The translations under genes and the position numbers were made by a program. Positions 1 through 64,000 of a stretch of 64,000 nt of DNA are shown piece after piece. The notes under the pieces were generated by a model, which made no database searches, was not told the origin of the DNA, and saw only the letters and a program-made list of their open reading frames with translations. Position 1 is the first letter of the stretch, and each line of letters opens with the position of its first letter. This DNA comes from Amyelois transitella. Lineage: Eukaryota; Arthropoda; Insecta; Lepidoptera; Pyralidae. The stretch is from contig NC_083522.1 of the NCBI RefSeq assembly GCF_032362555.1, forward strand, positions 1,590,001-1,654,000, written 5' to 3'.

Positions 1-4690
<4,690 letters not shown>

Positions 4691-4825
4691 ACGTCATAGC
4701 TAAAACAAATCCATACTGTAATATATGTAACATTACCGAGCGCCTCCCGCCAACAAGTTGTTTTATTACGATATTATTTTAGACTGTACCAAGCTATGAT
4801 TTTGTAAGTGCCGCTAGCGTGAACC

Positions 4826-4831
4826 AATAAA
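4826..4831 (+). terminator. eEF2: eEF2 poly(A) signal
   Basis: AATAAA, 136 bp after the eEF2 stop codon, in the sequence CCAATAAATATTG. It is the first canonical signal downstream of the stop. Confidence 0.75.
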
Positions 4832-4875
4832 TATTGCTGGTCGATATAAATGCATTGTTAATATTACGGTGGTAC

Positions 4876-5224
4876 CGTTTACGCGCGGATGTTGTAGTGT
4901 CGAGTTGGAAAATAATTATAGCAAATATATACATTGAAATTTCACCTGAACAAGTTTACAAAAAACTTAGTAACACGATTTTACGACTCTGAGGAAGGTG
5001 GGTGGTTCACGAGTGAAAAGCGAATGATATACCCCTGTGAGATACGGCAAGGGAACTTGGTATATCGGGAGATTTTAACGCCGAATACAGCTCAATTATT
5101 TGTCACTGGCACGCAAATTATCGTTATTTTGATCTGTATGGTCGCAAATGTTTTAAACCTTGATTATTATATTTTACGTTTCAAGTTTGCATTTAGCGTG
5201 CCAGTTACATTCCGCGCGTAAACG
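4876..5224. repeat. Inverted-repeat segment downstream of eEF2
   Basis: CGTTTACGCGCGGATGT (4876-4892) is matched by the reverse complement of ACATTCCGCGCGTAAACG (5207-5224), with one extra base. A second inverted pair, ACTGGCACGC (5105-5114) with GCGTGCCAGT (5196-5205), lies inside. No clear target-site duplication is visible. The open frame inside (4934-5221) resembles nothing known to me. It could be a small MITE or a CpG-rich regulatory segment between eEF2 and the snoRNA host gene. Confidence 0.5.
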
Positions 5225-5471
5225 AGCAATTTGACTTTAGTATCACTATTATGATATAATATATACGATTTTATGATATCCCTCTTCATTGGTAAGAATT
5301 GTTATCATTATGTAGTTGGGGACACAGGACTTTCTTTACTTATACTGTAATTAATTTTTAAATTATAATTTTTCTATTGTAAAGTCATTGTTTGATTTGA
5401 TTAAGGTAGGGCTTGAGATGTGGTCACATCTGGGCTTTGAAGGTGAGTTGAATTTAATCTTTTTTGTACAT

Positions 5472-5637
5472 AGGTGATCGCATTTTTGGTTAACTATATA
5501 GGCAATCTTTTTGTAAGGTCTAAATAAGTGTGAAGAGTGTGTTTAATGGGTCAAAACGACCTTTTTCTCAATTAACTTCTAAATCATTGAGTAGATACTT
5601 GTTACCATTAAAAGATTTATTATACGTGCGATCACCT
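5472..5637 (+). other. Structured segment in intron 1 of the snoRNA host gene
   Basis: AGGTGATCGCA (5472-5482) and TGCGATCACCT (5627-5637) form a perfect 11-bp closing stem around about 144 nt. Inside are further possible stems: GGTTAAC with GTTACC, GGGTC/GACC around AAAAC, and CTCAAT/ATTGAG. It lies in the only intron of this gene without a recognisable C/D RNA. I see neither clear C/D nor H/ACA boxes, so its class is unknown. Confidence 0.5.
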
Positions 5638-5831
5638 TAAAACTTGCGTTAAAACCGTATACCTTATGTTAATATAACATTTTGTTTTCTTTGCAGAACA
5701 AGTGGTGCGAACAAGGATAAATTTAGGTAAGGCATCTTTATAATTATGTTAATACATTTTAATACCATGTCAAATGAAAGCTATAGAATTTCTGAGATAG
5801 ATACACTCTTACAGAAACTTAAATCAATATT

Positions 5832-5901
5832 TTTTTATGATGATCAAAACACAGACCTGTTCTGACGATATGAGGATAGTTTTTATATTATGCTGAATAT
5901 T
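5832..5901 (+). ncRNA. SNORD25: Box C/D snoRNA SNORD25 (U25) homologue, copy 1
   Basis: C box ATGATGA at 5837-5843, D' box CTGA at 5862-5865, a C'-like TGAGGATA element and D box CTGA at 5893-5896, flanked by short AATATT pairing. The segment before D', CACAGACCTGT, is the conserved U25 guide and is complementary to ACAGGUCUGUG of 18S rRNA. The fifth base before D' pairs with the G known as Gm1490 in human 18S. The D box ends 74 nt upstream of the next exon. The role is to guide 2'-O-methylation by fibrillarin. Confidence 0.88.
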
Positions 5902-6369
5902 TTTACTTACTTTATAACTTTGAAATACTTTAACAAAATGTGTTAATTCTAATTGAAATTTTCTCCATAGGTTCTGCGGTCTTTGAATGTGGACTCGTTA
6001 TAGATGAAACAATGCTTACCGTGCCGAAATAACGTAAAGGTAAGAATAATCTTTTTTTTTTTATTTGCACATGTAGTTCTAAATTTACATATCTAGTGCA
6101 TTCGTATTTTATATAAAATTTAGGATAGGACACAAAAAGTCTCACTGTGGAATATTGCAGTTGCTTCCATATCCGGATCCAGTGAAATGTGAAAGATTTG
6201 GCAAATACTTATCTTACTGACTGGGCAACCACATTTTGCCCATGGTACAGTCACCACCTTATTACCGCGTCAGGTCTTTGCACGGTAACTTGATATGCAG
6301 TTGACTGTATTACAAAGGCAACCAGACCAGAGAAAACAAGCATAATGTAATGAGAGTTCACTTATGAAC

Positions 6370-6530
6370 TAGCCACCCGCCCCGTCTTCGCACGAGTAGC
6401 ATTTATACATATAAACCTTTCTCTTGAATCACTATATCTATTAAAAAAAAACTGTATCAAAATCCGTTACAATAGACATAGTGACAGAGGCGGGAATCGA
6501 CTTTGTTTTATTCTATGTAGTAAAAATTAT
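6370..6530 (+). repeat. RTE-like 3'-end repeat (family D)
   Basis: Starts near CTAGCCACCCGCCCCGTCTT and contains ATAAACCTTTCTCTTGAATCAC, AAAATCCGTT and a TTTGTTTTATTCTATGTAGT end. The same layout recurs at 44.67, 57.31 and 62.21 kb. It is inserted in intron 3 of the snoRNA host gene. Confidence 0.7.
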
Positions 6531-6587
6531 ATAAAAGTATGATACTAGCAAGTGCCTACCTATCTATAATCCTACAAATACAATGAT

Positions 6588-6647
6588 GATAAAACTAAAC
6601 CAGATTGCCATCGTGAAGGTTTTATAAGCTCAACAGGACTGATGATA
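6588..6647 (+). ncRNA. Box C/D snoRNA, 28S-directed guide, copy 1
   Basis: C box ATGATGA at 6593-6599 and D box CTGA at 6639-6642. Upstream of D is AAGCTCAACAGG, complementary to CCUGUUGAGCUU, a conserved stretch of large-subunit rRNA as I remember it; the fifth base before D would select the G of CCUG. D ends 71 nt before the next exon. The second copy at 8.04 kb shares the guide and the GCCA..GTGA / GCCA..ATGA middle. I do not know its standard name. Confidence 0.82.
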
Positions 6648-6771
6648 TAACATTGCGAATATTAAGTGTATGTTGTGTGTGTCCAAAAACTAAGAATTTG
6701 TAATCATTCCAGGTTTGCCACGCAAGTTTTTAAAGGATACGGGATATGAGACTGCTTTCCTTCAAAGTTTG

Positions 6772-8033
6772 GTAAGTTTAATTTACAGACAAATTTACTC
6801 TGTGCAACTGAAGTAGGTAGTTTATAAGTACGATTTGTAAAGATATTTTTGGATATATCATTAGAGAAAATCCCAAGCTTATATTAGACTTAGTGTTCAA
6901 CATATTTGTATCAAAAATTGTAATAAGAAGAAAGCAGGAATCGTGGCAATTGGAAAGAAGAATGGCGAACTTCTATACAATTTCAGACCTGGACTTAGGA
7001 GTCCCGTTCACGAAAGAAATCTATTGATACTTATAGAACTAATCTAGACAAACAAAAAAGTTAATGGTGTTAATTATATTAAAGTTGGGATTTCAAAAAT
7101 ATTTACACTTGAATGTAACAAGTGAGGTTATTATTTAAGTGTTGTTAACAACATCTAAGTGGCATTTTACATAAATTACTAAACCAATCACTTGCAAATC
7201 GAAAACCAGAAGGCAATGCTAAATGTTAATATTAGATCAAGAATCGTTGAAGTCCAAAAACACGCGTTAAATCGTCAAATAATTTAAAAACCACTAATAA
7301 AACTCGAGCATGAACGATCACAGAAAGTCACGAAAGTAGATTTGAATAGCGATTTGACGTTTGACGTGAATGTATGTAATGACATGGCAATTATTGCTTT
7401 ACGCTGATTGGAGCATACATTATTGAAAAGAAAAAACGTTTAGTTGTGCATGATTTTTGCACTTCAATACGTTTTGTTTTAATTGGTTTTCATAAAATTA
7501 TGAACGAATTTATCTTAATAATCCCTACTTTTTAAATCACGATTTTGTGGTAATAAATAATACGAATTAAACTCTTTTTATTTAATACATTTTCGTTCGG
7601 GCACGCTTTTGTAAAAAATGCGGTCCAGTTTCGCCAATCTTCTTTATTGAGTTATTTTGTCTTTGTAGGTTCTGGGCCTAAATTAAAATAATTTATGAAC
7701 AAAATAGACCTTTGCAGGCTCTTTTTCATTCAATAAATTGTATTTGACAAAAAGCTACAAACTTCCTAAGCACTTCACCTACTTGAGACTAGTGTTTCCA
7801 ATGAACGAACGGATCACTCTTCAAAATGAACACCAGCCTCAAAAAGGTGCTGGTACTTCGCTAAACAAATCTACTACTGGATGAGATGCACCAGCTGAAG
7901 AAACACTTCTAGTATTGGTCACATGCTCACAGTTTGATGAATTGTTTTATATGGAAACACCTAGTTAATTACCCGATTTTCAAAAGAGGTTAATTTTTGT
8001 TGAAATTCCCACAATAGCCCCGGACGAAACCTA
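6772..8033 (+). other. Long intron of snoRNA host gene, mostly featureless
   Basis: AT-rich intron 4 upstream of its snoRNA. I found no convincing gene. A stretch at about 6930-6990 (ATCGTGGCAATTGGAAAG) weakly resembles the family C repeat in reverse. No other C/D or H/ACA candidate was recognised. Confidence 0.5.
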
Positions 8034-8112
8034 ATATTTCAAATGATGATAAAAGTACTCCTGATGCCACCATGACGGTTTTTACAAGCTCAACAGGACT
8101 GACAAATATTTG
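8034..8112 (+). ncRNA. Box C/D snoRNA, 28S-directed guide, copy 2
   Basis: C box ATGATGA at 8043-8049, D' box CTGA at 8061-8064, C'-like CATGACG, and D box CTGA at 8099-8102. The guide AAGCTCAACAGG before D is identical to copy 1. A strong terminal stem is visible: AATATTT before the C box and AAATATT after the D box. D ends 81 nt before the next exon. The sequence before D' differs from copy 1, so the two may not share a second target. Confidence 0.85.
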
Positions 8113-8321
8113 ACTGATATTGTTATTTAGTTTGGTTTTTTTTTATATATTTAATCAGCGTTTATTTTTATTTTTTTAACAGGATCTTCATTGCTGCACG
8201 CATGGTGAACTTGACTTGTGTCAATAAAAAAGGTAATTTTTTTTAATAATTAGTACGATAAATTAGAAAACTTATATAGAAGATAAAATATATGCTTTAT
8301 CAACATTCTAAAAGTTTAAAG

Positions 8322-8391
8322 TTAAAATGATGATCATATCACAGACCTGTTCTGAATTAAATTGAGGTCAATATATTGATGCTGATTAAAT
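8322..8391 (+). ncRNA. SNORD25: Box C/D snoRNA SNORD25 (U25) homologue, copy 2
   Basis: C box ATGATGA at 8327-8333, the same CACAGACCTGT guide as copy 1, D' box CTGA at 8352-8355, a C'-like TTGAGG element, and D box CTGA at 8382-8385. D ends 72 nt before the last exon. The guide matches copy 1 exactly while the rest has diverged, which points to selection on the guide. Confidence 0.87.
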
Positions 8392-8580
8392 GCTTTAATT
8401 GGAAAAATGTGAAATTAAAAAGGCGGGAGAAATAATGTATTTTTCTTGGTTTGCAGGTATAAAACCACCTTTCAGCTCGCAGAATATCTGAAGAAAGTTT
8501 TGTGTTTTATTGAAATATTATTTGTGAAAATGTAATAAATCTTTGATATGTGTATATTTTTTTTTTCATTATGTTTTTAA

Positions 8581-8625
8581 ATACCCCTGATGTCACCATG
8601 ATGGTTTTCACAAGCTCAATATAGT
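8581..8625 (+). pseudogene. Remnant of the 28S-directed snoRNA
   Basis: ACCCCTGATGTCACCATGATGG followed by TTTTCACAAGCTCAA resembles the middle and guide of the 8.04-kb snoRNA. The C box and the terminal D box are missing, and it lies past the poly(A) signal of the host gene. Probably a dead copy. Confidence 0.6.
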
Positions 8626-8753
8626 CCTATTACAGTTTGTATCGGCATCTATATCGAGTCAACCATAGAATTAGATTACGGCCAAGATGATTTAGATTTT
8701 GACAAAGGGCTCAATTTCCACTTGTCAGTTCTTAATTATTTATGAATTACTAG

Positions 8754-8926
8754 TGTTACGAACTCCTTAGAGTATTCCGAACTCCTTTGTAAAGGACAAG
8801 AACTTTGTATTTTAAAATAAGAAAAATAAGAAAATAAATGACTGTCTGTTTTTTAAGCGTGCATCATCTTTTATTTACCAGCGCAAATATTATTATTTTA
8901 TAATTATTTTCAGCAAATTTCCTATA
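8754..8926 (+). repeat. 5' LTR of the BEL/Pao element
   Basis: 173 bp, same sequence as 14637-14809 by eye. It contains AATAAATGACTGTC, a possible poly(A) signal region for the element. Confidence 0.93.
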
Positions 8927-8958
8927 TTTTGGTCCTTTTCGAGCTAAAAACAATAAAG

Positions 8959-11900
8959 ATGATTACACGAAGTCATAATAAAAAAATTGTTGAATGTGAA
9001 CCAACTCAGTCTACATCAAAGGAAAAACAAGGTGAGAATGTTGATAATTCTTTATGTTCTCGACGGTCCTCGGCTTCCTCAAAAACAGTACGTAGGCTTG
9101 CTCTCCAGGCAGAGCACGCACGTCGCCTAGCAAATTTAGAGGCCGAACGGGAACGCATAGCCTTAGAACGAGAGCGCACTGTCTCTGAATTAGAACTTCA
9201 AGCCCAACTCGCCGAAATTGACGACGATACAAATAGTTGTAGAAGTTCCCGTCATAGTGATTCAGTGCGTAGTCATCCTTGTGAGACTGTACAGAGTTGG
9301 CTCGACCAATGTCATAACCCTACTTCAAAAAACAATTTACAGTGTTCGCAGGAGTTTCAGCCTAATGTGAGTGTAGCCTCCGGTCTCCCTACCGTTGTGA
9401 ATACTGCGGCTCATGAAGCCTTCATGACGGCACCGGTGAGCTTGCCTCGGCCCACTGCTGCGCACGGCGTGTTCCAGGATATTACTCCGACTGCTGTCGA
9501 TATCCCGGGCACCTTCCTCGTGCGCCACAATACTCCAAACAGTATTCAACACGATCATTGTAACAAAAATAAAACAGAAAGTAGGGCAAACAATGACTTT
9601 CAGGCACTTGCCCGGGTTATCTCGGAGCTTAACACAAAGAGGCCAAAGGTGAGTAATATTCCCTTACCAATTTTTGACGGTAAACCTTCCGACTGGCTTA
9701 TATTTAGGAAAGTTTTTGATAGCACCAAGCCAGCCTACACCGACGCAGAAAATTTAGCGAGATTAAGTACGGCTTTGCGAGGAACGGCCCGAGAAGCTGT
9801 TTCCATCCGACTCGTCGCTGCGTCGGATCCCGAGGAGGTTATATCTCAACTACATAAAACCTTTGGACAAACCGAGTTGATTATTTTAGGTGAGGTCAAC
9901 AAAATTAAATTATTCCCTCAAATTATTACTTCAGAGAGCAAGGAAATGACCGACTTTGCATGTAGGGTCCGCAGTTGTGTAGACACTATTAAGTTACTAA
10001 ATCAAGTCGAGTATTTATATTCGCCCGAATTATCCAATGCCATCATAAGTAAGCTACCTTCCGCATTACGAGATCACTGGGTTCACTTTGCCTTTGAAAG
10101 AGCCGCTACAGGTATAAGCAAATTGGAGTTACTTTCTCAATTTTTGGACTACGAAACAGAGGTTCGAAACAAGTTCGGTTACATTGAGAACTTTAATTTG
10201 TTAGGTGCTCCCAGTCAGAAAAATAAGGGCAAGGTGGTAACCACTGAATGTACTGTAACTTCTTCTGAATCCGAAGAATCATCTACTGCTAGAAAACACA
10301 TTCAGTTAAACTGTCGCTATTGCAATTTAACTAATCACGCTATAGAGACATGTAGAAAGTTTTTAGCTTTATCTGTAGACGATAGATGGCGTTGGGCGAA
10401 AGAACAAAAGGTATGTCACCGTTGTCTTAAAAAAGGTAATCACAAGTATCGCTTTTGTAAATCAAAAGATGCGTGTGTTGAGGCGTTATGTGGTAAAAGA
10501 CATCACAAATTGTTACATCGATCTTCGCATGAAGTTAATTTGGCGATTGATTCTGAAGATCAGTCAGCAAGTCAATCTGTGTCAAATTTGAGTCAACAAG
10601 TCATCACCCATACTGATATGAAACCGAACTTAAATATTTATCCTTTAAAACCCTTACTTAAAATAATTGCAGTAACAATTAAAGGCCCTACACGTTCTTA
10701 TGACACTTACGCTTTATTGGATGATGGTTCAACCGGAACTTTTATTGATTTTAAAATATCCAAGCTTATAGGTGCTCGTGGCCCAAATGCCCATTTACGA
10801 ATGGACTGTGTAGGGGGGTTATCAAGAGAAACGGCTATAGAATTAGTAAATTTTGATATTCGTGGTCGAAACTGTAATGACTTTTATCATATTAAAGCTA
10901 GGTCATTAGATAATCTTAATTTAGGTGCCCGACAGACGGTTTGTAAAGAATTTGTGAATTCATATTCACATCTTTTAGATATTAGTGACGATGTGGTTTA
11001 TGAAAACGCAGAACCTACAATTCTTATCGGAGTCGATAACTGGCATTTAACTATATCAAGGGAAACTCGCAGTGGTACTAGATCTCAACCCGTAGCATGC
11101 CGAACAGCTTTAGGATGGGTTCTTTATGGCGTGGCTCAAAGCAAAACAAAACAAGTTGAATTCGTTAACCACTGCACCTTAGACGATTGCGACGAAATAA
11201 AGTCTATGATCAAAGATTATTTTAAATTGGATTCAATAGGCATTACGAAGAAAGAGCTTAGATCGTCGAGTGATGAAAGAGCAATTAGGATCTTAGATAA
11301 CACTGCCCATCGTCTCCCGAATGGACAGTATGAAGTAGGGCTTTTGTGGCGAGATGACAACCTTTGCATTCCGGATGGTAGTTATAATCTAGCTTTAAGT
11401 AGGTACATGAGTTTAGAACGAAAATTTGCAAAAGATCCACAGTATGCAAATCAATATAGAGTTAATGTTCAAACCACTATTGACAAAGGTTATGTAGAAT
11501 CTTGTGAGTTCCCACCAAACCCAAAAGCTACTTGGTATTTACCACATTTCGGAGTTACAAACCCCAACAAACCAGGAAAACTACGTGTAGTACACGACGC
11601 TGCCGCTAAATGTAACGGTGTTAGTTTAAATAATATGTTATTGTCTGGCCCTGACTTATTACAATCTCTTTTTGATATTCTTTTAAGATTCCGTGAAGGT
11701 AAGGTTGCAATATCAGGAGATATTCGAGAGATGTTTCCGCAGATAAAAATTCGTGTTCAAGATAGAGACGCGCAACGGTTTTTATGGCGTATAACTCCTG
11801 ATTCTCCTATATCTGCTTTTAGAATGTCTTCTATGATTTTTGGCGCAGTTTCAAGTCCTTTTACTGCATTATATATTAAAAATAAGAACGCCTTAGAATA

Positions 11901-14277
11901 TCAGTCAAGGTTTCCAAATGCCGTCGATGAAATCTTAAATAACCATTATATGGATGATTTTCTCGGAAGTTTCGATAATATAGATGAAGCGGCAGCAATA
12001 GCACGTGATGTATTTTTTATTCATAAACAGGCTGGTTTTGAAATGCGTTCTTGGGTTTCAAATTGCTCCAAAGCTTTAAAATTTATACCCCCAGAATTAA
12101 AAGTTCAGAACACTGAAATTGAATTAGGAAATAGTTCTGTTCCTGTTCGAACTTTGGGGTTAATTTGGTTTCCTTTAGATGATGCAATAGGTTTTAATAT
12201 TCATTCTTCTATTTCTGATTTTCCAGAAAACCCCACGAAACGTAGTGTTTTGTCGCACCTTATGAGCGTTTTCGATCCTTTGGGTTTACTATCTCCTTTA
12301 ACAATCAGAGGCCGAATCCTTTTTCAGGAAGCTTGGCGAAACAAAATAGGTTGGGATGAAACATTACCAAACAATGAAATTATAAAATGGAAACAATGGT
12401 TTTTAGACATTTCTGATTCGGCAAAGTTGCGAATACCGCGGTGTTACATACATTCCTCAAACTTGAAAGTTCTAAAGAGAGAGTTACATTTATTTTGTGA
12501 TGCAAGTAAAGTTGCATATGCTGCAGCTGCATACTGGCGTTTTACATTTGCTGATGGAACTGTAAAAACCACCTTAATTACTAGCAAAGCCCGTGTAGCT
12601 CCAATAAAAATAGTGTCTATTCCAAGATTGGAATTACAAGGTGCTCTTGTAGCAGCTCGACTGGCAGCTTCTGTTGTCAATGCTTGTATCAATAAACCAT
12701 CCGCGCGTTTCTTTTGGTGCGACTCTAAAAATGTTCTTTCTTGGATCCGAACTAGAACATATAACCTCAAACCATTTGTTGCACATAGAGTTTGTGAAAT
12801 TTTGGAAATCTCGTCTGAAAGCGAATGGCATTGGGTTCCCACCGTTGAAAATGTTGCAGATGATGCCACTCGTTTCCGGACTGGTAGCATAAGCAAAAGG
12901 TGGTTTGAGGGACCTCAGTTTTTATTTTTGTCTCAAAGTGATTGGCCTACAGAGTCAACCACAAATATTTCATGTATGTTGGAGACAAATAAAGATATTA
13001 CTTCTACAAATTTTGATACACAATGTAAGAATTTTTTAGTTGCAAACCCAGAACGTTTTAGTTCATGGTTGAAGTTTCAACGCGCAACAGTTTTAGCTCA
13101 AAATTATCTAAGATTATTAAAGTTTAGGTGTTTGCAAAAAAGCGGGGTAGATATTAAGTTGATTGTATGGCTTGATGGCCACATTACTCGTTTCGATCTG
13201 AAGGATACTGGTAACTGTACCAATCGGACACCATATAGCCCTGATCCGACCGCAGAAGATTTACTTCGAGTTCGCCTTCATACATTTCTCGCCTGTCAAA
13301 GATCTGCTTTCTCTGCTGAATATAAATGTTTGATCAATGGCACTCCCATACAGGCAAGCAGTAAACTTAGTAAACTTGAAGTCTTTATAAGCGATGATGG
13401 TTTGATTCGATTAAAGGGACGTGCCCAGTTAGATTTAGACAACGAAACGAAGGACTTTGTCAGACATCCAATAATCCTAGATGGAAATTCTAATGCCATC
13501 AAACTTTTAATAATGTTTTACCATCGCAAGTTTGCCCATGCCAATAATGAGACAATCTTAAATGAAATGAGAAAGGATTTTTTTATATATCGACTGAGAA
13601 GTATTATCAAGAAAGTCGCTTATCAGTGTCAATTCTGCAAAAATCGAAAAGCTACGGCATCAATTCCTCCTACTGGAGACTTGCCTCCAGCTCGGCTTGC
13701 GCATCATAAACGCCCGTTTACATTTATAGGGCTCGATTATTTTGGCCCTCTTAAAGTAAGCATTGGAAGACGATCAGAGAAGAGATGGGTGGCTATTTTT
13801 ACCTGTTTGACAGTAAGAGCGATTCATATTGAGATAGTTAACAACCTTTCAGCCGATTCAGCTGTAATGGCATTACGTCGTTTCATTGCCAGACGTGGTA
13901 CACCATCTGAGATTTGGAGCGATAACGGAACTTCTTTCGTCGGAGCTACCAAAGAACTAAAGGAGCTGTATGGCGCTCCTGTGACTACTTTTGCTGCTAA
14001 TAATTATATAAAATGGCGGTTTATTCCTCCTGCAGCTCCATTTATGGGCGGATGTTGGGAAAGATTGGTTCGTTCAGTTAAAAATGCATTAAAAGTGACC
14101 CTTCCGCCCGGAAAATGTTATCCAGAAGAATTATTGACAACGTTACTAGCTGAAGTCGAAGCATTAATTAACGCTCGCCCTCTCACTTTTGTAGCAGTTG
14201 AATCTAATGATGAAGCTCTTACCCCCAACCATTTTATTTTTGGTTCAAACTGTGCAAGTACGATACCCCCTGACTGA
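8959..14277 (+). CDS. BEL/Pao Gag-Pol polyprotein
   Basis: Open for about 1,772 codons from the first ATG, 8959. The frame extends a little upstream, but only through a TTG inside the primer-binding site. Order: a charged N-terminus; a Gag region (about 9.6-10.2 kb) of the kind found in BEL elements; zinc-knuckle-like cysteines (CRYCNLTNHAIETC near 10313 and HRCLKKGNHKYRFC near 10420); an aspartic protease with ALLDDGSTGTFID near 10710; reverse transcriptase with YMDD near 11950; RNase H with LFCDAS near 12490; an HHCC integrase finger near 13520-13640; and an integrase core with GLDYFGPL near 13730 and SDNGTSF near 13918. The frame stops early at TGA 14275-14277, at a C-run, before the family's C-terminal domain. 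Confidence 0.93.
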   Translation: MITRSHNKKIVECEPTQSTSKEKQGENVDNSLCSRRSSASSKTVRRLALQAEHARRLANLEAERERIALERERTVSELELQAQLAEIDDDTNSCRSSRHSDSVRSHPCETVQSWLDQCHNPTSKNNLQCSQEFQPNVSVASGLPTVVNTAAHEAFMTAPVSLPRPTAAHGVFQDITPTAVDIPGTFLVRHNTPNSIQHDHCNKNKTESRANNDFQALARVISELNTKRPKVSNIPLPIFDGKPSDWLIFRKVFDSTKPAYTDAENLARLSTALRGTAREAVSIRLVAASDPEEVISQLHKTFGQTELIILGEVNKIKLFPQIITSESKEMTDFACRVRSCVDTIKLLNQVEYLYSPELSNAIISKLPSALRDHWVHFAFERAATGISKLELLSQFLDYETEVRNKFGYIENFNLLGAPSQKNKGKVVTTECTVTSSESEESSTARKHIQLNCRYCNLTNHAIETCRKFLALSVDDRWRWAKEQKVCHRCLKKGNHKYRFCKSKDACVEALCGKRHHKLLHRSSHEVNLAIDSEDQSASQSVSNLSQQVITHTDMKPNLNIYPLKPLLKIIAVTIKGPTRSYDTYALLDDGSTGTFIDFKISKLIGARGPNAHLRMDCVGGLSRETAIELVNFDIRGRNCNDFYHIKARSLDNLNLGARQTVCKEFVNSYSHLLDISDDVVYENAEPTILIGVDNWHLTISRETRSGTRSQPVACRTALGWVLYGVAQSKTKQVEFVNHCTLDDCDEIKSMIKDYFKLDSIGITKKELRSSSDERAIRILDNTAHRLPNGQYEVGLLWRDDNLCIPDGSYNLALSRYMSLERKFAKDPQYANQYRVNVQTTIDKGYVESCEFPPNPKATWYLPHFGVTNPNKPGKLRVVHDAAAKCNGVSLNNMLLSGPDLLQSLFDILLRFREGKVAISGDIREMFPQIKIRVQDRDAQRFLWRITPDSPISAFRMSSMIFGAVSSPFTALYIKNKNALEYQSRFPNAVDEILNNHYMDDFLGSFDNIDEAAAIARDVFFIHKQAGFEMRSWVSNCSKALKFIPPELKVQNTEIELGNSSVPVRTLGLIWFPLDDAIGFNIHSSISDFPENPTKRSVLSHLMSVFDPLGLLSPLTIRGRILFQEAWRNKIGWDETLPNNEIIKWKQWFLDISDSAKLRIPRCYIHSSNLKVLKRELHLFCDASKVAYAAAAYWRFTFADGTVKTTLITSKARVAPIKIVSIPRLELQGALVAARLAASVVNACINKPSARFFWCDSKNVLSWIRTRTYNLKPFVAHRVCEILEISSESEWHWVPTVENVADDATRFRTGSISKRWFEGPQFLFLSQSDWPTESTTNISCMLETNKDITSTNFDTQCKNFLVANPERFSSWLKFQRATVLAQNYLRLLKFRCLQKSGVDIKLIVWLDGHITRFDLKDTGNCTNRTPYSPDPTAEDLLRVRLHTFLACQRSAFSAEYKCLINGTPIQASSKLSKLEVFISDDGLIRLKGRAQLDLDNETKDFVRHPIILDGNSNAIKLLIMFYHRKFAHANNETILNEMRKDFFIYRLRSIIKKVAYQCQFCKNRKATASIPPTGDLPPARLAHHKRPFTFIGLDYFGPLKVSIGRRSEKRWVAIFTCLTVRAIHIEIVNNLSADSAVMALRRFIARRGTPSEIWSDNGTSFVGATKELKELYGAPVTTFAANNYIKWRFIPPAAPFMGGCWERLVRSVKNALKVTLPPGKCYPEELLTTLLAEVEALINARPLTFVAVESNDEALTPNHFIFGSNCASTIPPD

Positions 14278-14599
14278 CCGGGATTTGATTAGCCGCCAAG
14301 ACTGGAAGAGAGCTATACGTCTATCCGACCATTTTTGGAAAAGGTGGATTCATGAGTATTTGCCATCGCTGATACCCAGGCAAATAAATTCGCCCAATCA
14401 CCGGAATTTGGCTGTGGGAGATGTCGTTGTAATCATGGACGAAAACCTTCCTCGAGGCACGTGGCCCAAAGGGCGGATTGTGGCTGTGTACTTGGGAAAA
14501 GACAAAAAGGTTCGAATGGCAGACGTAACCACTGAAGGCGGAGTATTAAGGAGACCAGCAAGAAAATTGGTGCAGTTACCTGTATTCCAAAATTCTTAG
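14266..14599 (+). pseudogene. Frame-shifted C-terminal domain of BEL/Pao Pol
   Basis: The conserved tail expected after the integrase (SRQDWKRA, FWKRW, GDVVVI, LPRGTWPKGRI) continues in the next reading frame, from the CCCCC run at 14266-14270 to TAG at 14597-14599. A one-base difference in that run separates it from the main frame. This may be an inactivating indel, a sequencing slip in the homopolymer, or less likely a programmed frameshift. Confidence 0.85.
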
Positions 14600-14636
14600 T
14601 TTTAGTTTGATTAAGTTTGCATTTGGGGGGGGAGAG

Positions 14637-14809
14637 TGTTACGAACTCCTTAGAGTATTCCGAACTCCTTTGTAAAGGACAAGAACTTTGTATTTTAAAA
14701 TAAGAAAAATAAGAAAATAAATGACTGTCTGTTTTTTAAGCGTGCATCATCTTTTATTTACCAGCGCAAATATTATTATTTTATAATTATTTTCAGCAAA
14801 TTTCCTATA
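14637..14809 (+). repeat. 3' LTR of the BEL/Pao element
   Basis: 173 bp, preceded by a G-rich polypurine tract and followed by the target duplication ACTAG. Confidence 0.93.
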
Positions 14810-14814
14810 ACTAG

Positions 14815-15060
14815 AGGCCCGGCAAACGTTGTTTTGCTAAATAAATAATTTTTAAGTAATTTCTAGTTTAAAAAATATGTTTAGGGTGGACAACCCTTAT
14901 CACTTTGGGGTATGAAATATAGATGTTGGCCGATTCTCAGACCTCAATATGCTCACAAAATTTCATGAGAATCGGTTAAGCGGTTTCGCAGGAGAACGGG
15001 AACGAACATTGTGATACGAGAATTTTATATACAATAAGATTATCAATGTATACTCTTATG
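14815..15060 (+). repeat. RTE-like 3'-end repeat (GGCAAACGTTG type)
   Basis: Starts AGGCCCGGCAAACGTTGTTT and contains TGGACAACCCTTATCAC, GCCGATTCTCAGACCT, TTTCATGAGAATCGGTTAAG and GGGAACGAACATTGTGA. The same layout recurs at 62.95-63.43 kb. The BEL/Pao element inserted at its 5' edge. Confidence 0.75.
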
Positions 15061-15506
15061 GCTATCCTATAATAAGGAACAAATGTGATAGTGTGTTACT
15101 CTTTCACGCAAAATCTACTGGACGTAATTAAACAAAAATTAGTTACCCACACGGGTAGAATATAACCTGTAATAACATAATTACTTTCTATCCCGCAATT
15201 ACCACGGGAGCAAAACCCGGGGGCATAGTTGGTTATTTGCACTACCCTAACCTATTTAGTACCTGCCTTATAGGTACCTACTTCTTTTTTCTCTCATTGA
15301 CTTTTTTAAATCATAATGCTATTGTCATTCATAGAAACGTAGATAACGATTTGAAGTCTGAAGTCTATTGAAATCAAACATATTTTTTATTTATTTCTAT
15401 GAAAGCAAAAACTGGTTTCTATTTCGCTACTTAGATTTAAATACTAATGGTAGTTTCAGGGTTACTTTATCTAAATGAATCGACCATAATTTAACTTTTA
15501 ATCAGC
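15061..15506. other. Upstream region of ABCA gene 1
   Basis: AT-rich. A reverse fragment of the CCGCGACTTCGTCC-type repeat family is visible at about 15.1-15.22 kb (CTTTCACGCAAAATCTACTG, CCCGCAATTACCACGGGAG). No clear core promoter was recognised; the transcription start of ABCA gene 1 is unknown. Confidence 0.5.
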
Positions 15507-18500
15507 ATGCAGTCGGTATCAATACAGTCATCACCGCAGCCCAATGTGCAGTCAACTTCAAGCAAAACCTGGTGGGCTTTACTAGTCTTAATGTGGATGC
15601 ACTACAAAGTGCGCCGGAGACGATACATCGTCACGTTCCTAGAATTTGTGTCGCCGGCACTCCTTTTTTTACTGATGTTTCTAGTCAAAGATACAATTTA
15701 TTTAATTTCCTTTGATCCAACAGAAAAAGAGAATAGAACAGCGCTTTCAATGTTTGTGGTATGTACCTTCATCAGGATTTATTTATTCTATTTTTCCTAG
15801 TAAATTACATACAAGTTTTCACCCTAAATGCCTTTAAAATTGTTCCTATATATGATCTAACTTTACATATCAAGTAGGTATGTATTCTATAAGAAAATCC
15901 TTACGCAGTCACTCCGCACTGAATATGTCTACTTCTCAAGGGTTTAATGAGTACGTATGTAATAAATAATATGATTAATAAATTATTCAACGTGACAACA
16001 CAAAATTAAAATGTTGTAGGAACCTTACAGTATAAACCAGCTTCCTAAACCGCAAGTTGTCGCGTATTATCCAGCAAACAACCTGACTGATGAGCTGATG
16101 GCGAAGGTCGGCAAGTCACTGACTCTGACAAGAATCCGCAAACCTAACCTCGCACATCCTGGTAAGATAATCTGTGGAGTTGACGGCTATGCACTTATTC
16201 TATAGGACCTTTAGTATAGGTAATCGTATGATTGGCGTCACGTGGATTATATACCTATAAGGTTATCAGGTGCGGATCCTAGAATTCCTGAAAAGACCAG
16301 ATAAAGAAAATTAATAATTAAGATTAACAGTTTCTTAGTTCATGCTTACTACTTACTACACTACGTATATGTTTAATATGTATGCAAAATTTCATGGAGA
16401 CGTCCTTCAGTAATTTTGACGTGAAAGACTGACAAACATTCAAACAAACACACTTTCGCATAAGTAATATTAGTATGGAGCATTACTTATTTATATTTCT
16501 CTTTTAGACTTTATAACAGGATATTTCGGAAGTAATGATCAGTCTGCGGTAAAGAAATACATGAAAAATTACACGCCGTTTAATCATGCGTTTGTCTTAT
16601 TTCACGTAAGTAACCTACTACCTTAGTTTCACTATGAGCTTTTTAGCAAAATATAGATATAATAGAAAGATGAAGAGGTCTTCCTCTCCAAGAATAAAAT
16701 ATTTTCATCAAATAAAGCAAAAAGTAAACGTTACAACATACCAACAAATAAAAAATTAACAGAGAAAAGAGATGAATGGAGGAAGCTCCACTTAACTCCG
16801 TCGACAAGAATTAGTTCTTTAATTTGAAAAGAAGAGCAAAGTACTATCGTGTAGGAATCTGTCCTTCTTAGCCCTTGACACTTCTCCCGTTCGCCTCTGT
16901 CCACAATTCAGCAGCGTTTGTCAGCAACCTACTCATTATATGGAGCCACTCCCGTAAGTAACATATCTTAATCCAGCTATAATCATAGTTGTTCCACTTG
17001 GTAAATAAAAATACTTATATTACCCGTGTTGCCTCTGACAAGATCAGCGGGAAAAGTATAGAGTAAAAATATGTAAAAAAAAACAATTTTACAGAATGTG
17101 AATGGGACAAAACTGCCGATTCATCTCAATTACACAATAAGAATGAATAAAGATTTTCATACGCATGACTACAAATCGAGTGACAAAGAAATGGAATCAC
17201 AGTCTGTGCATGGTAAGTTTTTACATAGGAATAACATCTAAAGGATTAATTGTCTTGCTATAGGCTTCCAAGTTTAAATTTGGTAGATTAAAGATGAAAT
17301 TGATATTAGTTGGGACATCTGGTACCGCACTCGATTCCAAAGAACCTGAAAAAGAGATCGCGAGGAAAATAATCCAATTCCATCTTTAAGTAGTCAGCAA
17401 GTAGTTTAGTAAGTCAGCTACACGTAGTCATAGCCTTTTTAAAAGACGGTTGGCTCTATATGTTTTTTTTTTAATTTTAGGATTAGACTACGCAGAGTTT
17501 GTGAGGCTGCAATGGGCCATAGACTTGAGTTTTTTGGAACTGCGCGCTGGTCATCCCATAAAAAAGGTTTTTAATGCATTATCAGTACCTACACTAGATT
17601 ACGTTAAACTTGAATTTTGGTAGACATCACAGGACGGTTAGCTATTTGTCTCACCTAATGAGGAAACTGAGATTGCCATTGATGCGATGCCCGTCGCCTA
17701 ATAAAAAAATTATCCCAAGTGTTAAGAGTCTTTCCCTTGATCGACTTTACAATTTGTATTTGAAACAGCTGGAACAAACTATGTTTTTGTTCGATACCAT
17801 GATATATGCATATGCTTAATGGAAACCCTTTTGGTCGCAGCATGTAATTTATTTCTATTAAAATTAACACTAGGTACTTATAAAGAAGCAAAAAAAAGAT
17901 GATAAAAACTAAAATTAAATTTACAAATTATAGGTACCTACAGATCCTGCATATATCAACGTGCGGATGTGTGCCTAGAAGGCTGGCCATCCAAAATGGC
18001 AATGCTGATTCTCTGAGCCAGATAATTTCCCCACGGTCACGAGATACCTCAATCAGCTTTTTCGACAATTGTCCGAAATATTTTTTATTTTAATATTATG
18101 AATAATGTAATGTAACCTTTTGCGCCAAATAAAGATTTTTCTAACTTTACCAGAACAGAAGGGAAACTTAGATAATGTGTTTAATTTAAAGCAGTAATCC
18201 CTTAGTTGCCTTTTACGACATCCGTGGGAAAGAGATGGAGTGGTCCTATTCTAAAATGCTGGGAACCACAGGGCACAAATATCACTACAAGAGTCTTAAA
18301 ATATGTATTTTAGTTGGCGGCTCTTCGACAATTCCCGATTTGGAAGCCGAAGAAATCGTTGACGGCCGTGATTCTGTTGATGTTGCTGATACACGCAGCC
18401 TTGTTCGCGTCGCTCCTGCTCACCTTCGAGTTCCTCATGACCAAGCTGATAGCAGAACGAGCTTCGGGCATCCAGGTAAATCCACGATGGTCCTCATCGA

Positions 18501-21500
18501 TAGACTTGTAAACTTGCGATTCTTCCTGTGACTGTCGTAAAAGGCGACTAAGGGATATGCTTATTAACAAGGTATCTTGTAGGCTATGGGCTACCAATCT
18601 ATCATACATATATATGGTCACGTCTATATCCCTTGTGGGGTAGACAGAGCCAATAGTTTTGAAAAGACTGATAGGCCACCTTCAGCTATTTGGCTTTAAG
18701 ATATGATTGAGATTCAAATAGTGACAGGTTGCTAGCCCATCGCCTAGAAAAGAATCCCAAGTTTGTAAGCCTATCCCTTAGTCGCCTTTTACGACATCCA
18801 TGGGAATGAGATGGAGTGGTCCTATTCTTTTTTGTATTGGTGTCGAGAACCACACGGCACTAGCAATCTAAAACTATATGAATATCAATTATATCATTAA
18901 GCCAAACGCTGAACGCGGCATATCAATCTTTTTGACACTGTTGGCTCTGTCTATTCCGCAAGGGATATATACGTGATTATATGTACGTATGTATAGAGCG
19001 TTCGTTGTTATTGGTTGATAGAGTCGTTTGATAGGTTGTTGTGACTTGTAACGTAGATATATCGCCGCAAACCCATCAACAATTTCTGTTCACAGGAGCT
19101 CATTCAAATGGTCGGGGTAACACCTGAATTGCTGGGACTGTCGCATTTCCTCAACGTACTTCCAGGGGGCGTCGTGTACAGCGTCATTGGCGCTATATTA
19201 CTCACCAGCGACGGTATACCCGTACTGGAGTTCTCCAATGGTTTTCTTATCGCTCTGGGGGCTTAGACAAAGTAACATTTTGAAAACGATGACGAAGTTC
19301 GGCAATAAAAAAATGTATGGGATGACATAAGCCTTCGCTAAATCACGTGATCGATCGAGATCGATAACAAAATTGGTAGACAATGTTTACATTCATGTCG
19401 AAAACGAAGCGAAATCGTCAATTAGCGAATTGTTTATTCGCCTATTTCAATACAAATGCGTAGCCAAGCGGCACTTTTGACGTTCGCTTTCTCTTCGGGA
19501 GCGATCGTTCGATTCGACATGTGTTCGCCATAATAACGAAAGCTTGGGGGCTGTCGATATCGCTACAAAATGGCCGAAAATTACAGTCAGCTGTGATTTG
19601 TATACAAGGGCTACGTTGCGTTAATACAGTTTTATTTATATAAAAATGCATTCTTTACGTTTATTGTGGGCTGCACATAATGAGAATACCTGGGTGAGGC
19701 GTCAAAGGCGATTTTCATCAAGAAGACATATGGAAACGATTGAAGATATGCCGGAATTGTTGTTTATACAACATTTCAGGCTTGATAAAAAAACTTTTCG
19801 ACGATTATGCGACGAACTAAAAAGATATACTGGATTGAAAGGATCCAATGAAATTTCCCTGGAAGTGAAGGTAAGAACTTTCATAAGGATTAACCTCATA
19901 GGGAAATAAGTATACTTATCTCTAAACTTAGAATACTTATAGAAATTTCTATAGTCTAATCCTATAAAGAAAACCACACGAGTATGCAGAGACATTACTG
20001 TGTTTTTCAGGTACTGTGTACTCTAAGCTTTTTAGCCGCAGGGTCATACCAGAGAATTGTAGGTGTGGGACAATATTTGACACAGCGGACTACAAGTCGC
20101 TGTGTCAGGGAGGTTGTGAATTCTTTAAATCACAATTGGATGGTCAGCAGGTGGATAGTGTTTCCACAAACACCACATGAGAGATCTTTAATCAAAGAGA
20201 AGTAAGTGTATTATAAAGATATAAAACCTTTCTTAATATTTGTCACCTAGGCCTACAGCCAGTATTTGTTATGAAATTGTTAACATTTCCAGATTCCATA
20301 GAAGACATAATTTGCCTGGAATTATTGGGTGCATTGATTGTACCCATATAGCTATAGTAAGACCAGACGAGGATGAATATTCATTTTTTAATAGAAAAGG
20401 ATATCATTCATTAAATGTTCAAGTGGTAAGAAACTAGACTTAATTTTTATTATCAAAACACCTAAATATACTACTCTTTATATGTTGTGCAATAAAGTGT
20501 TAATTCAATTCAAATGGCCTGAATATACCTGTCAAAGGTATCACATATCACATGTAAATAAATATATAGGGACAAATCACACAGATTGAGTATCATATAA
20601 CTTTTTATCAATTGTTATATCCCCAAAACAAATTGTTTTGTATATTTTTTCCCCAGATATGCGATTTCGATTTAAAAATAATTAATGTCAATTCAAAATT
20701 TGGTGGTGCTACACATGACTCCCACATATGGTCCGCTAGTCATGTAGAGACTTTCATGCGAGGGCTTCATGAAAGTGGTGAACATGTTTGGTTATTAGGT
20801 ATGTAAGACATTTTTTCTTATATTTCATTGCAAACCATAATAGATAAAAAACTTATATGGAATAAACATATGTAAAGTATTACTTTTAAATAATACATCT
20901 ACTTCTATAAACTATTGGAAATCAACTCAATTAAATTAGTATTCATTGTTTGCCACCCAAGTATACATTATAGTTCTTCAATTTATTTTGAATAAAATAT
21001 TTATTGAGTATGTAATTTCAGGGGATTCTGGATATCCACAGCGACCTTGGTTGATGACGCCTATACTAGATGCTGAACAAGGGTCTCAAGAAGAAATATA
21101 TACCAGATGTCATGTGCAAGCCAGATCTCGTATAGAACGATGTTTTGGATTACTGAAGGCTCGTTGGAGGTGTATGCTTCGACACCGTGTTCTTCACTAT
21201 CAGCCTTACGTGGCTAGCAGAATTATTAACGCATGTTGTGTATTGCATAATATTGCAATACATGCTAAACTACCTGCTCCAACAGATATGCCAGCTGAGG
21301 CTCTTGATGATAGTGAAGATCAAAGTATACAGCATAACACCTCTACAACCAACACTAATCAAAACGAGTTAATTCGAGGAAGGGCTATGCGAAATTATCT
21401 AGTCAGTAGAATGCAGCATTCTACTGACTAGATAATTCTGTCTGTATATATGTAAATGAATAAGTATAAAATTTTGTTTACTTAAAATTTAATGGTTTCA

Positions 21501-24500
21501 TTTTATTTAAGCTTAAGTATATTTTTTTAAGTTAGTATCAAATGAAAAAGAAAGTAATAATAATAATATAACAATTTTAATAAGTATCCAGTCTTTTAAC
21601 TTATCAATATACTTATCTACTTATTTTAATATTTAACATATTTAACAATAATAAAATCAAAAAATATATTCATGTAACAAATTATTAATCTTACAAATAT
21701 AATTGTATATTCTATGACTAATCTAGAAGAAGCAGTCTTTTAATTTATAATTGTATATTCTATCACTAGTCTAGAAGAAGCAGTCTTAATTTTGTAATCA
21801 GTCTCAAACTGTAATAAAAATATATAAATAAGTTTGATGAAGCTTATGATATAAAACATTTCTTAGCTAAAATTCTTAGGCAGATTTAGGGTGTTACGTA
21901 ATAACCGCAGTAGAGACAACAACCGCTCAATATTTCGAGTGAGCATCTACTCATTGCTCAGTGGTTCTGTGTTGTCTCTACTGCGGTAATAGTCGAGCCA
22001 AGCTTGTGCGATACCGACGAGCGAGCTAAACACTAGGTTACGCTCGTGCTCCACTTCCAGCGCTCTCGTGTCTCGCTCGTGTCGTTGCAGGTTACGAGCT
22101 TCCTCTATTGCCAGCGCTCTCATATCCCGCTCGTTTTGCTGCCGGATTCGAGCTTCCTCCAGCTCCAAGCGGCGTAGTTCCACGGCAGAAAACTCTTGCG
22201 CCGCTCGTTCGAACGGGGTCGGAGCCAGCCTGCGGCGCGCGCGCAGCCGCGGGCGGCCGGAGCCCGCTGACGCGGCGGAGCGCGGCGTGTCCGGCGTCGC
22301 CGCCCGCGGCCGGCGTCGGGCCGGCGGCGCGCTGGAGGCAGCTGCACGTCTCCGAGAGCGAGGAGTGGCGGGCGCGGGTGACGGCGCGGGCGGGGGCGGG
22401 GGCGAAGGTAGCGGCTGTGAGTCATATGTGCCAGGTTGTGGCGATACTGATGAAGGCATTTCTGTAAAAGACAAAAATAAACTTGTTTCATTATTAAATA
22501 GTTATAGTAACTAGCTGTTTTGGGTTTGATATCGAATGCAGATCACGCCATAAGTATTCTTTAAAAAAAATATTCAGTGTACTATCTTAACTTTTCTATT
22601 GTTTTTTATTATGTGTATAAATAGATACTCAAAAAACTAAAGTAGCTATTACACCCCATTTGTTTAGATATATATTTTAAAATTAGGATATTTGTAAATA
22701 AGTTTTATAAAAAATTGTTAAATTGACGTCTTTGTAGAAAAGGCTGCGGTGAAGTTTGTTGCGCCGCTTCTTCTTCACCTGCGCTTTGGAAGTCGGCGGT
22801 AGACTTAGTTATAAGTACATTTTTGACGTCAATAAGAAATGTATTGCATCCAATATTGAGAATAAAGATTTCATTTTCATTTCATTGATTTTCATTCAAT
22901 ACTAAAACATATACAAAACTGCCTTATTTATGAGAATTTCAGAGCTAGATTTTATTAATTCACTATCAAAACGACATACCAACAGCATGATCCACATATA
23001 CTGGATCATCTTCTTGGGCAACAACTGCAGATGATTGAGAGGGTGCAGGTGCAGAAAATTGAGGTCTCTGAAAAAGTTATTATGGTGATATTTATTGAAT
23101 ATGTAGATACTTAATTAAATAGTATACTGTTTTATCTAATTATATATGTGTAATGGCTAAAATTTTTAATTTCTAATATTCAAGTACAATATTTATTCAA
23201 CAAGATTTACCTAGTTAGTATTGATTTTTAGCTAATAATTTTGTTACATGAGGTACTGGAAAATAAGGTTAATACATACACTAAATCCAAGCTCTTGTAT
23301 AGAGTCTTGTCCTTCCACTGCTGTTGGGCCGATAATAGCCAGAACCCTTTCCTCCAAATGCGACAAGGATTTCTGGCTAGCCGGTCCACCACCAGTCCCT
23401 CTGGCATGTTGCCGCAAGGTCAGACCTTTTTTCTTAGTCTTTGATTTTAAATCGGCCCATACCTTTTTGGAATTATCAGTCATAAGTATGCATACAACCA
23501 CATAAGTTGAAAATTGGTAACTCCACTCTTCAAATACGGCTATTGGAATAGAATTGCTAGTCATTACTTACTTTTTTCCACTTGTCTGTTGTTTTGTGGA
23601 CACCACCACCAACGGAATTTAATATATTAGTAAGATCAGACCATAATTGGTCTGACCGTACTCGACCTTGTGCCCCTGCAACAGGCCTAGCCAGGTCCCC
23701 ATGACTGTAACATAAGTAACGGTTCAATACACAAATGCTTCATTGTTATTATCGCGTCATTGTTTACATTAGCGATTGAAGTGGTACCAAAGTTTTGTAC
23801 GATTGAATTTAAAAGAAATGGTAAAAATAACTTGGATTTACCTACCTTTCCATATACTCCAGTAGAGTTGAGAGTTGTTCGGGACTGGCCCTTACCCTAG
23901 AATCCATTTTAACACTAAAAATAAAAAAAAATAACTATATTTATTTTGAACAGTTACAATCACAATGATTCTATTTAATTTTGAAGAAATCTACGTAAAA
24001 ACTATGTAAAAACACTCTAATAATTTAACACTATCAAAGTTTTGCTATAAGATTATTAAAAAGCGTCAAGAATTAATAATATCAATTAAAAACGACTCAC
24101 CACACTCACAGTAAACACTCACTTAAACTTTAGAATAATCCCGCTTTGTTTGTTCCAATTTGACACTGACAGCTAAATTTTCGTTACCATAGCCAATATT
24201 CGTTTGTTTATCGAACGATCCGTTCGACACAACGATCGCGACAATTGCGTTACATTGGCTAGGAAATGTTTATCGTTATCTCTAAGACGAAAAAGAACTT
24301 CGACATCGTTTCGTTAAGAAGCGATACTACATTGTCTAAGCCTCCTGTTCCTGTTACTACATTTTGTGTCGATTGTCGCTATGGCGTTCGTATGTAGTTT
24401 CATTACTAATGAACGTGAGTGTTTTATCTCTTTTTATTCGTGACTTATGTTAGTTTTCAATTTTCATCTTTTTCATTGATTCATATAGGTAGTCATGTCT

Positions 24501-27500
24501 ATATCTCTTACGGGGTGGACCAACAGTCTTGAAAAGACTGAATGGCCACGTTCAGCCGTATGGCTTAATGATGGTATTGAGATTCAAATAGTGACAGGTT
24601 GCTAGCCCATCGCCTAAAAAAAGAATCCCAAGTTTGTAAGCCTAACCCTTAGTTGCCTTCTACGACAGTCACAGGAAGAAACTATGTATTCTTATTAATC
24701 GCGTTTAGCGTCTTAATGTGGTATGTTTGTGTTTAAATAACTTATCAGACATTTTCTCTTCCACCAAGTTAAGCATACAATCGTTAGGTGCCCCTCGGCA
24801 GGGCCACTAAAGCGAGTCCCTTCGTGTGTCAAACGCCCAATCCTAGATCATACATACATACATATGGGACTCGTGGGGTAGATAGAGACAACAGTCTTGA
24901 AAAAACTGATAGGCTACGCTCAGCTATTTGGCTTAATGATAGAATAGAATAGATTTATTTTCAAAATTGGATACAAGGTATCACTTATTGACGTCACATC
25001 ACTTAAATCTAATTATAGCTACTACCGCTTCTAAAGCGCATGTGTAGAAGAAGCGGCGGAACAAACTACACTGCAGCATTTTCATCGGACGTCAATGATA
25101 GAATTATATGAATATGATGATGATAGAATTGAGATTCAAATAGTGACAGGTTGCTAGCCCATCGCCTAAAAAAAGAACCCCAAGTTTGTAAGCCTATACC
25201 TTAGTCGCCTTTTACGAAATCCATGGGAAAGAGATGGAGTGGTCTTATTCTTTTTTGCGTACTGGTGGCGAAATCCTCCAGGGTGAGGTTGCAACCATGC
25301 CATAAGTCTATGTGAAAATAATATCTCTCTTTCTCACAGCTCGCCACTCGATAACTCTAGCGACTCTGTTGTACTTCGGACTGATGGTACCCGCGTTTAT
25401 AGTCGCCGCCAACCGCGTGCCCAGGGTGCTGGTCTGCCTCACCGGGGTCCTGCCTTACGTTCCCGCCGTCTGGTTCAACCACGAGATAACTTATCTGGAA
25501 ATCACGGGTGAGTCAAATTCAAATTCAAAATTTTTATTCATTACTATAGGATACTGTATATCGCTTAATAATTGTCAAAACGGTATGGTTTAAAAACATT
25601 GGTTGACGTCAAATAAATTACTTAAAACTAAGTTTACGGCCGCTTCCAAGGCGTCAGTGCAGAAGAAGCGGTAACAAACTGCACTGTAATTGAAGTATAT
25701 GGTAGTATGATGTTATACGGGGGTGTTCACAATTAAACAACCAGGAAGTTATAGGTTCGATGACAAACAGTAACTGACTTTATTATTGACTAGGTGTGCC
25801 CGCGACTTCGTCCGCGTGGAATAGTTATTTTGGGCACCATGAAGCCCTCAAGGATAAATAATTTTCCCCGTTTTCCATTATTTCTTCGCTCCTTATAGTT
25901 GCAGCGTGATGATATATAGTCTAAAGCCTTCCTCGATAAATGTTCTATTCAACACAAAAAGAATTTTTCAATTCGAACCAGTAGTTCCTGAGATTAGCGC
26001 GTTCAAACAAACAAACAAACTCTTCAGCTTTATAATATTAGTTTAGATTTTAAATAGAACATAGAATGGTGGTGGAGGTGCTACGTAGGTTATTTATCTA
26101 GATCTCTAAATCTAGCTTATAACAGTCAATGAACTAATACAATAAGGTTACATAGATTTATTGAGGGTTTGTGTCGTCACACTTCAGTAGGTATTATGTA
26201 GACAATGTGCATTCGTTCACGATTTAGGAGATCTATTGTATTTGTTTGACGTCCGTTGAAAAGACTGCAGTGTAGTTTGCTCTATCGCTACTTTTACACA
26301 TGCGATTTGGAAGCGGTAGTAGATATAATAGTGATGTGACGTCAATAAGTGATACCTTGAATCCAATTTTGAAAATAAATCTATTCTATCACACTTGTGG
26401 TCTATACAAGCGCGCATCATAACTTTGTTCTTTCTCCTGCCGTGATTCCCTGTTACATCCTCACCTCAGTAGCGGGGCCCGGGGTCCGCGTTAATGATGG
26501 GGTGTGGTTTTATTTCTCAAAAGATTACCGAATTTGTAAAGATTTCTACAAAGTCGGTAATTAACTAACTATATTAATGTAAATAATATCTAGCTTTTTG
26601 AGTGTTAATAGACGTCAGAACGATATTTTGTTTTGTTTTTATATTTCACGCAACACTTAGAATTACTGGATAATGCATAAAGTGGCCTTCGAGTCTTGTC
26701 TCCATTATTTTAATCTTTAGCAAGGCATAAAGGTAATGAATCAAATGTATCGGGTATATACAATTATATAGTAGGTATTTGCTTATATTTAACTTTTAAT
26801 TTGAATTAGTAGGTATAATTATATTCTTTTTCACTAGATACACTCGTTGAAAATTTGTTTATATTTAGTATTTCATGTTTCTCTATAAGCGAATACTTAA
26901 GTATATCCTCTTGAGAAATAATTTATTTAAACATACCCTAAGTACCTACCTTTAGAATAAAACTGAGAAGCATGTAAACTATTGTAGGTGAGGGTTTGTC
27001 ATTGCAAACTATGATGTCTGCGCACACTGAAGACACCTGCTCTGTGTTCTGGGCGTATCTGTTCCTGGTACTCCAAAGCGGGGTCCTTTTCTGGGTCACG
27101 TGGTACCTCGGCCGGGTGCGCCCGCGCAAGTACGGCACAGCGCAGCCGTGGAACTTCTGTTTTCGGGTGAGTTTTTACCGCGCATGCGTAGATAGAGCTA
27201 TGTATTTGTATTCCCTTCCTTCGTCTAGAAATCCCTATAAAACAATTGTCATCTGCATCTATTTCTTAATCATTTCCCGCAGAGGAGTCCTTTGCTGAGA
27301 AGTAGAAAATGCAAATTAAAAATACTGCATAACAGGATTAGCGTCGTTTTCTTGGGTGAGTCCCAGAGGACGCCTTTAGGACCACGTCTAGGGAGTGGGT
27401 AATCTAATAATATGAAGAATATCGATCAGACCTTTGTCATAGCTTCAACTCCATTTGCCCGAATGTGCAGGTTTTCCATTTACCAGTTTCAAGTATAAGT

Positions 27501-30500
27501 ATGTAGGTTAGCTTCGATCATATATTCCTAGATACACATGTAGCGGGAGCGATGATTCGGACTCGACAGCCATAAAGGGAAGATCTTCCACCAGGCTAGG
27601 TGTTATGCCTGGGGAGTTGCGGCTCCGATGAAGTTGTGTCGGAATTTGTATATATGCTCCAACCCATGAATTCTTTGCTTGCGCGATTAAGACTCTTCGC
27701 TGTTATTAGCTGATAGCGTCGCGTGATTGGCTGTTGTGTCTTGTGGCGTAGAGATGGCGCCACACAAAATTAATTGGTGCCCATGCTTCTATACATCCCT
27801 ACGTGTAAGTACATGTACTCCATTTGAGGTATACTCAAGTATCTGATCTGAAAACGTCGAGTACGCTTTTGAGTCAGATTTCCGAATTCTACCTACTACC
27901 TTTATGGCATTAACTTACATTTGACGTCCATTTTGAACAGAAAGAATACTGGTCGTGGAAGAAGGTACATGTTGCCCGTGTAACAGAAGAACAAGCGTTA
28001 GGAAAGCGGGGAGAGAATAAGTACTTTGAGCCTCACTCGCCTAACAGCGTGGTCGGTATCGATATTAAAAACGTTTCTAAGGTACGTACTAATCGAATTG
28101 GTACTTTTTAAAATTTTTGAAATTATTACTTTATCACGTCTTTATTTTTTACGAGAGTGTAGGAACGGTAAATATTTGAAATTAGAGTACGTCCGTATCT
28201 TTGGCGGCGTAAAGCGAAACAACCGTACATATAGTCACGTCCCTTGCGGTGTAGACAGAGCCAACAATCTTGAAAAGACTGCGTTTCGTTTCTTTAGGAA
28301 TTTCCAAAAAAGTAGCCTCGCGTTAGAAGAATACAAAAAGAAAACAAATCTTTTCTCTTTATAATGGTAGGTTTTCAATGGTTTCGTCGCTCTAAACAAC
28401 GTGTCCCTGCCTGTTCTCAAAGGCGAGATCACCATACTTCTGGGGCACAACGGAGCGGGTAAAACTACCCTCATGTCAATCGTCACAGGTCAGTCCTTTT
28501 TCTCTAGATTTGTCGTGGAATTCGGTTAAATTTACATACATACATATGGTCACGTCTATATCCCTTGCGAGATAAATAGAGAAAAGACTAATAGTGCATA
28601 TTCAGCTGTTCGGCTTAACGTGGTTGACTATGACAGGACGTTGCCCGTCGCCTAAAAGAAGAATCCCAAGTTTATAAGCCTATTCACTTAAATGGTCAAA
28701 GGCACCGCTACTTAAATATAAATTACAGGAACATTAGCTGCAACATCCGGCAAGGTGTTTGTGAACGGACTAGACACGGTCACCCAACAGCACGCCGTGC
28801 GCAGCCAGCTCGGCTTCTGCCCGCAACACAACCTGTTTTTCAGCGAGCTTACTGTGCTGGATCACGCCAGGTTTTTTTGTTTGGTGATTATTTGGATTCT
28901 ATTGAAGAATTTAATTTGAAAGTTTAACTCTCAATTATAATCGCTTCTAGTTTATTTGGGTCTGACTAGGGTAGTTACTTAGATCTTTATCGATTGGTAA
29001 TATAATATTGTCTAAAACTACTAAAAGTAGCATAAAATATAGTAAAAATTACTAAAAATAACTCCAATCCCCAATGCCTAACTGCAACTTGAAAGTCGCT
29101 AAAATTAGAGAGTCTTCAAAGACTTAACCTGTGAATATGACAACAACCTGGACTCTTACTTATAAGTTCTGATCATCAACAGATGAAAGGAACTATAAAA
29201 TGGAAGCAATCCAAACAGTCTTCTCTGGATCTTCTTCAGCAGCTCGGTTTAAAGGAGAAAGCTAACGCCTTGAGCTCTCAGTTATCTGGTGGCATGAAGA
29301 GGAGGCTGCAATTGGCGTGCGCTTTAGCTGGAGACGCCGATGTATTAGTTTTAGACGAGCCCACTGCGGGGCTAGACGTGGAGACTCGAAGGGGCTTGTG
29401 GGATCTGCTGCTGGTTAGTTGAGAAGATTTTTGTCGACTATGTTTAGGCTTACAAACTCGGGATTCTTTTCTAGGCGATGGGCTAGCAACCTGTCACTAG
29501 TTGAATCTCAGTTCTATCGTTAAGCCAAATAGCTGAACGTGGCCATTCAGTCTTTTCAGCACTGTTGGCTCTGTCTACCCGCAAGGGATATAGACGTGAC
29601 CATATGTATTTAGTATGTTTAGGATACCATTCGCTTATAAATACAAATCAGTAAAATTAGTTAAGCGACTACGAGATGGGCGAAGCCGCAGGTTTGTTTG
29701 CAGCCCATTGACATTATCACCTGATTTGCCCAGCCTCTGCAGCATGCCATGTGCAACGCCGTTTTCATCTAGCAAAAAACTATCGCTGTCCCGCTTCACT
29801 TTATAATAAAAAGTGAAACAGCTATATTTTTCGCGCAATGAAAACGACGTCGCGTGTGTCATGCTAAGGACCATAGTTGTACTTTTAATTGTATAAATGT
29901 AAAAAAAGAGCATCATCATCCAACTAAATGATAATATCCTAAAGAATTCTGAAAAGAGTCATCAAATACTGATCACTTGCCACGATCTCTGCATACTTCC
30001 TTCGCTTCATCCACATGAAAGAAAGTGGAAAGTGGTAGTCTCTGCCTGCACCTCCGGGAAAGAAGCGTGATTTTATGTATGTATGTATGTAAATACTGAC
30101 CCAAGTGGGCTTGAAACGCGATAAATCTCATTCTCTAATCGGATATAACTACTCTGCCACAATTTTTTTTACTCACCCCTTAAAATGTCGCGTATAATCC
30201 ACATATAATGTCCTTATTAGTGCCGGGAACCGCACGGTGATATATATCCACACTAATAATCCACATCCACATCCACACTAATAATAAAGAGGAAAGATTT
30301 GTATTTTTGTATGTTTGTGTGGAATAAACACAAAAACTACTGGTCCGATTTTGATAAAATTTGGCACAGATATAGAATAGACCTTCAAAAGTGACATAGG
30401 CATAAATTTGTTTTGAAATAAATTTATTTCAAAACATAAAACACAAAAATATGTCCACCCGTGCGAAGCCGGGGCGGGCCGCTAGTATATATATATGTAT

Positions 30501-33500
30501 ATATGTTATTTATTGTAATTCCAGTCCCTCCGCTCCGGTCGTACGGTCCTACTGTCCACGCACTTTATGGAGGAAGCGGATGCTTTAGGAGACAGGGTGG
30601 CTGCACTACACACGGGGACGCTGCGCTGCAACGCCACTCCTATGCATCTCAAGAAGGAGATCGGTATGCTCTCTCTATGAGCTATATATAGTATACATAC
30701 ATACATATGCCGTGTGGTTTCCGGCACCATTAGAATAGTAAGAATAGGACCACTCCATCTCTTTCCCATGGATGTCGTAAAAGGCGACTAAGGGATAGGC
30801 TTACAAACTTGGGATTCTTTTTTAGGTGGTGATGGGCTAGCAACCTGTCACTAGTTGAATCTCAATTCTATCGTTAAGCCAAATAGCTGAACGTGGCCAT
30901 TCAGTCTTTTCAAGACTTTTGGCTCTGTCTACCCCGCAAGGGATATAGACGTGACCATATGTATGTATGTACATACATATAATCACGTCTATGTCCCTTG
31001 CAGGGTTGACAGAGCCAACAGTCCTGAGCGGACTGATAGGCCATTTCAGCTATTTGGCTTTAAGATAGAATTGAGATTCGAATAGTGACAGGTTGCTAGC
31101 CCATCGCCTAAAAAAAGAATCTCAAGTTGGTAAGCCTATCCCTTAGCCGCCTTTTACAACATCCACGGGAAAGAGATGGAGTGATCCTATTCTTTTTTGT
31201 ATTGGTGCAGGGAACCACACGGCACTCTTACTTGTTAGATAACTTCATCTCTCTTCCACTTTCAACCTAGTTTTATCTAAAGTGCTTTATTTACAGACAC
31301 CGGCTACAATTTAGCAATAGCCTTAAAACCCGAAGCTTCACCGTTAGCCTCCACTGAAATCACCAACATCATCAAATCATTTATACCACAAGCGACGCTG
31401 CTTCCTTTGACCGGAATTAACACTTTGTCCTACAAGTTGCCGAGTCGCGAATGCAATAAGTTTCCGGCAATGTTTCAGAAATTAGAAGAGAGTACTGATA
31501 GGCTGGACATTGAGTCGATAAGCGTTGGGGTGACGACGCTTGAAGAGGTGTTTGTGAAGTTAGTATTGAAATATTTATACATACATACATACAATCACGT
31601 CTATATCTCTTGAGGCGTAGACAGAGCTAACACTCTTAAAAAGACTGATAGGCCACGTTCAGCTGTTTGCTTTAATGATAGAATTGAGATTCAAATAGTG
31701 ACAGTTGCTAGTCTGTCATCTAAAAGAAGCATCCCAAGTTTATAAGCCTATCCCTTAGTCGCCTTTTACGACATCCATGGGAAAGAGATGGAGTGGTCCT
31801 ATTCTTACTATTCTAATGGTGCCGGAAACTACACGGCACAAAAGACTTTATACTTCAAATTGTGCAATGATACATACCATCACTAACTAGCCCGCAAGGG
31901 ATATAGACGTGATTATATGTATGTATGTATGTAGTTGTCTGTCAATTATGGCTGCCGCGGGTGAAATGAGTTCTTTTCATAATATCCTACTTATCTAGAT
32001 TTTAAATTGATTAATTCATTTTAACAGGCTATGCAGCGACGTAAGCGTCGACGAAGATGAGGACATCGCTATGCTAAAAGGTATACCACCATTTTGTACT
32101 ATAACTACCTATTTCCCACGTAAATACTTAGTAGAAGTAATTATATACTACTAGAGGCCGCCCGCGACTTCGTCCGCATGGAAACCCTATCAATCCCGCG
32201 GGAACTCTGGGATAAAAAGTAGCCTATGTGTTATTCTGGGTCTTCAGCTACCTACATACCAAATTTCATGGTAATCGGTTCAGTAGTTTTTGCGTGAAAG
32301 AGTAACAAACATCCATACATCCATACAGACTTTCGCCTTTATAATATTAGTAGGATGTACTTGTTAAGGCTTTATATCAAGCTTGTGTGATTTGTGGTGC
32401 AGCGGTAGTACGCTTGTCTGTGACACCAGAGGTCTCGAGTTCGAATCCCGGCCAGGCATGATGAGAAAAGAACTTTTTCTGTTTGGCCTGGGTCTTGGAT
32501 GTTTATCTATAGTATCGTTGAGTTAGTATCTCGTAACACAAGTCTCGTACTTACTTCGGGGCTAACTCAATCTGTGTAATTTGTTCCGTTCCTATATACT
32601 TATTTATTTTTTATTTATAAATGATGAAACAGATCCTTACGCAATCTAGACAATGTACGGAACAGATTTAAGATCTATATTAGTAACTTGACGTCCAGTG
32701 TAAATGCTGTAGTATAGTTTGTTTCACCGTTTCTTCTACACCTGCGCTCTGAAAGCGGTAATAGCTTAATTTTACTTAAGTTATGTTGACGTCAATTAAA
32801 ACCTTTACCGTGTATGTAATTTTGAAAGTAAATCTAATTGGCGTTAATTTTCCTATAATCTTGCGATAATTTACAGTACTGTTTCAGATGACAGACCCAC
32901 AGCACCAAAATTGGTCGGTGTGAACCTGTTACTTCAGCGGTTTGTGGCACTATTTGTTAGGCAACTCAGATACGTGAAGAGTTCTTGGAAAATGTTTGTA
33001 TTGATGGTAAGGACAGTAGATTTTTAAACAATGTAAAGTTTAGAGCACATTTTGGGTAGCAAGACTGTTAGTGTAGTAAAAACTAAGCTACAAAACGTTT
33101 CCAAAAGTCAGGCTTGTGTGCACTTTGACACAGCTGTTTGATTGTAATATATGTATATATAATAAATACTTAGATAGATAAACATCCAAGACCCAGGCCA
33201 ATCAGAAAAAAATGTTTTCTCATCATGCCCTGGCCGGGATTCGAACCCGGGACCTCCGGTATCACAGACAAGCATACTACCGCTGCACCACAGAGGCCGT
33301 CCAAAATGGTTCGAAAAACCTTTCTTTTTTAATAAAAATGGAGCTATTGTAATACTCCCGTGTCAGCCTAACAAGATCATATCAAGAGGAAATCTTTGGA
33401 GCTTTGGTACCACATTCAGTTTTTTTGTCAAGAAATAACCAATGCTGATCTCTGAATAGTGAGTGTGGGTGGAGTCTTCGGTGGAGCATCATTCATCAAA

Positions 33501-36500
33501 CACCTTAATCATACACTATCGTGTCTGTGATGAATGATGCTTTGAGAAGAACAAGAACTCTCCATACCTACCAGGATGCTCGAAATAATCACTACTAGAA
33601 CAATAATCAGAATTGCAGTCATTATAAACACTAGGTAGTTGGTAGGTAGGTAACTCCAATAATTTTCTTTATTCTTTTAGGTATTTTTCTTACTATGCGG
33701 GGAAAAATGGAAAAAAGCAATTTTAATTTTATTTTTCTGCTTGGGAGGGTTCACCCTTTCTTCTACAGATGGATTTAACATTTTCAGGAACTAATCTTAC
33801 CAATTCTAACGTTGTGCGCCTTCACTTTTGTGGCAAACGAATTCGGGAAGGAGCCCAGCAAGAACCGAGCCCTCTCGATGGACCTCAACGTGTACAAGGA
33901 CATGAGTGGGAGACGAGCGTTGTCCAGCTTCGAAATACCTCTGAGGAGTAGACCTGCATGCTGTGGCGTGAATTATACACATTCTGACAATATACCACAA
34001 AGTGAGCTGAACATACATACATAAAATCACGCCTCTTTCCCGGAGGGGTAGGCAGAGACTACCACTTTCCACTTGCCACGATCTCTGCATACTTCCTTCG
34101 CTTATACACATAGACTTAATTTTTAGTGAGCTGAATTCATGTAATAATCTAACATAGAAAAGTCTTACTTAAAAAAATGTCTGTTGGCTATGTCTGTCTC
34201 GTCAGATAAGACTCGAAAAGACTGAAAGGCCTTGTTTTCTAACAGGAAGCGACAGGTTCTTCTTCTTCTTCCTGGCTGTAGACCCTGTTGCATCCTCGCC
34301 ACTCTGGAGAGGAGCCCGGGGTAAGCCCTTGACCATGGATCCCGGATAGAGGTGACTCAGGATTTTACACGAAGCGATTTAGAAAAATAGTCCTGAGAAT
34401 AGTAATACCTGAGTTACTAAGAGTAATGTTTCACTTCAGCTCTCAAGAATTTATCAAAGGACAGGCCTAAGTACAACAAATATTTGATTGGCATCCAATT
34501 GAACGATACACACGCCGTGGTGAGTATTAAATCGCTATTAGAATTATAATTTTAAATATTTCCAACTATCTGCGTCTATTTCAGCTTGATTTTATAAAGC
34601 GAAAGTAAGTTTGTATTAGAAGCAATAGTGACGGTATCGTATTCAGCAGTCATACCGGGGCTAACGTAAACCTTCTTCGTTTCACCCATTGGCCAGCTAT
34701 ATAGTGGCACTCACGGCCTCTGTTCCAACTAGTAATAATACAGTCAACCGCTTATCTAGTCTACTAAACTGTATGACACAATAATAGAGGCGAATTTGCA
34801 GTGAACTTGGATTGTATTTTTTATTATTAATTGTTGCCAAACTGATATTAATGTAATTGTCAGGCCCACTACTCCACATCGGTACGGCATGCCTTGCCCG
34901 TCGCTGTGAATGCTCTCACCAACGCGATAGCATCCACTCTACCTTCGGAGGACACGCCAAGAATCACAACTTACAATTACCCTCTGCAAGACCTTATCAC
35001 AATACGAGAGCCTCTGTCTAAAAAAAATGCTCTACTATGGGCTGTTTTAGTCGCATTCAGTAAGTGTGTTATATATAACCCTGCACACTTTTCGCTTCGT
35101 CCACATTCATAACTTTCTTCATGCAAGCTCGTCGGTTTCGGGTACTCTTGACCAGACCTTTTGCTAGAACGTCTCCGATTTGATCAAGGAACGTTCGACT
35201 AGGCCTTCCCACTCCAACAGTCCCATTCACACTTCCTTTGTATATTTGCTTAGTGAACAGATTATTTATTTCATAGTAATAAACACAACATAGATTAAGG
35301 TCTTTGTAAATTCCTAAAGAACTGTATCTGTCACAAGCTTTTCCGCAATAATCGTTAGTAAGTAGCTATCAAATAAATAAATTGTTTATTATTTAGCACA
35401 TATCTACAAAACTAACACATGTTTACAGTCATTGAAGCCACATTGATCAACGCTCTAGTGTTGCCGTGTTCGGAGCGGCTGTCCAGTTCCCGCCACATCC
35501 ACTTCATGTCCGGCTGTAGTCCGGAACTCCACTGGACAACTTCCATGCTGTTCCAAGCCGCGTACAGCATGCTCGTGCTCGTCATACCGACGCTACTGTT
35601 CGCGTATACCATTGACAAAAGTCACACTTTGTCGCAAATTGATTTGATGTGTAAGCACGCTATGTATCTGTACTTGAAAAGTAGAAATAGTTCGCGTACT
35701 TACGGTACTATTAATAGATTAACATTGTCATATTGTTCTGGCGTTTGTTCCATTTGTAAGCTCTCAAAATGCGCTAAATGAGCGACGTTTTTGTGTTTTT
35801 GGGCGGGTATTTGTGTAATAAGATCATACAATCGTATTACTATTAATGGTACTACGGTCGGATTTTATTGACTTTAAGATAAATTAATGGTTTGTTACAC
35901 TAGGTCCACGGTTGCCTCTGTATAACAGCAGAGAAATGGAATGATCCTATTTTTTATTGATCCAAAATCGACACGGCACGAAAGTTATTAGTTATACATT
36001 GTGCATATTTTAATATTGTATTTTTGCAGTTCCCCTGGCTCTCCTGCTCATTGGCGGGTGCTTGTCGACCATCGCCCTAATCTTCCTCGTCAGTTTCATG
36101 ATGCCGTACAGGCACGCTGCCACCGCCCTCGTCGGCTTTTTATTTGTTTTCTGTGAGTTTTAAGCTTTGCGCGTTGACTACCCAAATTTAAGTTTTTGTA
36201 ATTAGGTAATTTTACCTCCTTAGCATCATACCAAATATTGAGCTTTAAAATATCTTGATAATTGTTTACATAATAATCAAAAGTCAAAGTGTTACGGCTG
36301 CTAGAATAATTTTAGAATATGTGCGTATTAACAAAACTTAGATATAAATTTTATTTGTTTTTTTTTTATTTGTGTCAAAATGTTTCTTTGTACAGCTTTT
36401 ATATTCCCATCACTAATCGCGGTTTGTGACGCTGATAAAGAGAAAAAACTGTGGGAATGCATAATCTTACGTCCACTCATACCGCTGCTGCTATATACAG

Positions 36501-39500
36501 TGACGCCAACCACTTTTCTCGAAGCTCTGAAGAAAATTGTAACAGTTGCTCGAATAAATGCGTACTGCAATCTCAACAAACACCTCTGTCCAAATCTTGT
36601 TGTGAATCTACCAGGATTTGATACGAAAAAATGTTGTAGTAAGTATAATGACAATGATATAAGAAGGGAACTAATTTTACAAAAGCGTTTGACTGAATCC
36701 GTAACAGCATAAAAGGATAAATATAATTCAAAGCTGAATGAAACAAGAAAATTTTAAGGTTTTGTTTATTTCTGACATACAAGCCAATAAATCTATCAGG
36801 AAAAAGAATAATATTGGCGAAATTGTTATTATACCACTTGGAGTACCCCAAGGGCTTGTCCTGAGTCCTTTGTTATTTTTACATTTAGAAATATATATAT
36901 GCCATGATATTAGAAAAGAGTACCTAGTTCCTTCAACAATAATAAATTACAATTTATTTAAGGTTCGCATCAGTCTCATCGTGGTTACCTGGCTTTCGAT
37001 GAATATTCACCCTTGCTGTATATAGCTGCACTTTACATCCAGTTCTTTGTTATCATGGTAAGTATCAGTATCAATCATTTCTTATTTGTAAGGACAGTGA
37101 ACCCATTTTTGTAGAGAATATTCTCTCAATACTTCCCAATAACTCATTACTTAAGAAATTTCAATAGTTTTGCTATACATCTCTTAAGTCTGTTACTCGT
37201 ATAACCCAAATTCAAATTTCAAAATTTTTATTTTTTACAAACATCAAATAAATAAATTAAAACTAAGTTTACAGAAGGAACGGTAACAAAATGCTGCAGT
37301 GCAGTTTGTTACCGTTTCTTCTGTAGGTAATTCATGAATTTTAGTGATGTTATTGAATTTAATTACTTTCTTTCTTCCACTCCGGTTTATTCAAAGGTAG
37401 AAAGCGATGATCGCCATAAATGGGAGATCTGCCGCCAGGCTAGACGTTATGCCGCACCACAGACGATGTTGAGTAGAAGTTTGTATTCATGCACCAATCC
37501 ACGAAATCTTATCTTCACTACAATTGGCTGAGCGCGTCACTTTACTTCGCTGTGATTGGTTAATGGCGTTTGACGTAGAGATGTCGCGACAGTCAAAAGA
37601 TTATTGCCTTTCAAAGCCCGTGAATAAGACAACAAGTAACATCCGCAGATGGTGGTGGTACTGACCGAACGTGGTGTACTTAGCAGACTCGAAGACGCCC
37701 TGTATAACTTTAGATACAAATCGGTGCTGACCCGACAAGATGATGAGACTATTTTGAAAGAACAGCAGTATGTTGATGAGGCTCTTAGTGAGTATAGAAT
37801 GACATTGTAAAGAAAAATATAATAGTTACTTCATTTATTTATTTTTTCAATTTCTACCACCAGTTACGATGTGGAAAACATGCGATTTTTAGTGTGGGAG
37901 CTTTTACCATAGATTATTACTTAAATACCTTCATTTTTACCCGAAAATCGAGGATTAAGCGACGGCGTGTATATTGATAGGCCATTGATAGTACCAAAAA
38001 CGAGAATCGATGCAATCAGATTTGAAACGTGCCGTGTGGTTTCACGGTACCATTACAAAAAATAGAAGGACCACTCCATCTCTTTCCCACGGATGTCGTA
38101 AAAGGCGAGTAAGGGATAGGCTTATTATCTTGGGATACCTCTTTTAGGCGATGGGCTAGAAACCTGTCACTATTTGAATATCAATTCTATCACACAGCTG
38201 AGCGTGGCCTATTAGTCCGTTCAAGAATGGTGGCTCTGTCTACCCCGCTAGGGATATAGACGTGATCATATGTATTTATGTAGATTTGAAACGTTTTGCT
38301 CTCTTTTAGAACAATCCCGCGGCGACGCCATGCTGGTCTCATCAGTTCACAAGCGCTACCCGGGACTCTGCCAGAAACCTACCACCGCTGTCAAGGGGAT
38401 CAGCTTTGCAGTCCGTGAAGGTAACAAAAAAATTGTGGAGCCCCAGGAAAAGGAAACCTCTTCTATGATTCTTTTGTGTCTCATGATGATGCCATAATGC
38501 ATTTTTTTAGTTATATGAATAGGTACAAATTCTGCCAACAGTCGTATCAACATCAAAATAAACTAGGTATTTCTACTCTCCAGGGGAATGTTTCGGCCTG
38601 GTGGGCGTGAACGGCGCCGGCAAATCCACCACGTTCAAGATGATGACGTGCGAGACGTTCCCCACGCGCGGCCGGGTCGTGGCCAACGACCAGCCGCAAC
38701 GAGTGTTTGATAACTCCAAGGTGCTACTCCATTTTCTTCTTTTTTGCTTCTTGTAAAAGCCTGATTTACCCATCTAGATTCGCGCTCATAAGTGCACCCC
38801 GCTCTCTCTCCCTCTTCCCAGAGAGCTGAGGACGCAAACGGACAAACTAATGCCTTTTATGATGACCCCTTTTTAACCCACTTTTGTTCTCACAAGAGAT
38901 AAGTAGCAATACAGTTGAACATGGTCCCCCGGTCTCTTCTTTGCTTTTTCTCTTGTTTGCTCTGTCTATCCCGTAACGGATAAAGACGTGAGACGTATGT
39001 CTTTTTTAAGGTAGGTATACCTACGAGTACAAGTACATACATACAATAGATATAATTGGGTGTTATTTTTATTTATCAGTTCCTTAAGCAACTGGGTTAC
39101 TGCCCGCAATTCTTCGGCCTGGACGACTTTATGACGGGCCGCCAAAACTTGGAGTTCTTGCTCACGCTGGACGGATTGGACAAAAAGGATACCAAGTTGG
39201 AAGCAGTCCGCTGGCTGGAGTTGATAGGTGTGAAGTTTTACTTGATTTAGGTAACCATTAGTAGTGCGAAACACTAAACCTTGTCTTCTTCACTATTCGC
39301 TGTTTATTTTGCAAGCCTAAGTGCCCCTTTAAATGAATAAAATGTTTATGTTTCACGTGTCCTTCCTTCTTCTACTTGACACAAGCAAGTGTCTTGCAGA
39401 CCTGATGAAGTATGCAGACCGGCCAATGAGCTCGTACAGCGGCGGGTGCGCGCGGCGCCTGAGCAGCGTGGGCGCGCTGGCCCGCCGCGCCGCGCTGTCG

Positions 39501-42500
39501 CTGCTGGACGAGCCCACGGCCGGAGTGGACGTGGCGGCCAGGCGGCAGCTGTGGCGCGCCGTGCGGGCGGCCCGGGCGCAGCGCACGCGGGCGGGCAGGA
39601 AGCGGGCCGTGCTCATCACGTCTCACAGGTAACAGTTACAGCAGACGTGGCGGCCAGGCGGCAGCTGTGGCGCGCCGTGCGGGCGGCCCGGGCGCAGCGC
39701 ACGCGGGCGGGCAGGAAGCGGGCCGTGCTCATCACGTCTCACAGGTAACAGTTACAGCAGACGTGGCGGCCAGGCGGCAGCTGTGGCGCGCCGTGCGGGC
39801 GGCCCGGGCGCAGCGCACGCGGGCGGGCAGGAAGCGGGCCGTGCTCATCACGTCTCACAGGTAACAGTTACAGCAGACGTGGCGGCCAGGCGGCAGCTGT
39901 GGCGCGCCGTGCGGGCGGCCCGGGCGCAGCGCACGCGGGCGGGCAGGAAGCGGGCCGTGCTCATCACGTCTCACAGGTAACAGTTACAGCAGACGTGGCG
40001 GCCAGGCGGCAGCTGTGGCGCGCCGTGCGGGCGGCCCGGGCGCAGCGCACGCGGGCGGGCAGGAAGCGGGCCGTGCTCATCACGTCTCACAGGTAACAGT
40101 TACAGCAGACGTGGCGGCCAGGCGGCAGCTGTGGCGCGCCGTGCGGGCGGCCCGGGCGCAGCGCACGCGGGCGGGCAGGAAGCGGGCCGTGCTCATCACG
40201 TCTCACAGGTAACAGTTACAGCAGACGTGGCGGCCAGGCGGCAGCTGTGGCGCGCCGTGCGGGCGGCCCGGGCGCAGCGCACGCGGGCGGGCAGGAAGCG
40301 GGCCGTGCTCATCACGTCTCACAGGTAACAGTTACAGCAGACGTGGCGGCCAGGCGGCAGCTGTGGCGCGCCGTGCGGGCGGCCCGGGCGCAGCGCACGC
40401 GGGCGGGCAGGAAGCGGGCCGTGCTCATCACGTCTCACAGGTAACAGTTACAGCAGACGTGGCGGCCAGGCGGCAGCTGTGGCGCGCCGTGCGGGCGGCC
40501 CGGGCGCAGCGCACGCGGGCGGGCAGGAAGCGGGCCGTGCTCATCACGTCTCACAGATAACAGTTACAGCAGACGTGGCGGCCAGGCGGCAGCTGTGGCG
40601 CGCCGTGCGGGCGGCCCGGGCGCAGCGCACGCGGGCGGGCAGGAAGCGGGCCGTGCTCATCACGTCTCACAGGTAACAGTTACAGCAGACGTGGCGGCCA
40701 GGCGGCAGCTGTGGCGCGCCGTGCGGGCGGCCCGGGCGCAGCGCACGCGGGCGGGCAGGAAGCGGGCCGTGCTCATCACGTCTCACAGGTAACAGTTACA
40801 GCAGACGTGGCGGCCAGGCGGCAGCTGTGGCGCGCCGTGCGGGCGGCCCGGGCGCAGCGCACGCGGGCGGGCAGGAAGCGGGCCGTGCTCATCACGTCTC
40901 ACAGGTAACAGTTACAGCAGACGTGGCGGCCAGGCGGCAGCTGTGGCGCGCCGTGCGGGCGGCCCGGGCGCAGCGCACGCGGGCGGGCAGGAAGCGGGCC
41001 GTGCTCATCACGTCTCACAGGTAACAGTTACAGCAGACGTGGCGGCCAGGCGGCAGCTGTGGCGCGCCGTGCGGGCGGCCCGGGCGCAGCGCACGCGGGC
41101 GGGCAGGAAGCGGGCCGTGCTCATCACGTCTCACAGGTAACAGTTACAGCAGACGTGGCGGCCAGGCGGCAGCTGTGGCGCGCCGTGCGGGCGGCCCGGG
41201 CGCAGCGCACGCGGGCGGGCAGGAAGCGGGCCGTGCTCATCACGTCTCACAGGTAACAGTTACAGCAGACGTGGCGGCCAGGCGGCAGCTGTGGCGCGCC
41301 GTGCGGGCGGCCCGGGCGCAGCGCACGCGGGCGGGCAGGAAGCGGGCCGTGCTCATCACGTCTCACAGGTAACAGTTACAGCAGACGTGGCGGCCAGGCG
41401 GCAGCTGTGGCGCGCCGTGAGGGCGGCCCGGGCGCAGCTCACGCGTGCGGGCAGGAAGCGGGCCGTGCTCATCACGTCTCACAGGTAACAGCTCCAGTAG
41501 ATAGCTGTGCTGTAGCCTGCCGTACGAGCGGTCCGTTTAACTCAATTGTGGCCTTTAAACTGTGCATATTCTGTTGCCTCCTCTGTAGTAAAAGAGGCTA
41601 CATTATTCCCCCGTATGTAGGCATCTGTGTTTTACATTTAAGAATTTCTACTACCACTACCTACTTGATCCAATTGTTTGATTGTCCAGTATGGACGAGA
41701 TGGAAGCGCTGTGTTCCCGCGTGGGCATCATGTCTGCGGGGACCCTGGTCGCACTGGGCTCCCCCGCGGCTCTGCGCGCGGCTCACCACGCGGGGGTCTC
41801 ACTTTATATTAAAATCAAGGATACTGCCGGAGCAAGCGGTAACTACCTAATTTTTCATGTACCATGGGAGTGCTACATTTGTGAGGAAGTGCGAAGGAAT
41901 CTTATAGATAATGTTGTACGCGGGATCTGCGGTGAACTTAGGTGGCTCCAAGAATTTGCGCATCAACGGCATAAGCTTCGGAGCGGCTTCGAGAGAGGCA
42001 ACGAAAGAAATTTAAACAAGTCAAACTAAATAAAAGCTTTTAAAAAAGCTTTATAGTATTGATATTCCTTGACCTCAGATGAGTTTTTTTCATTAATATT
42101 CCTGCTCTCTGTTAGTAAAATATGATTTGATACTTTCAGGAACATCGGAGAATTCTGAATTGCTAAAATTAAAGCAGGCTTGTGAGGATGACCTGTGGAC
42201 TCTCAAAGATGAGCACAAGGTTAGTGCAGTCGGAAACACCTAAACTACAAAGACGGGCGTACGAACTGGAGGACTTAGCACAGAAGGGGGTCAGAGCGGG
42301 AGACCCGGATATTTGTAGTGTTATGATTGAAAGTTTTACATTTTTCTCACTTTCAGACTATGCTGAGCTACCACGTGGACAAAAGCCTAAACATGTCTTA
42401 CAGCGAGATATTCACGAAATTGGAGCAATTGCGGAAATCTTTCCCTAACCTCATTGAAGACTATGCGGTGACCGCGACGACCCTTGAAGAGGTATTCCTG

Positions 42501-42554
42501 ACATATGCCAAGACACAGGCAGGTGGTGTGCAGTCACCATCATCTACTAAATGA
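15507..42554 (+). CDS. ABC transporter subfamily A, gene 1 (32 coding exons)
   Basis: Full-size ABCA transporter of 1,671 residues, expected to move lipids across membranes. Exons: 15507-15758, 16020-16161, 16508-16605, 17095-17212, 17481-17566, 18314-18475, 19096-19257 plus 24348-24414, 25340-25507, 26988-27166, 27941-28081, 28371-28488, 28729-28883, 29183-29413, 30525-30663, 31297-31558, 32028-32080, 32888-33006, 33788-34001, 34440-34519, 34864-35059, 35429-35650, 36030-36152, 36396-36638, 36963-37057, 37649-37787, 38310-38420, 38584-38720, 39080-39227, 39400-39628, 41690-41838, 42140-42219, 42357-42554. All junctions are GT-AG and in phase, and the total is 5,016 bp. Layout: TM1 and a luminal loop (exons 1-5), TM2-6 (6-9), NBD1 (11-14), second membrane half (17-25), NBD2 (26-30), C-terminus (31-32). 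Exon 7 is interrupted by a transposon, so this haplotype may be null. Start ATG 15507 precedes the first membrane segment. The ABCA member was not determined. Confidence 0.93.
18195..18280 (+). repeat. Family A repeat fragment
   Basis: Partial copy (CCCTTAGTTGCCTTTTACGAC, GAGATGGAGTGGTCC) of the common ~260-bp repeat with a CATA/TATG tail, in intron 5 of ABCA gene 1, about 30 bp before exon 6. Confidence 0.75.
18520..18995. repeat. Cluster of family A repeats in intron 6
   Basis: A reverse fragment (about 18520-18598), a complete forward copy (about 18603-18866, GGTCACGTCTATATCCC to ACCACACGGCAC) and another reverse fragment (about 18930-18995). A piece of the family E repeat follows at about 18995-19075. 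Confidence 0.8.
19646..21431 (+). CDS. PIF/Harbinger transposase (HARBI1-like nuclease)
   Basis: Five exons: 19646-19870, 20011-20201, 20251-20425, 20657-20798 and 21022-21431 (TAG), GT-AG junctions in phase, about 380 residues. The DDE triad is visible: D in [11 protein letters not shown] in [10 protein letters not shown] and E in [16 protein letters not shown] lies between them, and VLHNIAIH follows. It cuts and integrates the element in the nucleus, normally with the Myb-like partner encoded on the other strand. All exons are open and no damage is seen. The start ATG 19646 gives MHSLRLLW; an earlier start is not evident. Confidence 0.92.
21393..21437. repeat. Perfect palindrome over the transposase stop codon
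   Basis: AATTATCTAGTCAGTAGAATGC-free arms of 22 bp (21393-21414 and 21416-21437) are exact reverse complements around a single A. The stop codon (21429-21431) lies in the right arm. Confidence 0.9.
21438..21903. other. Intergenic spacer between the two Harbinger genes
   Basis: AT-rich 3' flank of both convergent genes. It holds a tandem duplication at about 21700-21790 (ATTGTATATTCTAT(G/C)ACTA followed by CTAGAAGAAGCAGTCTT, twice). Confidence 0.7.
21904..21987. repeat. Inverted repeat around the Myb-like gene stop codon
   Basis: ACCGCAGTAGAGACAACA (21904-21921) and TGTTGTCTCTACTGCGGT (21970-21987) are exact reverse complements, 18 bp each. The stop codon of the - strand gene (21947-21949) is in the loop. 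Confidence 0.9.
21947..23907 (-). CDS. Harbinger Myb/SANT-like DNA-binding protein
   Basis: Accessory protein that binds the transposon ends and assists the transposase. Exon 1 is 23846-23907 (ATG at 23907; [12 protein letters not shown]), exon 2 is 23572-23704 ([15 protein letters not shown]), and exon 3 begins near 23470 ([12 protein letters not shown]) and ends near 23280. A small exon probably lies at about 22970-23070, and the last runs from about 22460 to the stop at 21947. The last exon is Pro/Arg/Ala-rich, then forms a charged helix ([18 protein letters not shown]) likely to be a coiled coil. The Trp-rich N-terminal half ([20 protein letters not shown]) fits the Myb/SANT-like fold. 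The junctions of exons 3 and 4 are less certain than the others. Confidence 0.8.
22705..22885 (-). repeat. Family B repeat nested in the Harbinger element
   Basis: Between TTGACGTC (about 22722) and GACGTCAA (about 22829), with GAAGTTTGTTGCGCCGCTTC and GGAAGTCGGCGGTAG inside. It lies in an intron of the Myb-like gene. Confidence 0.75.
24485..24680 (+). repeat. Family A repeat
   Basis: Partial copy from GTCATGTCTATATCTCTTAC to GCCTTCTACGACAGTCAC in intron 7 of ABCA gene 1. Confidence 0.8.
24865..25285 (+). repeat. Family A repeat split by a family B repeat
   Basis: The family A copy (24865-24947 and about 25104-25285) is interrupted by a family B copy at about 24947-25095. AATGATAGAAT occurs on both sides of the insert, so A is older than B here. 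Confidence 0.78.
25515..25690 (+). repeat. Family B repeat
   Basis: Copy starting AATTCAAAATTTTTATTCAT, containing GACGTCAA and CCGCTTCCAAGGCGTCAGTG and ending at GGTAACAAACTGCACTG, just inside intron 8. Confidence 0.8.
25790..26045 (+). repeat. RTE-like 3'-end repeat (CCGCGACTTCGTCCGCG type)
   Basis: CCCGCGACTTCGTCCGCGTG, then a body ending with TTCAATTCGAACCAGTAG and TTTATAATATTAGTTT. The reverse copy of the same body is at about 58.66-58.89 kb. Confidence 0.75.
26230..26390 (-). repeat. Family B repeat
   Basis: GACGTCCGTTGAAAAGACTG to GACGTCAATAAGTGATACC in intron 8; ends in the AAATAAATCTATTCTAT tail typical of this family. The rest of intron 8 (26.4-26.98 kb) shows nothing further. Confidence 0.78.
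27535..27790 (+). repeat. Family E repeat
   Basis: Contains ATAAAGGGAAGATCTTCCACC, CAGGCTAGGTGTTATGCC, TTGGCTGTTGTGTCTTGTGG and CGTAGAGATGGCG. A second copy lies at about 37380-37600 and a fragment at about 18995-19075. Class unknown. Confidence 0.6.
28230..28700 (+). repeat. Family A repeat fragments around NBD1 exon 11
   Basis: Two partial copies, about 28230-28281 and 28535-28690, flank the Walker A exon. Confidence 0.75.
29445..29610 (-). repeat. Family A repeat
   Basis: Reverse copy, partial (TTCTTTTCTAGGCGATGGGC to GGGATATAGACGTGACC) in intron 13. Confidence 0.78.
29985..30095. repeat. Family C repeat, fold-back pair
   Basis: CACTTGCCACGATCTCTGC in forward orientation, then GGAAAGTGGTAGTCTCTGCC to ATTTTATGTATGTATG in reverse, with (GTAT)n at the edge. 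Confidence 0.7.
30240..30490 (-). repeat. RTE-like 3'-end repeat (GCGAAGCCGGGGCGGGC type)
   Basis: Reverse copy; ends CGTGCGAAGCCGGGGCGGGC and contains TTTTGATAAAATTTGGCACA. It lies about 35 bp upstream of exon 14. Confidence 0.7.
30708..31225. repeat. Inverted pair of family A repeats
   Basis: A full reverse copy (about 30708-30965) faces a full forward copy (about 30970-31225) with only a TATG/CATA microsatellite between them, so about 250 bp could fold back in intron 14 RNA. Confidence 0.85.
31575..31935. repeat. Family A repeat plus reverse fragment
   Basis: Forward copy (about 31575-31850), then a reverse terminal fragment (about 31892-31935) with (GTAT)n, in intron 15. Confidence 0.8.
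32150..32360 (+). repeat. RTE-like 3'-end repeat
   Basis: CCGCCCGCGACTTCGTCCGC, TCCCGCGGGAACTCTGG, ATTTCATGGTAATCGGTTCA and a final TTTATAATATTAGTAGGAT. Typical non-LTR 3' end in insect genomes. Confidence 0.8.
32383..32612 (+). mobile_element. tRNA-derived SINE
   Basis: A box region TGGTGCAGCGGTAG, B box AGTTCGAATCC, body GGCCTGGGTCTTGGATG. It sits directly after the RTE-like repeat in intron 16. Confidence 0.85.
32685..32840 (-). repeat. Family B repeat
   Basis: TTGACGTCCAGTGTAAATGC to GACGTCAATTAAAACC, 50 bp before exon 17. Confidence 0.78.
33150..33302 (-). mobile_element. tRNA-derived SINE, 5' part
   Basis: Reverse copy with GGATTCGAACCCGGG (B box) and CTACCGCTGCACCACAGAGG (A box) in intron 17. 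The remaining intron to 33787 shows no feature I can name. Confidence 0.85.
34010..34115 (+). repeat. Family C repeat
   Basis: ATACATAAAATCACGCCTC, CCCGGAGGGGTAGGCAGAGA, CACTTGCCACGATCTCTGC. It begins only a few bases after exon 18. Another fragment of the same family is at about 35085-35225 (AACTTTCTTCATGCAAGCTC). Confidence 0.78.
37205..37600 (+). repeat. Family B and family E repeats in intron 24
   Basis: A shortened family B copy at about 37205-37325 and a family E copy at about 37380-37600. Confidence 0.65.
38025..38278 (-). repeat. Family A repeat
   Basis: Reverse copy from CGTGCCGTGTGGTTTCACGG to ATATAGACGTGATCATATG, ending about 30 bp upstream of exon 26. Confidence 0.8.
38310..41838 (+). 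other. NBD2 of ABCA gene 1 (exons 26-30)
   Basis: Second nucleotide-binding domain. Walker [10 protein letters not shown] in exon 27, Q-loop GYCPQFFG in exon 28, signature [10 protein letters not shown] and Walker [13 protein letters not shown] in exon 29, and H-loop [12 protein letters not shown] across the junction of exons 29 and 30. The signature has Cys-Ala after SGG; many ABCA proteins have Asn-Lys there. Exon 29 is unusually GC-rich and its last ~101 bp seed the array in the next intron. Confidence 0.92.
39528..41490 (+). repeat. 116-bp exon-derived tandem array, gene 1
   Basis: About 17 head-to-tail units of 116 bp. The first unit is the last 101 bp of coding exon 29 (from GACGTGGCGGCCAGGCGG) with its donor (CACAG|GTAACA) and 15 bp of intron; the other copies fill the start of intron 29. 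Inner units look identical. One unit has the donor changed to AT (about 40557) and the last has several substitutions. GC content is very high, with repeated GGG runs on the coding strand. 116 is not a multiple of 3, and reading past the first donor meets TAA at once, so only the first donor can give the normal protein. Confidence 0.97.
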
Positions 42555-42958
42555 CAATCGAATACCTAATCGGAAGCCGAATTATTATTACTTTGATATT
42601 ATGTACTTGTTAAGTAAGTATATATATGATTTTTTTATACAATAAAAATTTTACTTATAATTCTGATTTTGATTATGTTGTTTTATTTCTACCTACACCT
42701 TAGTCGGCAACCTGTACTTAGTTTCTGATGTAAAGTTCGATCTAAATTTAAGAGCATAAAAGTAAGCTGTTTTAAGGTTAACCATAAAAATCTATTTGCC
42801 AATGAGTACATCACCACATGCCGCGATATCAGCATATGTGTCATTGTCAATCTTGACACATTTACATTGCACTTTTTTCATTTTGATTCAAGGTCGCGGC
42901 TGTGCGCATGTTTTCTTCAATAAAATCCAATTAAAATTGTCCCCAGTGCCACAATCTT
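42555..42958 (+). other. 3' UTR of ABCA gene 1 and spacer to UMP-CMP kinase
   Basis: AATAAA at 42641-42646 is the likely poly(A) signal of ABCA gene 1, about 90 bp after its stop. The remaining ~300 bp up to the kinase ATG must hold that gene's promoter; no clear TATA or initiator was singled out. Confidence 0.6.
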
Positions 42959-43600
42959 ATGCTTTACCGTGCATTGCGGAGTTTATCTAGTTATCTAAAT
43001 AAAATGGTGCCTGAAGTTGTATTCGTGCTTGGTGCACCCGGTGCCGGCAAAGGAACACAGTGCTCTCTTATTTCTAAAGAATATGGCTTTGTTCACCTTT
43101 CTGCTGGGGATTTGCTACGCGAGGAGCGTCAGAGGCCTGGTTCCGAGTACGGAGAGATGATAGAGCAGTGTATACGTAATGGTGAAATTGTTCCTGTCGA
43201 GGTTACATGTTCACTTCTTCACAAGGCGATGCAGAAGTCGGGTCAGACTAGGTTCTTGGTAGATGGCTTCCCTCGAAACAAGGATAACTTGGAGGGCTGG
43301 ACACGAGAAATGGCGGATAAGACAAAATTATTATTTGTTCTATTCTTTGAGTGTTCAAAAGATTTATGCACTGAGCGGTGTTTGGGACGTGGCGCGGCCG
43401 GCAGCGGGCGTTCAGACGACAATTTGGAGAGTCTTATGAAGAGATTCAATACTTATTTGAATGACACTATGCCTATTATAGAGCACTATGAGAAACAAGG
43501 GCTTGTGCGTAAAATCAATGCTGAGGTTGCTCCTGATCAGGTGTTTGAAGAGGTTAAAAAAGCATTTAACCAGTGTGGATTGGAGAAATTGAATAACTAA
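42959..43600 (+). CDS. CMPK1: UMP-CMP kinase, intronless
   Basis: Transfers phosphate from ATP to UMP/CMP (and dCMP), a step of pyrimidine nucleotide synthesis. 213 residues. P-loop LGAPGAGKGTQC, the NMP-binding region FVHLSAGDLLREE, the substrate motif VDGFPRNKDN, and the lid region GRGAAGSGRSDDN, with all key residues in place. The length is the family's ~195 plus 15 extra N-terminal residues (MLYRALRSLSSYLNK) before a second in-frame ATG at 43004. The extension is basic and Ser/Leu-rich, so it could act as a mitochondrial presequence, with the second ATG giving a cytosolic form; that is inference. It has no introns, unlike all neighbours, so an origin as a retrocopy is possible. It sits between the 3' ends of the two ABCA genes. 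Confidence 0.93.
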   Translation: MLYRALRSLSSYLNKMVPEVVFVLGAPGAGKGTQCSLISKEYGFVHLSAGDLLREERQRPGSEYGEMIEQCIRNGEIVPVEVTCSLLHKAMQKSGQTRFLVDGFPRNKDNLEGWTREMADKTKLLFVLFFECSKDLCTERCLGRGAAGSGRSDDNLESLMKRFNTYLNDTMPIIEHYEKQGLVRKINAEVAPDQVFEEVKKAFNQCGLEKLNN

Positions 43601-44360
43601 TATTAATGATAGATAATTTAGCATAATAGTATTGTGATACATCTTACCCTGTGCTAGCTATGTGCTACATATTACATACCAATAGTTTAAAAGATTGAGC
43701 TTTAAAAGTAATGTAACATGAGTGAAAATATTGAATGACAAAAATGTTATGTATTATTGTGATTAACAGTTGCTTAGCTACACCTACTTATGAGGTGGAG
43801 TAAAATCATGATGCCTGGAAGTAGAACGGAAGACTTGGTTCTTTATAAAATTTTAATTTAATTAATGCTTCTATGCCTAAGCCAGTTAAGAAATATCTAC
43901 TTAAACCAATTTAAAAAAAAATTTATTGAACCCACTCTACTTTTTATTCTAGCTGTTAACTAAATTGCTAAGATTTTTTTATCATCATGGTGAAATTTTC
44001 CTAAACTTTATTACTTGGTTTTGAACTTATTTATTTTGTTTTAGAATTAATAATTTAAATCAGCATGAATATAGGTTGTAATTGTGACTTAGTGTTTTCA
44101 ATTCCACTACCATATCAAATAGTACATTTCCACACTTTTAAATAAGAACATGGCATGCTAATGAGACCCCTTTTCTATTGAACCTTAATAAATCACACAG
44201 TAATATAGTGACTAGTTACCATATCTTTTTTCAGGAGGTTTTGGATTTAATTCCCAGTGCATGCAAATACACACACATTCACTATTCATTAAGTTGGATT
44301 TTAGATTCAGAGATAGTAGCAGGGTGCTTGCTTATTGCTGAGAGGAATGTCCAATTTATA
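43601..44360. other. AT-rich flank of UMP-CMP kinase
   Basis: Presumed 3' UTR and spacer. I see no gene or strong repeat; no canonical AATAAA was confidently assigned to the kinase. Confidence 0.5.
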
Positions 44361-44560
44361 TTCAAATTCAAATTCAAAATTTTTATTCATTATTATAGGA
44401 TATTATTATATCGCTTAATAATTGTCGTATGGTTTAACAACTTGGTTGACGTCAAATAAATTACTTAAAAACTAAGTTTACTGCCGCTTCCAAGGCGTCA
44501 GTGCAGAAGAAGCGGTAACAAACTGCACTGCAGCATTTTCATCAACAACGTCAACTTCAC
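44360..44560 (+). repeat. Family B repeat, long copy
   Basis: Starts ATTCAAATTCAAAATTTTTA, contains GGTTGACGTCAAATAAATTA and CCGCTTCCAAGGCGTCAGTG, and ends CTGCACTGCAGCATTTTCATC with ACGTCAAC. It has nearly the same length and order as the 25.5- and 54.6-kb copies. Confidence 0.82.
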
Positions 44561-44666
44561 AATATTAAATTATACTTAGAATAGAATGTGGACGGGAGAA
44601 TACATTGTTCACGGGAGATTTATATATTTATGAGATTATATATACACCTTTCCTTTCATTGATTTT

Positions 44667-44790
44667 TATTGACTACACACTAGTGACCCACTGCGCTTTT
44701 GCATGTGTAGCATTTATACATATAAACCTTCCCCTTGAATTGCTCTATCTATTTAAATAAAATCATCAAAATTCGTTGCGTAATTTTAAA
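44667..44790 (+). repeat. RTE-like 3'-end repeat (family D)
   Basis: CTAGTGACCCACTGCGC, ATAAACCTTCCCCTTGAATTG, AAAATTCGTTGCGTAATTTT. A decayed family C piece follows at about 44895-44955. Confidence 0.65.
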
Positions 44791-44959
44791 GATCTAATAA
44801 TACTTGGGAAGCACCTTTGCTTTAGACTATGTAGTGTTACTTATATCCAATTGACACTTGTGTTGATTAACAAACTCATGACTCGTGAAACACTGGCTCC
44901 TGGATGGGAAGGCAGAAACCACTACTTTACCTTTGCTACAATTCCTGAATGCATACATA

Positions 44960-46100
44960 CTATTTACATGCCTGTGACACCTTAGACCCTATTTTGATTA
45001 TCATTAGGTTATTATCATTTAGGTTGTGGTCAAATACACTCAAATTTCCAATGAAAGTACCTTTACTTTTACCCATATTTGGGTTATGCATAATCATAAA
45101 TATTTTCATCTTATTGGTATAAATTAATTTTACCTTTCCATTAGTTATTTTCAACTGTTAAGCTGTGTTTTGATAAAAAGGTTACAAATACCTACCCATG
45201 TCTGATGAGTAGGTATGACTTGACTTTAAGTGCAATAATACCAATCAGTTCATATGATGAACGTAAAGGCCATTAGCCTTATCACTGCTGATATAAAACA
45301 GATTATCATGCTGCTTGACCGTGTTTGTTTCGTTTTCAATAATCTTAGTATAATTCTATTAGTTTTTTTTAAGTCTTGTTTCATTCATGTAATGTATATT
45401 CCCACCTATTATATAGTGCCTCATAAAACATAAGAAAGTACTTTTATGCAGAGTTTAAATCATGTCATGTTGAATTTGAATTTGCTATTTTGGACTTAAT
45501 AAGATCATTTGTAGTTTGTAGCAAAATAATGATTTGTTATTAATATTTAGCACCTGAAATATATATTATTTAAATGCCATATTTATACAAGTTCAGATCC
45601 TATTTTCAGATGTCTAAATATGAAAATGAAGAAAAATGTAAAAATTCTAACCATTATCATGTTTGCCAAGTTATAAGCTTCAGCTGTCTATGCCTACCTA
45701 GATATTATATACAATATTTGGCAAGCAAATCCCTACCTATTAATGTAAATCATGCGTCATATTTATGATTATTAGTATAAATTTCTTATGTATAATGCTT
45801 AAAATATGTAATAAACATCTACATTATTAAGAATTTAGACTACAGAGTACAGTGTAGTTCGATGTGTGTAGTAGGTAGGTAACTTTAGTACCTTATCTTA
45901 CAGTTCCGAATTTTATGTACATGAAAATCTTGTCTTGTTTAAGAGGATACCAGGATCCATATATATGTATAACAAAATATTATTAAGTCTGTTTATGCTA
46001 GGAACGTATGTAAAAGGCAAAGAGTTGCAAACGCCATTTGAAAATTTGTAAGTTTGTTACAATAGGAGAGGCAAATATATGGGTAGGTACTTAATAATAT
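44960..46100. other. Featureless AT-rich spacer
   Basis: Short open frames only, none recognisable. No repeats with strong matches elsewhere in the window. Confidence 0.5.
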
Positions 46101-46104
46101 TACG

Positions 46105-46945
46105 ATATATAAATATTGATAAACGGTGAAAAGATACAGTTTTATTGAGAAAGAGAGCCCCACCCAGGTATTTCATCATAGAATAGAAATGTTGATGTAA
46201 AAATCTAGATGTAGTGATTGTGAAAAATTCTATTACAATATATTTACCTGCCTTTAACGAAAGAATAGCATAATTGTGCATGTTAAAATTAGATAAAGCG
46301 GTTGAATCTAGCAATATTTTACCAATTGTTCATGCTTAGTGTTAATTAGGTCATAATGTTATTTATAATTATAGTGGACAGGTTTTCGCAGGGCCGGATT
46401 TGGAATGGGGCACTAAAGAGGCCCCAATTTGATTGACAATCGTGAAACAATGTCCAAATAATTGAGAAGTTACGTAAAGAGTCCACCTTTAATACCAAAA
46501 ATTAAAAGGTCTGTGTGGCTTTTCAACTTCTTCAAATCTAGCCCTGACGATTCTTGTCCGAAGAGATTTTAAAACAAATTCACAGTATTGTATGTTTGTT
46601 TCCTTATGGTTGTGTTCAGTAAATCAACAAAACGGGAGTAAATATGGTTCTGTCCAGGGCCGGATTTGGTTGACAGTAGTTTGGCGTAAGCCGGGCCTTG
46701 AGGCCACTAAGAATATTTCAATAGATATTGATAATCCGTGAAAAATGATAGTTTTATTGAGAAAGGCAGTTCTTCATAGATAAAATAACCAGATAATGTG
46801 GATTGCGAAAAAAAACTGTTGCAAAAGTAGTTATATGACCTGCCTTTAACGACACCATTAGTTAAATTATCACAGATAAGGGCCATGCCCTCCATCACCC
46901 AGGGTCTAACTAGTTCTGGAACCTAAATCCGACCTTGGCTCTGGT
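46105..46945. repeat. Diverged direct repeat with CAGGGCCGGATTTGG ends
   Basis: About 46105-46270 and 46722-46865 share the order ATATTGATAA, CAGTTTTATTGAGAAAG / TAGTTTTATTGAGAAAG, ACCTGCCTTTAACGA. CAGGGCCGGATTTGG occurs at about 46392 and 46657, and a related reverse motif CCGACCTTGGCTCTG ends near 46940. Such termini recall hAT elements, but I found no target duplication. Confidence 0.5.
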
Positions 46946-49229
46946 ATAATGAAAATAGTGTGTGGTAGCTGTGGAGTAAATAAAATGTAATGAAACCAGA
47001 ATATTGAATTGTTTAACTTGAATATCAAACTCATACCAACTAATGTTTGTCAGGCAAATTTGATGTTACCAGTTTAAGTTTTAACGGAGAGATTTATAAA
47101 TCGCTTTCTCTTTACGATATTTATTTTACGCATGCCTGAACTAGCTTTTAGGGAAATAATTGGTTACATGCAAACATATTATCACGTCTATATCCCTTGC
47201 GGGGTAGACAGAGCCAACAATCTTAAAAGACTGAAATGCCAGCTGTATGGCTCTTTGATAGAATTGGGATTAAGTTAGTTTAGGTTATAAAAGAAAAACG
47301 TTCGTACATTCAGTCATTTTATTTAAGAAGAATACAGTTGTGTTACACACTTAACATTTAAACTGAAACTAAACTGAAAATTACTATGCATCTATAATAT
47401 TGTGATCAGCTTTGGATTTAAACGCCGACTTAAAAACTAAAATAAATGTAAATTTGCAACTTCATCAAACGTCAAAAATCTTAAAGAATAAAGTAGTAAT
47501 TGTAGAGTACAAAACAAAAATACAAATTAAAAATATGTGGAATGTGCAAATTTGTTTCCGTGTTTTAACGAACCGACTAAATACTAATAATATTGCTCAT
47601 ATCACGTGAGCTAGATATTGTGTGATTGTGTCGAAATTACATGAAAAATAAAATCACCCACGAAACCATGGTGTTAGTGAGACTTGGCCCAGTAAGTACT
47701 ATCAATCAACATACAATCAGCCACTGTAGCATGACACGTGACAGTACAGTGACGTAACGTGAAACGCGACAGCGGCAGTTATTCGCGCGATATAAAAGTA
47801 GGCGCGCGTGCGCACGCGCAAACGCGTTAAAAATAATAAAACTATTCGTGTAAGCAATCAAAAATGCACTGAATCACTTTGCTTTCTAAGCCTGATAAAT
47901 ATATGAGTAGTTATTTAAAAGTATTGCAACCTTTGCAATAATAATTTTTATTGAATACACTGTGAAAACATAAAAATAAAACTATTTTTAGACCAATCGA
48001 TTGGCAGTGAACATCTTTTCTTGTGGTTTTGCCAATATTTAATTTATACAAAGTTATACTTGTATTATACAACGTGCTACGTAAAATAATGGCCGCTTTG
48101 AGCGTACTTATAAAGCTAAAAATAATGAAGGTACAGATAATATTCTTACTCATTTAAAACATAAGCGGATAACTATTTAAGTGTCACAAAAAAAAAACGT
48201 ACAAGAATAAACATTTGTGCATCTAATAATACAAAAATATGCAGTATGCACTTTATCTCTAACATATAACTTATACATACTGATAAAAAAAAGAATAAAT
48301 AAATCTCTTTGCGAATTTTTTAACTTAATAAAGGATATAATAAGATTTGTTCTTATAAATTCTGTTTCTAGCCAGTACCAAAAGCAAGCATTAACTTATA
48401 AATACAATATTTAAACTTATGTACGTAAGCCAAGATCTTTTAAATTGATTTTATCCAATATTCACACGGGTGCTTTCACCTTTAGAGTTGGTTTATTATG
48501 TGATATTTAAGTATAAATCGAGATGCGCATGAGACGATTTGAAATGCTCAAGTTTAGTAGATGTGACGAAATGAGACACGGGACGGATTTGAACTGAAAT
48601 ATGCAAATGGGATGAATTTCTCCAATAGGTGTAGTCCAAAATGCTTGTGAACCAGTCTTATCAAATCGTACGATTAATACCTATATGATAATAATATCAC
48701 CATCAACTATGTAAATACAAAAGATTTTTGAGGACCCTATTTCAAATAGCAAAAAATACATTACTAGATTTTCAAAGATATAAAAGCGTACAGTGAACCA
48801 TTTAGAAATGTACACCACCTTATGTTTCAAAGGTACACTTTTCTATGTAGCCTACTGTACGTAACTAAGCAATGTGACAGATTGGTCAGATCCATAATTT
48901 TTAACCAATCGATGACACTCAATCGTCTTTCAGCAATATTTAATACATAATATAGGTCACTTATCTGTCATTCTTAAATTTATATACAGGAACAACTTTT
49001 TCTATGGGGGTGACAGTGAAATTGCGAAAAAAGGATCAGCTGTTACATATAAAATTAATCACCTACAGCGACAAAATGAATAGAACTTTTAATGATTTTC
49101 CAAGACAAAGTTGTTCAGTATAATTGTCCGAGTAAGTATGTAAAGGGTGTTGCGTTTGTTACCAGTGACCCTGTATATATATAAATTAAGAGTGACCTGT
49201 ACTAAATACAACGGCCCACTTATCTGTTT
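46946..49229. other. Spacer between UMP-CMP kinase and ABCA gene 2
   Basis: Includes a family A fragment at about 47178-47275 and a CpG-rich patch at about 47755-47830 (ATATAAAAGTAGGCGCGCG), which could be a promoter of an unseen transcript. The rest is AT-rich with no recognisable gene. The 3' UTR of the - strand ABCA gene must lie in its right part; its poly(A) site was not identified. Confidence 0.45.
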
Positions 49230-52200
49230 CTAAACGTTCTCCTTCTCTTTGGCGTAAGACAGGAACACTTCCTCGAGAGTGGTTTCTGTGACAGCGTAGT
49301 CTTCCACCAGGGCCGGGTAAGTGGTCCTGAGTTCTTCAAGTTTGGTGAACAATTCACTGTACTGTAGCCTGAGACCTTTGTCCACGTGGTAGTTGAGCAT
49401 AGTCTGGAATTTATTAAATTTAAAGATTTTAATTACATTTATATACTTACGTCTATATTCTAACGTAAAGGGTAAAACCAACGGCTGAAAAGCCACGTTC
49501 AAGCTCTATGGCTAAATGATGGAATTGAGATTCAAATAGTGATAGGTTGTTAGCCCATCACATACAAGAATAATCCCAAGTTTATAAGCGTTTCCCTTGG
49601 TTGCCTTTCACGACATATGGAGTGATCCTATTTTAAAGTGCCAGTGACTACAAGGCTCATGTTTGATTTACTTGCCTAATTAGAGCATATAAAGCGACAC
49701 TGCTGTGAATTCCAAAACATTTCAGCAAACTTAATCAGAATAACAGCATAAAGTCAGGCTACAATAAATCACACGCGGCCGAAATCGTCAACGAGTTGGT
49801 AAGTACTATAAACATTTAACAAATGAGATTCTATTCCATTGTGAAAACGCTAAAATGTCTATGACCAAAAACAAGACGTTTATTGGGGACTCTAATTAAT
49901 TACAAACGTAGGTTTTTACGAAAAAAAAAATACTTTATACTTAACACACCTTATGCTCATCTTTGGGTATCCACTGGTATCGTAAACAGGTTTCTTTCAG
50001 ACGCTTCAAATCGAGATTGGGGCTATCCGTCACTGAAATAAAACGCACATTTTATTTATCACACCATGGCACCACTTGGCACACCTCGAATTCCCTTGCT
50101 GTCGTCTAATTTAGAGCAATGCAATAATCTTAAAGAAAATGGTTATTTCATTCAATAGTCCTCAAGAACTTATTCCAATGCCTTCTATTCTAATTTCAAA
50201 ACAAAAACGTCACCATTGCCGTTAATTTTTTGAAATTAGAACCATCGTCGTAGCCGTGCGTGGAAGTTCTGTTTTCCTAATTTAAATTACTCAACAATCA
50301 TCACATGCAGTGACCAGTGTCTCAAATCTTGTTAAAGACGACGGAAGCTGTTGTGTGTGCTTGAAGTTCCTTTTTCAAAAATCGCCCAATTTAAAATAAG
50401 ATTACTCACCGTCAGTCCCTTCCCGCGGGGCGGCGCTAGTGTCTCTGATCTTGATGAAGACTACCAGACCGGTGTGGTGAGAGGCTCTTAGTGCTGCAGG
50501 GGATCCCAACGCTGCCAATGTCCCGGCAGACATGATGCCCACGCGAGAACATAAAGCCTCCATCTCGTCCATACTGTCAAATAAGTAAATTTATTATTTT
50601 TTGTAGTTTTTTTCGTAAAAATTATAATTTGTTGATAGTTTGTTTTTTAAAAACGGCCACGTCTGCTGTAACTGTTACCTGGCCGCCCGCACGGCGCGCC
50701 ACAGCTGCCGCCTGGCCGCCACGTCTGCTGTAACTGTTACCTGTGAGACGTGATGAGCACGGCCCGCTTCCTGCCCGCCCGCGTGATCTGCGCCCTGGCC
50801 GCCCGCACGGCGCGCCACAGCTGCCGCCTGGCCGCCACGTCTGCTGTAACTGTTACCTGTGAGACGTGATGAGCACGGCCCGCTTCCTGCCCGCCCGCGT
50901 GCGCTGCGCCCGGGCCGCCCGCACGGCGCGCCACAGCTGCCGCCTGGCCGCCACGTCTGCTGTAACTGTTACCTGTGAGACGTGATGAGCACGGCCCGCT
51001 TCCTGCCCGCCCGCGTGCGCTGCGCCCGGGCCGCCCGCACGGCGCGCCACAGCTGCCGCCTGGCCGCCACGTCTGCTGTAACTGTTACCTGTGAGACGTG
51101 ATGAGCACGGCCCGCTTCCTGCCCGCCCGCGTGCGCTGCGCCCGGGCCGCCCGCACGGCGCGCCACAGCTGCCGCCTGGCCGCCACGTCTGCTGTAACTG
51201 TTACCTGTGAGACGTGATGAGCACGGCCCGCTTCCTGCCCGCCCGCGTGCGCTGCGCCCGGGCCGCCCGCACGGCGCGCCACAGCTGCCGCCTGGCCGCC
51301 ACGTCTGCTGTAACTGTTACCTGTGAGACGTGATGAGCACGGCCCGCTTCCTGCCCGCCCGCGTGCGCTGCGCCCGGGCCGCCCGCACGGCGCGCCACAG
51401 CTGCCGCCTGGCCGCCACGTCTGCTGTAACTGTTACCTGTGAGACGTGATGAGCACGGCCCGCTTCCTGCCCGCCCGCGTGCGCTGCGCCCGGGCCGCCC
51501 GCACGGCGCGCCACAGCTGCCGCCTGGCCGCCACGTCTGCTGTAACTGTTACCTGTGAGACGTGATGAGCACGGCCCGCTTCCTGCCCGCCCGCGTGCGC
51601 TGCGCCCGGGCCGCCCGCACGGCGCGCCACAGCTGCCGCCTGGCCGCCACGTCTGCTGTAACTGTTACCTGTGAGACGTGATGAGCACGGCCCGCTTCCT
51701 GCCCGCCCGCGTGCGCTGCGCCCGGGCCGCCCGCACGGCGCGCCACAGCTGCCGCCTGGCCGCCACGTCTGCTGTAACTGTTACCTGTGAGACGTGATGA
51801 GCACGGCCCGCTTCCTGCCCGCCCGCGTGCGCTGCGCCCGGGCCGCCCGCACGGCGCGCCACAGCTGCCGCCTGGCCGCCACGTCTGCTGTAACTGTTAC
51901 CTGTGAGACGTGATGAGCACGGCCCGCTTCCTGCCCGCCCGCGTGCGCTGCGCCCGGGCCGCCCGCACGGCGCGCCACAGCTGCCGCCTGGCCGCCACGT
52001 CTGCTGTAACTGTTACCTGTGAGACGTGATGAGCACGGCCCGCTTCCTGCCCGCCCGCGTGCGCTGCGCCCGGGCCGCCCGCACGGCGCGCCACAGCTGC
52101 CGCCTGGCCGCCACGTCTGCTGTAACTGTTACCTGTGAGACGTGATGAGCACGGCCCGCTTCCTGCCCGCCCGCGTGCGCTGCGCCCGGGCCGCCCGCAC

Positions 52201-55200
52201 GGCGCGCCACAGCTGCCGCCTGGCCGCCACGTCTGCTGTAACTGTTACCTGTGAGACGTGATGAGCACGGCCCGCTTCCTGCCCGCCCGCGTGCGCTGCG
52301 CCCGGGCCGCCCGCACGGCGCGCCACAGCTGCCGCCTGGCCGCCACGTCTGCTGTAACTGTTACCTGTGAGACGTGATGAGCACGGCCCGCTTCCTGCCC
52401 GCCCGCGTGCGCTGCGCCCGGGCCGCCCGCACGGCGCGCCACAGCTGCCGCCTGGCCGCCACGTCTGCTGTAACTGTTACCTGTGAGACGTGATGAGCAC
52501 GGCCCGCTTCCTGCCCGCCCGCGTGCGCTGCGCCCGGGCCGCCCGCACGGCGCGCCACAGCTGCCGCCTGGCCGCCACGTCTGCTGTAACTGTTACCTGT
52601 GAGACGTGATGAGCACGGCCCGCTTCCTGCCCGCCCGCGTGCGCTGCGCCCGGGCCGCCCGCACGGCGCGCCACAGCTGCCGCCTGGCCGCCACGTCCAC
52701 TCCGGCCGTGGGCTCGTCCAGCAGCGACAGCGCGGCGCGGCGGGCCAGCGCGCCCACGCTGCTCAGGCGCCGCGCGCACCCGCCGCTGTACGAGCTCATT
52801 GGCCGGTCTGCATACTTCATCAAATCTAAAAGAATGTCAATGTAATCAGTTGAAACAGATTAGGATTAACAAACTCGATAGTTTAGAACGAGTGAAAAAG
52901 AATCCGCAGAAAAATAACTGAAACATTCTTATCCTAGATGTAATACTGGCCGGCAACAACTCCACCCATAGATTCAAATTTTGAACGAAGGGAAAAGCAC
53001 CCGTGTTAAAATATAAGAAACCCTGTGTTTAAATTAAGAACGCGCTGGCCCATTCAAATATTGTTTTTTTTTTGTCTAGTAAACATTTCAATATTGAACA
53101 TACTGGCTGAGTTTAAAAAAAATTCTTTTAATTTTTTTTAAACTTTCATTTGGGAACGAATTGCACTTAGTGGCTTTTTTAAATGGCTCCTTCGATAAGC
53201 GGCCCGTCAGGCATTCGGCCATGCTGAAAAATTGGGGTAGCTACTTAATTTTTCCTAGAAACGCGAGGATAACATTCAATGAACTGTTTAATCTCTCTTA
53301 TATTTGCGTGTTCTGAGTAGTTTCCTTCGCAACTTAGCTTAGCTTCGTAACCCAAGGACTATCATAACGAAGAAATATGGTCATCAGGTTCTTAGAAAAG
53401 ACGTTGCAGAAAGAAAATGTGGTGTTTCTCTCCGACACTAAACGGATATCGGTGTACATGATTTGCTGGTGATCTTAGATACATCATATGAAGAGAAACT
53501 GGTATTGGCAAAAGATGACATGCGAGCCAATGGACTGAAATCAAGAGGACGCCGAAAACAGGACCGAGTGGAGACAGAAAAGTAGGAAGGCGGACCCTGG
53601 GCCCCGTAACACTTCTGTGGAGGGTAAGAGAATCAGTATTTTTTTTTAAATTTTGCTCTTGAAAGATGTCAATCTATCAGAAATCCTGAACAAAAGACGA
53701 ACGCACCAATCAGCTCGAGCCACCTAATGGATTTATATGTTACTGATACGGGAGGACGCAGAGATGACAAAGAAAACTGGTTTTTTAAATTTTCCTCTTG
53801 AAATATATAAATCTATCAGAATACCTCTGACAGGTTCTGACGGCCAGTTCGGAACTCATTGGCGCCGAACAATTAAAGGCAGTAACGTAATTCTTCTTAA
53901 GGAAGACGCCAGGAAGATGCCGGTCTTTATATAAGCTACTGTTTTTCTGATATGAACAGAGGAGAAATCAGCAAATGAGCTCAGGAGACCATAGACTAAA
54001 ATATCAAAGATTTTTGGGTAATTACAAAGATCTTCTCAGAAGACGTTGCAGAATTAAACTAAGTCATTACTTTCTGACATCCGATTAATAATACTTAGTC
54101 TATTAGCTATGGGTCTTTGAGACTTACTTTTGACTTAAGATACATAATAAGAGGAACTCACCAATCAGCTCGAGCCACCTGACGGCCTCCTTGCTGGCGT
54201 CCTCTGCAGAAAGTCCGTCCAGCTTCAGCAGCAGCTCCAAGTTCTGTCGGCCAGTTAGGAACTCGTCCATGCCGAAGAATTGGGGACAGTAACCGAGCCC
54301 GTTCAGATACTGCGGGTGGAAAATAAAACCAAACTTAGAGCATCGATGGTCAAATGAATGAATGAACTCATTCATTCTTCAGTCTTGAAAGACTGATAGG
54401 CCACATTCAGCTGTTAGGCTTAATGATAGAATTAAGATTCAAATAGTGACAGGTTGCTAGCCCATTGCCTAAAAGGAGAATACCTGAAAGAACAATAATG
54501 AAGAGAAAGTTCATAAGCCTATCCCTTACATTAAATTTTAAGTTTAATTGATATTGTGAAGTTGACGTTGTTGAAGAAAATGCTGCAGTACAGTTTGTTA
54601 CCGCTTCTTCTGCACTGACGCCTTGGAAGCGGCAGTAAACTTAGTTTTAAGTAATTTATTTGACGTCAACCAATGTTGTTAAACCATACGTTTTGACAAT
54701 TATTAAGTGATATGAAGTATCCTATAATAATGAATAAAAATTTTGAATTTGAACTTAGTCGCCTTTTACGACATCCATGGGAATGAGATGGGGGTGGTCC
54801 CATTCTTTTTTATATTGGTATGAATTCATTCACCAAAGAATAAGTTTAAAGTCAAATGGGTGACTTAAACTAACCGTTAACATGAACTTTGAGTTGCGAG
54901 CTTGACCCGAACTTAACCGAAACGACTTCAGCATATTGCGGCTTAAAAAGTGAATTAAAATATTGAACTGGCGATTATAACTCAAAAAAGAGTAACCATG
55001 ACCCAACGCTATTAAGTATTCAGTGTTATTCAGTGGCAACATCCGAAATAGGTAGGTTTATATTTGACAATAATGATATCTATCCACACTTTTAATGAAA
55101 CAAAATACACGAGTATGTCTGTAACAACGAATAAACTCAAAAACTAGTGAACCGATTTTGATGAAATTTTGTACACAGATGGAACAGACCTTTAAGAATA

Positions 55201-58200
55201 CCTTTTCTGGAAATCGAAATCTGGAATATAATAATTAGTTTTACATTCATTCATGTATTTTAAAGTAGTGCATTCGTTCACGATTCAGATTTAAGATAGA
55301 TATCTATATTTGTAAATTGACGTCCGATGAAAAAGCTGCAGTGTAGTTTGTTCCACCATTTCTTCTACACATGCGCTTTGGAAGCGGTAGTAGTTCTAAT
55401 TAGATTAAAGTGTATCCAATTTTGAAAATAAATCTATTCTATTCTAAGAATATATAAATATATAAGGTACAAATTACACAGATTGAGTTAGCCTCGAAGT
55501 AAGTTCGAGACTTGTGTTACGAGATACCAACTCAACGCTACTATATATTTTATAATAAATACTTATATAGATAAACATCCAAGACCCAGGCCAATCAGAG
55601 CAAGTTCGTTTCTCATCGTGCCCTGGCCGGGATTCGAACCCGGGACCTCCGGTGACACAGACAAGCGCACTACCGCTGAGCCACAGAGGCCGCCTGAGTG
55701 ACTTAAGGCATTAGTTAGTCCGTTTGGGTCCTCAGCTCTCTAGGAAGAGAGAGCGAGGTGCACTTATAAGCGCGAATCTAGATGGGTAATCAAGCTTATA
55801 CAAGAAGCAAAAAAGAAGAAAATGGAGTAGCACCTTGGAGTTATCGAACACTCGTTGCGGCTGGTCGTTGGCCACGATGCGGCCGCGCGTGGGGAACGTC
55901 TCGCACGTCATCATCTTGAACGTGGTGGATTTGCCGGCGCCGTTCACGCCCACCAGGCCGAAACATTCGCCTGGAGAGTAGAAATACCTAGTTTTATTTT
56001 GATGTTGATACAACTGTTAGCAGAATTTGTGCCTATTCATGTAATTAAAAAATGCATTATGGCATCATCATGAGGTACAACCATAGGAATTGGAATAAAA
56101 TACTATGGATTAATAAAATATATGCCGTGTGGTTCCCGGCACCAATACAAAAAAGAATAGGACCACTCCATCTCTTTCTCATGGATGTCGAAAAAGGCGA
56201 CTTAGGGATAGGCTTACTAACTTGGGATTCTTTTTTAGGCGATTGGCTAGCATACTGTCACTATTCGAATCTCGATTCTATCAAAAAGCCAAACAGCTGA
56301 ACGTGGCCTTTCAGACTTTTCAAGACTGTTGGCTCTGTCTACCCCGCAAGGGATATAGAAGTGAAACGTCACGAGGAGATTGCGAATCAAAGCTAATGGA
56401 TTTGTAACCTTGCAACTTTGTACGTTTCCCTGTAAAGCAGAGATTCCCAAACTTATTTTGTCTACTGCCCACTTTGAGAATATATATTTTTTTAGCGCCC
56501 CCATTTTTTCACCTATTTAAAAAACCACTATAACTTCAAATTAGTTTAATTAATTATTGTGACCTATATATGTATTGTATAATGCCTCTACACAACGCCC
56601 CCATTTCCTTTCTGGGTCTTTTACCGCCCCCCCTTGAGACCTGCCGCGCCCACAAGGGAGCGTTATCGCCCACTTTGGGAAAGACTGCTGTAAAGGTTGT
56701 ATATACATGTATGTATGTACATGAAACGTCACGAGGAAACTTGCGAATAAATTTTGCTAATGGATTTGTAACCTTGCAACTTTGTACGTACGTTTCCCTG
56801 TAAAGGTTGTATATATGTATGTATGTACATGAAACGTCACGAGGAAACTTGCGAATCAATTTTGCTAATGGATTTGTAACCTTGCAACTTTGTAAGTACG
56901 TTTCCCTGTAAAGGTTGTATATATCTGCCGTGGTATAACTAAAATGCCGTTATCTGCTTTTTACCAGTGGAATAAGAAAAAAAAAATCTCTTTCGATCTG
57001 TATATACGACTGTTTGGTACCTAAGTCATAAATAGGCGTTCTAATTGATGAATGTCATCAGTTTAAATTTTTACCGCATTTATGACGTTTTACTTAAAAC
57101 AAGGATTTGGCAGATAACGGCATTTTAGTTATACCAGGGCAGATATGTATGTATGTATATACCTTCGTGCACAGCGAAGCTTACACCGCGCACTGCGCTT
57201 ACGCCGCGGCCGCAAGCGAGCGACTGGTACCGCTTGTGGACGCTGGATATCAGCAACGCGTCGCCGCGGGGACGAGCTGGAATTGTTATTTACATATATA
57301 TGTATATGTTCAACTAGCGACCCGCCCCGGCTCCGCACGGGTGCAAAATTATAAATGTTACTATAGGTACATAAAATTCGTGTGGTTCCCGGCACCAATA
57401 AAAAAAAAAAGAATAGGACCACTCCATCTCGTTCCCATGGATGTCGTAAAAGGCGACTAAGGGATAGGCTTATAAACATGGGATTCTTCTTTTGGGCGAT
57501 GGGCTAGCAACCTGTCACTATTTGAATCTCAATTCCATCATAAAGCCAAACAGCTGAACGTGGCCATTCAGTCTTTTCAAGACTGTTGGCTCTGTCTACC
57601 CCGCAAGGGATATAGACGTGATTTATTGTATGTATGTATTATACATAAAAACCTTCCTCTTGAATCACTCTACCTGTTATAAAAAACCGCATCAAAATCC
57701 GTTGCGTAATTTTAAAGATTTAAGCATACCTACAGACAAACAGACTAAAATAGCGACTTTGTTTTATACTATGTAGTGATGTTCAAATGCATTGTCCAAT
57801 TGATAGGAGTTTTGTCATTATGTGAATCAGTTGCAAATGAACAATCATCCCGTCTACACGTTGGTTTTCCTATAAAGAGTGGTACAAACAATAGTAACCC
57901 TTATTCAATTGTACAACATATATTACATTAATGGCCGCCAGCGACTTCGTTCGCGTGGAAAACCTTATCGTAACGTAATTTAAAACACAGTGACTTGCCG
58001 CTTTTTACTGAATTATCTAGTTCTTTTATTGTTCGCCGGTTGACTGGAAGTGATCCCTTCATGGGATAAGTCCGCCATTGCAAGTGATTTGTTTCGATTG
58101 AACCCGGATCCTCCGGTGTCACAGACTACCGCTGCGCCACAAAGGCCGTCCGAAATAGTGTCGAAACATTATTGAAATCATATTAAAACTCACCGATTGC

Positions 58201-61200
58201 TTCGTCGACGTATTCTTTTTCCTTCAGCAGTATATCATCCTTCGGGACTTCCTCCGATACGTATTTCAAGGTCAAACAGCGGTCACGCAGCCTTTGCAGT
58301 ATACCACGCTCCAGCAGAAACACAAGGAGCTGTAAATGAACTCAAATCTATGAGATACATACATACATACAAAAAATCACGCCTCTTTCCTGGAGGGGTA
58401 GGCAGAGACTACCTCTTTCCACTATGAGATAGTTTATACAATACACAAATACTCACACGTTGTCGTGTTTTTATTCACTAACCAACCTTTTTTAATAATT
58501 ATCATTTAATATAAAACGCAGTCGAAATCTCAACAAAAGGGAGGATATAAAATAATAAAAAAAAAACTACACACGGTATTAACTAAACGCCATTTTGCGT
58601 CTACGTTATTACACATACATTATTTAAATTATAAACTGTATTTTTTTTATTTTTGTGTTGTAGATATTATGTTTTCAGGAACTACTGGTTCGAATTGAAA
58701 AATTATTTTTGCGTTGAATAGAACATTTATCGAGGAAGGCTATATAACATCACGCTGCAACTATAAGGAGCAAAGAAATAATAGAATATGTAAAAAAAAA
58801 ACGGGGAAAATTATTCATCCTTGAGGGCTTCAATGATGCCCAAAATAACTGTTCCACGCGGACGAAGGTACGGGCATAGCTAGTAACAAATAAAATATTT
58901 TATCATAATGTACTCACCATTATGACAATGAACTGAACGAAGAGAGCCACCATATAGCTGAGGGGTGAATAGTCGTCGAAAGCGAAGTAAGGTCGTGGGT
59001 GCTGTTTTAGAACTGTGAACAAAATGGATCATACATACATAAAATCACCCCTTTTTCCCGGAGGGTTAGGCAGAGACTACATCTTACTACTTGCAACGAT
59101 CTCTGCATACTTAGTTCGCTTCATCCACATTCTTTCGTTCATCATTCATCCACAGTTTCGTGTATTCTTGACCTGACTTTTTGCCAGGACGTCCTTAGTT
59201 TGATCAAGATACGTTCGTCTAGGCCTTCCCACTCCGACCTGTCATATCGGAAAATGTACCATTGAGCATTTTTAGAGACACGGTGTCTATCTATCGTTAA
59301 TTTATATTTTAAAAGTTATTTGAAAATTCCGTATATCCACAGCCTTAAACCACTTCTATCCATGGCCATAAAACACTTGTATCCACGGCTTTAACGCACT
59401 GGTGTCCGCAGCCTTAATGCACTTGTATCCATGGCCACAAGGACACTTATAAACTAAGACTCTCTCTCTCTCTGCACCTCTCACTCCATCTCTTTCCCAT
59501 GGATGTCGTAAAAGGCGACTAAGGGATAAGCTCACAAACTTGGGATTCTTTCTCAGGCGATGGGCTAGCAACCTGTCACTATTTTAATTCTCAATTCTAT
59601 CATTAAGCCAAATAGCCCAACGTGGCCATCCAGTCTTTTCAAGACAGTTGGCTCTGTCTACCCCGCAAGGAATATAGACGTGACCATATGTACATATGTA
59701 TGTATGTAAAAACTAAGACAACTCACCGCAACACCTCCCTATATCGAAGCCATTATCGTTGATGTACAAGTAAAGCAGCCAAAGTATTATCGACTGTACT
59801 ATATCGATGCGTGACTAAATTAATTAAGAAGCACTGAAAATTCCGTGTATCCACAGCCTTAAACCGCTCGTATCCATGGCCATAAAACACTTGTATCCAC
59901 GGCCTTATAACACTGGCGCACACAGCACTTGTATCCATGGCCATAAAACACTTGTATCCACGGCCTTAACACACTGGCGCCCACAGCCTAAAGGCACTTT
60001 TATCCATGGTCATAAAACACTCGCATCCACAGCCTTAACACACTGGCGCCCAAAGCACTTGTATCCATGCCTATAAAACACTTAACAACTTAAGACAACT
60101 CACCGCAACACCTCTCCGTATCGAAGCCATTATCGTTGACGTACAAATGCGGACACCTGTCCGAGTTGAGTCAAGAAGTAAAGCAGCCAAAGCATTATCG
60201 ACTGTACCATATCGATGCGTGACTAATTAAATTAAGAAGCACTGAAAATTCCTTGTATCCACAGCCCTAATGCACTTGTATCCATGGCCATAAAACACTT
60301 GTACTCACAGCCTTAACACACTGGCGCCCACAGCCTAAAGGCACTTTTATCCATAGCCATAAAACACTTGGATCAACGGCCTTAACACACTGACGCCCAA
60401 AGCACTTGTATCCATGCCTATAAAACACTTAAAAACTTAAGACAACTCACCGCAACACCTTTCCGTATCGAATCCATTATCGTTGACGTACAAATGCGGA
60501 CACCTGTCCGAGTTGAGTCAAGAAGTAAAGCAGCCAAAGTATTATCGACTGTACCATGTCGATGCGTGACTAAATTAATTAAGAAGCACTGAAAATTCCG
60601 TGTTTCCACAGCATTAAGACACTCGTATCCATAGCCATAAAACACTTGTATTCACAGCCTTAACACACTGGCGCCCACAGCCTAAGGCACTCGTATCCAT
60701 AGCCATAAAACACTTGTACTCACAGCCTTAACACACTGGCGCCTACAGCCTTAAGGCACTTTAATCCATGGTCATAAAACACTCGCATCCACAGCCTTAA
60801 CACACTGGCGCCCACAGCACTTGTATCCATGCCTATAAAACACTTAAAAACTAAGACAACTTACCGCAACACCTCTCCGTATCGAAGCCATTATCGTTGA
60901 CGTACAAATGCGGACACCTGTCCGAGTTGAGTCAAGAAGCAGCCAAAGTATTATCGAATGAACCATATCGATGCGTGACTAAATTAAAAAGCACTAAAAT
61001 TCCGTGTATCCACAGCCTTAAATCGCTCGTATCCATGGCCATAAAACACTTATATCCACAGCTTTGACACACTGGCGCCCAAAGCACTTGTATCCATGGC
61101 CATAAAACACTTGTACTCACAGCCTTAACACACTGGCGCCCAAAGCACTTGTATCCATGGCCTATAAAACACTTAAAAACTCAACAACAACTTACCGCAA

Positions 61201-63820
61201 CACCTCTCCGTATCGAAGCCATTATCGTTGACGTACAAATGCGGACACCTGTCCGAGTTGAGTTCGCAGTAGGCGTTGAGCCTCGCCACGCTACCCAGCC
61301 TCGCCATCGCCTCGACGAACGTTTGCGGCGTCATTGTATACGACAACAATGTCAGTATCGGCGAATAATAATCGCAGGAACCCGACGTGTCCATGACGCA
61401 AGCGGTTTTCATTGAAGGTGTTATGATGGCTGCGATGAAACAAAAAAAAAAAAAAACTAGAATCGTGAATTTGAAAGTGCAAGTTTGTGAAGTTGAAGGA
61501 AATAACTTTATATTATTTGATAGTGCCGTGTGGTTCCCGGCCACAATACAAAAAATAATAGGACCACTCCATCTCTTTCCCATGGATGTCGTAAAAGGCG
61601 ACTAAGGGATAGGTTAAAAAAACTTGGGATTCTTTTTTAGGCGATGGGCTAGCAACCTGTCACTATTTGAATCGCAATTCTATCATTAAGCCAAATAGCT
61701 GAACGTGGCCGTTCAGTCTTTTCAAGACTGTTGACTCTGTCTACCCCGCAAGGGATATAGACGTGACCATATGTATGTATGTATGTATTGTTTGATATAG
61801 ACTACATCCGTGGCTTCGGCCGCGTCAAACCGAAAACTCCTGTTCATTTCCCTTCCCGCGGGAATTCCAATCCAACTTTCCAATCCAACACTGTGGCATG
61901 AAAATAACAGCTTAAATAAGGAAGAAATTATGCTAAATCGCGAAAATAGGTCTGTTCAAAAAATAAAACAAAAGAATTAAATTAAATTTAAAAGCAAAAT
62001 CTCGATTAGAGGACATTATTTAATAACAAAAATAAATGAACACATACATACATAAAATCACGCCTCTTTCCCGGAGGGGAAGGCAGAGACTACCTCTTTC
62101 CACTTGCTACGATCTCTGCACATTTCCTTCGCTTCATCCACATTCATAACTCTCTTCATGCAAGCTCGGCGGTTTCGGGTACTAAATGAACACATCTATA
62201 TAAATACACTAGCGACCCGCCCCGGCTTCACACGGGTGCATAATTCGGAAAAAATTACACATAAAAACCTTCCTCTTGAATTACTCTACCTGTTACAAAA
62301 AACCGCATCAAAATCCGTTGCGTAATTTTAAAGATTTAAGCATACAGACAAACAGACTAAAATAGCGAATTTGTTTTATACTATGTAGTGATATATTTGT
62401 TTTATATATAAACCATACGGCACAAATTATTAACTTACAGAACAGAAATACGAAGCCGAACAAAGCGGTGGCCGCGGCCTTGTTGGCCATCATGAAGCTG
62501 GTGAGGAACGACATCGCGATGAAGGCCAGGCAGCCGGAGAAGAGCACTAGGACCAGGGGAACTGAAACAAATTTGTATCAATTATTATGGACACGTGACG
62601 TAGTGCCGTGTGGTTCCCGGCACCAATAGATAAAGAATAGGATCACTCCATCTCTTTCCCATCGATGTCGTATGAGGCGACTAAGGGATAGGCTTATAAA
62701 ATTGCGATTGCGTTTTTTTAGGCGATGGGCTAGCAACCTGTCACTAGTTGAATCTCAATTCTATCGTCAAGCCAACTAGCTGAACATGGCCATTCAGTCT
62801 TTTCAAGACCGTTGGCTCTGTCTCCCCCGCAAGGGATATAGACGTGACCATATGTATGTATGTATTATGGACACACATTGTGCTCTGTCCACTCGCAAAA
62901 TATAAAGAAACAATATCCTATATAAATGTATAGATATGTTTGTAAATGTACTAGCTGATCCGGCAAACGTTAATTTGCCATATAAATAACATTAAATGAC
63001 GATTGATCAGTTATCTATCAACCGGTGATGAAAAATGATTAAATTACTAAAATGGCTATTAAAAAATAGGGACTGGTGATAAAAGGAAAAAAAATTAGGT
63101 GTATGTATTTTTTAATGCAAAATAATAAATAAATACATACATACATATAATCACGTCTATATCCCTTGCGGTCCTATTCTTTTTTTGTATTGGTGCTGGG
63201 AGCCACACGGCATATAAAAAAAAATAAAGAAATTCAAAAATATATAAGAATTAAAAAATAAATGTTATGGATGGACAACCCTTATCACTAAGGGATATGA
63301 AAAATAAATGTTCGCCGATTCTCAGACCTACTCAATATGATCACAAAAATTTCATGAGAATCGGTCAAGCCGTTTGCCGTCAAGAAGAACGGGAACGAAC
63401 ATTGTGACACAAGAGTTTTATATATATGAATACACAAAACCAAAACCGCCGAGCTTGCATGAAGAGAGTTATAAATGTGGATGAAGCGCAGGAAGTATGC
63501 AGAGATCGTGGCAAGTGGAAAGACGTAATTTCTGCCTACCCCTCCGGGAAAGAGGCGTGATTTTATGTATGTATGTATGTATGAATACACAAACTCACAC
63601 ATGACATCAGGCTGGTTTATCGTGTGGTTTTTATCGAGGGTGGCCGCGAACAACACAGATGGCAGCACTAGCACCAGACAGCTGATGGTCACGTGGTACA
63701 GCAGTGACGTCACCCAGTGCAGTTCCGGCCCGCAACCGGACATTATGTGGATGTGGCGCGTGCGCGATATACGTTCTTTGCACGGCAGCACCAATACTTG
63801 GAGTAGAGTTGTTTGGATCA
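49230..63820 (-). CDS. ABC transporter subfamily A, gene 2 (C-terminal half)
   Basis: Tail-to-tail paralogue of ABCA gene 1, open at the right edge. Exons from 5' to 3': 63599-63820, 62439-62561, 61196-61429, 58918-59012, 58194-58329, 57163-57276, 55834-55970, 54162-54309, 52597-52825, 50410-50573, 49950-50032, 49230-49403 (stop). They match gene 1 exons 21-32 one for one, with the same phases and nearly the same lengths, and all have GT-AG junctions. Present: last membrane segments ([19 protein letters not shown]), the NBD2 Walker [11 protein letters not shown]-loop GYCPQFFG, signature [10 protein letters not shown], Walker [14 protein letters not shown]-loop ITSHSMDEME, and the C-terminal [13 protein letters not shown]. 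No inactivating change is seen. The N-terminal half lies beyond 64000. Its introns hold most of the repeats at 50-63 kb. Confidence 0.93.
49500..49660 (+). repeat. Family A repeat, decayed
   Basis: GGAATTGAGATTCAAATAGTG, CCCAAGTTTATAAGCG, GGAGTGATCC in the last intron of ABCA gene 2. Confidence 0.7.
50651..52697 (-). repeat. 116-bp exon-derived tandem array, gene 2
   Basis: The same 116-bp unit as in gene 1, in reverse orientation: 16 full units counting the exon's own copy, plus a shortened unit at the distal end (about 50654-50736) that lacks roughly half. As in gene 1, the unit is the last 101 bp of the NBD2 signature/Walker B exon (52597-52825), its donor and 15 bp of intron. The distal full unit (about 50790) carries substitutions; inner units look identical to each other and to the gene 1 array. 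Confidence 0.97.
53196..53887 (-). pseudogene. Decayed copies of the NBD2 Q-loop exon in an intron
   Basis: Two remnants of exon 54162-54309. About 53196-53250 keeps the segment around ATGCTGAAAAATTGGGGTAG (exon: ATGCCGAAGAATTGGGGACAG). About 53703-53887 keeps the exon end CACCAATCAGCTCGAGCCAC, including the donor, and TCTGACGGCCAGTTCGGAAC. Both are broken by substitutions and by loss or replacement of the middle. The repeated AAGACGTTGCAGAA at about 53400 and 54045 suggests a larger duplicated unit. Confidence 0.75.
54375..54825 (+). repeat. Family A repeat split by a family B repeat
   Basis: Family A at 54378-54530 and 54755-54825, with a reverse family B copy at about 54540-54752 between them. 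Confidence 0.78.
55075..55240 (+). repeat. RTE-like 3'-end fragment
   Basis: ACTCAAAAACTAGTGAACCG, TTTTGATGAAATTTTGTACA. Followed by a reverse family B copy at about 55305-55445. Confidence 0.65.
55305..55445 (-). repeat. Family B repeat
   Basis: TTGACGTCCGATGAAAAAGC, GTAGTTTGTTCCACCATTTC and TGGAAGCGGTAGTAG; the distal GACGTCAA is lost and the AAATAAATCTATTCTAT tail remains. Confidence 0.75.
55463..55695 (-). mobile_element. tRNA-derived SINE
   Basis: Reverse full copy with GGATTCGAACCCGGG and CTACCGCTGAGCCACAGAGG. It ends just beside the gene-conversion tract of the Walker A exon. Confidence 0.85.
56123..56365 (-). repeat. Family A repeat
   Basis: Reverse full copy, GCCGTGTGGTTCCCGGCACC to GGGATATAGAAGTG. 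Confidence 0.82.
56363..56935 (+). repeat. Three direct copies of a ~108-bp unit, first split by hAT
   Basis: Units begin GAAACGTCACGAGGA at 56363, 56723 and 56831 and contain CTAATGGATTTGTAACCTTG and TTTCCCTGTAAAGG. The first is interrupted by the hAT element. Confidence 0.85.
56430..56695. mobile_element. Non-autonomous hAT element (250 bp)
   Basis: Element 56438-56687 with termini CAGAGATTCCCAAA and TTTGGGAAAGACTG (11 of 14 complementary) and an 8-bp target duplication CTGTAAAG (56430-56437 and 56688-56695). It has no coding capacity. Only one of three tandem units carries it, so it postdates the tandem duplication. Confidence 0.88.
57310..57785. repeat. RTE-like repeat split by a family A repeat
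   Basis: CTAGCGACCCGCCCCGGCTC (57313) starts a family D copy. A reverse family A copy occupies about 57378-57635, and family D resumes with AAAAACCTTCCTCTTGAATC to TTTTATACTATGTAGTGAT. The uninterrupted copy at 62.21 kb shows what was split. Confidence 0.82.
58096..58152 (-). mobile_element. tRNA-derived SINE head fragment
   Basis: TTGAACCCGGATCCTCC to CCACAAAGGCCGTCC, ending 42 bp below an ABCA gene 2 exon. Confidence 0.7.
58355..58430 (+). repeat. Family C repeat fragment
   Basis: CATACATACAAAAAATCACG, CCTGGAGGGGTAGGCAGAGA. A second, longer copy is at about 59025-59240. Confidence 0.75.
58660..58890 (-). repeat. RTE-like 3'-end repeat
   Basis: Reverse copy of the 25.8-kb element: AACTACTGGTTCGAATTGAA to CCACGCGGACGAAGGTACGG. 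Confidence 0.78.
59330..61195 (-). repeat. Complex satellite containing exon-end copies
   Basis: Four copies of the 3' end of the neighbouring exon (61196-61429) with its donor begin at 59727, 60104, 60451 and 60865; the last three match about 67 bp of exon, the first about 40. They are spaced 331-414 bp apart. Each is followed by AAGCAGCCAAAG(T/C)ATTATCG and ATATCGATGCGTGAC, then by a variable minisatellite of CCATGGCCATAAAACACTTG and CCTTAACACACTGGCGCCC units. A family A copy (about 59488-59708) lies within the leftmost part. Confidence 0.88.
61523..61785 (-). repeat. Family A repeat
   Basis: Reverse full copy with (GTAT)n at its end. Confidence 0.82.
62040..62395 (+). repeat. Family C then family D repeats
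   Basis: Family C at about 62040-62183 (TCACGCCTCTTTCCCGGAGG, CATGCAAGCTCGGCGGTTTC), then an intact family D copy 62212-62395 (CTAGCGACCCGCCCCGGCTT to TTTTATACTATGTAGTGATA), 44 bp below an exon. Confidence 0.78.
62602..62865 (-). repeat. Family A repeat
   Basis: Reverse full copy, GTGCCGTGTGGTTCCCGGC to ATATAGACGTGACCATATG. Confidence 0.82.
62950..63580. repeat. RTE-like repeat with nested family A piece, then family C
   Basis: CTAGCTGATCCGGCAAACG starts a copy of the 14.8-kb repeat; an internally deleted family A element (63135-63215) interrupts it, and GGACAACCCTTATCACTAAG to GAACGAACATTGTGACAC completes it. A reverse family C copy follows (63440-63580). Confidence 0.78.
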
Positions 63821-63837
63821 CTGCAAAAAATAAATAA

Positions 63838-64000
63838 ATCTTATAAATAAAAATGAATCGCTAAATGTGTTGGTAAGCGCATAACTCAAGAACGCCTGGA
63901 CCAATTTGGCCAATTCTTTTTTTTTTTAATATTCGTCGAAGCTCAAGGATGGTTTTTACGGCGAAAAAATACCAAATAATTGCCTGAGAAACCTCAAAAA
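63838..64000. other. Intron of ABCA gene 2 at window edge
   Basis: AT-rich; ACTCAAGAACGCCTGGACCA and TTTGGCCAATTC resemble another non-LTR 3' end. Nothing else seen. Confidence 0.45.

Follow-up and report, generated by a model that had tools for sequence, protein, structure and literature searches.

The window, a 64,000-nucleotide stretch of the Amyelois transitella contig NC_083522.1, contains two convergent ABCA-type neighbours, gene 1 on the forward (+) strand and gene 2 on the reverse (−), both of which match Amyelois transitella proteins. The best solved-structure match is ABCA3 (E 6e-87), and NBD2 contains the ABC signature, D-loop, and H-loop motifs of an ABCA-type NBD, the H-loop histidine being that of LITSH. 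The NBD2 signature exon of gene 1 (39400-39628, +) is 229 nt long and is followed by the first, presumably true donor CAG/GTAACA (39629-39630), with the next exon, which reads SMDEMEALC..., lying at 41690-41838. Gene 2 (−) has a 229-nt NBD2 signature exon (52597-52825) that is unlike that of gene 1 at 2 nt, a first, presumably true donor (52595-52596), and a next exon at 50410-50573. The database models of these genes (P0121 for gene 1 and P0001 for gene 2, both possibly predictions) splice the first donor directly to the next exon, at 41690 in P0121, thereby skipping a tandem array.

Unit alignment confirmed the preliminary description of the repeat as a 116-bp unit in which the last 101 bp of the signature exon are followed by 15 bp of intron that open with the donor (GTAACA), the end of the exon itself being unit 1. 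Both paralogues had been credited with about 17 copies, and both carry 17 full units (TRF copy numbers 16.9 for gene 1 and 17.4 for gene 2, with 99% matches), located at 39528-41499 (+) in gene 1 and 52697-50726 (−) in gene 2; gene 2 additionally possesses a truncated 18th unit (50674-50725, −) with an extra CAG/GTAACA donor, its GT at 50678-50677. The consensus is matched exactly by 31 of the 34 full units (15/17 in gene 1 and 16/17 in gene 2). Two of the exceptions are edge units, namely unit 17 of gene 1 (41384-41499, +; six differences) and unit 17 of gene 2 (three differences); in the third, unit 9 of gene 1 (40456-40571, +), a single substitution changes the donor GT to AT and leaves a dead decoy. 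At all five exonic positions at which edge and core differ, the core base is G or C. Beyond the gene 1 array, positions 41509-41535 (+) are probably what is left of another, decayed unit, with 21/27 identity; 1 of 500 shuffles scored as high under lenient scoring, and the best of 200 shuffles reached an equal score under strict scoring.

Donors of the form CAGGTAACA number 16 in the gene 1 array (one true and 15 decoys) and 18 in the gene 2 array (one true and 17 decoys), and none occurs outside both arrays on either strand of the whole window. The donors are duplicated as first proposed, with the estimate of about 16 decoys per gene giving way to 15 and 17 intact ones. This pattern is not due to chance. 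The repeat sits at the end of an exon and every unit includes that exon's donor position, an arrangement like that of splice-donor-containing minisatellites of the CBS/ABCA7/IFI6 kind.

Reading past the first donor yields ...LITSHR followed at once by a TAA stop, as had been predicted. The truncation had, however, been placed before the H-loop, whereas the LITSH histidine lies inside the unit and the stop falls directly after it. The unit length of 116 bp is not a multiple of three, and slips to any decoy donor would give one identical truncated frame. In-frame repeats of exon ends are present in some lepidopteran ABCA models and lend some colour to the idea that the units are extra coding exons or coding repeats; frame and immediate stop nevertheless exclude extra coding exons, and both Amyelois models skip the array. 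On sequence evidence, the frame already contradicts the coding reading for both 116-bp arrays, and it is scarcely credible. None of 244 candidate small predicted proteins from the array frame reached E 0.001 or better.

Local sequence cannot separate the competing donors because, in each gene, the 101 nt preceding donor 1 are identical to those preceding donors 2-16, and the first two donors are followed by 812 or 1684 identical nt. RNA reads would therefore directly test rules of position and exon definition, with the arrays amounting to a natural splice-site competition assay. Use of donor 2 would generate a 345-nt exon, larger than any of 33 mapped exons (median 141, maximum 262), although this list omits one model exon of 326 nt, which counts against habitual use of the first donor. 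Also counting against it, the array donor ranks second lowest of 38 donors in the two genes, and when equal donors compete, the intron-proximal one is often favoured. The same applies to the models P0032 of Plodia and P0077 of Anticarsia (2 of 172 proteins), because these end at the array junction and truncated transcripts may thus be common. Concealment of the decoys by RNA structure was rejected, as three units folded no better than dinucleotide-shuffled sequences, of which 46 of 100 did as well (z 0.01). A strict G-quadruplex motif was found on neither strand, despite five GGG runs per unit.

The two truncated models, together with the single truncated frame expected from every slip, would also suit a regulatory device, in which array length sets the share of unproductive splicing (truncated NBD2 and mRNA decay) and thereby tunes transporter output. 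Longer human ABCA7 and CBS repeats are reported to be associated with lower expression or activity (PMC5954066, PMC5188458). Within ABCA7, however, single-unit retention is described as constant with VNTR length and exon 19 skipping as changing with it, the length effect being one of skipping and not of decoy use (PMC5954066). Exchange alone explains the unit identity, and one decoy has lost its GT, though a single loss says little; a regulatory role for the decoys is thus considered unlikely.

The array exon is nearly identical between gene 1 and gene 2 (dS 0.016), whereas the dS values of three other NBD2 exons are 1.84, saturated, and saturated; the exon and array have therefore recently been converted, which bears out the homogenisation between genes first described. 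The intron just upstream of the array exon aligns at only 60/100, and it is this local near-identity within otherwise diverged paralogues that marks gene conversion. The exons past the array (dN 0.152 and 0.287, dS saturated) are, judging from substitutions, still constrained in both genes. At the protein level, at which the Plodia comparison stands, the array exons of the two genes are identical within Amyelois (76/76) and within Plodia (76/76), but only 68/76 residues match in each of the four cross-species pairs. Paralogues are thus closer within than across species, as in concerted evolution, and changes in the coding exon go hand in hand with those in the decoys of its intron. Because this exon is also the first unit of a minisatellite, it illustrates how exchange among repeats can alter a portion of a conserved ATPase domain simultaneously in two genes.

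A six-residue insertion is common to the four phycitine rows, and Ostrinia has a likely similar homogenised pair (P0027/P0029). Together with the identity in Plodia, these observations could point to conversion as the selected feature, the exon being homogenised for the benefit of the protein and the array being a by-product. The unit, however, includes non-coding sequence with the donor, and the G/C core at 5/5 edge/core exonic differences fits neutral GC-biased conversion or edge decay; selection of this kind is highly improbable. Identical inner units within and between genes might also be produced by assembly, had the arrays been inflated or copied from one gene to the other. Against this, the arrays differ in their edges and flanks, unit 9 is a private variant, the exon has been independently homogenised in Plodia, and each array is about 2 kb, with usual long reads being longer than this; an assembly artefact is very unlikely.

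Gene 2 contains a second donor array (59727-61429, −), in which exon 61429-61196 is followed by further copies of roughly its final 68 bases, each together with the donor; these copies end at 60865, 60451, 60104, and ~59727 (the last being degenerate). ABCA proteins of six other lepidopterans contain repeats that begin at exon ends, and such repeats seem, from 14 junctions picked by eye in database proteins rather than DNA, to recur at several exons, with rows from one species not being independent. P0138 and P0052 failed the GT test; the distance to an Amyelois exon end was 4.3 residues for P0022, 12 for P0123a, and 13.7 for P0102; and P0135 was left out of the count because a better alignment places it 48 residues away. 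It is possible, though tentative, that Lepidoptera undergo recurrent amplification of exon 3′ ends with their 5′ splice sites, whereby coding exons join minisatellites that drive concerted, possibly GC-biased, protein evolution. Annotation would largely miss such arrays, given their intronic position. Duplications on the acceptor side may be weeded out, since splicing would make use of the additional acceptor upstream. The apparent recurrence suggests a class that becomes visible in protein annotation only when units stay in frame.

The arrays are probably best explained as a splice-donor-containing minisatellite in two old ABCA paralogues, with the first donor used and the units homogenised by exchange and conversion. 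The process would have started when the 3′ end of the NBD2 signature exon was duplicated in tandem together with the donor and the adjoining 15 intronic bp, after which unequal exchange or slippage enlarged the array. Gene conversion would keep the units alike inside each array, match them to the coding exon (unit 1), and act from one of the inverted genes to the other. The first, exon-proximal donor would normally be used, with the 15 and 17 intact decoys leaving with the intron, and the array would be tolerated for this reason; transcripts ending in ...LITSHR through decoy slips or intron retention would probably be degraded. This explanation is favoured because of the unit identity and dS contrast, because differing edge units and a probable decayed unit remain, because the exons past the array are constrained and database models join the first donor to them, and because the donor 2 exon exceeds the mapped maximum. 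It is also favoured because Plodia is homogenised at the same exon, CBS anatomy is alike, and the canonical ABCA7 junction is in use.

Contrary to the preliminary description, which knew of no described case, donor-carrying repeats of the same kind are already known in human CBS, ABCA7, and IFI6. The 31-bp CBS VNTR, c.1444_1467+7(16_21), comprises by its notation 24 nt of exon end and 7 nt of intron (PMC2630376), and each copy therefore carries the exon 13 donor. It has 16-21 copies, with more copies reported alongside lower enzyme activity (PMC2630376, PMC5188458, PMC1395315), and differs from the moth arrays in its short unit, its single gene, and its polymorphism in people; the available text of these three papers reports no paralogous twin array. 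CBS 844ins68 likewise duplicates a splice junction and is reported to be tolerated because one of the two sites is strongly preferred (PMC2630376). The ABCA7 intron-18 VNTR shares with the moth arrays the ABCA subfamily and the presence of an NBD exon's donor in the unit: the 25-bp unit starts with that GT donor and is present in about 12-427 units, splicing takes place at the canonical junction although the VNTR offers many other donors, and one-unit retention through a downstream donor causes a frameshift (PMC5954066). It differs in that the text available states no exon sequence in the unit, and in lying at NBD1, the moth arrays being at NBD2. The IFI6 (6-16) minisatellite also offers several donors in tandem units, but its downstream units are described as used productively to make isoforms (PMC4526556). 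A literature search, mostly of titles and abstract beginnings, found no lepidopteran donor array, and earthworm intron tandem repeats are not described as a donor array in the available part of their report (PMC12783039). New here are the long coding units, the twin inverted arrays, and the second donor array in gene 2, together with the repeats beginning at exon ends in the ABCA proteins of six other lepidopterans.

Two ABCA-type paralogues, gene 1 (+) and gene 2 (−), lie in convergent orientation, and each carries an array of a 116-bp unit in the intron 3′ of the exon coding the signature of the second nucleotide-binding domain (NBD2). The array structure itself is real and striking. The gene 1 array (39528–41499, +) and the gene 2 array (52697–50726, −) each comprise 17 full units, as the preliminary description had estimated, with a partial 18th in gene 2; the array-bearing introns measure 2061 bp and 2023 bp, respectively. 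Unit-by-unit comparison across both genes found 31 of the 34 full units identical; in gene 1 units 9 and 17 depart from the rest, and in gene 2 only unit 17 does. The reported contrast between identical inner copies and differing edge copies thus stands, except for the inner unit 9 of gene 1, whose donor has changed from GT to AT. The earlier figure of about 16 decoys per gene holds only approximately, since there are, first donor included, 16 copies of CAGGTAACA in the array of gene 1 and 18 in that of gene 2; the sequence was not found outside the two arrays on either strand of the whole window. A candidate lying 3′ of the gene 1 array (41509–41535; 21/27 identity) is probably a decayed unit copy; its alignment score was matched by 1 of 500 shuffles under lenient scoring, but was equalled by the best of only 200 under strict scoring.

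The joined NBD2 of gene 1 has an open frame across the first donor, and its best solved-structure match is ABCA3 (E 6e-87). Residues 1056–1668 of the Amyelois transitella protein P0001 (1668 aa) correspond exactly to gene 2 in 12 exons, the remainder of the gene lying beyond the window end. In many exons of gene 1 the match to the Amyelois protein P0121 (1952 aa) is 100%, with exact mapping followed through residue 1479. On these matches the DNA almost certainly comes from A. transitella. Both models splice the first donor to the exon beyond the array. The P0121 model looks doubtful where it takes as exons transposon-like sequence at 20657–22416 and parts of the intron past 41838 (41839–42139). 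An open frame of 1806 aa at 8857–14277 (+) presumably resembles a BEL/Pao-type retrotransposon polyprotein.

The motif LITSH is coded inside the unit, and we take its histidine to be that of the H-loop; hence, if donor 1 is unused, translation gives ...LITSHR*, retaining the histidine and losing everything downstream. The immediate stop expected on reading into a second unit is therefore present, but it falls after the H-loop histidine and not, as had been proposed, before it. Exons downstream of the array are under constraint in both genes, and the arrays have therefore not ended gene function.

Donors 1 and 2 are separable only by position, or by sequence more than 101 nt upstream. Donor 1 and donors 2–16 have 101 nt upstream in common, and the downstream stretch common to donors 1 and 2 is 812 nt in gene 1 and 1684 nt in gene 2, with unit 17 having a shorter shared stretch than the other units. 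When two donors are equal, splicing often prefers the one nearer the intron, and such a preference, which here would yield the truncated product, speaks against use of the first donor. Two of the 172 proteins among the matches listed, P0032 (Plodia, ...SHRLF) and P0077 (Anticarsia, ...SHR), end at the signature-exon junction as donor read-through would have them do, and these endings may be predictions. The array donor scores second lowest of 38 donors in these genes; a single junction scores lower, and it lacks GT and belongs to a doubtful model exon. Exon definition would favour the first donor: the exon formed via donor 2 would be 345 nt long, and the 33 mapped exons have a median of 141 nt and a maximum of 262 nt (the gene 2 signature exon included; four doubtful model exons at 19096–24414, among them one of 326 nt, were left out, as were three that are partial or terminal).

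Divergence between the genes was computed for five exons, one 80-nt exon being left out. The signature exon shows a dS of 0.016 and a dN of 0, with differences at 2 of 229 nt (exon positions 2 and 3), whereas dS is 1.84 in the Q-loop exon (dN 0.217) and saturated both in the exon after the array (dN 0.152) and in the last exon (dN 0.287). The homogenisation proposed earlier is borne out by this disparity, from which we infer that old paralogues recently exchanged the signature exon and array. The Walker A exon (dS 0.066, dN 0.01) and its introns are 93% identical between 38474–38856 (gene 1) and 56080–55705 (gene 2), with exon flanks matching at 94/100 and 88/100, and this region is a separate, probably older conversion tract. 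GC content is 75%–76% in the signature exon versus 42%–62% in the other measured NBD2 exons. Edge units differ from core units at five exonic positions (37, 46, 55, 56, and 63), all G/C in the core and A/T at the edge, and at three intronic positions, in both directions; the exonic pattern is compatible with both edge decay and GC-biased conversion.

The two paralogues of Plodia interpunctella agree at 76/76 in the signature exon and 34/49 in the preceding exon, and Amyelois and Plodia signature exons agree at 68/76 in all four comparisons. By sequence, P0002 is clearly orthologous to P0001 (68.8% outside NBD2); pairing of P0032 with P0121, its nearest match (57.5%), is only probable because P0121 resembles P0002 to much the same degree (58.0%). 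The unit-coded segment is 32 residues long, 6 more than the usual 26, in 4 of 59 aligned rows, which are the four phycitine rows, and 24–27 residues in the others, the duplicated P0052 excepted. In Ostrinia nubilalis, P0027 and P0029 match at 44/44 and 25/26 in the signature exon and at 34/46, 41/49, 35/49, and 40/51 in other NBD2 exons, likely a further case of local conversion.

Gene 2 carries a second array (59727–61429, −), in which the terminal ~68 bases of exon 61429–61196 recur downstream of that exon together with the donor GTAAGT or GTGAGT. These copies end at 60865, 60451, 60104, and ~59727 (degenerate), are spaced 331–414 bp apart, and contain 23-bp sub-repeats in their intronic part; the translated tail computed for read-through of the exon has 13 letters. 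Direct-repeat self-comparison of the window (limit 6 kb, pairs inside the two 116-bp arrays left out) gave 69 pairs, eight of which touch exon matches: six at exon 61429–61196 and two at a 62-bp repeat (58361–58423) outside the mapped exon 58329–58194. No acceptor-side array was found in this comparison, and the apparent donor/acceptor asymmetry is only a hint because at most two independent donor events are involved.

Internal repeats, defined as one 10-mer occurring twice within 400 residues, were present in 13/89 lepidopteran versus 1/73 other ABCA proteins among the matches listed (172 proteins, 10 of unnamed source dropped; Fisher p 0.0034), in rows that are non-independent and annotated by differing methods. 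Of 14 repeat junctions picked by eye, 10 fall no more than 1.3 residues from where an Amyelois exon ends, against a background of 5.3% of P0121 residues. Helicoverpa armigera P0122 (4 copies) and Choristoneura fumiferana P0129 and P0138 have repeats at the NBD1 signature exon. Epargyreus clarus P0131 (13 copies) has them at a TMD1 exon, as do Euphydryas editha P0140 and P0148, and Euphydryas P0052 (2 copies) at the NBD2 signature exon. In Plutella P0057 (2 copies) they involve the exon that follows the NBD1 signature exon, and in Iphiclides P0059 the one that follows the NBD2 signature exon. The tenth junction belongs to Papilio machaon P0123b, where a whole exon is duplicated; exon-end repeats thus occur in six species when Papilio is set aside. 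In Chilo P0022 the repeated exon end is that of the exon seen in Iphiclides, but the junction is 4.3 residues from the exon end and hence outside the 10/14. Tandem repeats are in frame in P0122, P0129, P0131, P0140, P0148, P0052, P0057, P0022, and P0059, and at 7 of 9 junctions tested the residues could encode GT then A/G at the exact intron phase (background 4%–15% of positions in those proteins). This cross-species evidence consists of protein sequences; the P0022 record, which has no genome contig, may be transcript-derived, in which case array units would be present in mRNA.

The Amyelois arrays are quite probably a minisatellite that would have been seeded at an exon/donor junction, homogenised via exchange and conversion, and tolerated since splicing would normally take the first donor. 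The preliminary description knew of no such case, a claim that fails in view of human precedents. The CBS VNTR c.1444_1467+7(16_21), by its notation 24 nt of exon and 7 nt of intron (PMC2630376), has this exon-end and intron anatomy. In the ABCA7 intron-18 VNTR, as in Amyelois, the donor that is repeated belongs to an exon at an NBD; retention of one unit causes a frameshift, and VNTR length affected exon 19 skipping, not one-unit retention (PMC5954066). In IFI6, the repeat units are described as supplying donors that are used (PMC4526556). Amyelois differs in the large coding share of the unit, in the joint evolution of two inverted paralogous arrays, and in an apparent recurrence within a single gene family of a single insect order, of which the literature matches listed hold no report.
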